A DNA stretch of 64,000 nt from Aquamicrobium zhengzhouense (GTDB taxonomy: Bacteria > Pseudomonadota > Alphaproteobacteria > Rhizobiales > Rhizobiaceae). The notes beneath the pieces are model-generated. The model had not been told where the DNA came from. It searched no databases and worked only from the letters and a program-made list of their open reading frames with translations. Below are positions 1 to 64,000 of this stretch, piece after piece; the stretch's first letter is position 1, and each line of letters begins with the position of its first letter. Location of the stretch: assembly GCF_016124105.1 (NCBI RefSeq), contig NZ_JADGMQ010000003.1, forward strand, positions 248,001 to 312,000, written 5' to 3'. The translations under genes and the position numbers were made by a program.

Positions 1-243
1 GAAGGCGCGCGTCGAGCGATCGCCGGAATGTCGGCGCTTGCGCACGAACATTTCGTTCAATTCGAAGCTGATGCGAAAGGGTTGCCACCGGCACTGGTCA
101 GCGCATACCTGCCGACGGCGCTGGTTCCTTTGTATCTGGCGAAAATTGGCAACGACAGCCTCGATCCGATGGTCGATGTCGTCGACATTTCGCTGCTACG
201 AAAGCATTTCAAGTTGATTACCAGCGCCTTGCGGCGCTGGTAA
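1..243 (+). CDS. Squalene/phytoene synthase family protein, C-terminal end (partial)
   Basis: The frame is open from base 1 and stops at 243, so only the last 80 residues are present. The ending (a YLPTALVPLYLAKI segment followed by a short basic tail) resembles the C-terminus of trans-isoprenyl diphosphate synthases of the squalene/phytoene type, which condense two prenyl diphosphates head to head. In many Hyphomicrobiales this gene lies directly beside trmFO, as here, and that neighbourhood is a large part of the call. It is convergent with trmFO, with only 4 bases between the two stop codons. The active-site Asp-rich motifs lie outside the window, so activity cannot be judged. Confidence 0.6.
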   Translation, partial: EGARRAIAGMSALAHEHFVQFEADAKGLPPALVSAYLPTALVPLYLAKIGNDSLDPMVDVVDISLLRKHFKLITSALRRW

Positions 244-247
244 TCAT

Positions 248-1669
248 TTACTCGGCTGCGGCCAATCCTTCGCTTTCCAACCAGCGACGGCAATCAGCGA
301 GTGCACGGGCGGACAGCGCCCTTTTCTTCGCGATTGCCTTGTCCTTGCCGCGGAAGCGCCCTTCGAAGCCATCCGGACGCAGTTGCGTGCCAGGTTCAAG
401 TGGCGGGAAGAGGCCGAAGTTCACGTTCATCGGCTGAAAGGAGCGCTTGCCTGGCTCGTCATCTGAGACGATGTGCCCACCGGTGATGTGGCCGAGAAGG
501 GCACCGAAAGCCGTTGTCTGCGGCGGCGTGACAAGTGACCGGCCAAGACGCTGTGCCGCGGCGAAGCGACCCGCGAGAAGACCGATAGCTGCGGATTCGA
601 CGTAGCCCTCGCAGCCTGTAATCTGGCCAGCAAACCGCAGGCCCGGACGGGATTTCAACTGCAGCGATCCATCGAGCAGGATCGGCGAATTGATATAAGT
701 GTTGCGGTGCAGGCCGCCTAGTCGGGCAAATTCTGCATTTTCCAGGCCAGGGATCATGCGGAAGATGCGAACTTGCTCGCCATGCTTCAGCTTCGTCTGG
801 AACCCGACCATGTTGTAGAGGGTACCGAGTGCATTGTCTTGGCGCAGCTGCACGACCGCGTAGGCTTTCACCGTCGGATTGTGGGCGTTAGTCAGCCCCA
901 TTGGCTTCATCGGGCCATGACGCAGTGTCTCTGCGCCGCGCTCTGCCATAATCTCGATCGGCAGACACCCATCAAAATATGGCGTGCCTTCCCATTCCTT
1001 GAACTCGGTTTTGCCGCCAGCGATCAACTCGGCGACGAACTTCTCGTACTGCTCCTTGCTCATCGGGCAGTTGATGTAGTCTTTGCCCGTGCCGCCCGGG
1101 CCGACCTTGTCATAGCGCGACTGGAACCAGGCGACGTTCATATCGATCGAGTCGAAATGAACGATTGGAGCGATTGCGTCGAAGAAGGCCAGAGAATCCG
1201 CGCCGGTCTCCGCGGCAATCGCCTCGGCCAAAGATGGTGCCGTGAGTGGCCCGGTGGAAACAATCGTCAGGTCCCAATCCTGCGGGGGGAGACCGGTGAC
1301 CTCTTCGCGCACGATGGTGACGAGGGGGTGCGATTTCAGTGCGGCAGAGACCCGGTCCGAAAATGCGACGCGGTCGACCGCGAGGGCGCCGCCCGCTGGT
1401 ACCTGGCTCGCATCGCCCGACGCCATGATCAACGAATTGGCCAAGCGCATTTCGGCATGCAAGACGCCAACTGCATTTGTCTCGGCATCATCCGATCTGA
1501 ACGAGTTGGAGCAAACCAGCTCGGCAAGGCCGTCAGTCTGGTGCGCCTCGGTCTCTCTTATGGGACGCATCTCGTGGAGGATTACAGGTACGCCCGCTTG
1601 TGCGAGCTGCCATGATGCTTCGGAACCGGCGAGACCGCCACCAACGACGTGTACAGGAGCTATTGTCAT
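248..1669 (-). CDS. trmFO: tRNA (uracil-5-)-methyltransferase TrmFO
   Basis: This is the folate- and FAD-dependent enzyme that makes 5-methyluridine at position 54 of tRNA using methylenetetrahydrofolate. The protein is 473 residues, normal for the family. The N-terminus carries the FAD-binding [12 protein letters not shown] motif within the first 20 residues, and family landmarks such as CNPxSFRSDD-like and YINCPM segments and the C-terminal NVNFGLFPP block are present. The open frame extends 19 codons upstream to 1726, but the ATG at 1669 puts the dinucleotide-binding strand at the usual distance from the start. It is cytoplasmic and probably constitutive. Confidence 0.95.
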
Positions 1670-1715
1670 GGAAGGGAAATAATCCGCTACGGGCGTGAAA
1701 GCAAGGAAGCCCGAA

Positions 1716-1758
1716 AACGACAACACCCGCCGGGGGAGGAGGACCGGCGGGTGTCGTT
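1716..1758 (-). ncRNA. CCUCCUCCC-loop hairpin, distal copy (CcsR / cuckoo RNA type)
   Basis: On the minus strand this folds into a long stem (arms 1744-1758 and 1716-1733, with one bulged base) whose loop contains CCTCCTCCC. A T-rich run follows the stem, so it can also serve as a terminator. Tandem hairpins with this anti-Shine-Dalgarno-like loop, located downstream of a DUF1127 gene and processed from the same transcript, are the hallmark of the CcsR/cuckoo small RNAs of Rhodobacter and relatives. Function here is inferred from that family. Confidence 0.75.
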
Positions 1759-1798
1759 TAAGTGGCCCTCAACTGGGAGGAGGAAGTTTTGGGCCTTA

Positions 1799-1829
1799 TT
1801 CGCCGGGTGGGAGGAGGAACCCCGGCGAA
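1799..1829 (-). ncRNA. CCUCCUCCC-loop hairpin, proximal copy (CcsR / cuckoo RNA type)
   Basis: This perfect 9-bp stem (TTCGCCGGG with CCCGGCGAA) closes a loop containing CCTCCTCCC on the minus strand. It starts 14 bases after the stop codon of the DUF1127 gene and precedes the second, longer hairpin. The repeated loop motif in two hairpins with unrelated stems argues for selection on the loop rather than for simple terminators. Confidence 0.75.
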
Positions 1830-1842
1830 AACTGAATTCTTT

Positions 1843-1983
1843 TTAGACCGACTTGCGGGCGATGAACGGGATGTCACCGCGGGCGATGCCCAAGTCGTGA
1901 AGTTCACGATTGGAAAGGCGGCTCAGCTCGTTGACGGTGTCACGGTAGCGGCGCCAATTGCGGAAATTGCGGATCAAGTTCAT
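1843..1983 (-). CDS. DUF1127 small arginine-rich protein
   Basis: A 46-residue protein starting MNLIRNFRNWRRYRD and containing the DUF1127 core (LSxxxLHDLGIARGDI). The start is supported by an AGGTGAC ribosome-binding site 4 bases before the ATG. Proteins of this family are small and basic; one Rhodobacter member (CcaF1) has been reported to bind RNA and to act in maturation of the small RNAs encoded downstream. The two CCUCCUCCC hairpins follow immediately, reproducing that arrangement. In other species such genes are stress-induced, but no promoter could be assigned confidently here. Confidence 0.88.
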   Translation of the reverse strand: MNLIRNFRNWRRYRDTVNELSRLSNRELHDLGIARGDIPFIARKSV

Positions 1984-2230
1984 TTCGTCACCTAGAGAAG
2001 CTTTTGTGTTTCGTTGTTCTTGCGATGATTGGTAGATAGGTCCGTAGCTTCTTCTTTTGAAGTGCTACTAGTGCATGGCACCAATGCGTTTTGTGCATTG
2101 CAGCATTAATGCGCATCTACCGTTGGGGCAGGACAATGGCGGATGTCTCCTATGTGGCCGTATTTGCGACATAAATTGGTCTGGATGTCGCTATGTTGCA
2201 CGCCAGCATCGTCGCTGCGCAGAGGATGAG

Positions 2231-3343
2231 ATGGTGAGTTACGCAAGTAAGGTCAAGCGGGACATAGAGCGGTGGGTTGAGGCCGGCATTATCGGGTCCG
2301 ATACGGGTTCGAAACTTGCGGCCGATGTTGCGCAACACCATCGCGGAGCGTCACTCGGTGCTATGCTCGCAACGATGGCCTCCGCACTGCTGGCAGCATC
2401 GATATTGATTTTCATTGCGGCGAACTGGGAGGTGATACCGCGTCTGACGCGAGTAGCGTTCCTGTTCCTGCTAATTCTGGTTGGGTATGTATCCGGTGCC
2501 ATTCTGAAGTTGCGCGAGCATGGTACCTTTGGTGAGGTTGCCTGGGTGCTCGCAGCAGTCAGCTTTGGCGCGGCAATAGCATTGACCAGCCAGATGTATC
2601 ACATCTCCGGCGATGAGACGCAGGCACTGATAATGTGGTGTGTGGGCACAGGTTTTGCGGCGGCCGTGCTTCAGTCTCGCTACCTTACGGTCTTGGCAGC
2701 GCTCCTGGCAATTTGCTGGATGACCGTAGCCGTTTCAGAGAACGCCTCGAAGGCGACGTCTCTTTCACTTCAATATCTCGGCCTCGGGTCCACGGTTTAT
2801 GCGATCTCGTATTGGACTAGGAGCAGAGCGGCGCGGCAAATCCTGGTAGTCTCGCTTTCTCTGCTGGGGTTCTTGAACTTCTTGCACGAACCCGCCTTGG
2901 CGTATCCCATGGTACTTGGCGGAGGCGGCGTTGCGTTGTTCCTGCTCTCGGTATGGAAGCCGGTTTTCGTTCAGCGATGGCTGGGTCTGGGATCGAGTGG
3001 ATCCGTTCTCGGACTTCTCGCATTTATAACCGCGGCGGGGATGGCGCAGCTGGATTATATCGATACCGACGGATTCCTGTTCGCATCCGCTGCGGTATTC
3101 ATCGGTCTGGTCGGGGCAATGCTGCTTTCCGGACGGGACAACAGGTCGCTTCGTTGGCTGGTGTACCTCACGTTCAGCGCCGAACTGGCGGTTGTTTACC
3201 TTGTAATGATCGGGACGATGCTAGGTACAGCCGGGTTCTTCCTGGTAGGCGGGCTTGTTCTGGCGGCCCTCGCCTGGTTCATCAGTCGATTTGAGCGGCA
3301 GATACGGGGCGACCGATACAACGAAGGAGGATGGGCTCAATGA
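2231..3343 (+). CDS. DUF2157 multi-spanning membrane protein
   Basis: The 370-residue product has a cytoplasmic N-terminal helix pair (about residues 1-45, beginning MVSYASKVKRDIERW) followed by about ten hydrophobic segments, matching the DUF2157 family of inner-membrane proteins of unknown function. The frame is open from 2075, but the ATG at 2231 begins exactly where family similarity begins. Its stop overlaps the start of the following GDYXXLXY gene (ATGA), so the two are translationally coupled. This pairing is a recurrent one, suggesting a joint membrane complex, but no biochemical role is known. Confidence 0.85.
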   Translation: MVSYASKVKRDIERWVEAGIIGSDTGSKLAADVAQHHRGASLGAMLATMASALLAASILIFIAANWEVIPRLTRVAFLFLLILVGYVSGAILKLREHGTFGEVAWVLAAVSFGAAIALTSQMYHISGDETQALIMWCVGTGFAAAVLQSRYLTVLAALLAICWMTVAVSENASKATSLSLQYLGLGSTVYAISYWTRSRAARQILVVSLSLLGFLNFLHEPALAYPMVLGGGGVALFLLSVWKPVFVQRWLGLGSSGSVLGLLAFITAAGMAQLDYIDTDGFLFASAAVFIGLVGAMLLSGRDNRSLRWLVYLTFSAELAVVYLVMIGTMLGTAGFFLVGGLVLAALAWFISRFERQIRGDRYNEGGWAQ

Positions 3344-3915
3344 CGAGACGTTGGCTGATTATCCTCGCGTTTCTGGTTGCTGCCGCGCAGATCTCCGTCT
3401 TGAGTTGGACCATCTTAGGCCGGGCTTCCATCTTGCGCGATGGAAGCGAGATCGTGCTCTCCGTGGAGCCTGTCGACCCACGTGACTTGCTGAGAGGTGA
3501 CTACGTCACTCTTGCCTACAACATCAGCGATATTCCGCTAGAGCTTTTCAGCGATCTCGCAAACGGTGGAAGTACTGTTGCTGAAACGGTCTATGTCCGT
3601 CTGCGGCCGGGCGGGGAGGGGATCTGGGCGCCGATTGCAGCATCGGTAGGTGCGCCCTTGTCAAATCCTCCATTGGCGGATGAGGTCGATATTCGCGGCC
3701 ACGCCCGTGTAAATGTCCATTCGCGCCAAGAGACAGTGCGAGTACGATATGGCATTGAGCGATATTACGTACCCGAAGGCGAAGGCCGTGAAATCGAGCG
3801 CAATCTGGGGCTAGGGTCGTTTACCGTACGGGTGGCTGTCGCGGCGGACGGAGCCTCGCAGATCAAGTCGCTGCATGACGGGGACAGAATGCTTTATCAG
3901 GAGCCCTTGTATTAA
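3340..3915 (+). CDS. GDYXXLXY domain protein
   Basis: The 191-residue protein has one N-terminal membrane anchor (about residues 4-24) and then an exported domain containing the family signature RGDYVTLAY near residue 50. The ATG at 3340 is preferred over the one at 3331 because the GGAGG box at 3325-3330 sits 9-10 bases before it and because it gives the ATGA overlap with the DUF2157 gene. The family is named for the motif and has no assigned function; coupling to DUF2157 is its most consistent genomic context. Confidence 0.88.
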   Translation: MTRRWLIILAFLVAAAQISVLSWTILGRASILRDGSEIVLSVEPVDPRDLLRGDYVTLAYNISDIPLELFSDLANGGSTVAETVYVRLRPGGEGIWAPIAASVGAPLSNPPLADEVDIRGHARVNVHSRQETVRVRYGIERYYVPEGEGREIERNLGLGSFTVRVAVAADGASQIKSLHDGDRMLYQEPLY

Positions 3916-3936
3916 GGGGTTTTGATCGCGTCATCG

Positions 3937-4980
3937 TTAGGTCTCTCGAGCGTCATCCGGTCTGCCGTGTCTCTTGGCCAAATGGCGTCGATCATCAATC
4001 GACGACAATAGGACTGCGATCCCGACGCCAACGGCGACGCCCAAAACGGTGTCCAATACGCGTTCAGGAGCCATTTGCGCACCAGCCGATTGCGGAGCGG
4101 CTAGCTGCGTCATCAGCAAAGCCATGGGCGTGACCAGTACCTGTCCGATTGCGTAATTGTAGCCAATAACAATCTCAGTAAGGATCTGCAGTCCCACCAA
4201 GACACCGATAATCACCCAGGCAGACGGATCTTGTACCAACACTCCCCAAGCCAGAAACGCGCCCACCACTGTTCCGGCCGTCCGCTGCAAGGCGCGGTTC
4301 ATATTGATGTGGAGGTTGGTTCCCTGAAGGACAGCAAGCGCACCCATGGCAGCCCAAGCAGGGTGGTTCGCACCAAGTAGATAACTTGTGAATGCGGCAA
4401 TGCCGGCACCGACACTCGCGCGCCCTGCCATCGTCAGAAGATGAGGGATGGGTAGTTTCGGCGTGCCGGGGCCCGGAGCTTCGGATGGATGCGTATAGCG
4501 GAACCGCTCGGTCGCGGCGCAGATGAACAAGGCCAGAAGTGCGACGGCTGTCGTCGCAGCAGTCCGCTCAATTACTTGATCAAAACTCAAGCCGTCCGAC
4601 ATGGATGCAGCGCCGGCAAACACGAAGATCAAGGGGCCGGGCGGGCCGAATCCGAAAACCAGCCCGACGAAAAGAAAGATGCCGCATGACAAGGCCAGTA
4701 GGCAAAGCTGGAACGTATAGGACATGCCGAGCCACGCGACGGCGGACATCGAGAAGACAGCAGTTACCTGGCAAATCAGGCACAAAAACACGATCATATT
4801 GCGATCGCGGCGCGGCGCAAATCGACCAAATAGCGCGACCAGGGCGCCCAGTGATGCGAACCCCACGAGATGAGGCCACGCGGAAAGCAGGACGAGTGGC
4901 AGAGCTATGGCTGCGGTGATCCCGCCCTGCAGTCCGGCGAGTAGGGAGTTTCGAATCGAAGGTTGCTCGGCCACCGTCAT
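3937..4980 (-). CDS. FUSC-family inner-membrane protein (aromatic acid exporter-like)
   Basis: The 347-residue product has two blocks of hydrophobic helices (about residues 12-150 and 185-330), each resembling the FUSC / aromatic acid exporter membrane domain, with the second containing the HPAWAAMGALAVLQGT segment common in this family. The open frame begins at 5295, but the ATG at 4980 is preceded by a GCAGGA ribosome-binding site, while the upstream part is low-complexity and basic. Unlike AaeB-type pumps it lacks a large cytoplasmic domain. The substrate is unknown. It is convergent with the GDYXXLXY gene. Confidence 0.7.
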   Translation of the reverse strand: MTVAEQPSIRNSLLAGLQGGITAAIALPLVLLSAWPHLVGFASLGALVALFGRFAPRRDRNMIVFLCLICQVTAVFSMSAVAWLGMSYTFQLCLLALSCGIFLFVGLVFGFGPPGPLIFVFAGAASMSDGLSFDQVIERTAATTAVALLALFICAATERFRYTHPSEAPGPGTPKLPIPHLLTMAGRASVGAGIAAFTSYLLGANHPAWAAMGALAVLQGTNLHINMNRALQRTAGTVVGAFLAWGVLVQDPSAWVIIGVLVGLQILTEIVIGYNYAIGQVLVTPMALLMTQLAAPQSAGAQMAPERVLDTVLGVAVGVGIAVLLSSIDDRRHLAKRHGRPDDARET

Positions 4981-5356
4981 GCTGTCCTGCACCTGACGCA
5001 GGTTCATCAGGTGACGTGCCGCCTGGCGCCGGGAGTGTGTGCTGGACCGTTTTTTCATCTCATGTGCCGCTAAAATCTTTCTCGTGCACGTGCTGCTCTG
5101 GGTGTTCCGTTTGCAGAAAGCAGAACTGACTTGACCGGATCGCTGCTTCTCATTTCTAGCGCAACCACGAACACCTGCGGGCGGAGGATCAGGCGCAAGG
5201 TCGGCAACTTGGTAGCCAGGATAGTAGAAGTGCCAGGCGCGCGACGGAATTGAGTTTGAACCCACCAAAAGAAAGGACGGGATCGCCGATCCCATCCTTC
5301 CAAGTTCATTACAGCAATCTTAAGGCGTGAGCGGCCGGAGCCGTCAGCGGAAAGCC

Positions 5357-5653
5357 TTAGTGGGCTGCCCGGATACCCGTAGCTTCGACGCCGTTAACGT
5401 AGTTGTCGCTGCCATAGTCAACAAAAGTCGGGTTCTGGCTGTTCCAGGAGATGCTGACACGCTGGCCGGTCTGAAACTGCGAAAGGTCTACGTGAGAAGG
5501 CAGCTTGTATGCGTCGCCGCCACGGATGCGGAGGGTGTTCGCGGAGCTGTTCATGCTCTCGATGTATCCGGTGCTCTCGAACGATGCAGCGGTAGCGAGG
5601 GTCGGAGCGATAAGGGTGGAAGCAGCAATTGCAGCAGCAAAAAGAGTACGCAT
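5357..5653 (-). CDS. DUF1344 exported small protein
   Basis: The 98-residue protein starts with a clear signal peptide (MRTLFAAAIAASTLIAPTLATA, cleavage near residue 22) followed by a small beta-rich domain with the DUF1344 pattern: GYIESMNSSANTLRI, then YKLPSHVDLSQFQTGQRVSI. Such proteins are periplasmic and common in Hyphomicrobiales; function is unknown. It is divergent from the LysR gene at 5792 across 138 bases, so that regulator is the obvious candidate for its control. Confidence 0.85.
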   Translation of the reverse strand: MRTLFAAAIAASTLIAPTLATAASFESTGYIESMNSSANTLRIRGGDAYKLPSHVDLSQFQTGQRVSISWNSQNPTFVDYGSDNYVNGVEATGIRAAH

Positions 5654-5791
5654 TATCTATTTCTTTCAATGTCTTATTGGTTGGAGGGAGGGGGTGTCCA
5701 ACCGATGTGATGTTGATATATGCTTGATCTGATCGGAAAAAACGGTACGAAATCCGGATACCTTGTCCGGTAATTCCGAAGAGTGTGTGCA

Positions 5792-6691
5792 ATGAAGCCC
5801 GATTTCATGGAGGCGCGAGCCTTTGTTGCTATCGTAGATTCCGGCAGCTTCGTCATGGCGTCGAAGCAGCTGCGCCTATCGCCTTCACGTGTCAGCGAGC
5901 TTCTGATGAACTTCGAAGAGCGCTTGGGAGTTCGTCTGGTCGAGCGTACTACTCGCTCTGTAAGTCCTACTCTTGCAGGCGAGATGCTGTACGCGCGCCT
6001 GAGCCCGCTTCTGGATGAATTCGTCCACACGCTGGAAAGAACGCGGGAGTTCAACGGCAGTGTCGCCGGTCTCCTCCGTCTGACGGTTGCGCCGCCAGCA
6101 GCTGATTCACTCCTTGCGCCACACTTGTCCGAGTTCCTCAGCATGTACCCGGACGTCAGCGTCGAATTGTCGGTCGATGGGGATCGTGTCGACATTGTCA
6201 CTGAGCGCTTCGACGCGGGAATCCGGTTCGGAGGTTTGGTTCACAAGGACATGATCGCGGTCAAGATCAGCGAACCTATTCCGCTGGTCGTCGTGGCTTC
6301 ACCGGAATATCTGGCGAAACATGGCACTCCGGCATCACCCCATGAACTTGAAAATCACTGCTGCTTCAATGTGCGGTTGGCTGGAGGCGCCGCACTTCCA
6401 TGGCGCTTTCAGCAAGATGGAAAGAGCATGGAGATGCAGTTTGAAGGGCGTATCATCGTCAACAAAACCGGCATGCAGATCAAAGCGGCCGAAGATGGAC
6501 TGGGCCTTTTCCAGTCTCCGCGTAGCGCCGTGGCCGAGGCGCTGAAATCTGGAAAGCTTGTAACCGTTCTGGATGACTATGCGCCGCCGGCCCTGGATGG
6601 CTTCTATCTCTATTATCCCAGCCGACGCCTCATCAGACCGGCGCTGAAAGCGCTGGTTGATTTCCTGCGGCAGAAGCGTCGAGAGATTTGA
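5792..6691 (+). CDS. LysR-family transcriptional regulator
   Basis: The 299-residue product has an N-terminal winged helix-turn-helix (about residues 4-63, with the conserved SRVSELLMNFEERLGVRLVERTTR region) and a substrate-binding domain of the periplasmic-binding-protein fold (about 90-295, including the IRFG and VVVASPEYLAKHG segments). This is the large CrgA/DmlR-like subgroup. ATG 5792 is preferred to the GTG at 5783. It is transcribed away from the DUF1344 gene and may repress or activate it and itself from the shared 138-base region. The inducer is unknown. Confidence 0.88.
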   Translation: MKPDFMEARAFVAIVDSGSFVMASKQLRLSPSRVSELLMNFEERLGVRLVERTTRSVSPTLAGEMLYARLSPLLDEFVHTLERTREFNGSVAGLLRLTVAPPAADSLLAPHLSEFLSMYPDVSVELSVDGDRVDIVTERFDAGIRFGGLVHKDMIAVKISEPIPLVVVASPEYLAKHGTPASPHELENHCCFNVRLAGGAALPWRFQQDGKSMEMQFEGRIIVNKTGMQIKAAEDGLGLFQSPRSAVAEALKSGKLVTVLDDYAPPALDGFYLYYPSRRLIRPALKALVDFLRQKRREI

Positions 6692-6692
6692 A

Positions 6693-6777
6693 TGGTGCGG
6701 GCGGAGGGACTTGAACCCCCATGCCTTGCGGCGCTTGATCCTAAGTCAAGTGCGTATACCAATTTCGCCACGCCCGC
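6693..6777 (-). tRNA. tRNA-Leu(UAG)
   Basis: Read on the minus strand this gives an 85-base tRNA with a GCGGGCG/CGCCCGC acceptor stem, discriminator A and an encoded CCA (complement of 6693-6695). The anticodon loop is CTTAGGA within a CTTGA/TCAAG stem, so the anticodon is UAG, decoding CUA. The long variable arm is that of a class II leucine tRNA, and the T-loop GGTTCAAGTCC is present. It starts 2 bases after the LysR stop codon on the opposite strand. Confidence 0.96.
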
Positions 6778-7175
6778 ACGGCGCTGTCACTAGGATATAT
6801 CGATGTGCGCTGCAAGTGCTGAATTGCAGGGAAGATCACTGGATGTGAAAATACGCGTGAACAACCGACATCCGGTCCTCAAAATGCATGGTGAGCCAAC
6901 TGGCTCAGAAAAAGGGATTTTAAGCTAAGCAATTTAGCCGGAAACGCTGGCGTTTGCCCTAAAACTGGCTATATAGGGGCGCGATTTGTGCTGCCAGAAG
7001 CGGCGCCAATCCGGGGAATAGGTCGGTCAGTGACGGAATATTGTGGGCTTCTGCAACATGTTTTGCGCACGCCAGCCAAGATTCCCCTACCATCCCGTCC
7101 CCCGGTACGCTATTCCCGCACGCTGAACGGCGAGCCGCCGTCCCCGGCGGCTATGACGAAGACAAAGGTTTTGAG
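6778..7175 (+). other. 398-base intergenic region before tig
   Basis: No gene is supported here. The reading frame of tig is open back to 7041 but that upstream part shows no similarity to trigger factor. The region should hold the promoters of tig and of the tRNA on the opposite strand. I see no convincing riboswitch or repeat. Confidence 0.4.
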
Positions 7176-8657
7176 ATGCAGGTTACCGAAACGCTCAACA
7201 CGGGGCTGAAGCGCCAGATCAAGGTGATCGTCCCAGCCTCCGACCTGGAAGCCAAGCTCACTGAGCGGCTTTTCGCGGCAAAGGACAAGGCACGCATCAA
7301 CGGCTTCCGGCCTGGCAAGGTGCCGATCCAGCACCTGCGCAAGATGTACGGCAAGTCGTTCATGGCTGAAGTCGTGAATGAGATCCTGAACAATTCCACC
7401 CGCTCGATTCTTGAGGAGCGTGGTGAGAAGGCGGCGATGCAGCCTGAGGTCATCATGACCGAGGACGAGGCTGAGGCCGACAAGATCCTCGCCGGCGGTG
7501 CTGATTTCGAATTCTCGCTGGAGTACGAAATTCTGCCGGAAATCGAGCAGAAGGACCTGTCCTCGATCAAGATCTCGCGTCTCGTCTACGACGTTCCGGA
7601 AGAAGAAGTAACCGAACACGTTGAGCAGGTTGCCAATTCGGCTCGCACCTTCGAGGAGAAGAAGGGCAAGGCTGAGAGCGGCGACAAGGTCACGTTCGAC
7701 TACCTCGGCAAGATCGATGGTGTTGCTTTCGAAGGCGGCGCTGCAGAAGATTCTGACCTCGTGCTGGGTTCCAACCAGTTTATCCCTGGTTTCGAAGATC
7801 AGCTGATCGGCGTGAAGGCCGGCGAAGAGAAGGTGATCACTGTTAACTTCCCGGAGCAGTATCCGGCCGCGCACCTTGCGGGTAAGGAAGCCACCTTCGA
7901 TATCAAGGTCAAGGCTGTTGCCAAGCCGGCGGCGCTTGAGATCAATGACGAAGTCGCAAAGCAGCTTGGCCTCGAAAGTGTCGAGAAGCTTCGTGAAGTC
8001 GTAAAGGGTCAGATCGAGAGCCAGTACGGCGCGGTTACCCGCCAGAAGGCGAAGCGCCAGCTGCTTGACGCGCTCGACGAAGCTTACAAGTTCGAAGCTC
8101 CGTCCAAGCTGGTTGAGGCCGAGTTCAATAACATCTGGGCGCAGGTCAATAACGACCTCGCACAGGCTGGTCGCACTTTCGCTGACGAAGACACCACCGA
8201 AGAAGAGGCCCGCGCTGAGTATCAGCGTCTGGCAGAGCGCCGCGTCCGCCTTGGTCTGGTTCTGGCTGATATCGGTGAGAAGGCTGGTGTTGAGGTATCT
8301 GATGACGAGCTGCAGCGCTCGCTGTTCGATCAGATCCGTCGCGTCCCGGCCAGCCAGCAGCAGCAGGTCTACGAATTCTACCGTAGCAACCCGAATGCGC
8401 TCGCTTCCATCCGCGCACCTCTTTTCGAAGAGAAGGTTGTTGATCACCTGCTCGGCGTAATCACCGTCGATGACCAGAAGGTCTCCAAGGAAGAGCTTCT
8501 CGCAGACGACGAAGAGAACGCAGAAGCTGCGGAAGAGAAGAAGCCGGCGAAGAAGGCGGCTTCGAAGTCCAAGGCTGCAGATGAGGCAGGCGAAGGCGAA
8601 GCCAAGAAGAAGGCAGCGCCGAAGAAAAAAGCTGCCAAGGACGAAGCTTCCGAGTAA
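7176..8657 (+). CDS. tig: Trigger factor, ribosome-associated chaperone and prolyl isomerase
   Basis: The 493-residue protein has the three trigger-factor parts: an N-terminal ribosome-binding domain with the GFRPGKVP signature near residue 43, an FKBP-type peptidyl-prolyl isomerase domain (about 160-250, [14 protein letters not shown] onward), and a helical C-terminal chaperone domain. The ATG at 7176 begins [14 protein letters not shown], the standard start. The last 45 residues are a low-complexity Lys/Ala/Glu tail that is longer than in enterobacteria but usual in alphaproteobacteria. It docks at the ribosome exit tunnel and shields nascent chains. A strong terminator follows. Confidence 0.97.
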
Positions 8658-8677
8658 GCGTTTCTTGCATCAATTCG

Positions 8678-8704
8678 AAAAGGCCACCTTCGGGTGGCCT
8701 TTTT
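8678..8704 (+). terminator. Rho-independent terminator of tig
   Basis: A GC-rich 8-bp stem (AGGCCACC with GGTGGCCT) closes a TTCG tetraloop and is flanked by AAA upstream and a T-run at 8699-8705. It starts about 20 bases after the tig stop. Confidence 0.93.
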
Positions 8705-8720
8705 GTTGCGACGTCTACCA

Positions 8721-8882
8721 TCAAATCAGTTGCAAGCCCCTGAGGCTTGAATGGCCGTTCTTGCCGACGATGATGTGGTCGTGCACAACGATGTTGAGCG
8801 GCCTGGTGGTCGCGATGATCGTCTTCGTCATCTCGATGTCCGCACGGGAAGGGGTAGGGTCGCCGGAAGGATGATTGTGCAC
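8721..8882 (-). pseudogene. radC: radC 3' fragment (JAB/MPN domain), truncated
   Basis: On the minus strand these 53 codons plus stop encode the C-terminal part of Rad[17 protein letters not shown] (the metal-binding HxH...D of the JAB domain), then [16 protein letters not shown] and the terminal GLQLI. Similarity stops abruptly: the codon before the GTG-CAC of VHN is TAG, and from 8884 the DNA becomes AT-rich and unrelated. The N-terminal two-thirds of radC is not in the window. Either a chromosomal radC was split by insertion of the accessory block, or this is the relic of a mobile-element radC; the abrupt edge marks the border of the island in both cases. Confidence 0.88.
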
Positions 8883-8883
8883 C

Positions 8884-9136
8884 TATCGTCTTTCTAAAAA
8901 ATCCATAGAATAATCAATATGTTAATATGAATACTGGTGGGAGTGGAGCCGTTAATTGGGGTATGCAACTCGCCTCGATCCATCGAAATTCCGGTGCGCC
9001 CCGGCCGGTCCCGCAAGGGCCCGGACTTACACGCTAACGCATGACTTTTCTGGCCCAAAGCCACGGAACGAACAAGGGCCGATCTCCGATGAGCCTACCG
9101 GCCGCAGCCGTCACGCTTCGAAAGCCGGCCCTCATT
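8884..9136. other. AT-rich island border without genes
   Basis: The first 60 bases after the radC break are strongly AT-rich, unlike both sides. A 94-codon frame on the plus strand (8956-9240) overlaps the AlpA-like gene antisense and shows no recognisable features, so it is not called. No integrase or inverted terminal repeat could be recognised. Confidence 0.4.
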
Positions 9137-9379
9137 TTAATCGGGTTCAGCCACAGATTGATCTGTGGCGGCGATGGCGATCGATATCCGCCTACACACC
9201 GTTAAGTTTGAACGATCCCATCGATCGAGCTCTTCGGTAGGATATAAGATCGCCTTGCCGATCTTGATATATGACGGCCCAATTCTCTTGCACCGCCAGT
9301 TTCGCAACGTACCGTCGCTGAGCTTGTTACGATAGCGTTCGACGACCTCTTCGCAGGTCAGATAAGCTGGACCAGACAC
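9137..9379 (-). CDS. AlpA/excisionase-like helix-turn-helix protein, copy 1
   Basis: The 80-residue protein has the small winged-helix layout of AlpA and excisionase proteins: LTCEEVVERYRN, then GTLRNWRCKRIGPSYIKIGKAILYP, then a short tail. It starts with GTG at 9379, preceded by TTGGAG 5 bases upstream; no ATG is available in frame. These proteins bind DNA and usually control excision or transcription of the mobile element that carries them. A 23-bp palindrome lies 27 bases upstream (9406-9428) and is a good candidate operator. The protein at 25221-25445 is a clear paralogue. Confidence 0.75.
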   Translation of the reverse strand: MSGPAYLTCEEVVERYRNKLSDGTLRNWRCKRIGPSYIKIGKAILYPTEELDRWDRSNLTVCRRISIAIAATDQSVAEPD

Positions 9380-9405
9380 GGCATCTCCAACAGTAGATTG
9401 ATAAA

Positions 9406-9446
9406 TTGTGCAACAGGCTGTTGCACAAATGCAGGCGCGGCACGCA
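9406..9446. repeat. Palindrome-containing ~40-bp repeat, left copy
   Basis: Bases 9406-9428 form a perfect 23-base palindrome with a single central G (TTGTGCAACAG, G, CTGTTGCACAA). The palindrome and the following bases (about 40 in all) recur at 13846-13886 in the same orientation with about 80 percent identity. The two copies bound the segment that contains AlpA-like copy 2 and the helicase-nuclease. It may be a regulator operator or a recombination site. Confidence 0.75.
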
Positions 9447-9508
9447 CCCGCCCCGATGGCTTACAGACCCTTGCATACGAGGCGCCCGGGATTTCGATCG
9501 GCATGACT

Positions 9509-9772
9509 CTATGCCTTGCGGCGATCCTCGCCGGCTCGCCGCGCTGCGGGAAGCACCTTTCGGCTGTTAGGATCCGATGTTGATCGCGTTGTGCCTAGGT
9601 CTGCCCAGGCCTTCAGGTCTCCAAGCGAGTAAACCACCCGACCGCCAAGTTTTCGGTAGGTGGGGCCTGTTCCATAAGTTCGATGCTTTTCGAGTGTCCT
9701 TGGGGACAATCCGAGAAAGAGCGCCGCCTCGTCTGTGCGGACATACCGCGTTGGAAGCTCGTTTAGTTGCAT
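9509..9772 (-). CDS. AlpA-like helix-turn-helix protein, copy 2
   Basis: The 87-residue protein (starting MQLNELPTRYVRTDEAA) has a MerR/AlpA-type helix-turn-helix: FLGLSPRTLEKHRTYGTGP followed by YRKLGGRVVYSLGDLKAW. It belongs to the same broad class as the proteins at 9137 and 25221 but to a different subfamily. The frame extends to 9826; ATG 9772 matches the usual family start. An inverted repeat (GCATGCC, 5 bases, GGCATGC) sits about 20 bases upstream and may be its operator. It is divergent from the helicase-nuclease gene at 10258 and probably regulates that cassette. Confidence 0.78.
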   Translation of the reverse strand: MQLNELPTRYVRTDEAALFLGLSPRTLEKHRTYGTGPTYRKLGGRVVYSLGDLKAWADLGTTRSTSDPNSRKVLPAARRAGEDRRKA

Positions 9773-9789
9773 GTGATTTCTCCGTGCTA

Positions 9790-9808
9790 TGCATGCCAAA
9801 ACGGCATG
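9790..9808. promoter_or_regulatory. Inverted repeat upstream of AlpA-like copy 2
   Basis: GCATGCC and GGCATGC are separated by AAAAC, giving a perfect 7-bp dyad just upstream of the start codon at 9772. The position fits an autoregulatory operator. This is inference from symmetry and location only. Confidence 0.45.
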
Positions 9809-9828
9809 CGCGCGCGGTGCTCCCATAA

Positions 9829-10257
9829 TTTCGTTTCAAAGGCGGACCTGCTAGTTGCGGAACAGGCCGATGAGTCAGGAGCTGTCATTCTTCTTCGCGC
9901 TTCTTGCGAGCTCGTCACGCGATAGTAAGTAGTTTATCGTCCGCCTCGCAAAATGCAGCAACGCGACTTACCTCTCCACGTAGATCGGGTTCAAGCGATA
10001 GGGGGAGATAGTAGACACCCTTGATGAAGTCGCGATTGAGCCGCTCTGCACAAAGGTCAGCTTTCTTGCAGGGGCTGGATGTCGGCAACTGGTGCTTGCT
10101 CGTAGAAGTATGGATACGCCACGAATATTTACCGCTTTCACATATTTCGAGTGGCCGTAAGGTCAGGCTGATACATCTTTGATTTGAGAATCAACAAGAG
10201 CCGTCGCGCCCGCAAAACCTGATCGCGGCGAGACGAAACTGTTTATCCTTGGGGGCT
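9829..10257. other. Leader of the helicase-nuclease cassette; open minus-strand frame
   Basis: About 430 bases without a confident gene. A minus-strand frame is open from 10190 to a stop at 9915-9917 (91 codons, ending in GEVSRVAAFCEADDKLLTIA), with gene-like codon choice in its second half but no ATG, GTG or placed ribosome-binding site, so it may be a decayed gene. The 16 bases TCGCAAAATGCAGCAA at 9946-9961 recur at 14070-14085, and the stretch from about 9801 resembles 13889 onward, so both modules share a related leader. Confidence 0.35.
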
Positions 10258-13200
10258 GTGGTGGAGTTGGAAGATCTTTTCGCGCGTGGCAGCCCGGACG
10301 ACGAGTCAATCGATCGTCGCGGCGGTCGTGTTTCACTCGATGCGGCCGTCGACACGCCAGCGATGCGGGCCGAGTTCCGCCGTCTCCTAGGACCTCTCGA
10401 CCAGATGGGTTTCTGGAGCGCGGCAGTCGACGAGGGCACATACCTGCCGGCGCGAGGCCTATGGGCCCCGCAAAGGCGTGCCGTCGGTCTATCGTTGGCA
10501 CACGTCGCAGCGCGGCGAACAACGGATGGGTCGACCGGCGCCGCTCTTATCAAGATGCCCACCGGAACGGGGAAAACCGGGGTCATCGCCACCGTCGCCT
10601 GCGCCGTGCCGCAAATCGCACGAGTTCTCGTGCTCACGCCCCGGCGTGCCCTCGTCGACCAGATGGTGCGCGACCTGCACACCCGACTTTGGAGCCGCTT
10701 CGACGCCATCTATGACGGCAATGAAGTCAGAGCTCGACGCGCCGACGATCCTGACGTCGGCTCCGCGGTTGCCAACGGTCCTGTCTGGCGGTTGCTGCCG
10801 AGCGCCGCTGAGCAACTCTCCCAGATCACCGATCCCAGGGTGGTTATGGTCGGAACCTTTTCAGCGCTTGAACAGGTGCTGCGCCCCGATCGGCCGGCTC
10901 ACAGGCTTTCCGGTCGACGCCCCCGGGGGTTCGATGCGGCACCACCTGAAGATGAAGAGGGAGATGATCCGTCCGAGGCGGCCCGAACTGCTCTGGTTAC
11001 CATGCTACGCGGCTTCGATCTCGTGATAGTCGACGAGAGTCACTACGAGCCGGCATTCGTTTGGTCTCAATGCATCCGCAGCCTGGGCAGACCAACGCTC
11101 CTGTTCAGTGCTACGCCCTATCGCAACGATTTTCGCTACTTCGATATAGACGGCCGCTTCGCCTTCAACCTGTCATTCCGAGAAGCGAGCGAGAAGTGCC
11201 TGATCCGAAACGTCAAGGTGGACACGACGCCGGCAGGCGAGGGCGAATCGTTCGCGCAGCGCGTGGTGCGTTTCTTGGGCGAAGTTGGCGCCAGCGCGAT
11301 GCCCCATGCTCCCGACGAAGCTCGGGTCATCGTGCGAGCGGAGTCGCACGATAGTCTCATTCGTCTGCGGGAGGAGCTGCGGCGCCTGGGACAACGCTGC
11401 GTCCTGATCCACCATAAGGAGACGCGCAGCAATCCAGCTTCGCTGCGCTTCGCCAATGCAATGCCAGCCTTCGACGCGCCTCAGACACGCGACGTACGGA
11501 TCTGGCTCCATCAATGGAAGCTGCTGGAAGGCGTCGACGACAGTCGGTTCTGCGGCGTGGCGGTTATGGAGCCCTTCTCGAATACGCGGGCCGTCATCCA
11601 GCAAATTGGGCGGGTGCTGCGATATCATCGCCGCGACCGGAGCGAAACGGCGCTTGTCATAGGCGACACCAACTTAGGCGACGACCTTGATGAGAGGTTT
11701 GAGCGCTATCTTGGCTATGAGGAACGCTTTGATGCCGATCCAGGCGACGCATTGAAGCGGGAGACTCAGTTCTTCCATACGCTGCGCGACGCCTCGCCCG
11801 CCGTCCAATACATCGCCGGCGACTTCCGCGATCGCTTTGAGCTTGACGGTGAGAGCGTAGGGTTCGGCGACATCCAGTTACCGATGCGAACATTCGTCAC
11901 TCGATCGAACGGAGCTTTGTCGCTCGACCAACTCGCCGCAGCGTCCGCGGAGGCGATGGGGCTGGAAGACCGTCACGACGCAACGGTCATCAAACCTGAG
12001 GGTGACGAGCCTACTAACATCCGCCTAGTGGTATACGTGGAGTGGAGCAACTCCCCATTGCTGATCAGCAAGGCGATGCCGAACTGGACGCTGGGAATTA
12101 TGGCCATCGTCAGCGTTGGACAGCGCGTGTTCCTGCTCGACACCGAAGGGCTTGTCGTCGACCCGGAACAGTTAGGACTGGAACCAGAGGGCCCCGAGAC
12201 CCTCCAACGTCTCGTTCCCGTATCCACGCACGATGAGGCTTGGAGGGTAACAGTAGCATCGGCCGTCAGCCTCGATATTTCCGATATGGGCATCCGGTCG
12301 ATGTCTGCACGCATGCGGGACTTCTCCGTTGGCTTCTTCGACCTGTCGCAGGGCATGCAGGCGACCACATCGGTCCGGGCATCAATGCGTCCGAAGACAG
12401 GCCCCGCGGAAACACGTTACCTCTCACTCCAGCGAGCCACGGTGTCGGACGCCCGCGCGGGATTTGTTGAAGTCACCGACTACGTTGAGTGGATCAACAA
12501 GCTGGCTGACCGCCTCGACTCGGCAATTGCGCCAAGCACGGCTTTTGCGCGCTTTGCCCAAGCGCTCCCAGCACCCGATGCAGCGCGGGCTGTACCGCAG
12601 AATATCCTCTTCGATTTTGCTGAGATCATCGGCGAGGACGGCGCATCGCCACCAGTTGGGTGGGACGCTGGTCGGACCCAAGCACTAGCCCATGCAGACC
12701 GGTGCCTTGATGTCGACGGCAATGGAGCGTTCAGCCTCGAGGTGGACGGCCGCAGCTTCGAAGGAAAAATCGCTTACACGATCACTGGCTCGACACGCCG
12801 TCGAGGCAAATACGTTATCGAAATACCCGATCTCGACGCCTTTCTGGTCAACCGGGATAGGGAAGCGTTGAAACAAGCTGAAAAGGCTCAGCTGCTTTCC
12901 GGAGTTCTGTCGCGGACCCAGCCGTTCCGAGTGGTCCCGCGCGACCCATCACTGGTCTATGCGCAGAAGTTTTTCTATCGCCCTTCGCTGGCCATCGATG
13001 TGGTCGCACGTGATGAGCCCGGCGGCCCCTTGGAGGCCATCATAGCTTCGCCCTGGCTTGCCCAGGTGACCTCCGAGAAGGGTAGCGCTACGTCGGGTCT
13101 CGATGACTGGGTGAACGAAAGCGTATTCGGCGGCATTTACGCTCATTTCGATCACGCCGGTCGCGGCCGGCCGGACGCCAGCAGACGCGATGCTATCAGG

Positions 13201-13731
13201 TCCGCCGACCCCGGACTGGCCGATGTTCTAGACGCCTTTGATGTCGTGATTTGCGACGACGGGGGGACCGAGACGTGCGATTTCCTCTGCATCGACAGAG
13301 CAGGCAGCAAGGTCGTCATGATCCATGCCAAGGTCGATGACACACAGATGAGCCTGAATTCCCTCCAGGAAGTTGGCCGTCAGGCTCAGGCAAGCCTCGG
13401 TCTGCTGACGTGGATTCATGAGTTTCCCGACCGAACGGTCCTCTGGCGTTCGCGCGTTCCGATCCAGCACGGCCACCTGACGCGGCGAGTGCTCAAAGGA
13501 CCTAGGGTGGAGGACGCGTGGCCAGAGGTTCGCGATGCACTCCGCTCGCCTCGCTATAATCGTGAAGCGTGGATCTTCGCGGGACGGATCCTTTCGCGTG
13601 AGCACTTCAAACGACAGCTGCAGCGCGTTCCACCTCCGCCGAAGCCTCGGCAGATGCTTTATTATCTAGCATCGCTCCAAACGTCCGCCGCCAGAGCCAA
13701 TGTGAGCATGCGGATATTCTGCTCGCCATGA
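10258..13731 (+). CDS. Large SF2 helicase with C-terminal nuclease-like domain (putative defence protein)
   Basis: The roughly 1,157-residue protein has superfamily 2 helicase motifs in the first half: Walker A PTGTGKT, Walker B DESH (VIVDESHYE), motif III FSATPYR and motif VI QQIGRVLR. The middle is unassigned. Near the C-terminus a block reading ETCDFLCID, then about nine residues, then MIHAK looks like the core of a PD-(D/E)XK nuclease. Large helicase-nuclease fusions of this type are common in phage defence islands and would translocate on and cut foreign DNA. The start is uncertain: TTG 10249, GTG 10258 and GTG 10261 are all possible, with a GGGGG box at 10251-10255; no ATG exists in frame. 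It sits inside a cassette bounded by palindromic repeats. Confidence 0.72.
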   Translation: MVELEDLFARGSPDDESIDRRGGRVSLDAAVDTPAMRAEFRRLLGPLDQMGFWSAAVDEGTYLPARGLWAPQRRAVGLSLAHVAARRTTDGSTGAALIKMPTGTGKTGVIATVACAVPQIARVLVLTPRRALVDQMVRDLHTRLWSRFDAIYDGNEVRARRADDPDVGSAVANGPVWRLLPSAAEQLSQITDPRVVMVGTFSALEQVLRPDRPAHRLSGRRPRGFDAAPPEDEEGDDPSEAARTALVTMLRGFDLVIVDESHYEPAFVWSQCIRSLGRPTLLFSATPYRNDFRYFDIDGRFAFNLSFREASEKCLIRNVKVDTTPAGEGESFAQRVVRFLGEVGASAMPHAPDEARVIVRAESHDSLIRLREELRRLGQRCVLIHHKETRSNPASLRFANAMPAFDAPQTRDVRIWLHQWKLLEGVDDSRFCGVAVMEPFSNTRAVIQQIGRVLRYHRRDRSETALVIGDTNLGDDLDERFERYLGYEERFDADPGDALKRETQFFHTLRDASPAVQYIAGDFRDRFELDGESVGFGDIQLPMRTFVTRSNGALSLDQLAAASAEAMGLEDRHDATVIKPEGDEPTNIRLVVYVEWSNSPLLISKAMPNWTLGIMAIVSVGQRVFLLDTEGLVVDPEQLGLEPEGPETLQRLVPVSTHDEAWRVTVASAVSLDISDMGIRSMSARMRDFSVGFFDLSQGMQATTSVRASMRPKTGPAETRYLSLQRATVSDARAGFVEVTDYVEWINKLADRLDSAIAPSTAFARFAQALPAPDAARAVPQNILFDFAEIIGEDGASPPVGWDAGRTQALAHADRCLDVDGNGAFSLEVDGRSFEGKIAYTITGSTRRRGKYVIEIPDLDAFLVNRDREALKQAEKAQLLSGVLSRTQPFRVVPRDPSLVYAQKFFYRPSLAIDVVARDEPGGPLEAIIASPWLAQVTSEKGSATSGLDDWVNESVFGGIYAHFDHAGRGRPDASRRDAIRSADPGLADVLDAFDVVICDDGGTETCDFLCIDRAGSKVVMIHAKVDDTQMSLNSLQEVGRQAQASLGLLTWIHEFPDRTVLWRSRVPIQHGHLTRRVLKGPRVEDAWPEVRDALRSPRYNREAWIFAGRILSREHFKRQLQRVPPPPKPRQMLYYLASLQTSAARANVSMRIFCSP

Positions 13732-14136
13732 CGCGTCGCCATTAACCTTCCGCCTTCTGGCGGACGTTCAGTTTCCGATTGTGGCATACCGCAGCCTCCA
13801 GCATCCGCCGTTGTAGGAATGACCCGTTTGGGTCGGTTCCCGAATTTGTGCAACAGCCTGTTGCACTGATGTAGGCACGATACGCATGCGCGCGGGCACT
13901 TCCACGATTCCGTCTAAAAGAGCGATCCGGCCGCAGTCGCTGACCTGTCCGGTCAAGCGCAAACTCTCGCCGCTATCGAGCCCGCGAGCTGATACTTGGC
14001 ATTACTTGGACGATTGAAGTGCTGATTGATAAAAAGAGTAGAAAATCATGGTATGTTTGGTCGGCCATCTCGCAAAATGCAGCAATGCAACCTAACTTTG
14101 AGTCAATATGAAAGCTTCGAGTGGGAGGGGGGAATT
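13732..14136. other. Inter-module region with decayed leader copy
   Basis: This 405-base gap contains the right copy of the palindromic repeat (13846) and, from about 13889, DNA resembling the leader at 9801-9850 (shared GCATGCGCGCG and TTTCAAAGGCGGACC-like text). Bases 14070-14085 repeat 9946-9961 exactly. I infer a duplicated or independently acquired module leader. No intact regulator gene is present here, unlike at 9509-9772. Confidence 0.45.
13846..13886. repeat. Palindrome-containing ~40-bp repeat, right copy
   Basis: TTGTGCAACAG, C, CTGTTGCAC at 13846-13866 is the counterpart of the 23-base palindrome at 9406. The central base differs and the last two bases are changed. Similarity continues about 20 bases further (GATGTAGGCACG versus AATGCAGGCGCG). 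Confidence 0.72.
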
Positions 14137-14361
14137 ATGGAGTTTGCGCCGGGCGACACGGTTCAGCTGAAATCGGGCGGACCGATCATGACGGTTGAGC
14201 AGGTCGGCGAGCATTGGTCGATCGAAGGCACCGCGGTTTGCTGCGTGTGGTTTGAGAAGGTCGGCAACAAGCAAGTCGCCTCTCGGGAGACATTCGCTGC
14301 TGTTGCGCTGGACAAAGCTGAACGACCTGGTTTCGCATCGTTTCAGGTGACACGAGGCTGA
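14137..14361 (+). CDS. DUF2158 (YodC-like) small protein
   Basis: The 74-residue protein reads FAPGDTVQLKSGGPIMTVE early and carries the CCVWFE segment in the middle, which is the DUF2158 pattern of small SH3-like barrels that act as companion proteins of unknown function. The ATG at 14137 has a strong GGGAGGGGGG box 5-8 bases upstream; the longer frame from 14026 lacks one. The next gene begins 3 bases after its stop, so it is the first gene of the caspase-helicase/ubiquitin-like operon. The role could be regulatory or structural; nothing in the sequence indicates catalysis. Confidence 0.75.
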   Translation: MEFAPGDTVQLKSGGPIMTVEQVGEHWSIEGTAVCCVWFEKVGNKQVASRETFAAVALDKAERPGFASFQVTRG

Positions 14362-14364
14362 TTG

Positions 14365-17300
14365 ATGATCCGGGGGGCGTTCATTGGCATCGATAGGCAT
14401 GCGGATCCCTTCATCGGTGATCTGACCGGAGCCGCGCGCGACGCCACCGCGTTGTGGGCAGTGCTCTCTGACAGCATCGTCGACCTAGACGCCCCCCTCA
14501 TCACGGACGATGCGGCGACCCTGGCTACGATGCGCGATGTTCTCGACGCGACGCTTGGCGCTGCCGGTGAAGACGATGTGGTGATCCTCGGGTTCGCCGG
14601 ACACGGCACGCAGGACCACCGTCTGGTTCTGCATGATACGGACGTAGCCGATTTGCCGAACACGACGCTCGGCATGGACGAGCTGGCTCAGCGTTTTCGA
14701 GAGACCAGGGCGCGTGCAGTCATCCTCTTGCTTGATTGCTGCTTTAGTGGTGGTGCTCCGGCGCGCGTGATCGACGCCGGCCTAGTTCCCCGCGACGCTG
14801 TGGCTTTCCCGCTCGTTCAGGTGGCAGGTCAGGGACGTATCCTGTTCGCCGCATCGTCGGCCGATCAGGAAGCGCTCGAAGATCCCCAGTCGCGACACGG
14901 CCTCTTCACCAAGGCCGTCATTGACGTTTTGTTTGAGGCAAACGCCCCGCTAGGCGTGCTTGAGCTTGTCGATCGCGTTACTCGCCTTGTCACGGCGAAC
15001 GCTGGGCGATTTGGCTATATCCAATCGCCGACCATGTTCGGACAGACCGAAGGCGATCTTGTCCTGCCTCCTGGCCAGATCGGTGCCCGATATCGCGAAG
15101 CCTTTCCGGAACGCGTCAATTTTCAGACGACGGGCGACATCCGCGAATTGGCAGCTGCGGGCATTCCGCAAGAAGCGGTCGACGCATGGCATGAGCGCTT
15201 TCCCCAAGGGCTCAACGAACTTCAAATTGAAGCGGTCAACGAACAGGGGGTGCTGAACGGCAACTCTCTCATGGTCGTCGCGCCGACCAGCGCAGGAAAG
15301 ACTTTCATCGGCGAGTTGGCTGCGCTCAAGGCCATCGCGGATGGCCGCAAGGCCGTGTTCCTTCTGCCGTACAAGGCGCTTGTGAACGAGAAGTTCGAGG
15401 ACTTCTCGGCCCTTTACGGCGATCGTCTGGGGCTCCGGATCGCCCGATGCTCCGGCGATTGGCAAGATCAGGTCGGCACTGTTCTAAGGGGCAAGTACGA
15501 CATCGCGTTCTTCACCTACGAAAAATTCCTCAGCATGTCGGTCGCCTCCGCACACATGCTTAATCAGATCGGCTTGGTCGTGCTCGACGAGGCGCAGTTC
15601 ATCACCGAGCCAGGTCGTGGCATGGTGGTCGAACTGTTGCTCACCAATCTCGTGAGTGCCCGCCAGCGCGGCGTTGCTCCGCAGCTCATCACACTTAGCG
15701 CGGTTATCGGCCACGCTAACCATTTCGATCGCTGGCTCGGTTGTGACCTTTTGCAAACCGACCATCGCCCGGTTCCGCTGGTCGAAGGTGTCCTAGATAG
15801 GAGCGGTGCACTTGCGCGCCTGGGGCCGGGTGGTCCCGAAACCATTCAGCTCCTCGACCGCTTCGCGATCCGCCAGCGCGGGCAAAGGCAATCGTCGCAG
15901 GACGTGATCGTGCCACTGGTCCGCCATCTCATCGATGCTGGCGAGAAGGTCATTATTTTCCGCAATGCGCGTGGTCCGGCGAGCGGCTGTGCGAACTATC
16001 TTGCGGCAGAGCTTGGCCTTCCTGTGGCGCAAGCCGTGATCGACGCACTTCCCGAAGGCGACCGCTCCCAGACCTCGGAGAGTCTCCGCCGATCGCTCGA
16101 AGGCGGCATCGCGTTTCACAATGGCGATCTCACCCGCGATGAGCGCGTTGCCGTCGAGCGCGGATTTCGCCGGGCGGATGGCCAGATCAGGGCCCTCGTC
16201 GCGACCAGCACGGTTGCCGCGGGCGTGAACACGCCCGCATCCACCGTGATCATCGCCGAGACGGATTTCCCCGGGCGGGAGCGGCAGCCCTATACGGTGG
16301 CTCAGTATAAGAACATGGCGGGCCGCGCCGGTCGGTTGGGGTTCGAGGCCGAGGGAAAGGCAATCCTGCTCGCCGATACCGCCATGGAGCGTAATCAACT
16401 GTTCCGGCAGTATGTGCAAGGTCAGCCGGAGGTCATCCGGTCATCGTTCAATCCGAACCAGCCGGGAACCTGGGTGATCCGCTTGCTTACGCAGGTTAGA
16501 GATGTTCCGCGCGGTGCCGTCGTTGACCTGATCGCGAACACCTATGGAGGTTATCTCGCCGCCCTCCAGAATCCGGCATGGCGCGATCGCATGGTTCCTA
16601 CACTGGAGCAGCTGTTGGACCGCATGATCGCGGATGGCCTGATCGAAGAAGACGCCGATAATCTCCGCCTGACCATGCTTGGGCGTGCCTGTGGCGAGTC
16701 TCCCCTCACACTCGAGTCCGCGATGCGCCTGGTTGAGCTGTTGCGTCGCGTTGATCCGGCCGACGCGACGCTAGAAGCTCTCCTTGTTCTCGTCGAATGT
16801 CTGCCGGAGCGCGACGAGGACTACACACCGCAAACCCGCAATGGTGAGCCGCGGTGGCAGCAGGCCGCTCTTGGCCGCTTCGGACATGGCGTGGGCCGCG
16901 CGTTGCAGCATCGTGCCGAAAGCGATGTCGCGTTCTATGGCCGATGCAAGCGCGCGCTCATCGTGAGCGATTGGATTGCTGGCGAACCGACCAATGATAT
17001 CGAGGCTCGGTACTCGTCTAATGCCTTTGTCAGGGTAGGGCACGGCGACATTCGTGGTTACGCGGATGGCTCTCGCTTCCTATTGGAGTCCGCGCTGCGC
17101 ATAGCAGCGATCGTGCTGGAGCGGGCCGAGGAACAAGAGGCGGCAGCGCTATTGCTCACCCGGCTTGATCTCGGCCTTCCAGTCGAAGCGTTGCCCTTGA
17201 GCACGCTTGGCTTTCCGCTGACACGGGGGGAAATTCTCGCACTATTTCGAGCCGGTCATTTGAACCGAGAGGCAATCGCTGCCTTAACCGCAGATGCTGT

Positions 17301-17373
17301 TGCTGGAATCATCGGCCGGCGCGGACGTGAACTGCATGAGGCGATGCAGCCCGTTCTACCAGGGGTAATCTAG
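14365..17373 (+). CDS. Caspase-like protease fused to a Ski2/Hel308-like helicase
   Basis: The 1,002-residue protein begins with a C14 caspase/metacaspase-like domain (residues 1 to about 235): the catalytic histidine is H80 in FAGHGTQ and the catalytic cysteine is C126 in DCCFSGG, the DxCxSG form. A superfamily 2 helicase follows: APTSAGKT near residue 305, DEAQ near 407, and the diagnostic Ski2/Hel308 motifs ATSTVAAGVNTPA and QYKNMAGRAGR near 610-650, then a helical C-terminal region. A plausible model is nucleic-acid recognition by the helicase that triggers proteolysis and cell death or effector cleavage. TTG 14362 precedes ATG 14365; the ATG is preferred. It lies 3 bases after DUF2158 and 65 bases before the sigma-like gene. 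Confidence 0.85.
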   Translation: MIRGAFIGIDRHADPFIGDLTGAARDATALWAVLSDSIVDLDAPLITDDAATLATMRDVLDATLGAAGEDDVVILGFAGHGTQDHRLVLHDTDVADLPNTTLGMDELAQRFRETRARAVILLLDCCFSGGAPARVIDAGLVPRDAVAFPLVQVAGQGRILFAASSADQEALEDPQSRHGLFTKAVIDVLFEANAPLGVLELVDRVTRLVTANAGRFGYIQSPTMFGQTEGDLVLPPGQIGARYREAFPERVNFQTTGDIRELAAAGIPQEAVDAWHERFPQGLNELQIEAVNEQGVLNGNSLMVVAPTSAGKTFIGELAALKAIADGRKAVFLLPYKALVNEKFEDFSALYGDRLGLRIARCSGDWQDQVGTVLRGKYDIAFFTYEKFLSMSVASAHMLNQIGLVVLDEAQFITEPGRGMVVELLLTNLVSARQRGVAPQLITLSAVIGHANHFDRWLGCDLLQTDHRPVPLVEGVLDRSGALARLGPGGPETIQLLDRFAIRQRGQRQSSQDVIVPLVRHLIDAGEKVIIFRNARGPASGCANYLAAELGLPVAQAVIDALPEGDRSQTSESLRRSLEGGIAFHNGDLTRDERVAVERGFRRADGQIRALVATSTVAAGVNTPASTVIIAETDFPGRERQPYTVAQYKNMAGRAGRLGFEAEGKAILLADTAMERNQLFRQYVQGQPEVIRSSFNPNQPGTWVIRLLTQVRDVPRGAVVDLIANTYGGYLAALQNPAWRDRMVPTLEQLLDRMIADGLIEEDADNLRLTMLGRACGESPLTLESAMRLVELLRRVDPADATLEALLVLVECLPERDEDYTPQTRNGEPRWQQAALGRFGHGVGRALQHRAESDVAFYGRCKRALIVSDWIAGEPTNDIEARYSSNAFVRVGHGDIRGYADGSRFLLESALRIAAIVLERAEEQEAAALLLTRLDLGLPVEALPLSTLGFPLTRGEILALFRAGHLNREAIAALTADAVAGIIGRRGRELHEAMQPVLPGVI

Positions 17374-17438
17374 GTGGTGTGGGGTGTTGTGAGCACATGT
17401 CTGAATTTGAAGAGTGCTGGCGAGAAGAGGGCGGCACG

Positions 17439-18293
17439 ATGAAGCAGTTGGGGGGAGCCGTTGGTGCGATGGGAGTGGCAGGACCGAGCGGCGCGGGTGA
17501 AATGATAGCTAACTCGCTTCGAAAACGTCGGCTCAATGGGGAACTTTACGAGCGCGATCCGAAGGTAGAAGCGCTCATCGCCGAATTGGCGATCCTGCCG
17601 CGTGACGAGTTGATTGCCAGGGCGGAAATCACCAAGCGTTCCGACCCGGGCTACATCCCTAGCGAATGTCTCGTCTATTTCATTCGCGCGAGCCGTCGAG
17701 ACAACAACGAGGCGTGGTTCGAACGCCTCTATCGGATCCTGATCGGACGGGTGCTGCGCAGCTTGCCCAAGGAAAGCTCTGATGGCAGGACGGAATCGCT
17801 GACGCGCGGGGTCGTGCGCGACCAGGTGTTCAGCCGGTTCGTCGAGCTCCTTTCGGCGGATCGCGCCGACTATGCCGACAAGCTCGACTATTTCGAGGTG
17901 CGCTTTGATGGCGCGCTGGCAAGCCTGCGGCGCGATGCGCAGGAAAAGGCCTGGCGCGACGAAAATCGTTCCCAGCCCCTCGAATATGACGAGGAGAGTG
18001 GTGAACTGTCACCAGAGGTCGAGGCGGCCGCGGGGGCCCACGATCCCTTCGCCGCGTCGGATTTCGACGATCCGGCTTACCGGTCGCGCCTGGATGGAGC
18101 GATTGAAGCTCTACCGATAGAACAAAGCAGGATCATTCACATGCTCAGACAAGGCTTTCCCATCGACTCGAAGGAACCGGACGTCATGACCATCGCCAAG
18201 GCCCTGGGCCGCTCCGAAAAGACGATCCGAACCTACCGTGACAAGGCCTTCGCCACCCTGCGAGCCGCCATGACCAACGGAGACGAGCGGTGA
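17439..18293 (+). CDS. Sigma-70-like helix-turn-helix protein
   Basis: The 284-residue product has a C-terminal region 4-type helix-turn-helix (IEALPIEQSRIIHMLRQG, then IAKALGRSEKTIRTYRDKAF) like those of ECF sigma factors. The preceding part (about 95-170) resembles region 2 in spacing but is divergent. It may be a true alternative sigma factor for the operon or a DNA-binding adaptor. Starts at 17397, 17439 and 17502 are possible; 17439 has an AGAGGGCGG box. Its stop overlaps the GTG of the next gene (GTGA), so the pair is translationally coupled. Confidence 0.7.
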   Translation: MKQLGGAVGAMGVAGPSGAGEMIANSLRKRRLNGELYERDPKVEALIAELAILPRDELIARAEITKRSDPGYIPSECLVYFIRASRRDNNEAWFERLYRILIGRVLRSLPKESSDGRTESLTRGVVRDQVFSRFVELLSADRADYADKLDYFEVRFDGALASLRRDAQEKAWRDENRSQPLEYDEESGELSPEVEAAAGAHDPFAASDFDDPAYRSRLDGAIEALPIEQSRIIHMLRQGFPIDSKEPDVMTIAKALGRSEKTIRTYRDKAFATLRAAMTNGDER

Positions 18294-18868
18294 GCCCCGC
18301 CGGTGCACGACCATCCCGCGAGTCCGTGCTCGACGCGTTCGCCGTTGAGAGCGAGCCTGGCCGCTCGACCCTAGAACGCTATCTGCGGCTTTACCCAGAA
18401 TATGCTGGGGAGCTCGTCGACCTCTCGCGCGAACTCCGCCGCGAGTCTTACGAAGACGCCGCACCCCTCTCTTCTGGCGATCAGGCGCTGATCGATGCGG
18501 CTTGGTCGCAACACGCGAAGGCTGTGCCGGCGGCGGCACCCGACCCTTTCGCGGCGCTGACGGTTGATGACTGGCGCACCGTCGCCCAGGATTTGGACGT
18601 GCCCCGACAGGTCGTGACCGCGCTGCGCGAACGGCGGGTCTCTCTCGTCAGTATCCCGCGACGCTTCCTGGCGATGTTAGCTGAGGCGATGCGCAGCTCT
18701 GTCGCGCAGTTGGAGTCGTCCTGGGAGCCAGCTCCGCTGCTCGTCGCGCGCAGCTACAAGGCCGATAATAAGCCGGCGGCGGGCGAGCAGGTCACCTTCG
18801 AGCAGGTGCTGATCGACGCTGGCGTTCCGGCCGAGATGCGCGCCAGATTGCTGGCGGAGGCTGACTGA
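18290..18868 (+). CDS. Uncharacterised protein coupled to the sigma-like gene
   Basis: A 192-residue, mostly helical, acidic protein without membrane segments. I do not recognise a family. It begins at GTG 18290, overlapping the sigma-like stop by 4 bases, and ends one base before the ImmA/IrrE-UvrD gene. Its first third (ESVLDAFAVESEPGRSTLERYLRLYPEYAGELVDL) looks like a short helical bundle, as in some serine/threonine-kinase-associated or anti-sigma proteins. The coupling suggests it partners or restrains the sigma-like protein, but this is inference from position only. Confidence 0.6.
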   Translation: MSPAGARPSRESVLDAFAVESEPGRSTLERYLRLYPEYAGELVDLSRELRRESYEDAAPLSSGDQALIDAAWSQHAKAVPAAAPDPFAALTVDDWRTVAQDLDVPRQVVTALRERRVSLVSIPRRFLAMLAEAMRSSVAQLESSWEPAPLLVARSYKADNKPAAGEQVTFEQVLIDAGVPAEMRARLLAEAD

Positions 18869-18869
18869 C

Positions 18870-21800
18870 ATGGATAGTGTGGAGCTCGCCAGGCAAGTCG
18901 CCGCTGAGCTTCACGCTCGCCTCGTTGCATCCGGCGCCGATCCCTGGTCGCCTTATGATTTTGCTGTCGCTGAGGCCAAGTGGCGAGGGATCGACGTCGA
19001 GCCAACGGCGGCAGGGGCGGCTGTCCTCAACGGTGGCCGCGCGACCTTTGTCGCCGCCGACGATCTGATCCTCCATGAAAACATCGGATCTAGGTTCGAG
19101 CAGGCCTTCCTCGTGGCGCATGAGATCGGCCATGTAGAGCTTGGCGACGATCCCGAAGGTGAGCCCGCGCCGGCGATTGATCCGGCCCGCGCGGCCGAGC
19201 CGTCGCCGGTCGGGATCGATCGGGTGATCGACTATGGGCGCAGGCAGCGTCGCGAGGTCCAGATGGATCTTTTCGCGCGCGAACTGCTGATCCCGCGAAA
19301 CGTCGTGCGGGCGCTTCATGTGGATGGCGGCCTTTCCGCTTCTGAGATCGCTGCAAAACTCGGGGCGCCGTTCGAGGTCGTGGCGCAGCAGTTGTTCGAT
19401 GCCTTGCTGTTGCCGCCGGTGCCGCCCACGCCGGCGGCAACGCACGTCGAACGGCCGCTCAATCCGCTGCAAGCGGCGGCGGCGGCGCATCGCGGGGAAG
19501 CCTATCTGCTGGAAGCGGGTCCTGGCACCGGGAAGACCCAGACGTTGATCGCGCGTGTCGAAGGCCTTCTGGAAGAGGGTATCGATCCCAGGCGTATCTT
19601 GCTCCTAACCTTCTCGAACAAGGCGGCGGGTGAGATGGCCGAAAGGATCGCGCGCAAGCGGCCCGAGGCGGCGGCCGCGATGTGGATCGGCACGTTCCAT
19701 GCCTTCGGCCTCGATATCATCCGTCGCTTCCACGCGGAGCTCGGCCTGTCGAAAGACCCGCGGATGATGGATAGGACCGAGGCGGTCGAGCTCCTCGAGG
19801 AGGAGTTTCCGCGGCTGAGGCTCGCGCACTACCGCAACCTCTATGATCCCACCCAGATCATCGCTGACATGCTGGCCGCCGTCTCGCGGGCGAAGGACGA
19901 GGTAGTCGACGCTGAAACCTACGCCGGACTCGCCGATGCCATGTTGGCGAAGGCGGGTGATCCGGAAGCGCGTGAAGCGGCAGAACGCGCTGTCGAGGTG
20001 GCCCGTGTCTATGCCGCCTATGAACAGCTCAAGCGCAACGCGCACTGCATTGACTTCGGCGATCTTGTCGCTTTGCCAGTGCAACTGCTCGAAAAGGACG
20101 CGGCCATCTGTGCGGCGCTGCAGGCGCGATATGATCATGTCCTGGTCGATGAGTATCAGGACGTGAACCGCAGCAGCGTCCGGTTGCTGAGGGCGCTACG
20201 GCCTGACGGCCGCAATCTCTGGATGGTCGGTGACGCCAAGCAGTCGATCTACCGTTTTCGCGGCGCCTCATCCTTCAACATGACCCGGTTCGGCAAGGAG
20301 GACTTCCCCGGCGGCAAGCGCGGTCGATTGAAGCGCAACTACCGTTCGGTGCCTGAGATCGTTGCCAGCTTCTCCGGCTTTGCGATCACGATGCGCGCGG
20401 GCGACGCGGACAGCGGCCTCGAAGCGGTTAGGGAAGCTAATGGACATAGGCCGGAGCTGCGCACGGTCCAGCGCGCCGAGCTGCAGCAGGTCGCTTTGGC
20501 CGATGCAATCGAGGAACTCCGGCGCGAGGGCTACGCCTATCGCGAGCAGGCAGTCCTATGCACCGGTAACGAAAAGCTGTCGACGATCGGTCAGGACCTC
20601 GAACGGCTGGGTGTGCCGGTCCTGTTTCTGGGCAGTCTGTTCGAGCGGGGGGAGGTCAAGGATCTTCTGGCTCTTCTTTCGATCCTTGTCGACCGGCGCG
20701 CCATGGGCCTGGTGCGCATTGCCTGCTGGCCGGACTTTGTCACCAGCTTCGCCGATGTGGCCGCGGTCTTTGACCATCTACGGGCGGCCGGGCATGCGCC
20801 GGCCAGTTGGCTGCGGGATGGCGAGACGATCCCCGGTTTGAGCGACGGCGGGCGACGGACCCTTGTCGGGCTCGCGGCTGCGCTCGACGGGTTCGATCAG
20901 ACGGCCTCGCCCTGGACCGTGCTCGCGATGCTGCTGCTTGATCGCACGCGCATTGCTGCACGGTTCGTAACGTCGGCGGACCTCGCCGATCGCACGCGCG
21001 GCATCGCGATTTGGCAGTTCCTCAACTTCGTGCGGGGGCAGCCGGCCGGACGCGGGCTGCCCATCACCCGCCTGCTCGATCGAGTGCGCAGGCTTGTCCG
21101 GCTCGGCGACGATCGCGATCTGCGTCAGTTGCCGGCGGCCGCGCAACATCTCGACGCAGTGCGGCTGATGACTATCCACGGCGCCAAGGGCTTGGAGTTT
21201 GGCGGCGTTCATATCCCTGGGCTCAACAGCGATACGATCCCACGCACGCCGCCGGCACCGCCCTGTCCGGCGCCCGATGGCATGATCGTAGGCGCCGAAG
21301 GCAGCGCGATCGAGACGTTCCGCGCGGGTCAGGCCGAGGAGCAGGAGTGTCTGTTCTACGTGGCGCAGTCGCGCGCCCGCGACCGCCTGATCCTTTATGC
21401 GCCGACCGAGAAGAGCAACGGCCACAACCGACCGCTGTCGCCATTCCTCGACCGTCTCGGGGGCACCCTGACGCGCCGCTCGGTCGTGCCGGCGCGGCCG
21501 CTTCCCGTGGCCGCGGAAGCTCGGGAAATCGATTTGATAGTCGACGGACGGCTACGCTTCGGCGCCCCGCAGATCGCTCTTTATGAATCCTGCCCGCGCC
21601 GCTTCTTCTACACGCATGTCCTGCAGGTCGGCGGCCGGCGGACCGCGACTGCCTTCATGCATCTGCACGAGGCGGTTCGCGTGGTGGTCGAGGTGGTGAT
21701 CGCTGCAAACGAGCCCGTGACCGAGCGGGACCTGGAGGATCGCACCGACGCGGCGCTTGCCGATCGAGGTCTGGGCGACCATGGCTATCGCGCGGAATTT

Positions 21801-22271
21801 CGCGATCTGGCCCTTGCGATGCTGCGCTTCTTCCTATCGAACCGCGCTGGCGCGGCTGTCGAAACGCCCGTTGCGCTTAGCCTCAATTTCGGCGGCGAGG
21901 AGATCGTGGTTCGGCCGGATGAGGTGCTGGTGCGGCCGGACGGCGTTCGTGCCGTACGTCACATTCGCACGGGCCATATGCGGTCGGCCGAGAGCGAGGA
22001 TGTCGGGGCGGCGGCGCTGATGCTGGCGGTCCAACGTGCCTCGCCCGGCGCTGTCGCTGAGCTTGTCCATCTTTCCGACGGCGAGACGCATGCCATCGCG
22101 TTGTCGGATCGGAAGCTGAAGGGGCGCAAGGACAAGCTCGTAGAGTTTCTCGGCGACATCCGGGCGGGGCGGTTTCCGGCCCAGGTTTCGTCGCGCACCT
22201 GCCCGAACTGTCCGGCCTTCTTCATCTGCGGCCAGACCCCGGACGGCCCCTTGAAAAAAAAGTTCGCCTGA
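18870..22271 (+). CDS. ImmA/IrrE metallopeptidase - UvrD helicase - FeS nuclease-like fusion
   Basis: The 1,133-residue protein has three parts. Residues 1 to about 190 form an ImmA/IrrE zinc metallopeptidase with H84-E85-I-G-H88. From about 200 a UvrD/Rep superfamily 1 helicase follows: GPGTGKT at 217-223, TFSNKAAGEM, GTFHAFG, VDEYQDVNRS, GDAKQSIYRFRG and TIHGAKGLEF. The end (about 895-1133) has the four-cysteine iron-sulfur staple of AddB/Cas4-type nucleases: C908, C1111, C1114, C1120. The catalytic DxKTG of such nucleases is replaced by RHIRTG, so cutting may be lost. ImmA-type proteases cleave repressors upon DNA damage, so this could couple DNA-end processing to protease activation. It begins one base after the preceding gene. 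Confidence 0.85.
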   Translation: MDSVELARQVAAELHARLVASGADPWSPYDFAVAEAKWRGIDVEPTAAGAAVLNGGRATFVAADDLILHENIGSRFEQAFLVAHEIGHVELGDDPEGEPAPAIDPARAAEPSPVGIDRVIDYGRRQRREVQMDLFARELLIPRNVVRALHVDGGLSASEIAAKLGAPFEVVAQQLFDALLLPPVPPTPAATHVERPLNPLQAAAAAHRGEAYLLEAGPGTGKTQTLIARVEGLLEEGIDPRRILLLTFSNKAAGEMAERIARKRPEAAAAMWIGTFHAFGLDIIRRFHAELGLSKDPRMMDRTEAVELLEEEFPRLRLAHYRNLYDPTQIIADMLAAVSRAKDEVVDAETYAGLADAMLAKAGDPEAREAAERAVEVARVYAAYEQLKRNAHCIDFGDLVALPVQLLEKDAAICAALQARYDHVLVDEYQDVNRSSVRLLRALRPDGRNLWMVGDAKQSIYRFRGASSFNMTRFGKEDFPGGKRGRLKRNYRSVPEIVASFSGFAITMRAGDADSGLEAVREANGHRPELRTVQRAELQQVALADAIEELRREGYAYREQAVLCTGNEKLSTIGQDLERLGVPVLFLGSLFERGEVKDLLALLSILVDRRAMGLVRIACWPDFVTSFADVAAVFDHLRAAGHAPASWLRDGETIPGLSDGGRRTLVGLAAALDGFDQTASPWTVLAMLLLDRTRIAARFVTSADLADRTRGIAIWQFLNFVRGQPAGRGLPITRLLDRVRRLVRLGDDRDLRQLPAAAQHLDAVRLMTIHGAKGLEFGGVHIPGLNSDTIPRTPPAPPCPAPDGMIVGAEGSAIETFRAGQAEEQECLFYVAQSRARDRLILYAPTEKSNGHNRPLSPFLDRLGGTLTRRSVVPARPLPVAAEAREIDLIVDGRLRFGAPQIALYESCPRRFFYTHVLQVGGRRTATAFMHLHEAVRVVVEVVIAANEPVTERDLEDRTDAALADRGLGDHGYRAEFRDLALAMLRFFLSNRAGAAVETPVALSLNFGGEEIVVRPDEVLVRPDGVRAVRHIRTGHMRSAESEDVGAAALMLAVQRASPGAVAELVHLSDGETHAIALSDRKLKGRKDKLVEFLGDIRAGRFPAQVSSRTCPNCPAFFICGQTPDGPLKKKFA

Positions 22272-22352
22272 CCTTACCGGTCGGCCGACCTCGCTCCGAT
22301 TGGACCCTTAGAGCCGCGGCGTCGCCTCGGAAGAAACTAAGGATCCAATCTT

Positions 22353-23099
22353 ATGACTACCGAAGAACTTCTTGATTACGACGATCTCGGCGACGCCCTG
22401 CGCGAAGGCCGGGCGTTGCGTCCGGCGCGGGAATATCGCTTTCTCCTCGCGCAGGGCGATCTCAACTTCAAGTCCCGCGTGGTGAGCGATCCCGTGCCGC
22501 TCGGTCGCCAGTTGCTTGAGGCCGCGGCGCTCGACCCGCGGGACGGCTACAGCCTCTTCGCGATCCTGCCCTCGGGCGATTTCGAGGATGTGAGGCTTAA
22601 CGAGCCGTTCGACCTGCGTGAGCGCGGTGCCGAGCGATTCATCGTCTTTCAGACCGATCGCGACTTCAAGCTGACCCTCAACGACGACGAGCTGCGCTGG
22701 GGCAAACCGGCCATCAGCGGCACGATCCTCTATGGCCTCGCTAAGCCGGGTGAAGGCGAGGGAGTCTTCCTCGAAGTCCCTGGCGGCGAAGATCGCCTTG
22801 TCGAACATGGTGACCTGATCGATCTGACCGAGCCCGGCATCGAGCGGTTTATCACCGCGCGGCTGACGTTCGAGATCGTCGTCAATTCGCGGCCGCGCAC
22901 GGTGAACGCCCGCACGGTCACGTTCGAGCAGATCGTCCAGCTCGCCTTCCCGGGCCAGCACGAGCTCAACGTCGTCTTCTCGATGACTTACCGGCACGCG
23001 GCATCGACGCCGCACGCTGGTGAGCTCGGGGCTGGCGGCTCCGTCGATGTCAAGAAGAAGGGCACGGTGTTCAATGTCACGCGCACTGTTCAGTCTTAA
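22353..23099 (+). CDS. Multi-ubiquitin-like (three beta-grasp) protein
   Basis: The 248-residue protein contains three tandem beta-grasp repeats (about 26-98, 104-168 and 171-248), matching the Multi_ubiq family of prokaryotic ubiquitin-like proteins. The third ends in the family-typical VFNVTRTVQS. There is no C-terminal di-glycine, as in many polymeric bacterial forms, where the chemistry of attachment differs from eukaryotic ubiquitin. Its 3' end overlaps the E1-like gene by 26 bases. With the following two genes it forms a ubiquitin-like conjugation module of the type linked to antiphage defence (Bil/Bub-like operons). Confidence 0.85.
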   Translation: MTTEELLDYDDLGDALREGRALRPAREYRFLLAQGDLNFKSRVVSDPVPLGRQLLEAAALDPRDGYSLFAILPSGDFEDVRLNEPFDLRERGAERFIVFQTDRDFKLTLNDDELRWGKPAISGTILYGLAKPGEGEGVFLEVPGGEDRLVEHGDLIDLTEPGIERFITARLTFEIVVNSRPRTVNARTVTFEQIVQLAFPGQHELNVVFSMTYRHAASTPHAGELGAGGSVDVKKKGTVFNVTRTVQS

Positions 23100-24246
23100 T
23101 CCGGACCTCAAGCGGCTGCTGGATGAGGGTTACTTCGTCCAGCAGCAGGGTGGACATCTCGTTATGCGCGAGGTGCCCTACGTCGATGCGCGCCGGGAGG
23201 TGCGCATCGGCACTCTCATCTCCAGCCTCACGCTGGCCGGAGATCACACGCGCACCCCCGACACCCACGTCGTCCATTGGGACGGTGACTTTCCGTGCCA
23301 CGCCGATGGCTCGCCTATCCAGGGCATCTCGCACGCGGCAGGCGCCTTCGATCTCGGCCATGGCCTGAAGGCGACGCACAGCTTCTCGAGCAAACCGGAT
23401 GGAGGGTACGCCGACTACCACCATAAGATGACGAGCTACGCGAACATCATTGCGGGGCCGGCTGCGGTGTTGAAGCCCGGCGCGACGGCTCGTACCTTCC
23501 GTGAGCCGGAAAAAGAGGAAGAGATCGTCTTCAATTACGTCGAGACCGCCTCCGACCGTGTCGGAATTGGCGTCCTGACCGAACGGCTCATCAACGAACG
23601 AGTCGCCATCATCGGCGGCGGCGGCACCGGCGGCTACATTCTGGATTTCGTCGCCAAGACGCCGGTTCGTGAAATTCGACTCTTCGACAGCGACGAGTTC
23701 CTGACCCACAACGCGTTTCGCGCGCCGGGTGCTCCGAGTCTGGAGGAACTGCGAGAAGCGCCGAAGAAGGTTGACTATCTGAAGCGCATCTACAGCCGGA
23801 TGCATCGGAATATTGTGGCGCACGACATCGCGCTCGGCGTCGACAACATCCATCTCCTTGACGGCATCACCTTCGCATTCCTGTCCCTCGATGCGGGTGA
23901 CGCGAAGCGGTTGATCGTCGAGAAGCTCGAGGCGATTGGTGCCGCGTTCGTCGATGTCGGTATGGGCCTTGAGCTCGATGAGGGATCGCTCGGCGGCATC
24001 CTGCGGGTGACCGCCAGCACGCCGGAGAAGCGGGATCACGCCCGGCAGCGCATCTCCTTCGCTGGCGGCGGCGCGAAGGACATCTACGCGTCCAACATTC
24101 AAGTCGCGGATCTCAACGCCTTGAATGCCGTCCTCGCGGTCGTGAAGTGGAAGAAGATCCGCGGATTCTATCGCGATCTCGAGCGCGAGCACCACTGCAC
24201 CTACACCACCGATGGCAACATGCTGATCAATGGGGACCTTGGGTGA
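23074..24246 (+). CDS. ThiF-family E1-like adenylyltransferase with N-terminal E2-like/DUF6791 region
   Basis: The 390-residue protein has an N-terminal domain (about 1-150) with the conserved cysteine C75 in DGDFPCHADG and an HHKMTSYANIIAGPA segment, which matches the domain that precedes ThiF in multi-ubiquitin operons and may serve as E2. Residues 175-340 are the E1 adenylation domain: IGGGGTGG at 180-187, then RLFDSDEF and THNAFRAPG for ATP and Mg binding. A cysteine near the end (HHCTYTT) could be the E1 thioester site. It would activate the triple ubiquitin-like protein. The start overlaps the upstream gene and the stop overlaps the DUF6527 start by one base. Confidence 0.85.
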   Translation: MSRALFSLNPDLKRLLDEGYFVQQQGGHLVMREVPYVDARREVRIGTLISSLTLAGDHTRTPDTHVVHWDGDFPCHADGSPIQGISHAAGAFDLGHGLKATHSFSSKPDGGYADYHHKMTSYANIIAGPAAVLKPGATARTFREPEKEEEIVFNYVETASDRVGIGVLTERLINERVAIIGGGGTGGYILDFVAKTPVREIRLFDSDEFLTHNAFRAPGAPSLEELREAPKKVDYLKRIYSRMHRNIVAHDIALGVDNIHLLDGITFAFLSLDAGDAKRLIVEKLEAIGAAFVDVGMGLELDEGSLGGILRVTASTPEKRDHARQRISFAGGGAKDIYASNIQVADLNALNAVLAVVKWKKIRGFYRDLEREHHCTYTTDGNMLINGDLG

Positions 24247-24683
24247 TGCGTCACAAGCGACTCGATCATCGTTTCCTCGAACATATTCCTGAACGCCTGG
24301 AGCCAGGCGTCCTCTATATTTCGATGGGATATGCGACATCGGCCCATAGCTGCTGCTGCGGTTGCGGCGAGGAGGTTGTGGCGCCCTTCACGCCGACCGA
24401 TTGGAAGATGACGTTCGACGGCGAGACCGTCTCGCTTCGGCCGTCGATCGGTAATTGGAGCTTGAAGTGCCGGTCACACTACGTGATCGATCGCGGCAAG
24501 GTGATTAAAGCCGGCCCTTGGAGTGACGAGCAGGTTGAAGCAGAGCGTCGTCGTGATCGCGCTGCCAAAACACAGTTTTACGGGCAGGCGCCAAAGATTG
24601 AACCTTCTGTTCAGTCTGCTCCTGTGAAGGCGGCGCCAAGCTTCTGGCGTCGGATCTGGAACTGGATATCTGGCAGGTCGTAA
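24246..24683 (+). CDS. DUF6527 protein of the ubiquitin-like module
   Basis: The 145-residue protein has the DUF6527 pattern: a CCCGCGEEVVAPFTP cluster, then RPSIGNWSLKCRSHYVI, suggesting a bound metal (cysteines near residues 35-38 and 77) and a conserved Ser-His pair. Families in this position are thought to process or remove the ubiquitin-like modifier (BubE-like), but I cannot confirm catalysis from sequence. The C-terminal tail after residue 125 ends in an amphipathic FWRRIWNWI stretch that could touch the membrane. The ATG at 24246 overlaps the E1 stop, so it is translationally coupled. It is the last gene of the locus. Confidence 0.8.
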   Translation: MRHKRLDHRFLEHIPERLEPGVLYISMGYATSAHSCCCGCGEEVVAPFTPTDWKMTFDGETVSLRPSIGNWSLKCRSHYVIDRGKVIKAGPWSDEQVEAERRRDRAAKTQFYGQAPKIEPSVQSAPVKAAPSFWRRIWNWISGRS

Positions 24684-25220
24684 CGGTAAGCCCGGTGGCA
24701 ATATGTCGTCGGGCTTAGCGCGCTTCCAGTGCCGAGTCTGGCCTTGCAAGAGCGCAGACGCAAAACCGAACTATCGTCCACTAGGACAGATGCGGCGTGG
24801 ACGTCGGCTACCTAACTAAGGCCAGATTCCGCTCCAACGAGGTCAAGGTTCTGGCGGTCAGACAGCGTCACCTTATCCGAGGTTTGGGAGACGGTGAACT
24901 CAGTACGGAATTTCTTAAGTGATTGAGTTTGCTGAAGAAGTATAGAAATCTTATTGTGGCTTCATTTCGAAGAAAACTGGTAATTTATCATCCCACTCCG
25001 TCCGGACGTGGCCGACAATAAGCTAATAAAATCAGTTATTTCCGTGATCGTCCGGGACTATGCGTGACCCGAAATGCCCATGGGGTATCGAGCGGGATAG
25101 TTGTGGAACACACGACAAATTTAAGTATCTGACTGTAAATAAACAGAAATCATGAAGGATTCTGGTAAGAGGGGACGTTAACAGGGGTATGTTATCCGTG
25201 TCCAGCCGTGATCATCACGT
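24684..25220. other. 537-base gene-free region after the ubiquitin-like module
   Basis: A possible terminator hairpin (TAAGCCC and GGGCTTA) lies about 5-35 bases after the DUF6527 stop. A minus-strand frame from about 24956 to a stop at 24812 reads LKKFRTEFTVSQTSDKV, then TLSDRQNLDLVGAE, which is gene-like but has no start codon, so it may be a relic. The last 200 bases are AT-rich. The text GTTAACAGGGGTATG near 25178 resembles GTTAATTGGGGTATG near 8951, in both cases downstream of an AlpA-like gene. Confidence 0.35.
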
Positions 25221-25445
25221 TCAGTCCTCGGTCTGCACGTTGATTCGTCCTGTGGCACGGCAGGGTACCTTGTTCTGCTCATCCCAAGCTTCAAGCTCGC
25301 CGGCTGGGTAGAGGACAGCTTTGCCGATCTTTACGAAGGATGGACCTATGCGCATTGCTCTCCAATTTCTCAGTGTACCAACAGAAACGCTCCCACGATA
25401 ACGCTCTGAGACTTCTTCAGGGGTAAGAAATCTGTTCTCTGTCAT
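25221..25445 (-). CDS. AlpA/excisionase-like helix-turn-helix protein, copy 3
   Basis: The 74-residue protein (FLTPEEVSERYRG, then GTLRNWRAMRIGPSFVKIGKAVLYP) is a close paralogue of copy 1 at 9137-9379, sharing the GTLRNWR-xRIGPS-KIGKA-LYP core. It begins with ATG at 25445 with GGAGAC upstream. Together the two copies border the defence block on both sides in the same orientation. It is probably a DNA-binding regulator or recombination directionality factor; no integrase is adjacent. Confidence 0.78.
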   Translation of the reverse strand: MTENRFLTPEEVSERYRGSVSVGTLRNWRAMRIGPSFVKIGKAVLYPAGELEAWDEQNKVPCRATGRINVQTED

Positions 25446-25863
25446 CGCGGTCTCCTTGAGAGGGGGCCGAGTGACAACTGGATGGCTGAGCTGGGATTGC
25501 GCTCATTCGATCACAGTCGGCATAGACTACGGCCCCTAGATCACTTCTATGCACGGGAATACATGCGTGATCCTGAAGCACGGCGAAAGCAGAAATGGCC
25601 AGTCGTAGGGAAGCCGGATAATGCCGGATAAACATCGGCGGGTTTGCAGCTCAATGCGCCAGGACGACGGATCAGCTCGGTTGCATTTTGTTGTGTCCGC
25701 CAGACCGGACACGCCGGGCAGCGCCCTCCGCCATCCCACGAGCTTGCAAAGTTGGCACACGGGTGCCCGATCACTGAACAATATCGAGGCACGCTCAAGT
25801 TCGGTCCTTAAGGCTGCCTTAAGCCTCGTATAGAAATGCGACCTAGAACCTCGGGTGATAACC
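25446..25863. other. 418-base region with possible transposase debris and regulator promoter
   Basis: No intact gene is seen. On the minus strand between about 25790 and 25480, fragments in all three frames (GAPVCQLC-like, then a basic segment, then LAISAFAVLQD) loosely follow the order of an IS1595-type transposase N-terminus, so this may be a frameshifted relic; confidence is low. The last 60 bases hold the direct-repeat operator (25807-25823) and a TATAGA -10-like element for the response regulator. Confidence 0.35.
25807..25823 (+). promoter_or_regulatory. TTAAG-N6-TTAAG operator, response-regulator promoter
   Basis: Two CTTAAG hexamers start at 25807 and 25818, 11 bp apart, the spacing bound by tandem OmpR-type regulators. 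A TATAGA -10-like element follows about 5 bases later, so the site covers the -35 position. The same arrangement precedes three other units in this cluster. Confidence 0.7.
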
Positions 25864-26526
25864 ATGCGCGTGCTGATAGTCGAAGATGATGCCGTCCTTA
25901 GAGACGGATTGACGGTGGGCCTTTCGATTGGCGGCTTCACCGCCGATGCGGTCGAAACCTGCGAAGAAGCCGCCGCAGCTCTGACGAACCATGAGTTCGA
26001 TGCGCTGGTGCTCGACCTGATGCTTCCCGATGGCTCCGGCCTGGATGTGCTGAGATCCCTGCGGGAGCGGCAGGACGCCACACCTGTGCTCCTCCTGACT
26101 GCGCGTGATCAGGTCGCCGACCGGGTTCACGGACTGGATGCCGGTGCCGACGACTATCTCGGTAAACCGTTCGATCTGGACGAGGTCGCCGCGCGGCTGC
26201 GCGCGCTCGTCCGCCGCGCAGCGGGCCGCCCGCGATCAGTGCTTGAATGGCGGGGCTTGCGCCTCGATCCGGCGAACCAGAATGTCGAACGTCTGGGCGA
26301 ACCCATCCGTTTGTCCCGGCGCGAATACTCGATTTTGCATGCCCTGATGATCCATCCCGGTCAGATCCTGTCGCGAAGCCAGATTGAGGAGAAGCTTTAC
26401 GGCTGGCAGGAGGAGGTCGAGAGCAATGCCGTCGAGGTCCACATCCATCATCTTCGCGGCAAGCTGGGACCGGGCATAATCCAAACCGTCCGTGGGATCG
26501 GCTATCGCCTAGGGGACGAACCGTGA
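25864..26526 (+). CDS. OmpR-family response regulator
   Basis: The 220-residue protein has a receiver domain (phosphoacceptor D51 in LVLDLMLPDG, acidic pair D8/D9, conserved K near 104 in YLGKPF) and an OmpR/PhoB winged helix C-terminal domain (about 125-220, ending TVRGIGYRLG). ATG 25864 is preferred over GTG 25855. Its gene overlaps the sensor kinase gene. A direct repeat with 11-bp periodicity lies in its own promoter and upstream of the three neighbouring envelope units, so it probably controls them. It resembles QseB/PmrA-type regulators; the signal is unknown, with copper or envelope thiol stress likely from context. Confidence 0.92.
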   Translation: MRVLIVEDDAVLRDGLTVGLSIGGFTADAVETCEEAAAALTNHEFDALVLDLMLPDGSGLDVLRSLRERQDATPVLLLTARDQVADRVHGLDAGADDYLGKPFDLDEVAARLRALVRRAAGRPRSVLEWRGLRLDPANQNVERLGEPIRLSRREYSILHALMIHPGQILSRSQIEEKLYGWQEEVESNAVEVHIHHLRGKLGPGIIQTVRGIGYRLGDEP

Positions 26527-27866
26527 TGCCGTCGATCTCCAAACGGCTGTTCCTGATCCTCGCTCTGACCACCGGCCTCGTCTGGCTGTCGGCGGTCGTG
26601 TGGATTTTCCTTTCCACGCGCGCCGAGGTGGAACGGGTTCTCGACGCGCGGCTGATGGAAGCAGGCCGGATGGTCTCCTCATTGATCGTCAGCCAGGAGA
26701 TCGCCGCCGATCCGACGCAGACGATCAGGTCTGATCTGCCGATGCGTACACACAGCGCCTATGATCGCCAGCTTTCGTGCCAGATATGGTCGCTGCAAGG
26801 GACGTTGATCGGACGCTCGGATGCGGCGCCCGATCAAGCAATGTCCGAGCACACCGACGGGATCTCCGAGACTGTGATAAACGGTGAGCGCTGGCGGGTT
26901 TACGCAATCACCAATGCCGAGCGCGGTGTCCGCGTTCTGGTCGGTGACAATCTGAGTATCCGTAACGGGTTGGTGAACGACGTCATCCGTGGCCTTCTCC
27001 TGCCGGCCCTGCTGATCTTGCCGGTTCTTGCCATCCTGATCTGGCTAAGCGTCAGGCGTGGCCTCGAGCCGCTCAGAAAAATCGCAGGCGATCTGGAAGC
27101 ACGACACGCCTCCGACCTCAGCCCGATCGAGGACGTGCAAACGGCCAGAGAAATCGCACCCGTCCTGCAATCGCTCAACGGACTCTTCGCACGCGTGGCC
27201 GGGCTTCGGGAACGCGAGCGCAATTTTACCGCCTTTGCCGCCCACGAGTTGCGCACGCCGCTGGCTGGCCTCAAGACGCAGGCGCAGGTTGCGCTTGCGA
27301 GCGGTGATGGCACGATCCGCGAGCAAGCATTGCGTCAGATCGTGGTCGGTGTCGACCGTACCGGCCGGCTCGTTCGGCAATTGCTGGATATGTCGGCGGT
27401 TGAAGCCCTCGACCAGGGCGAGCGCAGCGGTAAGGTACGGCCGGGGAGCATACTGAGAGCGCTCGCGGACGAACTGGCCGATCCGGCCAGGGGTGTCGAG
27501 GTCGAGATTTCCCCTGATCTTGACCGCATCGAGCTGGATATCGAGCCGGATCTGTTCGCTCTTGCTGCGAGGAACCTGATTGAGAACGCAGTGAACCATT
27601 CGCCGCCCGGAGGCGTCGTACGGTGCCGTGTGGCCGGCCCGTCCGAAGATGGCCGGATTATCATCGAGGATGATGGTCCCGGCATTCCCGACGAAGAGTT
27701 GGCCCGCGTCACCGAACGCTTCTTTCGCGGCCGCAACAAAGTTCCGGTCGGCAGTGGTCTCGGCCTCGCGATCGTCGAAATGGCGCTCGGGCGGAGTGGC
27801 TGGCGGCTACGACTTCAGAACCGCGACAGTGGGGGGCTGCAAGCGGTGATGGCGAACTCCGCCTGA
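26526..27866 (+). CDS. Sensor histidine kinase of the OmpR-type pair
   Basis: The 446-residue inner-membrane kinase has a first membrane helix at about 10-30, a periplasmic sensor of about 125 residues, a second helix at about 160-178, a HAMP region, the H-box AAHELRTPL with phosphorylated H240, and a catalytic ATPase domain with NLIENAVNHSPPGG, DDGPGIP and GSGLGLAIV boxes. This is the QseC/PmrB/TctE-like architecture. It overlaps the regulator stop (GTGATG; ATG 26526 is used). The sensor domain shows no obvious metal-binding motif. Confidence 0.92.
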   Translation: MPSISKRLFLILALTTGLVWLSAVVWIFLSTRAEVERVLDARLMEAGRMVSSLIVSQEIAADPTQTIRSDLPMRTHSAYDRQLSCQIWSLQGTLIGRSDAAPDQAMSEHTDGISETVINGERWRVYAITNAERGVRVLVGDNLSIRNGLVNDVIRGLLLPALLILPVLAILIWLSVRRGLEPLRKIAGDLEARHASDLSPIEDVQTAREIAPVLQSLNGLFARVAGLRERERNFTAFAAHELRTPLAGLKTQAQVALASGDGTIREQALRQIVVGVDRTGRLVRQLLDMSAVEALDQGERSGKVRPGSILRALADELADPARGVEVEISPDLDRIELDIEPDLFALAARNLIENAVNHSPPGGVVRCRVAGPSEDGRIIIEDDGPGIPDEELARVTERFFRGRNKVPVGSGLGLAIVEMALGRSGWRLRLQNRDSGGLQAVMANSA

Positions 27867-27954
27867 CCCGTTTCATCTGGTGCGGGGCAGCCAATTCATC
27901 TTTCAAGGAGGTAGCGCCCAGCAGGGAGCGTAAGCTTCTTGTCGCGCGACAGAG

Positions 27955-28671
27955 CTATCCCACCAGAAGATGGTCCATAGCCGGATCGGCTATCACGACC
28001 AGCGGGCTCCCGTCGCGAACGTTGTCGGCGAGGTGGATGACATCCTGATTGATCATCCGGATGCATCCGGATGAAACCGCCTGGCCGATCGTCCAGAACT
28101 CCGGGTTTCCGTGGATGCGGTAAATCGTGTCCCGGTTTCCTTCATGAATGTAGAGGGCGCGTGCTCCAAGTGGATTTTCCAGCCCTGGGTCCATGCCGCC
28201 ATTGGCGATTGAGTAGGGCTCCAACTCGGGTTGGCGGGCGACCATTTCGTCGGGAGGAGTCCAGCGTGGCCATGCCCGCTTGTATGCGATATGACGCCCT
28301 CGGCCAGCCCACGAAAAACCGTCCCTGCCGACACCCACCCCGTATCGGGTTGCGCGGCCGTTGGGCTGAACGTGGTAGAGATAGCGGTTTGGCGTGTCGA
28401 CGATGACGGTGCCGGCTCGTTCATCGGTCGGATAGTCGACTTCCGTCCGCCACCATTTCGGATCGACCTTGGAAACGTCGACTTCCGGGATCGGGAAGCG
28501 CTCGTTCAGCAGTGCGTAATACATCGGGGGCGTCGGCGGCGGAGGGGGCGGCGCGACCGGCTGCGCGACCTGCGGTGTTTGCCCCGTGGAAACACATCCG
28601 GCGAGGGTCATTGCGCTGGCGCCAATGAGGAAAGCGCGCCGCGCGATTGCGGGTGTCGGTAGCTTACTCAC
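27955..28671 (-). CDS. L,D-transpeptidase (YkuD) lipoprotein
   Basis: The 238-residue protein has a twin-arginine-like leader (ARRAFLIGASAM) ending in a lipobox LAGC, a proline-rich linker (PVAPPPPPPTPP), and a YkuD catalytic domain with HGNPEF and, 11 residues later, SSGCIRM, the His and Cys of the active site. It would form 3-3 cross-links in peptidoglycan or attach proteins to it. The frame runs to 28716, but the operator at 28726-28742 would then sit almost on the start codon; GTG 28671, with GAGAG upstream, fits better. Its operator suggests control by the adjacent two-component system. Confidence 0.88.
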   Translation of the reverse strand: MSKLPTPAIARRAFLIGASAMTLAGCVSTGQTPQVAQPVAPPPPPPTPPMYYALLNERFPIPEVDVSKVDPKWWRTEVDYPTDERAGTVIVDTPNRYLYHVQPNGRATRYGVGVGRDGFSWAGRGRHIAYKRAWPRWTPPDEMVARQPELEPYSIANGGMDPGLENPLGARALYIHEGNRDTIYRIHGNPEFWTIGQAVSSGCIRMINQDVIHLADNVRDGSPLVVIADPAMDHLLVG

Positions 28672-28725
28672 GTTTCGTATGCTCTCTGCTTTACGATCGA
28701 TCAAGTCGCACAGCACGATGCTTGG

Positions 28726-28742
28726 CTTAAGGGCAGCTTAAG
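28726..28742 (-). promoter_or_regulatory. TTAAG-N6-TTAAG operator, L,D-transpeptidase promoter
   Basis: CTTAAG hexamers at 28726 and 28737 are 11 bp apart. On the minus strand the site lies 55 bases before the proposed GTG start of the L,D-transpeptidase gene, the right distance for a -35-overlapping activator site. Confidence 0.68.
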
Positions 28743-28890
28743 GCAAGCGTGGCCGCAGATAGCGATGCGGCATGGACCTCAGGCGCCGACCTGCGGCTCA
28801 AGTGATCCGGCCGAACACATTGTCGATCGGGTCGGGCACAGGGTTGGAATCGCGGGCTTGCGTTGCAGGCGAGGACCACTTTTTTTCACC

Positions 28891-28907
28891 CTTAAGCGGG
28901 CCTTAAG
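28891..28907 (+). promoter_or_regulatory. TTAAG-N6-TTAAG operator, thioredoxin-like gene promoter
   Basis: CTTAAG at 28891 and 28902, 11 bp apart, 40 bases before the ATG at 28948. It shares the 231-base divergent region with the L,D-transpeptidase site. Confidence 0.68.
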
Positions 28908-28947
28908 GAACGCCCGCTTTGCCGCCGGTCCTGAGAAGGAGACTAGG

Positions 28948-29487
28948 ATGCGGACGCGACTTCTAACAAACAACGCCGTAGCGTCTACGGCAGATGTCGG
29001 ATGCGGCATCGATGGTGATGCTCAACGCATGAATGGCCAATGGACCCGCCGCGGTCTTCTGCTCAGCGGCTTGGTGGTGCCGGTAGGGTTGTTGACGGCA
29101 CCCATTGGGCTGGCCGCCGCCAATCGGGCTGCAATGGTCACAGATGTCGCTTCCTACCAGGAGAGGCTGGAGCAGTTCGCCCGGACGCATCGCTTCGCGC
29201 TTATCGACATCCGTGCGGATTGGTGCGCGGTGTGTCACCGCATTGAGCGGGAAATCCTCGCCCATCCAGCTGTGTTGCAACAGCTCCAGGCGGTCCCTCT
29301 CGTCAAGGTGGATGTGACCGCCATGGACGAAAGAAACCGCCAGCTCCTATCCTACCTTCGAGCGAGCGGCCCGCCGACATTTTTCATCGTGGATGCAGCC
29401 ACCGGACGGGAATATGACGGCACCCGTTCAGTCGGATCGTTCAGCAGGCGCGATCTCGTGCGGCGATTGCGGCCGTTCACCCGATAG
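28948..29487 (+). CDS. Exported thioredoxin-like protein (WCAVC)
   Basis: The 179-residue protein has a twin-arginine-like signal (WTRRGLLLSGLVVPVG) and a thioredoxin fold with the active site W92-C93-A-V-C96, closest to the C-terminal domain of DsbD (an ADWCxxC-type motif followed by EREIL and a GPPTFFI cis-proline segment). It is likely a periplasmic disulfide reductase. ATG 28948 has an AGAAGGAG box and lies 40 bases after its operator; the longer frame from 28765 would run through that operator. It precedes the DsbA/DsbD genes. Confidence 0.85.
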   Translation: MRTRLLTNNAVASTADVGCGIDGDAQRMNGQWTRRGLLLSGLVVPVGLLTAPIGLAAANRAAMVTDVASYQERLEQFARTHRFALIDIRADWCAVCHRIEREILAHPAVLQQLQAVPLVKVDVTAMDERNRQLLSYLRASGPPTFFIVDAATGREYDGTRSVGSFSRRDLVRRLRPFTR

Positions 29488-29534
29488 TCCGGAGTCCGGG
29501 ACAACCTGCCATCGATCTCCGGCTCGATGCGGTC

Positions 29535-29551
29535 CTTAAGGCTGCCTTAAG
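29535..29551 (+). promoter_or_regulatory. TTAAG-N6-TTAAG operator, dsbA/dsbD unit
   Basis: CTTAAG at 29535 and 29546, 11 bp apart, in the sequence TCCTTAAGGCTGCCTTAAGC, identical over 20 bases to the site before the response regulator. It lies 49 bases before the DsbA-like start at 29601. Confidence 0.7.
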
Positions 29552-29600
29552 CTCGGGAGAGTGCGCTCGCTCCAATATCCATGATCTGGAGCTTTCGACC

Positions 29601-30281
29601 ATGCACGATCGGCGCCCCCGCACACCCATACCTCATCCTTTCGCTATCGGGGGGGCACCATTCCGCAGTGAGATGAGCCGGCGGACCTTGCTCTCGGGGT
29701 TGGCGGCGCTCGCTGCCGCCGGCCTTGCCATACCCGTGCGCGCGGACGACATGTCAGCCGAGATGATCCTGAACGATCCGGAAGCGCCGGTCGGCGGCAA
29801 TCCGAACGGCGACCTGACGATCGTCTCGTTCTTTGACTACAACTGCCCGTTCTGCAAGCGCACCGTCGAGCCGCTGAATACGGTGCTGGAATCGGATGGC
29901 AATGTGCGCCATGTCTACAAGGACTGGCCGATCCTCGCGCAGTCGTCTGTCTATGGCGCAAAGCTGGCCTTGGCGGCCAGGTATCAGAACCGCTACGAGG
30001 ACGCCTATCTCGCGCTGATGGGTATCGAAGGCTCGCGTGTGCCGGAAGAGCGGATGCGGGAGGCGCTGGAAGGCGCCGGCTTCGACACGGCAGATCTTGA
30101 GACTGAAGCCAATCGCCGCGACGCTGAGATTACCGCGGTGCTTCAGCGCAACAACGCGCAGGCCGAGGGGCTCGGTCTGCGCGGCACGCCCGTGTTTCTG
30201 ATCGGTCGGTTTCTCGTCGCCTCCGCCCTCGATGAGGATGGCTTCCGCCAGGTTGTCGCAGACGCTCGCGAAGCATCCTGA
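29601..30281 (+). CDS. DsbA/ScsC-like periplasmic thiol-disulfide protein
   Basis: The 226-residue protein carries a twin-arginine-type signal (MSRRTLLSGLAALAAAG, start of hydrophobic run near residue 30) and a DsbA-like thioredoxin fold with active site C82-P-F-C85 (FFDYNCPFCKR) and the cis-proline region GLRGTPVFLIG. This is the Com1/ScsC branch rather than classical DsbA. ATG 29601 has GGAG 9 bases upstream. It precedes a DsbD and a TlpA-like gene, giving the ScsC-ScsB-ScsD order of the suppressor-of-copper-sensitivity operon, consistent with the copper genes downstream. Confidence 0.88.
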   Translation: MHDRRPRTPIPHPFAIGGAPFRSEMSRRTLLSGLAALAAAGLAIPVRADDMSAEMILNDPEAPVGGNPNGDLTIVSFFDYNCPFCKRTVEPLNTVLESDGNVRHVYKDWPILAQSSVYGAKLALAARYQNRYEDAYLALMGIEGSRVPEERMREALEGAGFDTADLETEANRRDAEITAVLQRNNAQAEGLGLRGTPVFLIGRFLVASALDEDGFRQVVADAREAS

Positions 30282-30314
30282 TACATCCCCGATCGCGACC
30301 ATCCGAGTAATTTC

Positions 30315-32132
30315 ATGTCCCCAATGCCCATACTCCGCCTGCTTGCCGGCCTGTTCTTCGCCCTCCTGTCTCTGCCCGCTGCGGCGCAACAGGAGGACCT
30401 CTTGCAAGCTGAGGAAGCCTTCCGCTTCTCGGTGGAGCGGAATGCGGATCAGCAGATCCAGCTCCGTTGGGAGATCGAGGAAGGCTATTATCTCTATCGC
30501 GACCATATGGAAGCGAAGGACATAACAACCGGCGAGGCGGTCCCGCTTTCGACTGGACCGGGTGTCGTGGAGACAGAGGATGCCAACTTCGGTCCTTCAG
30601 AGGTCTATTATCTCGAAGCGATGGCACGTCTCGGCGCCGAAGCGCCCGGGCAGGTCGCAGTCACCTATCAGGGCTGCAAAAAGGATTCGATCTGCTATCC
30701 GCCGCTGACCCTGACCGTCAACACGGCAAACCTTCAGGTTTCCGAGCCCGTCGTCGGCTTCGGCATCGCTCCAGCTCCGGTCGCCTCCGGCGACCGGTCC
30801 GGGAACGGCGGCTTCAGCCTGGCTGAGGACACGCAGGGCGGCGGCATGGTCGGCTCGCTTCTTGCCAGCGGCGGTGCGATCTGGGTGATCGTGAGCTTCC
30901 TTGCCTTCGGGTTGCTGCTCGCCTTCACGCCCTGCGTGCTGCCCATGTATCCGATCCTGAGCGCGACCCTGGCGCGCGAGGGCGAGGCATTGACGGCGCG
31001 GCGCGGCTTCATCCTGTCTTCAGCCTATGTGCTGGCGATGGCCGCTGCGTTCGGCATGCTTGGCATCGTCGCGGCATGGTCCGGCCAGAACCTCCAGATG
31101 GTGTTGCAATCGCCATACGCTATTGGCGCCATCGCGGCGCTGTTCGTGGTGCTCGCGACGTCGATGTTCGGTCTCTTCGAGTTGCAACTGCCAACCGTCT
31201 GGGTCAGCCGGATGGCGGGCGTCCAAGCCGGCACGCGCGGCTCAGTGGGGGGAGCCGCCGGAATGGGTTTCCTTTCGGCACTGATCGTCGGTCCCTGCGT
31301 CACCGCGCCACTCGCGGCGGCCCTTCTCTATATCGCACATACGGGTGACGCCTGGCTCGGTGCGGGTGCGCTGTTCTCCCTCGGGCTCGGTCAAGGCATT
31401 CCGCTGATCGCCTTTGGTACGATGGGCAGCCGCGCCCTGCCACGAGCGGGGGCGTGGATGGTGCAGGTCAAATACGCGTTCGGCTTCGTCTTTCTCGGTG
31501 CGGCGATCTGGATGGCTTCACGAATTCTGCCACCACAAGTGACGCTCGCGCTCTGGGCGAGCCTCCTCTTGATTGCTGCGGTCTTCATTGGCGTCGCTGA
31601 TCGGCTCGTGGTCGATGCGGGTGCCTGGCCACGCTTCCGCAAGGCCACCGGACTTGGGATTTCCCTCGGCGGCGTCATCCTGGCGATCGGGGCGGCGTCG
31701 GGCGGGACCGACCCGCTACACCCGCTCGCCCACCTCGCCATGACCGGTGCGGGCCAGCAGACCGCCCAGGCCGAGATGACATTCGCTGAGGCAAACTCGA
31801 CGCCGCAGGTCGAGCGGGCGATTGCCTCTGCCAACGGGCGTCCGACATTGGTCTATTTCACGGCCGACTGGTGCGTCATCTGCAAGACGATCGAACGCGA
31901 CGTCTTTTCCAGCACGGAAGTCGTCGCCGCACTGGATGACTTCCAGCGTGTCAAGGTGGATCTGACCGCACTGGATGAGGCCAGTCAGGGCCTGATGCGC
32001 GATCTTGCCGTGGTCGGCCCGCCGACCATGATCTTCTTCAACCGGAACGCAGCAGAGGCAAACGGCTCCCGTCTCGTCGGCGATGTGACAACCGACACGC
32101 TGCTGACATCGGTCTCGCAGGCGAGGCAGTAA
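30315..32132 (+). CDS. dsbD: Thiol:disulfide interchange protein DsbD (ScsB-like role)
   Basis: The 605-residue inner-membrane protein has all three DsbD parts: a signal peptide and N-terminal periplasmic domain with C121 and C127 (QGCKKDSICYPP), an eight-helix membrane domain with the redox cysteines C207 (FTPCVLPMYP) and C328 (VGPCVTAP), and a C-terminal thioredoxin domain with W519-C520-V-I-C523. It passes electrons from cytoplasmic thioredoxin to periplasmic partners, here the DsbA/ScsC-like and TlpA-like proteins. It follows the DsbA-like gene by 33 bases and is one base from the next gene, so the three are an operon. Confidence 0.95.
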   Translation: MSPMPILRLLAGLFFALLSLPAAAQQEDLLQAEEAFRFSVERNADQQIQLRWEIEEGYYLYRDHMEAKDITTGEAVPLSTGPGVVETEDANFGPSEVYYLEAMARLGAEAPGQVAVTYQGCKKDSICYPPLTLTVNTANLQVSEPVVGFGIAPAPVASGDRSGNGGFSLAEDTQGGGMVGSLLASGGAIWVIVSFLAFGLLLAFTPCVLPMYPILSATLAREGEALTARRGFILSSAYVLAMAAAFGMLGIVAAWSGQNLQMVLQSPYAIGAIAALFVVLATSMFGLFELQLPTVWVSRMAGVQAGTRGSVGGAAGMGFLSALIVGPCVTAPLAAALLYIAHTGDAWLGAGALFSLGLGQGIPLIAFGTMGSRALPRAGAWMVQVKYAFGFVFLGAAIWMASRILPPQVTLALWASLLLIAAVFIGVADRLVVDAGAWPRFRKATGLGISLGGVILAIGAASGGTDPLHPLAHLAMTGAGQQTAQAEMTFAEANSTPQVERAIASANGRPTLVYFTADWCVICKTIERDVFSSTEVVAALDDFQRVKVDLTALDEASQGLMRDLAVVGPPTMIFFNRNAAEANGSRLVGDVTTDTLLTSVSQARQ

Positions 32133-32133
32133 G

Positions 32134-32934
32134 ATGAATGCAGTCGCGATCGGTCCCTTTGTCTTCGCGCCCGACCGCTTCGCCGCGATCCTCGCCATCG
32201 CCGCCTTTCTCCTGCTGAGCGAGATCCTCGCCCGCAAGGTCGATCAGCGCTTTTCATCCTGGGCCTGGGGCGTGACCGTCACCTTCGTGGTAGGCGCGCG
32301 CGTCGGGCACGTCGTCCAGCACGCGAGCAGTTTCCTCGCCGAGCCGCTGCGCGCATTCTACATCTGGCAGGGTGGCTTCATGATCGAAGCCGGCGTCGCA
32401 TTGGCGTTTGCCTACACGGTCTTTCGCTTCCGGCGGGAATTACGGCTCATACTATGGACCGCCCTGCCGAGCGCGGCTGCGGCCTATGTCGCCTTTTTCG
32501 TGCTACAGCTTACCGCCGGCGCGCCGGCGACCCCGCTGCCAACCGGAGGCATCTACCGCACGGTGGCCGGTGAACAGTTCAACCCGGCCGACCTCGAAGG
32601 CCAACCTGTGGTCATCAACCTGTGGGCAACATGGTGCCCGCCCTGCCGCCGCGAAATGCCGATGATGGCGGACGTGGCCGCAAACACGGACAATACCAAA
32701 CTTGTCTTCGTCAACCAAGGTGAAGGCCAGGAGATCATTCAGCGCTATCTGACAGCCGAGAATCTTGAGCTTGAGCACGTCGTGCTCGACGGGCTTGGTG
32801 AGTTCGGTCGTCATTACGAGGTGCCGGGCCTGCCGGCTACGTTATTCCTCAAGAGCGACGGGACGCTGCAATCGTTACATATGGGCGAGATCTCAAGAGA
32901 GGCCCTCATGAGCGGCATTCAAAACCTCGAATAG
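32134..32934 (+). CDS. Membrane-anchored TlpA-like thioredoxin with Lgt-like N-terminus
   Basis: The first 135 residues form four hydrophobic helices with a GARVGHV and YIWQGGFMIEAG pattern that recalls prolipoprotein diacylglyceryl transferase (Lgt). The last 110 residues are a TlpA/ResA thioredoxin domain with W167-C168-P-P-C171 and the VPGLPATLFL cis-proline segment. The Lgt-like part is too short and lacks the full catalytic set, so it is probably a membrane carrier. Function: periplasmic disulfide reduction fed by DsbD, a ScsD-like role. It begins one base after the dsbD stop. Confidence 0.85.
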   Translation: MNAVAIGPFVFAPDRFAAILAIAAFLLLSEILARKVDQRFSSWAWGVTVTFVVGARVGHVVQHASSFLAEPLRAFYIWQGGFMIEAGVALAFAYTVFRFRRELRLILWTALPSAAAAYVAFFVLQLTAGAPATPLPTGGIYRTVAGEQFNPADLEGQPVVINLWATWCPPCRREMPMMADVAANTDNTKLVFVNQGEGQEIIQRYLTAENLELEHVVLDGLGEFGRHYEVPGLPATLFLKSDGTLQSLHMGEISREALMSGIQNLE

Positions 32935-33145
32935 CCGCCGCAGGTCTGGCACGGCAGGTATTCCCTGAGACTGAGACGAAGCTGCGACCATCGTCATGAT
33001 GTCGTCATGCAATCCTCATTGAACCTGCCAGTCGGAGAAGGCACTGAAAGACCAGGAGACCTGTCGAACGATGTCTCGTTATCCGGAAATCTGCTGGTCT
33101 TCGCTCACTCCATTCTTGACGCGCTATTGAGCAAGGCGGGAGATA

Positions 33146-33235
33146 TTAGGACCTTTGATCAAGGCGAGCCTTAATTGTCTCCATCTGCTTGATCTCGCTG
33201 CGCGGGGCCGCGATGATTTCTTCGCAAAAAGGTTT
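33146..33235 (-). pseudogene. DUF305 3' fragment (partial duplicate of the gene at 34247)
   Basis: On the minus strand the last 26 codons read CEEIIAAPRSEIKQMETI, then KARLDQRS, nearly the same as the C-terminus of the DUF305 protein at 34247 (CEEIVAAQRSEIEQMETI). DNA identity is about 85 percent over 80 bases, beginning GATCAAGGCGAGCCTTAATT. The upstream part of the frame is unrelated. It is a remnant of a duplication, possibly from recombination between copper gene copies. Confidence 0.8.
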
Positions 33236-33437
33236 CGCGCCGAACTGGCCTACGGAGAAGCCGCCGGTCGGGGCACATCCATCCGACTTGCCGCTAAGTC
33301 TGCCATGTAGTCTCCTGCTGAGCCCAACCTTGCAATGGCGAGGACCATGAGCCGCATCACGCAACGCTGATTGTCACGCAGGGCTTATCTTGGTCGAAGT
33401 CGGCATCCAAAGCTTCTCGGATCGGCCGAATGACGTC

Positions 33438-33908
33438 TCATTTTCGACCGATCCGTAAGCTCGGCGACATTCTGCTGAGCACGCCATCGCGCCTGATGCC
33501 ATGCCACAAGGCTGCGGTGAGGTGAAGACCGACAAGTACAAGTGTCACGTACCAGAGCGCTTTGTGACTCCATGCGGCCGGTGCCCAGAAATAGGTCACG
33601 ATTACGCCGGTTGCCGCTTGGGCTGCGAGGCTCCCGTAAAGGCCCCAGTGAATGGTCGCTGCGGCAAGGTCCCTAAAGTGGTTGATCTGAGGCCGTTGCC
33701 GGAGTCGAAGTGCCATGCGCAGGAGCACTAGCGCGCCGATGCCAATACCGCAGTAGTTATGAACCATATGCAGGAAAAGGTCCCATTCCTTGGCCGGGAG
33801 AAGTGGGTTATGGGTCCTCGGGATCGCGTCGGCAGTAGACCATTGGATAATGATCATGGCGACAACGACCCAATGGATTACTATCTGAAGTCTAGAATAC
33901 TTGGGCAT
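33438..33908 (-). CDS. Cytochrome b561-family membrane protein
   Basis: The 156-residue protein has four membrane helices and the histidines expected for two b-type haems: H12 in IVIHWVVV, the LHMVHNYCG pair near 53-56, HWGLYGSLAAQ near 92, and LHLTAALWHG near 130. Bacterial b561 proteins (YodB/CybB type) shuttle electrons between quinol and periplasmic acceptors and can quench superoxide. ATG 33908 (MPKYSRLQIVIHWVV) is the usual start; the frame runs to 33956. It is alone on the minus strand between the DUF305 fragment and the DUF305 gene. Confidence 0.88.
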   Translation of the reverse strand: MPKYSRLQIVIHWVVVAMIIIQWSTADAIPRTHNPLLPAKEWDLFLHMVHNYCGIGIGALVLLRMALRLRQRPQINHFRDLAAATIHWGLYGSLAAQAATGVIVTYFWAPAAWSHKALWYVTLVLVGLHLTAALWHGIRRDGVLSRMSPSLRIGRK

Positions 33909-34246
33909 TATCGACCACCGCAGGGTAATATATCTACTTTCTTCGCCTTCCCTCACCCGAAACGAACAAAATCAATTGGCACTCCGCTTTGAATTCTGAG
34001 CCTGGATAGAAGAGGCGCACTTTCGTCGCAATTCTCACGTTTCGATCCTGAGGTGGAACGCCGTAATTTCAGCACGGCTTAGGAATTTTTTTGCTTTTTA
34101 TTCGGCTGTATGAATCGGTCTGTCAATGGCCCGTCATGCGTTATTCGAGCCTTGGTTCACTAAGCGGCATCTACGCCCATTTATGGGGCGATCCATTGCG
34201 CGTCCGTTTGCCCGTGCTTGACGCGTTTTACAGCGAGGTCGCAGAT
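33909..34246. other. 338-base gap upstream of the cytochrome b561 gene
   Basis: No gene is visible. It should contain the promoter of the b561 gene. A small GCCGT/ACGGC hairpin near 34062-34080 is followed on the plus strand by a T-run near 34087, but no plus-strand gene precedes it, so its role is unclear. Confidence 0.3.
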
Positions 34247-34750
34247 TCAGGGCTTTTGATCGAGGCGAGCCTTAATTGTCTCCATCTGCTCAATCTCGCT
34301 GCGCTGGGCTGCGACGATTTCTTCGCAGAGAGTAAGTAGTTCCGCATCGCGCAGGTCCGCTTCCCTGCACATGAGGATCGCGCCCGAGTGGTGCGGGATC
34401 ATCGAATCGATAAACTGCTTGTCATCGATCAGGATTTGGGTTCGCGTCGCTGCAAATGAGGCCACCGTCAGGACGATGAACGCGGCATAGAGGGCAACGT
34501 TCAAAGCCCGTCGAGGAAACATACCGGGCATCGTCGCCAGCATGAAGATTCCCATTGGCGCCCACATTGTCACCGCCATGTAGAACATATTGAGATTATT
34601 ATGGAAGTCGTGCAAACCGTCGATCATCGAGAACATCACGACGTACATGACGATCAGGCCAAGCGCCATATTGATCCAGAACATCAGGTAGGGACGTCCT
34701 GCGCCGTGGTCGGCTTGTTCGTGCTTGCCGGAATGGGAAGATTGGGTCAT
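34247..34750 (-). CDS. DUF305 membrane protein (last gene of csoR operon)
   Basis: The 167-residue protein has a His-rich N-terminus (SSHSGKHEQADHGAG), three membrane helices (about 22-43, 58-76, 83-100) and a C-terminal DUF305 half with FIDSMIPHHSGAILM, the conserved HH metal-binding site. DUF305 proteins bind copper in the periplasm. The ATG has a perfect AAGGAGG box. It follows the glutaredoxin-MauE gene by 22 bases, so csoR, that gene and this one are probably one transcript under the CsoR operator. Confidence 0.88.
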   Translation of the reverse strand: MTQSSHSGKHEQADHGAGRPYLMFWINMALGLIVMYVVMFSMIDGLHDFHNNLNMFYMAVTMWAPMGIFMLATMPGMFPRRALNVALYAAFIVLTVASFAATRTQILIDDKQFIDSMIPHHSGAILMCREADLRDAELLTLCEEIVAAQRSEIEQMETIKARLDQKP

Positions 34751-34772
34751 CTCGTGCCTCCTTGGTTTGCGC

Positions 34773-35540
34773 TTAATGTCCGAGGCCGATGCCCATAGGC
34801 TTGAGTAGCATCCAGATCGCCATGCCGACCATCATCAGGTTTTCGGTCAGAGACACGAAGCCGAGCGGCACGTTGCTGTCGCCGCCGACGCAGGCGCATT
34901 TGAGTTCACGCTTGTCGATATAGACCGCCTTGAAGACCGATACGGCTCCGACGGTGCCGATGAAGAGGGCGACTGGGACCGACAGCCACATCAGGGCGCC
35001 GGCCATCATCAGGACGCCCGCCAGCGCTTCGCCGAATGGATAGAGGTAGGAATAGCGCACCCAGCGCTGGGCGAGAAGGTCGTAGTTCAGGAACATGGTG
35101 GCGAAGCCCTCCACGTCCTTGAGCTTTTGCAGGGCGAGCAGACACATGGCAATGGCGATGAACCATTCAGCCGCCTCGACCGTCGCGAGGCTGCCGAATG
35201 CCGCCCAACTCGCCGCCAGCGCCATCAACGCCGCCATCGCGAACAGCGCGATCACCGGCGTATAGGTCGTGGCGTCCTTGTCCTTCACCTCCTTGCCGAA
35301 GAAGGCGAGAAGATCGTCGTAGCCGCCGATGCGCTTGCCGCCGATGAAGGTTTGCGGCGTGGTCTCGACTCTGTGCTTTTCCTTGAAAGCGTCGATCTCG
35401 GCGCGCAAAGTCAACTCGTGATCCTCGACCACATAGCCCTCGCGCTTCAGGAGATCGAGCGATTTGAGACCATAGGGGCAGGTGTGCTCCGCCGTCACCA
35501 TCCTGTGCAGTTCGGCGTGTTTCTGGGTGGAAGTGGCCAT
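34773..35540 (-). CDS. Glutaredoxin-MauE/DoxX-like fusion membrane protein
   Basis: The 255-residue protein has an N-terminal glutaredoxin domain (about 1-85) with the active-site motif HTCPYGLKS, where the second cysteine of the classical CPYC is glycine, so a monothiol mechanism is expected, and the TPQTFIGGKRIGGYDDL binding segment. Four membrane helices of the MauE/DoxX type follow (about 95-250), with a KCACVGG motif near residue 215. Proteins of this fusion type accompany copper resistance genes; transfer of reducing power or of copper across the membrane is plausible but unproven. Confidence 0.85.
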   Translation of the reverse strand: MATSTQKHAELHRMVTAEHTCPYGLKSLDLLKREGYVVEDHELTLRAEIDAFKEKHRVETTPQTFIGGKRIGGYDDLLAFFGKEVKDKDATTYTPVIALFAMAALMALAASWAAFGSLATVEAAEWFIAIAMCLLALQKLKDVEGFATMFLNYDLLAQRWVRYSYLYPFGEALAGVLMMAGALMWLSVPVALFIGTVGAVSVFKAVYIDKRELKCACVGGDSNVPLGFVSLTENLMMVGMAIWMLLKPMGIGLGH

Positions 35541-35558
35541 GTCGTCAGTCCTTCGATT

Positions 35559-35834
35559 TCAGAGTTTTGCTTTTGCGAACACCTCGACCAGTTCGCTGAA
35601 TTTCTGGCGTTGCGCGTCCGCATCGCCCGCCGCGATCGCGTCCTCGACACAACAGGCAGCATGCGTCTTGAGAATTTCGGTCTCGACTTTGGACAACGCC
35701 GCCTTGATGGCGTGGATCTGGTAGAGGATATCGATGCAGTAGCGGTCATCAGCCAGCATCTGGCCGATGCCGCGCACCTGACCTTCGATACGATTGAGCC
35801 TCGCGCGGAGGGCTTTGCTGTCCTTGTGGCACAT
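35559..35834 (-). CDS. csoR: CsoR-type copper-sensing repressor
   Basis: The 91-residue all-helical protein belongs to the CsoR/RcnR family. It has C33, H58 and C62 with spacings 25 and 4, exactly those of the Cu(I) ligands in CsoR, which argues against the nickel or formaldehyde sensors of the family. MCHKDSKALRARL is the start (ATG 35834); the frame runs to 36002 but would cross the operator at 35844. Apo-CsoR would repress, and Cu(I) release, the csoR-glutaredoxin/MauE-DUF305 operon. Confidence 0.9.
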   Translation of the reverse strand: MCHKDSKALRARLNRIEGQVRGIGQMLADDRYCIDILYQIHAIKAALSKVETEILKTHAACCVEDAIAAGDADAQRQKFSELVEVFAKAKL

Positions 35835-35843
35835 CGTCGTAAA

Positions 35844-35860
35844 ATACCCCATATGGGTAT
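35844..35860 (-). promoter_or_regulatory. Putative CsoR operator
   Basis: ATACCC and GGGTAT arms are separated by 5 bases, the pseudo-palindrome typical of CsoR operators. It lies 10 bases before the csoR start codon, so binding would autoregulate the operon. No second copy was found in the window. Confidence 0.72.
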
Positions 35861-35958
35861 ATTTAACACCCGGAAGCCATCCTGGGTTCCCTGCAATTGA
35901 ATAATCTCGTCGGCGACTTCCCATCTGCTTTGGGCCGTTGTCGCGATAATAACGGGGG

Positions 35959-35989
35959 TTGACCTTCCAACGGTGGGAAGGATCATCTT
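35959..35989 (+). promoter_or_regulatory. CueR-type promoter of the 87-residue small protein gene
   Basis: TTGACC (35959-35964) and CATCTT (35984-35989) are 19 bases apart, the overlong spacer of MerR-family promoters. The spacer has the dyad CCTTCC and GGAAGG (35963-35981). The architecture is the same as before copA1. Confidence 0.75.
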
Positions 35990-36015
35990 TGCTAGACAGC
36001 AAAGGAGATCAATCC

Positions 36016-36279
36016 ATGAAGATCAGAGCCGAGAATCTGATCGCCGCTGTTGGCGAGCTTCGGGTCGGGCTGCTTGCGGTCAGGAATCTGGCCGATACGC
36101 TACTGTCCCTCATCGAGGCAGCGGACACGTCACCATCGTCGAAACGGGGTTCCGGACGTGGTTCGGCGTCCATGCGAGCCGTTTGCCTTGATCGAAGGCG
36201 CACCGACGGGGCGCTTGTCGCCTTCGCGGTGGCAACCGTCATCGTGCTGATGACCGGCAAAGGAAAAGGGCGGAATTGA
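36016..36279 (+). CDS. Small copper-regulated membrane protein, unknown
   Basis: The 87-residue product begins MKIRAENLIAAVGELR, has a Ser/Gly/Arg-rich middle and one C-terminal membrane helix (GALVAFAVATVIVLMTG) ending in a basic tail. I do not recognise a family, and it has no Cys/His metal motif. The start has an AAAGGAG box. It stands alone between a CueR-type promoter and a terminator, which argues that it is a real copper-induced gene. Confidence 0.6.
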   Translation: MKIRAENLIAAVGELRVGLLAVRNLADTLLSLIEAADTSPSSKRGSGRGSASMRAVCLDRRRTDGALVAFAVATVIVLMTGKGKGRN

Positions 36280-36292
36280 TCCGCCCTTTTCC
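36262..36292. terminator. Bidirectional rho-independent terminator
   Basis: A 13-bp stem (GGAAAAGGGCGGA with TCCGCCCTTTTCC) closes a 5-base loop and has A- and T-runs within the arms, so it serves both the small gene on the plus strand and the DUF305 gene ending at 36296 on the minus strand. Confidence 0.9.
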
Positions 36293-36295
36293 TTA

Positions 36296-36700
36296 TCATT
36301 GACCACGCTTGGCCAGCCATTCCTGCATCTGCGCGATCTCTGCCTCTTGAGCGGAGATGACCTCCTCAGCGAGCGCTCGCACCTCGGGGTCCGATCCGTG
36401 TTCGAGAACGACACGGGCCATGTCGATGGCGCCCTGGTGATGCGGGATCATACCGCGCATGAAATCCTCGTCCGCATCGCCCGTAAACTCGATGGCCATA
36501 TCGGCGTGCATCTTGTCGTTAACTTCCTGATAGGCCCGAATCACAGGGTTGTCCGAAGGCGTGCTGGTGCCGTGTCCGGCATGCTCACCGTGATTCATGG
36601 TCGCTCCTTGTCCTTGCTCGTCCATCTGGGACTGCGCGTAGGCGAGCCCCCCGGCAATGACGAACGCGCCGGCAATGAAGATCGGGGTGAGCTTGTTCAT
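36296..36700 (-). CDS. DUF305 periplasmic copper-binding protein
   Basis: The 134-residue protein has a signal peptide (cleavage near residue 23), a His-rich segment ([10 protein letters not shown]) and the DUF305 domain with [14 protein letters not shown]. Members such as CopM bind copper in the periplasm. It is transcribed after copZ on the minus strand (14 bases apart), so it shares the CueR-type promoter at 36943. The terminator at 36262 follows its stop closely. Confidence 0.9.
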
Positions 36701-36714
36701 GACGTAGCTCCTTA

Positions 36715-36909
36715 TCAGTTTACGGTTGCAGGATAGCCGGCTTCTTCCAGAACCTCCTGAAGAGCCTCCGCGGTAGCCGTCGTCTCGACCTTGACCGCGC
36801 GTGCCTCCGGATTCGTTTCCACCCTGGCGCTGGGGTCGACGGACTGGATCGCCTTGGTGACGGATTTCGCGCAGCCGCCGCAGGTCATGTTCTCGATTCT
36901 GAGTTCCAT
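36715..36909 (-). CDS. copZ: Copper chaperone CopZ
   Basis: The 64-residue protein is a single heavy-metal-associated domain with MTCGGC in the first loop (C10, C13). Such chaperones carry Cu(I) in the cytoplasm and deliver it to CopA and CueR or CsoR. The ATG has an AAGGAG box. It is divergent from copA1, with a CueR-type promoter for each direction in the shared 160-base region. Confidence 0.93.
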
Positions 36910-36942
36910 GATAATTCTCCTTGTTTCTGTCTCACGCCGGCG

Positions 36943-36973
36943 AATGTGGGGCTTCCAACCATGGTAAGGTCAA
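36943..36973 (-). promoter_or_regulatory. CueR-type promoter of copZ
   Basis: On the minus strand TTGACC (complement of 36968-36973) and CACATT (complement of 36943-36948) are 19 bases apart, with a CCATGG-centred spacer ending GTTGGAAGCCC that resembles the other sites. Confidence 0.7.
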
Positions 36974-36998
36974 TAGCGATTTTTCTCTTCGCTACCTC

Positions 36999-37029
36999 TT
37001 GACCTTCCCATGGTTGGAAGCCCCATCTT
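36999..37029 (+). promoter_or_regulatory. CueR-type promoter of copA1
   Basis: TTGACC at 36999-37004 and CATCTT at 37024-37029 with a 19-base spacer holding the dyad CTTCC and GGAAG. It lies 41 bases before the copA1 start. Confidence 0.75.
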
Positions 37030-37069
37030 CTGCCCGAACTGGAATTTCGGGACAAGAAAGGAGGCGGCT

Positions 37070-39628
37070 ATGAATGCCCCCGTTCAAGCAACAGACCTGT
37101 CCGGGACGATCTCGCTCCCCATCGAGGGAATGACCTGCGCTTCCTGCGTCGGTCGCGTTGAAAGGGCCCTCAAGGCCGTGCCCGGCGTCGCCGATGCCGT
37201 CGTCAACCTGGCGACAGAAAAGGCGAGCATCACCACGAAGGTCCCTGTCGATGCCTCCACGCTCGTCAAGGCTGTGGAGGATGTGGGCTATGAGGTTGCG
37301 GCAAGCTTCTCCGCGCCTGTGGCGGCCTCGCTTGAGCTGGCGGTCGAGGGGATGACCTGCGCATCCTGCGTGGGTCGCGTTGAAAAGGCGCTCAAGGCCG
37401 TGCCCGGCGTCACCAATGCCGTCGTCAACCTCGCGACCGAAAGGGCCACGATCAAGGGCAGTGCCGATGTGGCAGCCTTGGTGGCGGCAATAGAGAACGC
37501 CGGATACGACGCCAAGGTGATCGCAGCAGACGCCCGGGGCAGCCAGTCCGAAACGGATGATCGTGCCGAGAAGAAGGAAGCTGAGCGCCGTGAACTGACC
37601 CGCGATTTCACGATTGCTGTGCTGCTGACCGTGCCTGTCTTCATCCTGGAGATGGGCTCGCACGTCATCCCCGGCATGCATGACCTGATCGCTTCGACCA
37701 TCGGCATGCAGATGAACTGGTACATCCAGTTCCTGCTAACGACCATCGTCCTGTTCGTTCCGGGTATCCGCTTTTATGATAAGGGGCTTCCGGCACTGTG
37801 GCGGCTCGCCCCCGACATGAACTCCCTGGTCGCTGTCGGCACACTCGCGGCTTACGGTTATTCGCTGGTCGCGACCTTCGCACCCGGCTTCCTGCCTGCC
37901 GGAACGGTGAACGTTTATTTCGAGGCCGCAGCCGTCATCGTGACGCTGATCCTGCTCGGCCGTCTGCTGGAGGCGCGTGCCAAGGGGCGCACGTCCGAGG
38001 CGATCAAGCGTCTTGTCGGCCTTCAGGCCAAGATGGCGCGCGTGCGCAGGGACGGCAAGACGGTTGAACTGCCGATCGATTCCGTTCTGGCCGGAGACAT
38101 CGTCGAGGTTCGGCCCGGCGATCGCATCCCGGTGGATGGCAAGGTCATCGAAGGCGAGAGCTATGTCGACGAATCGATGATCACCGGTGAGCCGATCCCG
38201 GTTTCCAAGGGAAACGGCAGCGAGGTCGTGGCCGGAACGGTGAACCAGAAGGGCGCCTTTGCCATTCGAGCAATAGCAGTCGGCGGCAACACCGTTCTGT
38301 CGCAGATCATCCGCATGGTCGAGGACGCGCAGGGCTCCAAGCTGCCGATCCAGGCGCTGGTCGACAAAGTCACGATGTATTTCGTGCCGGCCGTCTTCGC
38401 CGTCGCAGCCCTAACCTTTGCGGCCTGGCTCTGGTTCGGGCCGTCGCCCGCGCTCACTTTCGCGCTGGTCAACGCCGTCGCGGTTCTGATCATCGCCTGC
38501 CCTTGCGCCATGGGCCTGGCTACGCCGACCTCGATCATGGTCGGCACGGGCCGCGGTGCCGAGCTGGGCGTGCTCTTCCGCAAGGGCGAAGCGCTGCAAT
38601 TGCTGAAAGACGCCAAGGTCGTCGCAGTCGACAAGACGGGCACGTTGACGGAAGGCAAACCGGCTCTCACCGATCTGGAACTGGCCGCCGGATTTGAGCG
38701 CGCAGATGTGTTGGCTCTGGTCGCGGCCGTCGAGGCCAAGTCCGAACACCCGATCGCCCGCGCGATCGTGGACGCGGCCGCCGCGGAGAACATCTCACTG
38801 CCGGACGTGTCGGACTTCGAATCGGTGACAGGTTTCGGCGTGAAGGCTGCGGCCGGTGGCAAGCGGGTCGAGATAGGCGCTGACCGCTACATGAGCGAAC
38901 TCGGTCACGACGTGGCGGCGTTCTCCAAGGTCGCCGAACGCCTCGGCGATGAAGGTAAGTCTCCGCTCTATGCGGCGATCGACGGCAAGCTCGCGGCGAT
39001 CATCGCTGTGGCTGATCCCATCAAGGAGACGACGCCGGCCGCCATCAAGGCGCTGCACGATCTTGGCCTAAAGATCGCGATGATCACTGGCGACAACAAG
39101 CGCACGGCCAAGGCCATTGCCGCGCGGCTGGGCATCGACGAGGTGGTGGCGGAAGTGCTGCCGGACGGCAAAGTCGACTCGATCCGTCGCCTCAAGGCCG
39201 AGCATGGCAAGGTCGCCTTCGTCGGTGACGGCATCAATGACGCGCCGGCGCTGGCCGAGGCGGATGTGGGCCTTGCCATCGGCACCGGCACGGACATTGC
39301 CATCGAGGCTGCCGACGTGGTGCTGATGTCGGGCAGCCTGCAAGGCGTGCCGAACGCGATCGCGTTGTCCAAGGCGACGATCGGCAACATCCGGCAGAAC
39401 CTGTTTTGGGCCTTTGCCTACAACACGGCTCTGATCCCCGTTGCCGCTGGCCTGCTCTATCCGGCTTACGGCATCCTGCTGTCGCCCGTCTTCGCCGCCG
39501 GCGCGATGGCCTTGTCGAGCGTCTTCGTGCTCGGCAATGCGCTGAGGCTCAAGACCTTCCGCGCCCCGGCACAGGCTGAAAGCGGTGCCGTCCGGCACCG
39601 TCAGCCGGAACTTGCACCCGCGGAATAA
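37070..39628 (+). CDS. copA: Cu(I)-exporting P1B-ATPase CopA (two HMA domains)
   Basis: The 852-residue pump has two N-terminal heavy-metal-associated domains (MTCASC at 21-26 and at 95-100), eight membrane helices with the Cu(I) site C477-P-C479, the phosphorylated D521 in DKTGTLTEG, an HP motif ([10 protein letters not shown]), and the C-terminal hinge [10 protein letters not shown]. This is the P1B-1 type that moves Cu(I) from the cytoplasm to the periplasm. ATG 37070 has an AAAGGAGG box. The glutaredoxin, ferredoxin-reductase and cueR genes follow on the same strand. Confidence 0.96.
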
Positions 39629-39682
39629 GAACAGACGAGCTTGCTTCGGCAGGCTCGCCACATCTGCGAAAGGGATGAAGCG

Positions 39683-39945
39683 ATGACCAATTCAGGAACT
39701 CCGTCGGTGCTGCTTTATACAACGCCAACCTGCCCCGATTGCCATGCCGTTAAGCGGTGGCTTGCAGATCAGGGTGTGCCGTTCGAAGAACGGGACCTGT
39801 CAGATCCGCAGATCGCCGAAGAGGCGAAAGCGCGGACCGGCGTGCGCGTTGCCCCGATCACCATCGTCAATGAACAGGTCTTCTACGGAACCTTCGCCGA
39901 CCAGAACCCCGCCTTGCGGAGGCTCTGTCATCGAACATCGCCTGA
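39683..39945 (+). CDS. Glutaredoxin-like protein with apparent frameshift near its end
   Basis: The N-terminal 75 residues form a glutaredoxin (LLYTTPTCPDCHAVKRWL, then VRVAPITIV and the FYGTFADQNP segment), with a dithiol CPDC active site. The uninterrupted frame goes on to 40150 through unrelated text that overlaps the next gene by 193 bases. In the neighbouring frame the text after the CCCC at 39907-39910 reads RLAEALSSNIA and a stop at 39943-39945, a natural end just before the next gene's ribosome-binding site. One missing C in the CCCC run would join the two, so the given coordinates assume that indel. Confidence 0.72.
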
Positions 39946-39957
39946 GGGGAGATTGTC

Positions 39958-40971
39958 ATGGCAAGACGAATCGAAATCCGGCAGGCGGCGCGCACTATCG
40001 ACGTGCCGGACGGCCGAACCATTCTGGAGAGCGCGCTGGAAGAAGGGTTCGCATACCCTCATGGATGCCGTTCGGGTCGCTGCGGCTCCTGCAAGTCCCG
40101 ACTGCTCAGCGGCGAGGTCGGCCTTCTGCCGCATACGCGCTTTTCCCTGACGGACGATGAGCGGGCTCAGGGATTGATCCTCGCATGCCGCGCGCAGCCG
40201 CTTACGGACTGCGCGGTCGCATGGCTCGACGAGGACGAGGAACAGCTTGATCTTCCCGTCCGCACCTTTCGGACGCGGGTCGTCGCGATCGATGACGCAA
40301 CCCACGACATCCGGCAAATCAGGCTGGAGATCGAAACGGGAGAGACCGTCACGTTCAAGGCGGGCCAGTATGCGCAGGTGACGTTCGACGGCGTTCCGGC
40401 GCGCGACTATTCGATGGCGAACCGGCCGGGTCGAGCCCAACTCGAATTCCACATAAGACATGTGCCCGGTGGAGCGACGAGCGAACACATCGCCAGGTCG
40501 CTCAAGGTCGGCGACGAGGTTACGGTTCGCGGACCTCTCGGCAGCTCGTTTCTGCGCGAACAGCATACGGGACCGATTCTGTCAGTTGCCGGCGGATCGG
40601 GACTGGCGCCGATCAAGTCGATTGTCGAAACGGCACTGACAAGCGGCCTGCGGCGGCCGATCCATCTTTATTTCGGGGCGCGGACGGAACGTGATCTCTA
40701 TCTCATCGAACATTTCAATCTTCTAGCGAGCACTTACGGCAACCTCACGTTCACTCGTCCTTTCCAAGGTCAGCCGATCCGAACACTTCCGAACCGGCCT
40801 AGTAACGGATGCGATCGTGAGCGACGTCAGAATCTCGATGGCTGGAGGGCCTATATGGCCGGACCGCCTGCCATGATCGATGCCTCCAGCATCATGCTTC
40901 GCGAGTTGGGATTGCGCGCTGAGGACATACATGCGGACGTGTTTTTTACGCCCGAAAAAGCGCTTATATGA
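39958..40971 (+). CDS. [2Fe-2S] ferredoxin-flavin oxidoreductase (FAD/NAD) in the copper operon
   Basis: The 337-residue protein has an N-terminal plant-type ferredoxin domain with CRSGRCGSC and a fourth cysteine near residue 80, then an FAD-binding domain (RDYSMAN near 150) and an NAD-binding domain (AGGSGLAPIKSI near 220), as in naphthalene dioxygenase reductases. Between about residues 267 and 290 the reading (QPIRTLPNRPSNGCDRERRQ) is unlike the family, whereas the next frame over the same DNA reads RTGLVTDAIVSDV as expected; two compensating single-base indels near 40757 and 40832 would explain it. Partners are unknown; a role in copper reduction is conceivable. Confidence 0.8.
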   Translation: MARRIEIRQAARTIDVPDGRTILESALEEGFAYPHGCRSGRCGSCKSRLLSGEVGLLPHTRFSLTDDERAQGLILACRAQPLTDCAVAWLDEDEEQLDLPVRTFRTRVVAIDDATHDIRQIRLEIETGETVTFKAGQYAQVTFDGVPARDYSMANRPGRAQLEFHIRHVPGGATSEHIARSLKVGDEVTVRGPLGSSFLREQHTGPILSVAGGSGLAPIKSIVETALTSGLRRPIHLYFGARTERDLYLIEHFNLLASTYGNLTFTRPFQGQPIRTLPNRPSNGCDRERRQNLDGWRAYMAGPPAMIDASSIMLRELGLRAEDIHADVFFTPEKALI

Positions 40972-40991
40972 GCGGATGAAAGGAACTGGGG

Positions 40992-41507
40992 ATGAATATC
41001 GGAAAAGCAGCGGCAGCATCGGGCGTCTCGGCCAAGATGATCCGCTACTACGAGTCGATCGGATTGATCCCAGAAGCATCGCGAACGGATAGCGGTTATC
41101 GCGATTACTCCGACAAGGATGTGCATACGCTGCGCTTCATAAGGCGCGCGCGCGATCTCGGCTTCTCGGTCGAGCAGATGAGCGAGCTACTTGCTTTGTG
41201 GCGTGACCGGAGCCGGGCGAGTGCGGACGTCAAGCGTGTTGCGCTCCAACATGTCGAGGAACTTGAACGGAAGGCGCGCGAACTCAGGGAGATGAGCATG
41301 ACGCTCAAGCATCTGGCCGAGAACTGCCGGGGCAATGCCCGGCCGGACTGCCCGATCATCGACGAGCTGTCGGCGGCTGATGGCCCTGAGACCAGCCCCA
41401 CGCGCACCCGCCATCGTTCTGGCACGACAGGGAACAGGTTCGAGCACACAAGGCCCGTCGTGTCGGCGCAGGCGAAACGAAGCGACCACGGCGCTAGGGA
41501 GCAATAG
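40992..41507 (+). CDS. cueR: CueR-type Cu(I)-responsive MerR activator
   Basis: The 171-residue protein has the MerR winged helix (MNIGKAAAASGVSAKMIRYYESIGL), dimerisation helix and the metal loop with C112 and C120 (CRGNARPDCPI), the exact positions of the Cu(I) ligands in CueR. About 40 extra residues follow the usual end (GPETSPTRTRHRSG onward), which is unusual. It would activate the four 19-bp-spacer promoters found in the window. The next small gene begins 3 bases after its stop. Confidence 0.92.
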   Translation: MNIGKAAAASGVSAKMIRYYESIGLIPEASRTDSGYRDYSDKDVHTLRFIRRARDLGFSVEQMSELLALWRDRSRASADVKRVALQHVEELERKARELREMSMTLKHLAENCRGNARPDCPIIDELSAADGPETSPTRTRHRSGTTGNRFEHTRPVVSAQAKRSDHGAREQ

Positions 41508-41509
41508 GC

Positions 41510-41716
41510 ATGACCCTTGCCGGCGAAATCCTGCACCTGTTCAAACGAGCATGTTCGGACGGCGACATGGAAGTTGCCGAGAAGCTACTGCAAGCCCTTG
41601 AACTGATTGATGCGCGAGGACTCGGCGCCGCAGCTTCGGATAAGCCGTTGTCTCAAGCCTATCTGGCTATCGGTGAGCTCCCTGTGCCTCCGAAAAAATG
41701 TCAGCGGCCTCATTAA
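41510..41716 (+). CDS. Small uncharacterised protein after cueR
   Basis: The 68-residue product reads MTLAGEILHLFKRACSDGDMEVAEKLLQALELID, a helical hairpin resembling a short ankyrin- or TPR-like element, then a proline-rich tail with one cysteine. No family recognised. Starting 3 bases after cueR, it is probably co-transcribed. Confidence 0.5.
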   Translation: MTLAGEILHLFKRACSDGDMEVAEKLLQALELIDARGLGAAASDKPLSQAYLAIGELPVPPKKCQRPH

Positions 41717-41828
41717 GACATCATGTGTTCAGTGAGACCCCAGAATGGGACTAGGAATGCCGACTTCGCAGGTCAATAACCACTCGCGTACGAGCGGATC
41801 ACGATTCGGAGGCGGTTGACTGCGAAAT

Positions 41829-42275
41829 TCAGCGGCGTCGGGAAACCTCCTCCTGAAATCCGCGCTCTCGTTCCGGCCAGGTACTCTTGATAAAGGCGAG
41901 GACCGCCCGGATCTCGGCATCGCCCAGGGTATCGCCAAAACCAGGCATGTCGCTCTCGTAGTTTCCCCCGACGACGGCGGCTGTGCCCTCTTTGACGATG
42001 CGGAACAGCATCTCATCGGCATGATGCCAAGTGTGGCCGCTGGCATCATGCGGGGGAGCCGGCAGTCGCCCGGACGGTAGAGGCGTTTTCCAGTCAGGCT
42101 GCCCCTCGAGTTGCACGCCGTGGCAGGCCGCGCAGTGATCTCCATAGATAGTGCGACCGGCTGCGATTGTTGCCGCGTCTTCGCCATTAGTCCGAAGGTC
42201 AACGAAGGTCCAACTGCCGATAATGATCGCGCCGGCTGTGATGCCGAGGCCGATCACAACTCTTGCGTTGGTCAC
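41829..42275 (-). CDS. Class I cytochrome c (exported)
   Basis: The 148-residue protein has an N-terminal membrane anchor or signal (about 7-26) and a cytochrome c domain with the haem-binding CAACHG and the distal methionine in ESDMPGFGD. It belongs to the small soluble c-type group found near copper resistance and oxidase genes. It stands alone on the minus strand, facing away from the unknown exported protein at 42371. Electron transfer to the multicopper oxidase or to b561 is possible but unproven. Confidence 0.88.
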   Translation of the reverse strand: MTNARVVIGLGITAGAIIIGSWTFVDLRTNGEDAATIAAGRTIYGDHCAACHGVQLEGQPDWKTPLPSGRLPAPPHDASGHTWHHADEMLFRIVKEGTAAVVGGNYESDMPGFGDTLGDAEIRAVLAFIKSTWPERERGFQEEVSRRR

Positions 42276-42370
42276 TCAGCCTGCTCTGTAAGCTGTTTGG
42301 AACCGTCCAGACTGTCTAATTCAAAGCAAGTCATTGCGATACCTCATGCAGTGGAACCCTTAGTCGGCTG

Positions 42371-42808
42371 ATGCGTTCCGGCGTTATGCGACGGCAGGCC
42401 ACAAAGAGCAAATCTGAATCCTTTTGGCAAAAGCTTGTGAGCGCTCTGGCGCTTCTGGCAACCGTCATGTTCATGGCGCATGGCGCGATGGCAGAGACTT
42501 TGGGGTTGCACGTTCATGCGCTCGACGCTGCTCAGCCCTGTCACACTGAATCATCGTCGGACGCGACGAATTGGCTTTCCGATTCCGTCGCCCACGACGA
42601 ATCCTCAAGTGTTGCCGACCCGCAGTCGGGCGTGGATCAGCATAATAGTTCCGCCTGCTGCGGAAAAGCTTGCATGGCTGCGCTCGTGCCGGATCAGGTT
42701 CCTCGTTTGCAAAGCCCGCGTGGCGATCAGAAGTCACTGGTTCTCGCCTGCTGGCTCACCGGTCTTTCTCCGGAGGGGCCGCGCCGCCCCCCGAGAACAT
42801 CCAACTGA
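42371..42808 (+). CDS. Exported Cys/His small protein, member 1 of three
   Basis: The 145-residue protein has a signal peptide (about 25-42, VSALALLATVMFMAHGAMA) and a mature part rich in His, Ser and Asp with a CCGKACMAALVP segment, ending in GLSPEGPRRPPR. No family recognised, but the products at 44040 and 50121 share the layout of signal, spacer, a CC-x2-C or similar cysteine cluster, and a Pro-Pro-basic end. Each heads a copper gene group. It precedes the Csp-like copper storage gene. Confidence 0.6.
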   Translation: MRSGVMRRQATKSKSESFWQKLVSALALLATVMFMAHGAMAETLGLHVHALDAAQPCHTESSSDATNWLSDSVAHDESSSVADPQSGVDQHNSSACCGKACMAALVPDQVPRLQSPRGDQKSLVLACWLTGLSPEGPRRPPRTSN

Positions 42809-42981
42809 TTTGATCGTTCTCCGTCGAGAGCGCATGACAGCTGTGATGCTGACGTCTCTCACGCCGCTTTGGATGGATGACGGTCTATGGACGCGGCCTA
42901 TCTTGTTTTGCGTCCCTGCTGTGACTGGCGTCACCCGCGCAGTCCTCAGTCCCTACGCCTTTCCATAGATGGAGAAACCAA

Positions 42982-43317
42982 ATGCACCACGAGATGTCCC
43001 CTGAAATGCAGAGCTGCATCGACGAATGCCTGCGCTGCCATAGTGTTTGCCTAAGCACAGCCATGAACCATTGCTTGGAGGCAGGCGGGCGTCACGTCGA
43101 GCCACGCCACTTCCGAATAATGATCGCTTGTGCGGAAATCTGTCAGACCGCAGCTAACTTTATGCTGATGGGCACCGACCTTCACAAACGCACCTGCGCA
43201 GTTTGCGCCGACATCTGTGAAGAATGCGCCCAGAGCTGCGAGCAGACAGGCGATATGCAGGAATGCGTTGATGCCTGCCGCCAGTGCGCGGACAGTTGTC
43301 GGAAGATGGCAGCTTGA
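42982..43317 (+). CDS. Four-helix-bundle copper storage protein (Csp/DUF326)
   Basis: The 111-residue protein has 16 cysteines placed along four helices (CIDECLRCHSVC, then CAEICQTAANF, CAVCADICEECAQSC, CVDACRQCADSC), the Csp arrangement in which the core of the bundle binds many Cu(I) ions. It lacks a signal peptide, so it is the cytosolic (Csp3-like) type that would buffer internal copper. The ATG has a GGAGAAACC box. It precedes a DUF305 gene by 36 bases. Confidence 0.92.
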   Translation: MHHEMSPEMQSCIDECLRCHSVCLSTAMNHCLEAGGRHVEPRHFRIMIACAEICQTAANFMLMGTDLHKRTCAVCADICEECAQSCEQTGDMQECVDACRQCADSCRKMAA

Positions 43318-43353
43318 TCGCCGCAAAACCAGTCACATCAAAGGAACACTTTC

Positions 43354-43833
43354 ATGCGTAAGTTTAAATATGCCGTCGTCTGCACTGTTCTGCTCGCCAC
43401 CCCTGCGGCTTTCGCCCAAGAGGGCGGGGCAGGAATGCAGCATAACCAGCACGGTATGACCGACCTGTCGATACTTCCGCAGGGCTGCCAAGATGCGATC
43501 CAGCAGTCCGGAACGTCCGGAATGATGCAAGGGATGGACATGTCGAGCATGATGGGAGGCATGGAGAACATGGATGAGGCGCAGCAAGCCTCCATGCAGG
43601 CCATGATGGAGATGAATGGCCCGATGATGGCCACTCATACCATCAAGGATCCCGATCTCGCTTTTCATTGCGGGATGATCGCCCATCACGCGGGTGCCAT
43701 CGCCATGGCCGAAGTCGAGCTGCAATACGGTGATGACGAAGAGTCGAAAGCGATCGCTCAGAGGATCATCGACGCTCAAGGCCCGGAAATCGAAGAGATG
43801 ACTGCCTGGGTCGATGAGCATACAGGCCAGTAG
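43354..43833 (+). CDS. Met-rich DUF305 periplasmic protein
   Basis: The 159-residue protein has a signal peptide (cleavage near residue 21), a Met-rich stretch (SGMMQGMDMSSMMGGME) able to bind Cu(I), and a DUF305 domain with HCGMIAHHAGAIAMA. The ATG has an AAAGGAAC box. It follows the Csp gene and was probably co-transcribed with it. The Met-rich segment is distinctive among the DUF305 proteins here. Confidence 0.9.
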   Translation: MRKFKYAVVCTVLLATPAAFAQEGGAGMQHNQHGMTDLSILPQGCQDAIQQSGTSGMMQGMDMSSMMGGMENMDEAQQASMQAMMEMNGPMMATHTIKDPDLAFHCGMIAHHAGAIAMAEVELQYGDDEESKAIAQRIIDAQGPEIEEMTAWVDEHTGQ

Positions 43834-44039
43834 TAGGATTCGGACCGCTGGAGCTTGATGCTGCGGCGGTCCTAACGATCGCAAAGAGTGTATGTGCGGC
43901 CTACAGGAGACGAATCCATGTCGCTGTCTCGCCGCACAGCACTCGCGAGGTCAATTTTAGCGCGGCGAGACCGACTAGCAGATGACTGGCAGCTCGACCG
44001 GCCAGAAACCTTCCTAAGACCGGAGAGCAGCTCAAAGCA

Positions 44040-44432
44040 ATGGACATTCCGCTGAGCAATGTCTATCTTTCCTGCATGTTCGCTCGTCTTACCACTATGC
44101 TCGCCGTACTCGCGATCGCCGTCATGACGACGGTGACGGCTGGGCACGCGGGGCGCCTGAGCGCGGAGCCGGATCACGCCGTGCATGTTAGCAAGACGAT
44201 GCAGGTTGATTCCGACCATGTAGGACCCTGCGGCGGTGAACGGCACTGTGGATCAGGTGATGTCGCAAACTGTGAGCTGCTTTGCGCAGGTGTATCGGTC
44301 TTCCTGGCCTCGCCAAGCGAAGGGTCTGGCAGCAATTACGCGCCTGTCAGCCATGACCTGCCGGCTGCTGAAAATGTCGCCAGTCGGGCACCTGGACTGA
44401 ACGAACGACCTCCCAAGCTCCGTCTCCTCTGA
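44040..44432 (+). CDS. Exported Cys/His small protein, member 2 of three
   Basis: The 130-residue protein has a hydrophobic leader (about 13-35, MFARLTTMLAVLAIAVMTTV), a mature part with HCGSGDVANCELLC, and a PPKLRLL end. ATG 44076 is an alternative start. It shares the layout of the proteins at 42371 and 50121. It is 75 bases before the multicopper oxidase start and probably in the same transcript. Confidence 0.55.
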   Translation: MDIPLSNVYLSCMFARLTTMLAVLAIAVMTTVTAGHAGRLSAEPDHAVHVSKTMQVDSDHVGPCGGERHCGSGDVANCELLCAGVSVFLASPSEGSGSNYAPVSHDLPAAENVASRAPGLNERPPKLRLL

Positions 44433-44507
44433 TCACGTGCCCGGGCTGCTGCCTGCGGCGCCCCATCGGCTTTGAAGAACGGGACTGATTGTCCCGAGGA
44501 GACGACC

Positions 44508-45998
44508 ATGAATACCATTTCACGACGCGGCTTTCTTGCCGCTGGCGCAGCCATGCTGGCCTCTGCGCATCTGCCCCGAATCGCGTCAGCGCAGGGCATC
44601 GCCCCGCTGCCCTTGCACGCCGCCAGCCGGGTGCTGGACATCGACGGTCGCGCCGCCACCGTTTGGGGCCTTGCCGGCCCGGCCGGACAGGGCTTGACGC
44701 TCGACCCCGGCGCGCGGTTCCGGGTGGATCTGCGCAACGATCTCGATGTTGAAACGCTGATCCACTGGCACGGCCAGATCCCGCCCAACGCACAGGATGG
44801 CGTGCCCGACATACCCTTGCCTATGCTCGCACCCGGCGAGACGCGCGCTTATGACTTTGCGCCGCTGCCCGGCACCTACTGGATGCATGCGCATGTGCCG
44901 CTGCACGAGATGCGGCTTCTGGCAGCACCGCTGATCGTGCGCAGCGCCGAGGATATCAGCGCCGACCGGCAGGAAGTAGTGCTGTTCCTGCATGACTTCT
45001 CGTTCAAGGCACCCGAGGAAGTGATGGCCGAGATCCTCGACGGCCATGGAGGCGGCCACGGCACGGACATGGGCGGCATGGCGGGTATGGATCATGGCGC
45101 CATGGGGAACATGCCGATGGAAGGCATGGATCACGGTGCCATGGGCGGCATGATGGCGATGGGTGCCATGGACGGCATGGCGATGGACCTCAATGACTAC
45201 GACTGGGACGCCTATCTTGCCAATGATCGCACGCTGTCGGACCCCCAGGTGGTGCAGGTCGAGCGCGGCGGGCGCGTCCGCCTGCGGGTGATCAACGCCG
45301 CCGCGGCGACAGTGTTCTGGATCGAGACCGGCGAGGTGCAGGCGCGGCTTGTCGCGGTGGACGGACATGCGGTTCAACCGGTTCTTGGCACGCGCTTCGG
45401 CCTGGCCATGGGCCAGCGGCTCGATCTGGAGATTGACCTGCCGAACGAGGGCGGCGCTTGGCCGATCCTCGCGCTACGGGAAGGCGCGCGTGAGCGCACC
45501 GGCCTGATCCTTGCCACGCAGGGCGCCGAAATCCGGCGCATCGATGCCGTGGCTGAAGCGGAAGCCCCCGCCTTCGACACCGATCTGGCGCAGGAGTCGC
45601 GTCTGCTCGCGGCGGAGGCGCTGCCGGATCGGCCGGTGGACCGCAGCCATATGGTGATGCTGGGCGGCTCGATGCAGCCCTATGTCTGGACGATCGACGG
45701 AGCCGTCTGGGGCCAGCATCGCCCGATAGCCGCGCGCAGCGACGAGCGGGTCGTGCTGTCCTTCCACAACATGTCGATGATGGGCCACCCGATGCATCTG
45801 CACGGGCATGTGTTCCAGGTCGTCGCGCTGAACGGCCGTGCGGTCCGCGGCGCGCGGCGGGACACGGTCTATGTGCCGCCTATGTCGATGGTCGATGTCG
45901 CGCTCGACGCCGGCGAGGCCGCGCGCTGGATGCTGCATTGCCACCACATGCCGCATCTCGAGACCGGCATGATGACCGAGTTTGAGGTCAGCGCATAA
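44508..45998 (+). CDS. Multicopper oxidase (CopA/CueO-type, Tat-exported)
   Basis: The 496-residue protein has a Tat signal (ISRRGFLAAGAAML) and three cupredoxin domains with all copper motifs: H86-W-H88-G, H127-A-H129, H427-P-M-H430-L-H432, and H477-C-H479 with H483 and M488. Between about residues 180 and 225 a Met/His-rich insert (MGGMAGMDHGAMGNMPMEG onward) resembles the CueO Met-rich copper-binding segment. It probably oxidises Cu(I) to Cu(II) in the periplasm. ATG 44508 has a GAGGAGAC box. It precedes the CDF gene by 63 bases. Confidence 0.95.
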   Translation: MNTISRRGFLAAGAAMLASAHLPRIASAQGIAPLPLHAASRVLDIDGRAATVWGLAGPAGQGLTLDPGARFRVDLRNDLDVETLIHWHGQIPPNAQDGVPDIPLPMLAPGETRAYDFAPLPGTYWMHAHVPLHEMRLLAAPLIVRSAEDISADRQEVVLFLHDFSFKAPEEVMAEILDGHGGGHGTDMGGMAGMDHGAMGNMPMEGMDHGAMGGMMAMGAMDGMAMDLNDYDWDAYLANDRTLSDPQVVQVERGGRVRLRVINAAAATVFWIETGEVQARLVAVDGHAVQPVLGTRFGLAMGQRLDLEIDLPNEGGAWPILALREGARERTGLILATQGAEIRRIDAVAEAEAPAFDTDLAQESRLLAAEALPDRPVDRSHMVMLGGSMQPYVWTIDGAVWGQHRPIAARSDERVVLSFHNMSMMGHPMHLHGHVFQVVALNGRAVRGARRDTVYVPPMSMVDVALDAGEAARWMLHCHHMPHLETGMMTEFEVSA

Positions 45999-46061
45999 GC
46001 CAGAGGATGGCAGATGACGCCGGGTGCCGGCGTCCTCCCTAACAACAAGGAGATGCGGTTC

Positions 46062-47024
46062 ATGTCAATGTCTCACGGCGGCCACGGCGGTCATATGCCC
46101 GCAGGCGGCGATCGCAAGGCGCTTGTCATTTCAGGCTGGCTCACCGGTCTTTATTTTGTAATTGAACTCGGCATTGGGATCTGGACGGGTTCGGTTGCCG
46201 TCCTGTCGGATGCCTTTCACACCTTTTCGGCCGTGGGTGGCGTGCTCATCGCGCTGGTCGCGCTACGCTTGACCGAGCGGAAATCCAGTCCGGCGCGTAC
46301 CTTCGGCTACGTCCGGGCCGAGATTCTTGGCGCGCTCTTCAACGGCCTGTTTCTCGTTGCGATGGCCCTTTTTGTGCTGTGGATGGGCGCGATGCGCCTA
46401 ATGGAGCCAATCGAACTGGCCACGACACCGATGCTGTTTGCCGCTGTGGGCGGGATCGCCACCGAACTTGTCGCGCTCTGGCTGCTCTACGAGCGCCAGA
46501 AGGACAACCTGAACATGCGCGGCGCGTACTGGCACATCCTCCAGACCTTCGTCGGTAGTTTCCTCATCATCGTCTCGGCGCTGGTTATCCGGTTCACTGG
46601 CTTCCTAGCCATCGACCCGCTGCTTGGCATGGCGTTCGGGCTTGTCCTGCTCTGGGCTTCTTGGGGAATTTTGCGTGAGGCATTGCACATCCTGCTGCAA
46701 GGCACCCCCGAAGACCTCGACTTGGAAGCCGCCATCGAGGCCATCCGACAGATCGAGGGAGTTACCGATGTGCATCACGTCCACGCTTGGAGCCTAACAT
46801 CCGGGCGTAATGTATTCTCGAGTCACATCTGTGTTCGGGACTGGGAAGACGGCGAGCGGGTGCTGCGCCAAGCGAGCAATCTCCTGCGCGAGCGATTTAA
46901 CATCTACTTCTCGACTTTACAGTTGGAGGAATACTGCCTCGACAGTGAGAGGTCTGCAGCAGAGATTGACATCATGCAGGCCCGGAACAGACCAGCGTCG
47001 GAGAAGATCCAAGACAATCATTGA
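46062..47024 (+). CDS. Cation diffusion facilitator family transporter
   Basis: The 320-residue protein has a His-rich start (SHGGHGGHMPAGGDR), six membrane helices with the metal-site segments SDAFHTFSAV and the second-helix pair, and a cytoplasmic C-terminal domain with VTDVHHVHAW. CDF members exchange Zn, Co, Fe or other divalent ions for protons; the DxxxH-type first site (SDAFH) is closest to Zn transporters, so the metal is unproven. ATG 46062 has an AAGGAG box 9 bases upstream. Confidence 0.9.
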   Translation: MSMSHGGHGGHMPAGGDRKALVISGWLTGLYFVIELGIGIWTGSVAVLSDAFHTFSAVGGVLIALVALRLTERKSSPARTFGYVRAEILGALFNGLFLVAMALFVLWMGAMRLMEPIELATTPMLFAAVGGIATELVALWLLYERQKDNLNMRGAYWHILQTFVGSFLIIVSALVIRFTGFLAIDPLLGMAFGLVLLWASWGILREALHILLQGTPEDLDLEAAIEAIRQIEGVTDVHHVHAWSLTSGRNVFSSHICVRDWEDGERVLRQASNLLRERFNIYFSTLQLEEYCLDSERSAAEIDIMQARNRPASEKIQDNH

Positions 47025-47053
47025 CGGGCAGGAATCGGGATTCCTATCACCTC

Positions 47054-47084
47054 TTGACCTTACAACGGTTGGAACGCGCAGAAT
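47054..47084 (+). promoter_or_regulatory. CueR-type promoter of the second copper ATPase
   Basis: TTGACC at 47054-47059 and CAGAAT at 47079-47084 with a 19-base spacer and a partial dyad (CTTAC / GTTGG-AA). It lies 45 bases before the start at 47129. Confidence 0.7.
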
Positions 47085-47128
47085 AGGTGAAACGCAATCT
47101 TAGGATAGGACGCCGAGGAGGCGTGAAA

Positions 47129-49510
47129 ATGACCAGCAAGACCGAACAGGATCACCAGAACCATGGGCATATGCACGATCGCCCGCATGGCCACGCGGTG
47201 GCCGCGCCGGATAGTGTGCATAAGGTCAAAGACCCGGTCTGCGGCATGTTGGTCGATCCGCACACGACCCAGCACAAGGCCGAGCACGCCGGGCGGCCTT
47301 ATTACTTCTGTTCGGCCGGGTGCCGGGCGAAGTTTGTGGCCGAGCCGGAACGCTACCTCGATCCGGCTGCGGCGGCGAAGACCGAGCCCGTGCCCGAGGG
47401 GACGAGCTACACCTGCCCGATGCATCCGGAGATCCGGCAGGTCGGGCCGGGCTCCTGCCCGATCTGCGGCATGGCGCTGGAGCCGGTGCTGGTCAGCCTC
47501 GAGGCCGAGCCCAACGAGGAACTCATCGACATGCGCCGCCGGTTCTGGATCGGGCTGGTGCTGACAATCCCGGTGTTCATGCTCGAGATGGGTGGCCATC
47601 TGATTGGCCTCGACCACCTCATCAGCCAGCGCAACTCGAACTGGGTGCAGCTCGTCCTCGCCACGCCGGTCGTACTCTGGGCGGGCTGGCCCTTCTTCCA
47701 GCGCGGCTGGCAATCGCTGGTCAACCGCAGCCTCAACATGTTCACGCTGATCGCAATGGGCACGGGGGCGGCCTGGATCTACAGCATGGTGGCGGTGCTG
47801 ATGCCGGGCATTTTCCCGGATGCCTTCCGGCAACACGACGACTCCGTCGCAGTCTATTTCGAGGCGGCGGCGGTCATCACCGTCCTTGTCCTGCTCGGCC
47901 AGGTTCTGGAACTGCGTGCGAGAGAGAGCACCAGCGGCGCGATCCGCGCGCTGCTCGACCTTGCACCCAAGACCGCACGGCTGATCCGCGACGACGGCAC
48001 CGAGGAAGAGGTCGCGCTCGACAGCGTTCATGTCGGCGACCGCCTGCGGGTGCGGCCGGGCGAGAAGGTGCCGGTCGACGGCGAGGTGCTGGAAGGCCGC
48101 AGTGCCGTCGATGAATCGATGGTTACGGGTGAGTCCATGCCGGTGACCAAGGAAGTCGGCTCCAAGGCTATCGGCGGGACCATGAACCAGTCCGGTGCGC
48201 TGGTGATCGAGGCCCGCAAAGTCGGCCGCGACACCATGCTGTCGCAGATCGTCCAGCTCGTCGCCGAGGCGCAGCGAAGCCGCGCGCCGATCCAGCGGTT
48301 GGCCGACCAGGTGTCGGGCTGGTTCGTGCCGGCGGTGATCGTCGTCGCCGTGCTGGCCTTCATCGCCTGGTCGATCTGGGGGCCGGAGCCGCGCATGGCC
48401 TTCGGCCTGATCGCCGCCGTCTCGGTTCTCATCATCGCCTGCCCCTGTGCGCTCGGGCTGGCGACGCCGATGTCGATCATGGTCGGCGTCGGCCGCGGGG
48501 CACAAGCGGGCGTGCTGATCAAGAACGCCGAGGCGCTGGAGCATATGGAGAAGGTCGACACGATCATCGTCGACAAGACCGGGACGCTGACCGAAGGCCG
48601 GCCCGCCGTCACCGCCATCGTTCCCGCCTCTGGCTTCACCGAGGAAGAGGCCCTGCGCCTTGCCGCGAGCGTGGAACGCGCGAGCGAGCATCCGCTGGCG
48701 CTCGCCATTGTCCGTGCGGCCGAGGAGCGCGGGATCGCGACGGCGCCGGTTTCGGACTTCGACTCGCCCACCGGCAAGGGCGCCTACGGCACGGTCGAGG
48801 GCAAGCGCATCCCCCTTGGTAACGCGAAATTCCTCGCCGAGCAGGGGGTGGATGTCGCGCCGCTGGCCGATGAAGCCGACCGGCTGCGCGCGGACGGAGC
48901 AACCGCGATCTTCATGGGCGTCGATGGCAAGGTGGCAGCGATCTTCGCCATCGCCGATCCGGTCAAGCCCTCGACCCCCGAGGCGCTGGCGGCGTTGAAG
49001 GCGCAGGGCATCCGGGTGGTCATGCTGACCGGTGACAACTGGACCACGGCCAAGGCGGTCGCCCGGCAGCTTGGCATCGACGAGGTCGAGGCGGAGGTCT
49101 TACCCGATCAGAAAAGCGCGGTTGTGCAGCGACACAAGGCAGCCGGCGAGGTGGTGGCGATGGCGGGCGACGGCGTCAACGACGCGCCGGCGCTGGCCGC
49201 GGCCGATGTCGGCATCGCCATGGGCACTGGCACCGACGTGGCGATGGAGAGCGCGGGCGTCACGCTGCTGAAGGGCGACCTCACCGGCATTGTGCGCGCC
49301 CGCCGTCTGTCCGAGGCCGTCATGGGCAATATCCGCCAGAACCTGTTCTTCGCCTTCATCTACAACGCGCTTGGCGTGCCGGTGGCGGCCGGGGTGCTCT
49401 ATCCGTTCTTCGGCATTCTGCTGTCGCCGATCATCGCCGCGGCGGCCATGGCGCTCTCCTCGGTCAGCGTGATCGCGAATGCGGCACGCCTGCGTGGGGT
49501 GAAGTTGTGA
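47129..49510 (+). CDS. Cu-exporting P1B-ATPase with His-rich, YHS and heavy-metal-binding N-terminus
   Basis: The 793-residue pump has a His-rich leader, a YHS domain ([10 protein letters not shown], then [12 protein letters not shown]), a CPMHPE metal-binding domain ([13 protein letters not shown], then [10 protein letters not shown]), and the P-type core with C438-P-C440, phosphorylated D482, [10 protein letters not shown] and eight helices. It differs from copA1, which has HMA domains, so it may handle a different copper state or flux; SilP/CopB-like pumps are related. ATG 47129 has a GGAGGCG box; the promoter is CueR-type. Confidence 0.94.
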
Positions 49511-49619
49511 GGTCCGCGCGGCATCGGGTCGCGGGTCACCGCGGTCTGTTGACGCGCTCGCGCCCCGCGCCCCGGTCGTGTGTGGCGCTACAATGATGCA
49601 AGCGATGCGAGGTTCGATA

Positions 49620-50108
49620 ATGCGCAATACATGCACGCTCGGCAGACGAGGAATACTGGCCGGTCTCGGTGCTCTTGCCTTGGCGCTTTCCATGTCGGGG
49701 CATCTGCGGGCGGAAACGCTGCCGCTGGTGACGGTCACCAAGGACCCGTCCTGCGGTTGCTGCAATGGCTGGGTCGAACATATCGAGGCCGCGGGCTTTC
49801 CTGTGCGGGTGCTCGAATCCGCCGACATGTTCGGCCTGAAGCAGCGGCGCGGCGTTCCGGCGGAACTCGCCTCCTGCCATACTGCAGATGTGGGCGGATA
49901 TGTGATCGAGGGCCATGTCCCTGCCGCTGCGGTGAAGCGCCTGCTGACCGGGCGGCCGGCCGGGGTCGGGCTCGCGGTTCCAGGCATGCCCGCCGGCTCA
50001 CCCGGCATGGATTTCCCCGGTGTCGAGCCGGAGCCGTATGAGGTTTTCCTGTTCGATGCCTCAGGCCACAACGCGTTTTTGCGTTTCCTCGGCGTCCAGG
50101 AGATTTGA
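49620..50108 (+). CDS. DUF411 exported metal-binding protein
   Basis: The 162-residue protein has a Tat-like signal (LGRRGILAGLGALALAL) and a DUF411 domain with DPSCGCCNGWVEHIEAAGF, then ASCHTADVGGYVIEGHVPA. DUF411 proteins accompany copper resistance genes and may bind or cap copper in the periplasm. ATG 49620 with GCGAGG upstream is preferred over starts at 49578-49602. It follows the second ATPase by 109 bases. Confidence 0.88.
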   Translation: MRNTCTLGRRGILAGLGALALALSMSGHLRAETLPLVTVTKDPSCGCCNGWVEHIEAAGFPVRVLESADMFGLKQRRGVPAELASCHTADVGGYVIEGHVPAAAVKRLLTGRPAGVGLAVPGMPAGSPGMDFPGVEPEPYEVFLFDASGHNAFLRFLGVQEI

Positions 50109-50120
50109 TCGAAGTCCGCC

Positions 50121-50609
50121 ATGATCGCTCAACTCGTGACCAGAACGCTGTTCGACAGTTCTCTAGCGCGCACCGCGCGAGAGGGCCGCGGCGTGAACGG
50201 GCGCGCACAGGTGGTGTTCCGGTTGCGGCGCGACTGGCTGCGGCATCTGTCGACGGCACTCCTACTGCTGGCTTTCAGCGCCTTCTTTCTACAGCCACTG
50301 GCGCATGCGAGCCCGCGCGGACACTCTGTTCACCATGATGCCGCCATTGCCGCCGTGGCGCAGCTTTGCGCCCATTCCGATGCATCGGGCGAGGGCCATG
50401 AGGCTTCCGTCAAACACCGCGACCAGGAGGAGACGGCACCCGGCGTGCTCGACTGCTGCCAGGCATGCCTGGTCGCCGCCATCCCTCCTGAGGCCAAGTC
50501 GCTGTCCCGCCATCCAGGCAGCGACCATTTGAGCCGCCTAAGTCCGAGCCATTTCGGGAGAACTCCTCCAGGCATCCTGAGACCCCCACGTCCGATCACA
50601 GCCGCGTAG
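50121..50609 (+). CDS. Exported Cys/His small protein, member 3 of three
   Basis: The 162-residue product has an N-terminal basic region, a hydrophobic leader (about 58-78, LSTALLLLAFSAFFLQPLAHA) and a mature part with VLDCCQACLVAAIPPEAKS and an end of GILRPPRPITA. It shares the CC-x2-C-x2-A-x2-P element and the PPR end with member 1. The gene precedes a DUF305-propeller fusion. No known family was recognised. Confidence 0.58.
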   Translation: MIAQLVTRTLFDSSLARTAREGRGVNGRAQVVFRLRRDWLRHLSTALLLLAFSAFFLQPLAHASPRGHSVHHDAAIAAVAQLCAHSDASGEGHEASVKHRDQEETAPGVLDCCQACLVAAIPPEAKSLSRHPGSDHLSRLSPSHFGRTPPGILRPPRPITAA

Positions 50610-50749
50610 GGCGCGCATGACTGGGAGGGCTTTGCTCCTCCTCGGTCCCTCAGCCGACCGGCTGGTGAGCGCCACAACCGACAATCAGACGAACACGGAC
50701 ACCCGCGTCGATGAGCGACGCCGGTCCTCCGGGCCAAAGGATGAAAACG

Positions 50750-52291
50750 ATGAAACGAACTGCAATTGCCCTTTCGGTCAGTTTTCTGACGGGGCTGCCC
50801 GGCGTTGCTCTGGCGCAAGCCGAGCATGACGCCCACCACCCTAGAAACTCCCCTGTGCAAGCGGAGCAGGCTCCTGCGCCAACGCTTCCCTCGGCAACGA
50901 TGCCTTCGATGCAGAGAATGCCGGAGCAGTGTCACGCCCTGATGCAGGCGATGCCCCGAGAATGCATGAGCGCCATGCAGCAGATGATGCAGGGCAGCAT
51001 GATGCGCGGCGGAATGGCCGCGCCAGCCGGCGGAGAAGAGGCACCGGTTGATAGCGAGGGCTCCGAGTCCACGAAGGCCTATGTCGATGCGATGAGTGCC
51101 ATGCACGGGCCGATGATGGACGGCGTCATGGCTGAAGACCCTGACGTCGCCTTCGTCCGGGGCATGATCCCGCATCATCAGGGCGCGATCGACATGGCGA
51201 AGATCGTGCAGCAGTACGGGGTCGATCCGCAGACCAGGGAGTGGGCGGCCCAGATCATCGAGGCGCAGGAACGCGAAATCGCCGAGATGGAGAGCTGGCT
51301 GGCGGAGAACGGTGAGACGCAGCCGTTCGATCTCGGCCAGACCGGCGGCACCGTCTACTCCGCCGATGAGGGCGACAGCACGATCAGCGCCATCGATCTG
51401 GGCAGCGGAGCCGTGACCACGGTGCCGATCCCGGTTGCGCCGCACAACGTCGACCTGACGCCGGACGGGCGCTTCTTGCTGGCGGTCGGCACACCAGCCT
51501 CCGGTGACCATGGGTCGGAAGGTCATGGACATGAGGGAGACGCGGCTGGTATTCTGGTGATCCTCGACCCTCGGGATCTCTCGAAACCCGCTGTCACGGT
51601 CGAGGTCGGATCCCATCCGGCCCACGTCGTCGCTGATACGCAAGGTCGCGCCTATGCATCCCTCTCTGGCGGGGGCGAGGTCGCAGTCATCGATCTCGCG
51701 ACCGCATCGGTGATCGAGCGCATCGAGACCGGAGCCTATCCGCACGGGCTGCGGCTCAGCCCGAACGGGGCCGAACTCTACATCGCCAATGTCGAGGATG
51801 GGTCGGTGTCGGTCATCGACACGGCCAGCCTCGCCGAGGTCGCGCGCATCCCGGTCGGTGCCGCCCCCGTCCAAGTTGGCTTCACGCCTGCGGGCGACCA
51901 GATCTATGTCTCCCTGCGCGACGAAAACCGCGTGGCCGTGATCGATACCGCAACCCGCGAAGTCACGAACAGGATCGACGTCGGTCCGAATCCGATCCAG
52001 ATGATCGCGACGCCGGACGGTGCCTTCGTCTATGTCGCAAATCAGGGCACCGATTCCGAACCGAATGACACCGTGTCCGTGATCGATACCGCGACCGGTG
52101 AGGTGGTGAAGACGATCACCACCGGTCCCGGCGCGCACGGCGCGTCGATATCGGCAGACGGCGCATACGTCTTTGTCACGAACATCGCCGACGACAGCGT
52201 CTCGATTATCGATACCGAGAGCCAGGATGTTGCCGAGACGATTCCGGTCGGCGATCGCCCGAACGGCATCGTTTACGGAAGCTCGAACTGA
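50750..52291 (+). CDS. DUF305 - YVTN beta-propeller fusion protein
   Basis: The 513-residue exported protein has a signal peptide (about 1-24), a Met/His-rich region, a DUF305 domain ([18 protein letters not shown] near 145), and a seven-bladed YVTN/YncE-like propeller (about 195-513) with repeated VIDTAT-type blades. ATG 50741 and 50750 are both possible; 50750 is 9 bases after AAAGG. DUF305 gives a copper site and the propeller a protein-binding surface. This fusion is uncommon in my experience of the families. Confidence 0.85.
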   Translation: MKRTAIALSVSFLTGLPGVALAQAEHDAHHPRNSPVQAEQAPAPTLPSATMPSMQRMPEQCHALMQAMPRECMSAMQQMMQGSMMRGGMAAPAGGEEAPVDSEGSESTKAYVDAMSAMHGPMMDGVMAEDPDVAFVRGMIPHHQGAIDMAKIVQQYGVDPQTREWAAQIIEAQEREIAEMESWLAENGETQPFDLGQTGGTVYSADEGDSTISAIDLGSGAVTTVPIPVAPHNVDLTPDGRFLLAVGTPASGDHGSEGHGHEGDAAGILVILDPRDLSKPAVTVEVGSHPAHVVADTQGRAYASLSGGGEVAVIDLATASVIERIETGAYPHGLRLSPNGAELYIANVEDGSVSVIDTASLAEVARIPVGAAPVQVGFTPAGDQIYVSLRDENRVAVIDTATREVTNRIDVGPNPIQMIATPDGAFVYVANQGTDSEPNDTVSVIDTATGEVVKTITTGPGAHGASISADGAYVFVTNIADDSVSIIDTESQDVAETIPVGDRPNGIVYGSSN

Positions 52292-52391
52292 AGGAATCGC
52301 GAACCTTGGCGCCGGGTTCCCCGGCGCCAAGGCGATCGAGGCCACATCACCAAATCTCTCCATTCGAGTGAGCAAATCAGAGGAAGATGTC

Positions 52392-52811
52392 ATGCGGACT
52401 TTCATTCTCGTGGCGATTGCCGCGATCGCGACAGGCGGTGCCTGGTGGCTCTGGAGCCAGCCCGATGCTGCAAGCCCGGCGGAAGAGGGCCAGGCTCTTG
52501 CTGCTGTAACTCTGCCGGCCACACTGTCACCCGAAGCCGAAGCCGGTCAGCAGATATTTGCCGCCAATTGCGCTTCCTGCCACGGCACGAACGCTGAAGG
52601 GCGTGCGGGGACCGCGCCTCCGCTCATCCACAAGATCTACGAGCCGGGTCATCACAGCGACATGGCTTTCGTCTTGGCAGCACGCAACGGGGTGCGCGCC
52701 CATCACTGGCGTTTCGGAAACATGGCCCCGGTGCCGGGCCTCACGGATACGGACCTAGCCGGCATCATTCGTTTCGTGCGGGAGGTTCAGGTTGCGAACG
52801 GCATTCAATAA
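52392..52811 (+). CDS. Exported cytochrome c
   Basis: The 139-residue protein has an N-terminal anchor (about 2-18) and a haem c domain with CASCHG and the distal Met in NMAPVPGLT. It follows the DUF305-propeller gene by 100 bases and may be its redox partner. Length and motif spacing fit class I cytochromes. Confidence 0.87.
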   Translation: MRTFILVAIAAIATGGAWWLWSQPDAASPAEEGQALAAVTLPATLSPEAEAGQQIFAANCASCHGTNAEGRAGTAPPLIHKIYEPGHHSDMAFVLAARNGVRAHHWRFGNMAPVPGLTDTDLAGIIRFVREVQVANGIQ

Positions 52812-53075
52812 ACCGCTGATCTTGGGCGACCCAGCCGTGATCGAGGTCATGTCCCGGCTACGGTCTTGCCGCATTCTCCGCCACCGATCGTCGAGAAGGT
52901 CGAGGGCCGCCGCGTACAACAGATCGACGTGGTCACCAAGCAGGTCGTCAGTGCAGGGCCGGGCGATGCTCGGTCGAACGGCGTTGTCTACGGTATCCGG
53001 TCCGATGAGCAACTGGCACCGGAGTCCGCTTCGATACCAAGTTATATCAAGATCCTGGACGATACTTATCGCTAA
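52812..53075 (+). pseudogene. Possible relic of a beta-propeller gene end
   Basis: One frame is open to a stop at 53073-53075 and includes VVTKQVVSAGPGDARSNGVVYG, resembling the end of the propeller upstream (AETIPVGDRPNGIVYG). The only starts are TTG and there is no ribosome-binding site. It is probably a decayed 3' remnant of a second propeller gene. Confidence 0.35.
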
Positions 53076-53117
53076 TCTGCTTACGCTCTTCGTCCAGACG
53101 CTCGCCATCGCCAAATA

Positions 53118-54056
53118 ATGTTGCAGCGAATGGCGGAGCCTTCCAAATCAATCGAACTTCGTCATCTCCGCTATTTCGTGGCTGCAGCCGAGCATGGCAG
53201 TTTTCGCAAGGCTGGAGATGCACTTGGACGGTCGCAATCTGCAATCAGCCGCTGCATTGCCGATCTCGAAGACAGGATGGGCGCGTCACTCTTCCATCGG
53301 CACGCATGGGGCGTGTCGCAGACCTTTGCGGGACAGCGTTTCCTTCATCGCGCGCGACGGGCCATCAAGACGATCAACGAAGGCGCTCATGAAGTCGCCG
53401 CCGCTGGCCGATCCGAGCAGGGGCGAGTGCGGATCGGCATCTATTCATCCATCGCTTCGGGCTTTTTGGCAAAGCTGTTGGCGCGCTATGGCCGATGTCA
53501 CAAAGATGTCAGGATCGAACTGATCGACGGCGAGCCTGCCGAACACATTGCGGCCATCCGCCAGTTCCGCCTCGACGTCGCCTTCCTGACCGGCGACAGG
53601 GAATGGCCCGGATGCGACCGAGCGCCTCTGTGGTCCGAACGGGTTTTCGTTGTGCTGCCCGATTTCCACCCGCTGGCGGTTTTGGACGAGGTGATGTGGG
53701 GAGACCTGGCCGATGAGCCCTTCATCGTCAGTGAAGCCGCGCCGGGCCAGGAGATCCATGATCATCTGGTGCGGGAGCTGGCGGACCTTGGCCGGCATCC
53801 CGAGATCCAGGTTCAATCGGTCGGCCGGGACAACCTGCTGCCTCTGGTGGCGATCGGCCAAGGTTTGACGCTGGTGAGCGAGGCCATGACGGTGGCCGCG
53901 TTTCCAGACATCACATACCGGCCCATCGCCGGCGAGATGCTTCCATTTTCGGCGGTCTGGTCCCCGACGAACGACAATCCCGCGTTCCGCAGGTTGCTCT
54001 CCATGGCAAAGGCGGCGTCTGCCAAGGCCGCGAAGCTCAGGCAATCGGCTTCGTAG
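53118..54056 (+). CDS. LysR-family regulator facing the trb operon
   Basis: The 312-residue protein has a LysR winged helix (LRHLRYFVAAAEHGSFRKAGDALGRSQSAI near 15-45) and a periplasmic-binding-like effector domain (about 95-300). The gene is convergent with the trb operon, overlapping the DUF2274 gene by 20 bases. LysR genes commonly flank trb operons in integrative conjugative elements. Effector and target are unknown. ATG 53118 is used; 53130 is an alternative. Confidence 0.85.
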   Translation: MLQRMAEPSKSIELRHLRYFVAAAEHGSFRKAGDALGRSQSAISRCIADLEDRMGASLFHRHAWGVSQTFAGQRFLHRARRAIKTINEGAHEVAAAGRSEQGRVRIGIYSSIASGFLAKLLARYGRCHKDVRIELIDGEPAEHIAAIRQFRLDVAFLTGDREWPGCDRAPLWSERVFVVLPDFHPLAVLDEVMWGDLADEPFIVSEAAPGQEIHDHLVRELADLGRHPEIQVQSVGRDNLLPLVAIGQGLTLVSEAMTVAAFPDITYRPIAGEMLPFSAVWSPTNDNPAFRRLLSMAKAASAKAAKLRQSAS

Positions 54057-54276
54057 ATTGGGGCGAGCGACGTGCTTTTGCGAAGCCACGATCTGTCGCA
54101 ATAAATCGCTCCAGCATCGGCACAATCAGTTTGACGGGATCGGCGACGGGCTGGCCCGTCTCGCGGGCCAGCACCTCGGCATAGGCGACCAGATCGCGGT
54201 GAAGCGGCGCAGGCAGCTCCACCGTCACCTTGACGGGCTTGTCATCGGGCAGCGGGCCGAGTTTCAGTTTCGTCAT
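54037..54276 (-). CDS. DUF2274 protein of the trb operon
   Basis: The 79-residue protein (MTKLKLGPLPDDKPVKVTVELP onward) is the DUF2274 family, almost always the last gene of alpha- and betaproteobacterial trb operons. It resembles a small ribbon-helix-helix-like or structural factor. The frame continues to 54525 through trbI antisense-like text; ATG 54276 is 2 bases after the trbI stop. Confidence 0.88.
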   Translation of the reverse strand: MTKLKLGPLPDDKPVKVTVELPAPLHRDLVAYAEVLARETGQPVADPVKLIVPMLERFIATDRGFAKARRSPQSTKPIA

Positions 54277-54278
54277 GC

Positions 54279-55409
54279 TTATCCTCCTGCGGGTTCGAAT
54301 ACGAGGTCGCGGGTGACAATGATCCTGAGCGGGAAACCGGGCCTGATCGTCAATGTCGGCGCGACCTGCAACTGGCGCTGAACGATCTGCTGGCCCGCTT
54401 GATTGACGGTATCCTGCGCACCGTCGCGGATGGCCCGGATCAGCCGGTCCTCGTCGCTGGTCGCCAGCTCCGTACCGACCGCCAGCAGCGTGGACAGCCC
54501 GGCCGCCTTCATCAGATCCCACCAATGATAATCGACGCCATCCTCAAGCCCGGCGTAGCCGCGGGCATCCGTTCCCGGAAGGCGCTCCAGCACAATGGAA
54601 CGGCCGCCCGGCAGGATCAGGCGATTCCAGACGAGCAACACCCTGCGCTGGCCGAAGGTCACGCCGTCGTCATACTGGCCGATGATGCGGGTGCCCTGCG
54701 GGATCAGAAGCAGAGAGCCGGTCGGGCTGTCATAGACGTTCTCCGTCACCTGCGCGGTGATCTGGCCGGGAAGGTCGGAGCGGATGCCGGTGATAAGTGC
54801 CGCCGGAATGACGGCTCCGGCCTGCAGGATGTACGGCGACGCCGGCGGCGTGACACGATCCGGGGAGACGGTCTGCCGGTCCACCGGCCCATTGAGGAAG
54901 GCAGCATGCCGGTTCTGCCCGGTCGCGTCCTGTTGCTGTCCGCCGAGTCCGGCCAGGCCGGGTATGGTCGTTCCCGGAGTGCCTCCAGAACGCGGACCGG
55001 ACTGGAAGAACACGTTGCTGAGCCGCGCGGCCTCTTCCTCGGCGCGGCGGCGTTCCTCTTCGGGATCTACGGCAGGCGTCGTTATGGCAGGCGTCGCAAC
55101 GGGCTGCCCCCGGTTCTGCGCCTCAAGGATTGGGCGGCCAAGATCACCAGGCAAAGCAGGGCCAAGCACCGGACCGGTATAGTCGCTCGGCAGGCCGGAC
55201 AAGCCGTCGGCCGTGGGGCGGTTCTCGGTCGAATAGAGTTCTTCGCCGCCCGGTCCCGCGTCGCGGGTCTGGAGCGCGTAGATGAGCGCACCGCCGATGC
55301 CGAGAAGCGCGACCGCACCCACGCCTACCAGCATCTTGCGGGACAGGCGGGTGACACGTGGCGGTTCGGCGCGCAAGCGCATCGGTGGGACAGTTTCCGT
55401 ATCGCTCAT
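54279..55409 (-). CDS. trbI: TrbI, VirB10-like T4SS protein
   Basis: The 376-residue protein has a cytoplasmic start, a membrane helix (about 27-45), a proline-rich periplasmic linker (PEEERRRAEEEAAR) and a C-terminal VirB10 domain with PYILQAGAVIPAALITG and RIIGQYDDGVTFGQRR. It spans the envelope and couples the inner and outer parts of the mating channel. The start overlaps trbG by 4 bases. Confidence 0.95.
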   Translation of the reverse strand: MSDTETVPPMRLRAEPPRVTRLSRKMLVGVGAVALLGIGGALIYALQTRDAGPGGEELYSTENRPTADGLSGLPSDYTGPVLGPALPGDLGRPILEAQNRGQPVATPAITTPAVDPEEERRRAEEEAARLSNVFFQSGPRSGGTPGTTIPGLAGLGGQQQDATGQNRHAAFLNGPVDRQTVSPDRVTPPASPYILQAGAVIPAALITGIRSDLPGQITAQVTENVYDSPTGSLLLIPQGTRIIGQYDDGVTFGQRRVLLVWNRLILPGGRSIVLERLPGTDARGYAGLEDGVDYHWWDLMKAAGLSTLLAVGTELATSDEDRLIRAIRDGAQDTVNQAGQQIVQRQLQVAPTLTIRPGFPLRIIVTRDLVFEPAGG

Positions 55410-56434
55410 GAGGATGAGCCTTCCGTGGTCGTGCGAGCCGGCTGGGTTGCGGCCTGGCTCTGTTCCATCCGGACAATCCTGACCACCTGCTGACGGTCGC
55501 CGCTGCCAAGGCGCAGCTCGGCTGCAGCGAACAGACGATCCACGATCAGGACATTCTGGTGGATTCGGCTGTTGACGATCTGCGGCTCACCATCGGAGCC
55601 GAGAACGAAGATCGGTGGCATCTCGCCCTGCACGATCCCGCGCGGGAAGACGACATAGACGCGGCGTCCATCGTCGAAAACGGAAACCGGCCGCCAAGGC
55701 GGGCTGTCACCGCGCACTTGCAATCCGTAGCGATAGTTGCGTGCGGACTCGACCGGGATGACTGGCGCCGAGGGCGTGGCAACACGGCTTCCCGCCGGAG
55801 GTGCCGGATAAGCCCAGGCGACGGACGGCATATAGAGCGATTCCCTTGCACGCAGCTCGACCATGTAAGTGCGCCGGTCGGTGGTCACGACAAGATTGGT
55901 CGAGATGTCTTCGCGCGTCGGCTTTACGAGGATATGGACACGGCGGTTCGCGCCCGAACCGGATTCGGTGTCGCCGATGATCCAGCGGATCGTATCGCCG
56001 GCTGCGATCGGGCCCGCGCCTGTCAGGCTTTCGCCCGGCTCCAGCGCGATGTTGGTGATCTGGCCGGGGGCGGCATAGACCTGATAGAGCGCGCCCTCAC
56101 TCCACGGATATATCTGGATGGCGTTGTAATAGCCTTCGCGGCGCGGCTCGACACGGGCGGCGGCATTGGCGTTCTCGACGCGGCCGGCCGGCGTGCTGGC
56201 AGCGGTGCCGCCCCGCGCGACGGCCCAGGCTGGCGGCGTGTGCAACGGCCGCGGCCGGTCGTCGGTGGCGGCCGTTTGCACGGTGGGCAACGGCGGCACG
56301 GAGTCGTCGTAGCTGAATTGCGGCACCCGGTTGGTGGCGCAGCCCGCCAGCATGGTCGCGGAAAGCAGCAAAGCCGCCAAAGCGGGTTTACGGAAAACCG
56401 GAAGCCCGGCTTTACGGAAAGTCGAGGCGGTCAT
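55406..56434 (-). CDS. trbG: TrbG, VirB9-like outer-membrane T4SS protein
   Basis: The 342-residue lipoprotein has a lipobox LAGC (about residue 32), a linker, and a C-terminal VirB9 domain (NYRYGLQVRGD, then VYVVFPRGI and LGSGDRQQV). It forms the outer-membrane core with TrbI. It overlaps trbF and trbI by 4 bases each. Confidence 0.93.
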   Translation of the reverse strand: MTASTFRKAGLPVFRKPALAALLLSATMLAGCATNRVPQFSYDDSVPPLPTVQTAATDDRPRPLHTPPAWAVARGGTAASTPAGRVENANAAARVEPRREGYYNAIQIYPWSEGALYQVYAAPGQITNIALEPGESLTGAGPIAAGDTIRWIIGDTESGSGANRRVHILVKPTREDISTNLVVTTDRRTYMVELRARESLYMPSVAWAYPAPPAGSRVATPSAPVIPVESARNYRYGLQVRGDSPPWRPVSVFDDGRRVYVVFPRGIVQGEMPPIFVLGSDGEPQIVNSRIHQNVLIVDRLFAAAELRLGSGDRQQVVRIVRMEQSQAATQPARTTTEGSSS

Positions 56435-57120
56435 TGGCTCATCTCCCGCGACCAGTTGATCGCGTTCACATAAATTCCAAGGGGATTAGCCCGCAGGCGC
56501 TCGGCGTTGCGCGGAGTCTGGATCACGATGGTCAGGATCGCGGTCCAGCGCTCGGTGGTGGAAAGCTGGCCGCTCTCGTAGTGCCGTTCGGTCCAAGCCA
56601 CGCGGAAGGAATCCGGTGAAGCCCGGATGACCGAGGACACCTCGACGGCGACCTGCTGCCGGCCGACGCGGGTGAACGGGTCGTTGGCGCGAGCATAATC
56701 GTTCAGCGCCGCCGCGCCGCGATCAGTGGTGAACTCGTAGGCGCGCAGCCAGTTCTGGCGCACGATGATAGGATCGGCCGGGATCGCGCGGACCTGCTCG
56801 ATGAAGCGTCCGAGATGGAAGGCGACCTGCGGATCGGTCGGCTGGTAGTCGGCCGAGGCCGGGGCAACGGTCTGAGCCTCACCGAGCGCATCGACCTCAA
56901 CAACCCAGGGCACAACGGTCCCGCGTGCCGATTGCCAGACCAGCGCGGCGGCGAAACCTGCCGACAGGATCAGGCTGCCGAAGGCCATATAGCGCCAGTT
57001 GCGCGCCTGCATGCGGGCCGAGCCGATGCGTTCGTCCCAGACCTGCGCTGCCTTCTGATACGGCGTCTGGGGTTCCGGCGTCTTGCCGTAATGGGTTGCT
57101 GGTCGTTTGAAGATGCTCAT
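56431..57120 (-). CDS. trbF: TrbF, VirB8-like T4SS protein
   Basis: The 229-residue protein has one N-terminal membrane helix (about 45-65) and a VirB8/TrbF periplasmic domain (PQVAFHLGRFIEQVRAIP and WLRAYEFTTDRG). It scaffolds the inner-membrane complex. Overlaps of 4 bases join it to trbL and trbG. Confidence 0.94.
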   Translation of the reverse strand: MSIFKRPATHYGKTPEPQTPYQKAAQVWDERIGSARMQARNWRYMAFGSLILSAGFAAALVWQSARGTVVPWVVEVDALGEAQTVAPASADYQPTDPQVAFHLGRFIEQVRAIPADPIIVRQNWLRAYEFTTDRGAAALNDYARANDPFTRVGRQQVAVEVSSVIRASPDSFRVAWTERHYESGQLSTTERWTAILTIVIQTPRNAERLRANPLGIYVNAINWSREMSQ

Positions 57121-58472
57121 GAGCGGTCGCTTTCGGAAAGATTGACAGAGGAACCGGAGCCGTGGCTGTCGCCGGAACGGACGGCATGAGCGGCGGCGGT
57201 GACGCCGTGGCTCATGGCCCGGTCGCGGCGCATCTGCTGTGCCCAGGCAGGCCCTTCGGTTGATGGCGGAGCTGATGGCGTGGCAGATGCGCTTGCGCCG
57301 ACGGTACCCATCGAGGAGCTGCCGCCAGAAGCTGCAAACCCGCCCTTGACACCATCCGAGTAGCTGGATTTCAGGCTATCGGTGGCGCGGGAGGCGGCGC
57401 GTTTCAGGGGCGAGACGGTCGCGGAGGCTCCGGCGCGGGCCACGCCGCCAAGGCCGGAGGCGACTCCGGCCGCGCCGGACTCGCCCATCGAGCCAAGGGT
57501 ATAGGCCGACGAAGCCGCGCCGGCTGTCGTGGCTCCACCACGCGCGAGCGCGGCACCGCCCGAGAGTGCGGCTGCACCGCCGCGTGCGGCGAGCATGGTC
57601 GCTCCGCCTGCGGCAACGGTCGCGCCGCCGACCGCAAGGCCAGTGCCGACGGCGGCGCCTGCGCCGAGCTGCGGGCCGCCGGAGACAAGGCCGGTGGCAA
57701 TGCCGGGACCGAAGATGCCGAGGCCGAGAAGGGAAAGCGCGGCGAGCACGATCGCCATGGCGTCATCGATTGTCGGAGTCGCGCCGCCAAAGCCTGCGGT
57801 GAACTGCCCGAACAGCGTCGAACCGATGCCGATGATGACGGCGAGGACCAGCACCTTGATGCCGCTGGAGACCACATTGCCCAGCACCCGCTCGGCCATG
57901 AAAGCGGTTTTGCCGAAAAGGCCGAATGGGATCAGCACAAAGCCGGCGAGCGTGGTCAGTTTGAACTCGATCAGGGTGACGAAAAGCTGGATCGCCAGGA
58001 TGAAAAAGGCCAGCACCACCAGTGCCCAGGCGAACAGCAGGCACGCGATCTGGATGAAGTTCTCGAAAAAGGCGATCCAGCCCATCAGGTCCGAAATGGA
58101 TTCGAGCAGCGGGCGACCGGCGTCCAGCCCGGTCTGGGCAACGCGGCCGGGGCGCAGGAGGTCGGCAACCGAGAAGCCAGTGCCGGACGCCATGAGCCCG
58201 AGCCCGGCGAAGCTCTCGAAGACGATCCGCGCGAGATTATTCCAGTTGCTGATGAGATAGGCGAAGACGCCGACGAACAGCGTTTTTCTCACCAAACGGG
58301 CAATGATGTCGTCATCGGCGCCCCAGGCCCAGAACAACGCGGCGAGCGTCACGTCGATGACGATCAGCGTCGTGGCGATGAAGGCAACCTCGCCGCCGAG
58401 CAGGCCGAAGCCGGAGTCGATATAGCTGGTGAAGACGCCGAGAAAGTTGTCGATGACCCCCGTTCCGCCCAT
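57117..58472 (-). CDS. trbL: TrbL, VirB6-like T4SS membrane protein
   Basis: The 451-residue protein has about six membrane helices in the first 280 residues (IDNFLGVFTSYIDSGFGLLGG start) and a long Gly/Ala/Ser-rich C-terminal tail of low complexity (about 290-451). The ATG at 58472 (MGGTGVIDNF) matches the family start; the frame runs to 58589. It forms the inner-membrane channel. Confidence 0.93.
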   Translation of the reverse strand: MGGTGVIDNFLGVFTSYIDSGFGLLGGEVAFIATTLIVIDVTLAALFWAWGADDDIIARLVRKTLFVGVFAYLISNWNNLARIVFESFAGLGLMASGTGFSVADLLRPGRVAQTGLDAGRPLLESISDLMGWIAFFENFIQIACLLFAWALVVLAFFILAIQLFVTLIEFKLTTLAGFVLIPFGLFGKTAFMAERVLGNVVSSGIKVLVLAVIIGIGSTLFGQFTAGFGGATPTIDDAMAIVLAALSLLGLGIFGPGIATGLVSGGPQLGAGAAVGTGLAVGGATVAAGGATMLAARGGAAALSGGAALARGGATTAGAASSAYTLGSMGESGAAGVASGLGGVARAGASATVSPLKRAASRATDSLKSSYSDGVKGGFAASGGSSSMGTVGASASATPSAPPSTEGPAWAQQMRRDRAMSHGVTAAAHAVRSGDSHGSGSSVNLSESDRS

Positions 58473-58476
58473 GTGC

Positions 58477-58767
58477 TCACAGCCTCCCGTTCTGTGCAGG
58501 TGTTGTTGGCGCGGGTGTCTTGCCGAGGAAGCGGTCGCGGGTCTCGGCCCAGATCGCGAGGCAATTCGCATCACTGGCCGCAGCCTCACCCATCTGCTGA
58601 CAACGGCGCTGTCCCTCGCGCAAGGGATCGACCGGAGGAGGCTGGAGCGAGGGAGCGGAAGGCGCCGGGACGGAGACGTCCTCGCGGTTCATCTCGATAA
58701 TGGTCGCCGTGATGGCCACGGCGACAAATACGATGGCCGCGATCCGGGCCAGCACCTTCCCGTCCAT
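58477..58767 (-). CDS. trbK: TrbK-like entry exclusion protein
   Basis: The 96-residue protein has one N-terminal membrane helix and a short periplasmic domain with a conserved cysteine pair (CQQMGEAAASDANC), as in the trbK-alternative family found between trbJ and trbL. It may exclude redundant conjugation by related elements. It ends 4 bases before trbL. Confidence 0.85.
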   Translation of the reverse strand: MDGKVLARIAAIVFVAVAITATIIEMNREDVSVPAPSAPSLQPPPVDPLREGQRRCQQMGEAAASDANCLAIWAETRDRFLGKTPAPTTPAQNGRL

Positions 58768-58784
58768 GATTTCCCCTCCCGGCC

Positions 58785-59567
58785 TCAGTTGAACATTCGT
58801 GCGTTGCCGGGCTGGTAGCCTGACCCCGGGGTCAGGAAGCGCTCACGCTGGATGCGTCCCTGTTCGGCTGCGGTGGCGCGTTCGGCCTCGGTCAAGGCAT
58901 CTGCCCGGCCATTGGCCGAGATCACCGCGATCAAATCGGAAAGCTGCTGCGATTGGAGGGCGAGCAGCTGGTTGCCGGCCTGGGTTGCCTGAAGCGCGCC
59001 GGTCGCCCCCTGGCTTTGGCCGACAAGCTCCGACATTTGCGTGCGATTGCTGTCGATATTGCCGACGACGCCGGCCTGGACGCGCATCGCGTCCTGCAGG
59101 CCGCCGACGGTGTTTTCCCAGCGCGAGCGCGCATCGGCGATCATCTGCGCGTCAGTGGCGTTCAGGGACAGGTTGCCATAGTCCTGCTGGAACATCTGGT
59201 CGATGTTCTGCACATCGAAGGCAATGTTCTGGGCCTGCCCGAGAAGCTGCTGGGTCCGCTGGACATTCTGCTGGATCTGCTGGAGCGACGAATGGGGCAG
59301 GCTCGCGAGATTGCGGGCCTGGTTGATCAGCATCTGCGCCTCGTTCTGAAGCGAGGTGATCTGATTGTTGATCTGCTCCAGCGTGCGCGCGGCGGTCAGC
59401 AGGTTCTCGGCATGGTTGGTCGGGTCATAGACGATCCGGCCGAACCCACCGAAAAAGGCATGGGCCGGGGTGGCGAACATCGGGACCAGCGCCAGCGGCG
59501 CGGCGAGCGCAAGCGCAAGCGCCGAAGCGCTCGCCATGCGGGTGAGACAGGGCATTTTGTGCGTCAT
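58785..59567 (-). CDS. trbJ: TrbJ, VirB5-like T4SS protein
   Basis: The 260-residue exported protein has a signal peptide (about 1-37) and a helical, Gln-rich mature domain (LEQINNQITSLQNEAQMLINQ). VirB5/TrbJ proteins sit at the pilus tip. It overlaps trbE by 4 bases. Confidence 0.93.
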   Translation of the reverse strand: MTHKMPCLTRMASASALALALAAPLALVPMFATPAHAFFGGFGRIVYDPTNHAENLLTAARTLEQINNQITSLQNEAQMLINQARNLASLPHSSLQQIQQNVQRTQQLLGQAQNIAFDVQNIDQMFQQDYGNLSLNATDAQMIADARSRWENTVGGLQDAMRVQAGVVGNIDSNRTQMSELVGQSQGATGALQATQAGNQLLALQSQQLSDLIAVISANGRADALTEAERATAAEQGRIQRERFLTPGSGYQPGNARMFN

Positions 59568-62074
59568 GGGATAATCTCCTCTTCTTCCAAGGTGAATTCG
59601 AACGCGTCGTCATCGAAGGCGACGGGCGACAGGTCCTCGCTTTCGGTCGCGAGATTGGTGAGGTCCGGGATGAGATCGGCGGCCCATTCGACGCCGCGCG
59701 CCCGGAGCCAGGCGGCGAGGAAGCCCTCGCGGTCATGCTCAGCAAAGATTTCGCTGATCAGAGCCTGATCGGATTTCGAGGAGGCAGCGCAGAGTGCGAG
59801 GCCGACTTGCGCCAGGCCCAGCTCGAACAGGCGGTTTCCGCGCCGCGACTGGCAGTAATAGTCGCGCTTGGGCGTGGCCCGTGCGAGGATTTCGATCTGC
59901 CGGTCATTGAGGCCGAAGCGGCGATAGATGGCCGTGATCTGCGGCTCGATGGCGCGCTCGTTCGGCAGCAAGAGCCGCGTCGGGCAGCTCTCGATGATCG
60001 CGGGCGCGATGGTGCTGCCGTCGATGTCGGACAGGCTCTGCGTGGCGAAGATGACGCTGGCGTTCTTCTTGCGCAGCGTCTTGAGCCATTCGCGAAGCTG
60101 TTCGGCGAAGGCGTCGTCATCCAGCGCCAGCCAGCCCTCGTCGATGATGAGCAGCGTCGGCCGCCCGTCGAGGCGATCTCCGATGCGATGGAACAGGTAG
60201 GAGAGGACCGCCGGTGCTGCACCTGTCCCGACAAGACCCTCGATCTCAAACGCCTGCACGTCCGCCGAGCCGAGATGCTCGCTCTCGGCATCGAGCAGCC
60301 GCCCATAGGGGCCACCGACACAATAGGAGCGTAGCGCCTGTTTCAGATCGTTGGACTGGAGCAGGACGGCAAGGCCGGTGATGGTGCGTTCGCCGACCGG
60401 CGCGGAAGCGAGCGAGGTCATCGCCGTCCAGATGTGTTCCTTGACCTCGGGCGTGATCTGGATGTTCTCGCGCATCAGGATCGCGACGATCCAGTCTGCG
60501 GCCCAGGCGCGTTCTGCCGTCTCGTGGATGCGCGCCAGCGGTTGCAGCGAAACGGAAGTCTCGGATGCGTCGGTCAACTCTCCGCCGAGATCATGCCAGT
60601 CGCCGCCCATGGCGAGTGAGGCGGCGCGGATCGAGCCGCCGAAATCGAAGGCAAAGACCTGTGAGCGCGCGTAACGCCGGAACTGCAAGGCCATCAGCGC
60701 CAGCAGCACCGACTTGCCGGCGCCCGTCGGCCCGATGACCAGAGTATGACCGACATCACCGACATGAAGGGAGAGCCGAAACGGGGTCGATCCTTCGGTC
60801 CTGCCGTAGAGCAGCGGGGGTGCGCCGAAGTGATCGTCCCGTTCCGGTCCCGCCCACACGGCGGACGAAGGGACCATGTGGGCAAGGTTGAGCGTCGAGA
60901 GCGGAGGCTGGCGGACATTGGCATAGGCATGTCCGGGCAAGCTGCCGAGCCAGGCGTCGACCGCGTTGACTGTCTCGACCATGACGCTGAAATCGCGGGA
61001 CTGGACGATCTTCTCCACCAGCCGCAGCTTCTCGTCAGCGCGGCGGGCATCCTCGTCCCAGACGGTGACGGTCGCCGTGACATAGGCCATTCCGGCCATG
61101 TCGGCGCCGAGCTCCTGCAAGGCCATGTCGGCGTCTGTCGCCTTGTTGGCGGCATCTGTATCGACGAGCGCGGATTGTTCGTTGGTCATCACCTCCTTGA
61201 GGATTGCGGCGATGGACTTGCGCTTGGCGAACCACTGGCGCCTGATTTTTGTCAGCAGCCGCGTCGCATCGGTCTTGTCCATGAGGATGGCGCGGGTGGA
61301 CCATCGGTAGGGAAAGGCCAGCCGGTTCATCTCGTCGAGCAGGCCGGGCGTCGTTGTGCCGGGAAAGCCGGTGATCGTCAGCACCCGGAGATGGCAGTTA
61401 CCCAGACGCGGCTCCAGCCCGCCGGTCAATGGCTGATCGGCCAGAAGCGCATCGAGATAGACCGGGGTTTCCGGCACGCTGACGCGGTGCCGGTTGGTCG
61501 AGATCGTCGAATGCAGGTAGGTCAACGTCTCGGCATCATCGAGCCAGCGGCACTCCGGCATGAAGCCGTCGAGCAGCGCCAGCACGCGGTCGGTGCGGTC
61601 GGCAAAGCCGCGCACCAGTTCCCAGGGATTCACGCCCGACGTTTCGCGGCCCTCGTAGAGCCAGGACTCGGAGCGGGCGGCATCCTCGGCGGGCGGGAGC
61701 CAGAGGAAGGTGAGAAAGTAGCCGGAGACGAAATGGCTGCCTTCCTCCTCGAAATCGGCCTTGCGCTCGGCATCGACCAGCGCGGAGGCAGGATCAGGGA
61801 AGCGGCTCGCCGGATAGGTGGCGGCTTCCGACCGCTGCGCTTCGACAAAGATGGCCCAGCCGGAGCCAAGGCGACGGAAGGCATTGTTCAGCCGGCCGGC
61901 TACCGCGACCAGCTCGGCCGCGACGGCGGAATCGAGATCCGGCCCGCGAAACTTCGCCGTCCTCTGGAATGAGCCGTCCTTGTTGAGCACGACACCTTCG
62001 CCGACCAGCGCCACCCAGGGCAGGTAATCAGCGAGGCGCGAGGCGGTGCGGCGGTATTCTGCGAGATTCATCAT
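59564..62074 (-). CDS. trbE: TrbE, VirB4-like T4SS ATPase
   Basis: The 836-residue protein has a CagE/TrbE N-terminal region and a C-terminal ATPase with Walker A GPTGAGKSVLLAL and Walker B LLIIDEGWLAL. It powers pilus and channel assembly. Tandem ATG codons (62074, 62071) allow either start. It lies 9 bases after trbD. Confidence 0.95.
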   Translation of the reverse strand: MMNLAEYRRTASRLADYLPWVALVGEGVVLNKDGSFQRTAKFRGPDLDSAVAAELVAVAGRLNNAFRRLGSGWAIFVEAQRSEAATYPASRFPDPASALVDAERKADFEEEGSHFVSGYFLTFLWLPPAEDAARSESWLYEGRETSGVNPWELVRGFADRTDRVLALLDGFMPECRWLDDAETLTYLHSTISTNRHRVSVPETPVYLDALLADQPLTGGLEPRLGNCHLRVLTITGFPGTTTPGLLDEMNRLAFPYRWSTRAILMDKTDATRLLTKIRRQWFAKRKSIAAILKEVMTNEQSALVDTDAANKATDADMALQELGADMAGMAYVTATVTVWDEDARRADEKLRLVEKIVQSRDFSVMVETVNAVDAWLGSLPGHAYANVRQPPLSTLNLAHMVPSSAVWAGPERDDHFGAPPLLYGRTEGSTPFRLSLHVGDVGHTLVIGPTGAGKSVLLALMALQFRRYARSQVFAFDFGGSIRAASLAMGGDWHDLGGELTDASETSVSLQPLARIHETAERAWAADWIVAILMRENIQITPEVKEHIWTAMTSLASAPVGERTITGLAVLLQSNDLKQALRSYCVGGPYGRLLDAESEHLGSADVQAFEIEGLVGTGAAPAVLSYLFHRIGDRLDGRPTLLIIDEGWLALDDDAFAEQLREWLKTLRKKNASVIFATQSLSDIDGSTIAPAIIESCPTRLLLPNERAIEPQITAIYRRFGLNDRQIEILARATPKRDYYCQSRRGNRLFELGLAQVGLALCAASSKSDQALISEIFAEHDREGFLAAWLRARGVEWAADLIPDLTNLATESEDLSPVAFDDDAFEFTLEEEEIIP

Positions 62075-62083
62075 GGGCTTTCC

Positions 62084-62365
62084 TCACACCGAAAGATGAC
62101 CGGGAATGCGGAGGTGGCGGCGCGCGACCTCGACGAAGAGCGGATCGCGTTTGGCGGCCCAGACGGCGGCGATGTGACCGACGGCCCAGATCAGGATGCC
62201 GGCGAACCAGAGCTGAAGTCCGAGGCCCACGGCTCCGGCCAGCGTGCCGTTGAGGATCGCGACGGAGCGCGGCGCTCCGCCGAGCAGGATCGGCTCGGTC
62301 AGGGCGCGGTGAACCGGAACGCTGAAGCCGGGCACGGTATCGAGGGCCTCGAAGCTCACGGCCAT
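62084..62365 (-). CDS. trbD: TrbD, VirB3-like T4SS protein
   Basis: The 93-residue protein has two membrane helices and the VirB3 opening VPVHRALTEPILLGGAPR. It anchors pilus assembly in the inner membrane. Its start overlaps the trbC stop by one base. Confidence 0.93.
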   Translation of the reverse strand: MAVSFEALDTVPGFSVPVHRALTEPILLGGAPRSVAILNGTLAGAVGLGLQLWFAGILIWAVGHIAAVWAAKRDPLFVEVARRHLRIPGHLSV

Positions 62366-62694
62366 CAGACCAGCGCCCCGCCGCCGAAGCTGAAGAACGA
62401 GAGGAAGAAGCTGGATGCCGCGAAGGCGATGGAGATACCGAAGACGATCTGGATCAGGCGACGGAAGCCGCCGCCGGTATCGCCGAAGGCCAGCGTCAGG
62501 CCCGTGACGATGATAATGATCACCGCGATGATCTTAGCGACCGGACCCTCGACGGATTCGAGGATCGATTGCAGCGGCGCTTCCCAGGGCATGGAGGAGC
62601 CCGAGGCAAAGGCTGGCGACGTCATCAGGCTCGCCCAGGTGAAGGCGGCGGCGGTCGCCAGATGATGACGGATACGGAAGGCGCAACGGATCAT
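62365..62694 (-). CDS. trbC: TrbC, VirB2-like pilin
   Basis: The 109-residue protein has a long signal (about 1-33) and two hydrophobic helices (about 52-72 and 83-105), as expected of a conjugative pilin. ATG 62694 overlaps the trbB stop by 4 bases; the longer frame to 63120 is antisense-like text inside trbB. Confidence 0.92.
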   Translation of the reverse strand: MIRCAFRIRHHLATAAAFTWASLMTSPAFASGSSMPWEAPLQSILESVEGPVAKIIAVIIIIVTGLTLAFGDTGGGFRRLIQIVFGISIAFAASSFFLSFFSFGGGALV

Positions 62695-63689
62695 GCAGGG
62701 TCTCCTGGAACGTGAGAGATTGAGGTGTCGGGAAAAGCGGGGAAAATCCGGTAGTCGCCGTCGGGGCCGAGACCTTCGACGCGGGCGAGTTCGGCCAGCC
62801 GGCGCGCGGACCCGCGACCTGCGAGGACGGCAACAAGGTCGATGGTCTCCGCGATCATCGCGCGCGGCACCGTGACGACGGCTTCCTGGATGAGTTGTTC
62901 GAGACGGCGCAACGCACCGATGCCGGAACCGGCATGGACGGTGCCGATCCCTCCGGGGTGGCCGGTGCCCCATGCTTTGAGAAGGTCCAGCGCCTCTGCC
63001 CCACGGACCTCGCCGATCGGGATGCGATCGGGACGCAGGCGCAGCGAGGAACGGACAAGCTCCGACAGCGTGGCGACGCCATCCTTGGTCCGCATCGCGA
63101 CGAGGTTCGGCGCGGCACATTGCAGTTCTCGGGTGTCCTCGATGATGACGACGCGATCCTGCGTCTTCGCCACCTCGGCGAGCAGGGCATTGGTCAGCGT
63201 GGTCTTGCCGGTCGAGGTGCCGCCTGCGACCAGGATGTTGGCGCGAGACGCGACGGCCTGGCGAAGCGTTGCGGCCTGATCGGCGGACATGATGCCGGCC
63301 GACACATAGTCGTCTAGCGTGAATACGGCGACGGCGGGTTTGCGGATGGCGAAGGCCGGGGCTGCGACGACCGGCGGCAGCAGACCTTCGAAGCGCTCGC
63401 CCGTTTCCGGCAGTTCCGCCGAAACCCGCGGGCTACGGGCATGGACCTCGACGCCGACATGATGGGCGACCAGCCGGACGATGCGCTCGCCATCGGCGGC
63501 CGACAGTATCTCGCCCGTGTCGGCCAGCCCTTCGGACAGCCGGTCCACCCAGATCCGGCCGTCGGGGTTCAGCATGACCTCGACGACGGACGGGTCTTGC
63601 AGCAGAGTTGAGATGGCAGGCCCGAGCGCCGTCCGGAGCATGCGCACGCCGCGGTCCACCGTTGCCTGTTTGTGGTTGATGCCTGCCAT
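62691..63689 (-). CDS. trbB: TrbB, VirB11-like T4SS ATPase
   Basis: The 332-residue protein has the VirB11/TrbB hexameric ATPase fold: Walker [11 protein letters not shown], Asp box EDTREL, Walker [14 protein letters not shown] and the His box [13 protein letters not shown]. It is the first gene of the operon in this window. ATG 63689 ([14 protein letters not shown]) is the start. Confidence 0.95.
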
Positions 63690-64000
63690 CTCGTCCCCGT
63701 TCCACCGGGGAGGCGAGAGACGATCCCCGGATGGGGATGACTAAAAGAGACGCAAAACAGGTCGTTTCAACAAGTTTCGGCCGTCGTAGTAGTGTGGGAT
63801 AAAAATACAGGAGAACGGCGGAGGCTGAACTCGTCGCAATCACCGACGTGGCGAACCCGGGAATTCTGCCGCCACCCACCTGATTCGATAAACTTTGTGG
63901 GACGAAGCGGCCTTTCGCTCTGATCACAAGAATTGGGCTACCAGCGAGATCAGCGGCGTCGGGTTGAGCTGAAACCTGACTGATAGATGATGTGACTTTA
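63690..64000. other. 311-base region upstream of trbB
   Basis: No gene is supported. In related elements a CopG-like regulator and traG lie here; neither is seen before the window ends. The region should contain the trb promoter. Confidence 0.35.

Follow-up and report, generated by a model that had tools for sequence, protein, structure and literature searches.

A conserved six-gene unit of Aquamicrobium zhengzhouense as a possible Bub-related ubiquitin-like conjugation cassette beside a candidate DNA-damage controller

Does a short run of genes for a ubiquitin-like protein (Ubl), a fused ThiF/E1-type enzyme and a DUF6527 protein constitute a protein conjugation system and, if so, which chemistry and which regulation would it use? 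The question is raised by a 64,000-nucleotide stretch of the Aquamicrobium zhengzhouense genome (contig NZ_JADGMQ010000003.1, positions 248,001 to 312,000), hereafter the window, in which these three genes occupy positions 22353 to 24683. A sequence-only reading had proposed a ubiquitin-like conjugation module of three overlapping or nearly overlapping genes at this place. Its gene content is confirmed by Pfam matches and by recurrence in several phyla, so the arrangement is not due to chance, and the overlaps are real, 26 bp between Ubl and enzyme and 1 bp between enzyme and DUF6527. The E1 fold and an invariant cysteine, C75, are consistent with the proposed function, but the unit had been drawn too small: it begins at about 17439 and comprises six genes, the three upstream ones, a candidate controller, having been overlooked (Table 1). 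The conserved start of the enzyme is ATG 23074, its open reading frame extending up to GTG 23020, and its stop, which ends at 24246, coincides there with the first base of the DUF6527 ATG.

Table 1. Coordinates of the six core genes, of their directly adjoining module and of two features within the core (window positions).
Feature	Position	Strand	Evidence
Caspase - Hel308-like helicase, directly upstream of core, exchangeable module	14362..17373	+	PF00656, PF00270; Hel308-type models
Sigma-70-like protein, ATG 17439 (ORF open from GTG 17379)	17439..18293	+	Weak sigma-model matches
Conserved 192-aa protein, family unassigned by Pfam	18290..18868	+	Weak HTH hints only
ImmA/IrrE (M78) peptidase - UvrD helicase - PDDEXK, 1133 aa	18870..22271	+	PF06114, PF00580, PF12705
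Triple beta-grasp ubiquitin-like protein (Ubl), 248 aa, ends -NVTRTVQS	22353..23099	+	Multi_ubiq PF14452, three stretches, E 1.8e-60
Ubl/enzyme gene overlap, 26 bp	23074..23099	+	Identical length in 65/65 loci with room
DUF6791-ThiF/E1 fusion, 390 aa	23074..24246	+	DUF6791 PF20590 E 2.8e-60; E1 half similar to Citrobacter BubCD (profile and model)
C75 codon, sole invariant cysteine of the enzyme	23296..23298	+	C in 65/65 aligned sequences
DUF6527 protein, 145 aa	24246..24683	+	PF20137 E 5.8e-25

A search of the proteins of GTDB contigs yielded 66 loci (L002-L067), in which, at 70% coverage, the enzyme was represented by 64 rows, the Ubl by 53, DUF6527 by 60 and the three upstream genes by 50, 51 and 51. 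Order and strand of all six genes (sigma-like, 192-aa, ImmA-UvrD-PDDEXK, Ubl, DUF6791-ThiF, DUF6527) are kept in 49 of the 54 loci with room for them, the median spacings being -4, 1, 81, -26 and -1 bp and the largest outlier reaching 1576 bp. Judged by record title, the unit is present in, among others, Alpha-, Beta- and Gammaproteobacteria, Myxococcus, Silvibacterium, Gemmataceae, Akkermansiaceae and Verrucomicrobiales. Furthermore, when the pairwise distances of any two of the six genes are compared over 24 loci, dereplicated from the 40 present in all six alignments, they correlate at 0.912 to 0.979. Two of the 54 loci (L029, L030) lack the first two genes and three (L048, L056, L066) the first three; the trio can therefore occur without the controller. 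It does so as well in L098, one of three viral contigs with relatives of the enzyme, in which a single-domain Ubl ending in -DVRNTDKS, with the same 26-bp overlap, is followed by DUF6791-ThiF and a DUF6527-like gene, the whole being flanked by genes for a DnaB-like helicase and a terminase.

The family is sparsely distributed. Among 299 genomes of the phylum, seven have DUF6791, that of the window being one of them, and relatives of the enzyme are in 115 of 72,556 plasmid records, 103 of them covering at least 80% of the query; none occurred in 50,697 phage records. A check for mobile elements detected no direct repeat of at least 22 nt bracketing the island. No description of the six-gene set, of DUF6527 or of DUF6791 was found in the literature searched, a search outside of which the main Bub papers lay.

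The solved chain nearest to the Ubl is 9cd2 (E 8.2e-29), with Methylobacterium BilA as another of the closest structures, and BLASTP relates it to the BubA-B protein of a Citrobacter plasmid (E 5e-18); PADLOC models matched neither the Ubl nor the DUF6527 protein. That the Ubl has no di-glycine end, as had been pointed out from the sequence, was borne out by its tail, ...NVTRTVQS. The consensus of this tail, N-V-T-x-T-x-x-S with few departures, is encoded within the gene overlap, and the terminal serine is found in every one of the 65 loci with room (L032, without room, was left out of the counts of overlap and tail) and in 36/36 non-redundant variants. Its codon is always TCN (TCG in 46, TCT in 16 and TCA in 3), and this choice sets residue 8 of the E1, read across it in the other frame, to R (CGT), L (CTT) or H (CAT). 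Unlike the Ubl tail, the overlapping E1 residues 3, 4, 7 and 8 vary; since they do so while the serine is kept, selection appears to act on the end of the Ubl. Judging from these alignments, such a conserved end would need no trimming, which fits the absence of a JAB peptidase.

The ThiF match of the E1 half of the enzyme falls just below the Pfam cut-off (27.5 versus 28.1 bits), the NCBIfam model that the enzyme matches is PRK06153.1-1, named 'hypothetical protein' (E 2.7e-211), and the matches of the PADLOC E1-E2 models to the enzyme start no earlier than residue 144 (best E 1e-6). A profile search of the PDB placed BubCD at the top (E 2.5e-6), about sixty-fold ahead of UBA5 (1.5e-4), which was followed by MccB (1.9e-4), and Foldseek of the predicted model also ranked BubCD first; a single-sequence search of the PDB gave MccB as best match (E 0.006). 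In VIA comparisons the model superimposed on Citrobacter BubCD with Z 24.0 (rmsd 2.9, 225 residues), nearly tied with E. coli ThiF (Z 23.0) and followed by MoeB (Z 21.5), so that the lead of BubCD over ThiF in the modelled fold is small.

The other half of the enzyme, DUF6791, carries C75 (numbered from ATG 23074), whose invariance refers to the window together with 64 of the 66 loci, two having fallen under the 70% coverage filter. It closes an H-x9-C motif with a glycine in between; among 40 variants of the motif a single one has another residue for the histidine. The same spacing is found in the canonical H-P-N...C motif of E2 enzymes. We infer from the alignment that C75 is probably the active site of the enzyme. 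The suggestion that its domain substitutes for a separate E2 thus holds in part: an invariant C75 could stand in for an E2 cysteine, but DUF6791 shows no sequence match to E2. Aligned by hhalign with the Bub E2 (Prok-E2_E), it reached a probability of 0.5%, a figure from shallow profiles (Neff about 2.5) without a positive control, and its profile retrieved nothing from the PDB under E 1.4. In the predicted model this half forms a helix, four strands, the cysteine, a hairpin and a helix, and the fold matches barely reach residues before 149. Prok-E2_B, used as an E2 yardstick, matched 0 of 115 genomes and none of the control genomes either, and is hence uninformative. No histidine following C75 within DUF6791 appears in the lists of invariant or nearly invariant residues. 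DUF6791 sits at the position that JAB takes in BubCD, which would suit a peptidase too. The C-terminal cysteine C375, to which a role had also been ascribed, is C in only 46 of the 65 rows and S in 15, which does not support the claim and rules it out as the E1 catalytic cysteine.

Similarity of the DUF6527 protein to that of the Citrobacter plasmid is detectable by BLASTP (E 2e-5). The window's branch keeps H34, C36, C38, C40, C75, S77 and H78 (32 sequences); across 13 wider DUF6527 sequences invariance is confined to C36, W53, P66, S67 and H78 (window numbering), and the other cysteines vary. For an AlphaFold2 model (pLDDT 86.8), the best Foldseek E was 0.43 and VIA Z never exceeded 2.8; a weak or missing fold match of this kind does not show that the fold is new. 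In standard Bub-type operons DUF6527 occurs alongside a JAB peptidase, and a review states that Bub operons include a specific protease (PMC12687455), which in the plasmid operons could equally be the JAB domain.

The upstream genes point to a controller. In the ImmA-UvrD-PDDEXK protein, HExxH and Walker A are intact in 52/52 rows. Its PDDEXK domain keeps four cysteines, presumably readable as Fe-S ligands, in the 51 rows with sequence, and in all of them the Asp of D-x-K-T-G, which we take to be the nuclease motif, is missing; because of this absence the domain is read as a putative DNA-binding pseudo-nuclease. The 192-aa protein has no Pfam match, and among 24 homologues a Cro/C1 HTH was matched in two, an Xre-like HTH in one and YfcL in two, all weakly; from these matches it is not recognisably a repressor. 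The sigma-like protein matches an NCBIfam sigma factor model far below its cut-off (E 1.7e-4) and Pfam Sigma70_r4_2 at E 0.012, and its homologues are annotated as sigma-70 in L070 and as 'DNA-binding response regulator' in L071. As a possible operator of the controller, a 16-bp repeat that precedes two large genes was considered and rejected, being found in the window only and in 0 of 104 loci.

A precedent for such control is available. According to PMC13373217, the protease CapP is activated by single-stranded DNA and cleaves the repressor CapH; of 544 Bub operons, 219 have either CapW or the pair CapH and CapP, and 59 have CapK with CapS. By analogy, the ImmA-UvrD gene would fit the logic of CapP, with the helicase as putative sensor. 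On plasmids, HTH and ImmA genes adjoin four Bub-type operons, and ImmA with unnamed small genes adjoins a fifth. Moreover, L100, a locus from a genome of the same class, carries sigma-like, 192-aa-type and ImmA-UvrD genes (34%, 28% and 48% identity) upstream of Ubl plus Prok-E2_E-like, JAB-ThiF-like and DUF6527-like genes, that is, a JAB-type Bub operon. The same controller on a JAB-type Bub indicates that the controller can be parted from the conjugation genes and that the two recombine.

The neighbours change and the core stays. Neighbours were clustered as the nearest same-strand large open reading frames at the 49 six-gene loci, with one or a few members of each cluster annotated. AbiEii-type genes lie upstream at 19 of the 49; caspase-helicases and related helicases lie up- or downstream at 14, including those of L010, L011 and L015, whose single annotated representative shows no caspase match. 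There follow AddB-like PDDEXK proteins (7), SAVED/CD-NTase (2), DUF2130 (2) and metallophosphatases in groups of 3 and 2, with L014, in the group of 3, lacking a Pfam match; the remainder form groups of at most three or singletons. Single cases are a MukF-MukB set (L063), BrxL (L067), a RelA/SpoT-domain protein (L033) and an Eco57I-type methylase (L031), and ordinary flanks occur as well: a zinc dehydrogenase (L059), UPF0014 (L050) and an integrase (L052). The flanking genes are thus often candidate swapped DNA-defence modules, that of the window being a predicted caspase-helicase. The latter shares 94% and 96% identity with the homologues that immediately precede the core in L019 and L062, and only 38% with the downstream one of L002-like loci; the six core proteins of L002 are 83 to 95% identical to those of the window.

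We regard the chances as about even that the unit is a ubiquitin-like conjugation cassette related to Bub and governed by a DNA-damage controller. We do so because the E1 half best matches Bub, C75 is invariant and stands at E2-like spacing, the Ubl tail is conserved, and the six genes keep their order and evolve at correlated distances, and also because the L100 controller precedes Bub, CapP and CapH offer a precedent (PMC13373217) and plasmid HTH/ImmA genes stand beside Bub-type operons. With its helicase and degenerate nuclease domain the ImmA-UvrD protein would bind DNA that is single-stranded or broken, and its M78 peptidase would thereby be switched on. This peptidase might cut the 192-aa protein, acting as a repressor or anti-sigma factor, so that the sigma-like protein would be freed to transcribe the operon. 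The ThiF half could then adenylate the C-terminal serine of the triple Ubl, which would pass to C75 in the fused DUF6791 domain, acting as E2, and be handed from there to targets, perhaps the products of the adjoining module, which in the window is the caspase-helicase. For DUF6527 the candidate roles are those of accessory, deconjugase and target-binding factor. Several observations speak against this reading: DUF6791 is without similarity to the Bub E2 or to PDB entries and takes the place of JAB, the fold lead of BubCD is small, the 192-aa protein is no recognisable repressor, the sigma matches are weak and five loci are without the full controller. For Bub itself, phage protection has not been demonstrated according to PMC13373217.

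The proposal competes with four others, two of which concern the enzyme. DUF6791 might be a cysteine-dependent deconjugase that replaces JAB, transfer proceeding without an E2, directly from the adenylate or via another factor. In the Citrobacter plasmid operon JAB forms the N-terminal part of a fusion with ThiF, precisely the place of DUF6791 in the window, and nine Bub-type E2 candidates share no cysteine, so transfer free of an E2 cysteine may be possible; a maturation cut, however, seems unneeded for a Ubl that already ends at a conserved serine, the spacing around C75 is E2-like and no conserved histidine follows it within the domain, and we consider this alternative unlikely. That no protein is conjugated at all, the enzyme modifying the Ubl C-terminus as MccB does on a peptide or ThiF and MoeB on sulfur carriers, would accord with the single-sequence match to MccB, with the closeness in fold of ThiF and MoeB and with a tail other than Gly-Gly. 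Yet the profile puts BubCD well ahead of UBA5 and MccB, and such a task would call for neither three Ubl domains nor a fused cysteine domain, which leaves this possibility quite unlikely.

The other two place the function elsewhere. With 9cd2 as its nearest solved relative, the Ubl could work mainly by filament assembly and conjugation be secondary; Gong and co-workers are said to have described in 2025 calcium-dependent filaments of triple Ubls of the 9cd2 kind. This leaves the invariant C75 and the conserved tail unexplained and is highly improbable to us. Finally, the six genes might be mere neighbours in a defence island, the controller having no control of the trio, as the four loci with a controller-free trio and the defence genes in many flanks would allow; against this stand a gene order kept in several phyla at tight median spacings and gene distances that correlate while the flanking modules change, and we judge it very unlikely.

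A wider meaning can also be proposed, which we ourselves hold to be doubtful: that DUF6791 is a new E2-like carrier fused to an E1 for a serine-ended Ubl, that the upstream trio is a new portable damage controller, and that the cassette licenses or restrains swappable DNA-targeting modules by tagging them. The modules meant are caspase-helicase, CBASS-, AddAB-, SbcCD- and MukBEF-like. 

The comparison with Bub suggests that bacterial ubiquitin-like pathways swap parts, namely the damage controller, the carrier and peptidase (Prok-E2_E with JAB versus DUF6791) and the Ubl end (Gly versus Ser). With a Ubl that ends in serine and an enzyme that has one invariant cysteine, the cassette is a simple system for asking which chemistry such a pathway needs. 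Furthermore, the swapped neighbours are candidate substrates.

Among known systems, Bil shares a Ubl and an E1-type enzyme with the cassette; Bil operons have E2 and JAB as separate genes, according to PMC11354881, and such genes are absent among the window proteins scanned. CBASS Cap2 and the E1-E2 fusions of PADLOC likewise combine an E1 with a putative cysteine carrier domain in a single protein, and no CD-NTase family was matched among the eight window proteins scanned. CapH with CapP has in common an ImmA/M78 metallopeptidase with HExxH next to a small gene, adjoining immune or Bub-type operons, but the window peptidase is fused to UvrD and to a PDDEXK domain without the catalytic Asp and is accompanied by a sigma-like gene; moreover, CapH is an HTH repressor, whereas the 192-aa protein has no clear HTH, weak HTH matches being seen in at most three of 24 homologues.

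The closest known systems are the Bub operons (Citrobacter BubA-BubB-BubCD; PDB 9ea4, 9ea5, 9ea8, 9eae, 9eav), with which the cassette shares a multi-domain Ubl, a ThiF-type E1 that best matches BubCD, a DUF6527 gene after the E1 gene and a link to DNA-damage controllers. In the Citrobacter plasmid operon, to which a piece of BubCD led at 88% identity, two regulators are followed by a fusion of Ubl and Prok-E2_E, by JAB-ThiF and by DUF6527. A DUF6527 gene is listed after the E1 gene in seven of nine Bub-type plasmid regions; for L086 and L089 none is listed, in a gene table that is incomplete. The Bub parts Prok-E2_E (PF14462) and JAB were not matched in the window proteins scanned, and in their place the cassette has DUF6791 with its invariant cysteine; the nine aligned Bub-type E2 candidates (four Pfam-checked as Prok-E2_E, the membership of L089 being doubtful) have no common cysteine column. 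The Ubls of the JAB-type operons examined end at or near Gly, that of the window type in Ser: the tails in L083-L087 are ...EG, or G plus one to three residues, in L068 and L082 the Ubl runs on into the E2 after ...NNG, and the Ubl of L089 ends in Ser. We infer that a glycine end is a defining feature of Bub. The controller differs as well, with its sigma-like, 192-aa and ImmA-UvrD proteins. The cassette is a variant of Bub, not a standard Bub.

In the protein that joins an ImmA-type (M78) peptidase, a UvrD-like helicase and a PDDEXK domain, the catalytic aspartate of the last domain was absent from every aligned homologue with sequence at that site, and its cysteines were conserved among the aligned homologues. 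Judged from these alignments, the domain is probably a pseudo-nuclease fused to helicase and peptidase.

Upstream of the core genes, the two copies of a 37-nt direct repeat each lie about 300 bp upstream of a large helicase gene (starts at 10249 and, for the caspase - Hel308-like helicase, 14362), and may represent an operator or promoter common to both. The repeat was found in none of the 104 other loci, and the helicase starting at 10249 had a single weak match (23%, in locus L030) among the 66 related loci.

Features of the window outside the conjugation genes, with the PDDEXK-bearing gene
Feature	Position	Strand	Details
Alphaproteobacterial sRNA ar14	1718-1834		Rfam RF02344
HTH_17 (excisionase-like) genes, three	9137-9379, 9509-9826, 25221-25445	minus	both island ends
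37-nt direct repeat	9937-9973, 14061-14097		81%, 16 bp exact
Second large DEAD/ResIII helicase	10249-13731		C-terminus matches PADLOC candidate PDC-S71, E 2.6e-20
ImmA-UvrD-PDDEXK gene	18870-22271
Heavy-metal P-type ATPase genes and type IV secretion (conjugation) cluster	37010-49510, 54279-63689		read by eye

Judging by its heavy-metal ATPase genes and conjugation cluster, the window may be part of a mobile element or be located close to one; a search for direct repeats of 22 nt or more found none bracketing the island. The DUF6791-ThiF enzyme of a locus recorded as Kiritimatiellae (L008) is 94% identical to that of the window, reflecting either recent transfer or a mis-binned contig.

A viral contig (L098, 9727-11598) carries genes for a single-domain ubiquitin-like protein, DUF6791-ThiF and a DUF6527-like protein, flanked by DnaB-like helicase and terminase genes. 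The window's sigma-like / 192-aa / ImmA-UvrD controller recurs in a genome of the same class (L100, 1475-9088), ahead of a bacterial ubiquitination-like (Bub) operon of the JAB type, the type in which a JAB peptidase is fused to the ThiF E1, and with a Fic-like gene (read by eye) just upstream.
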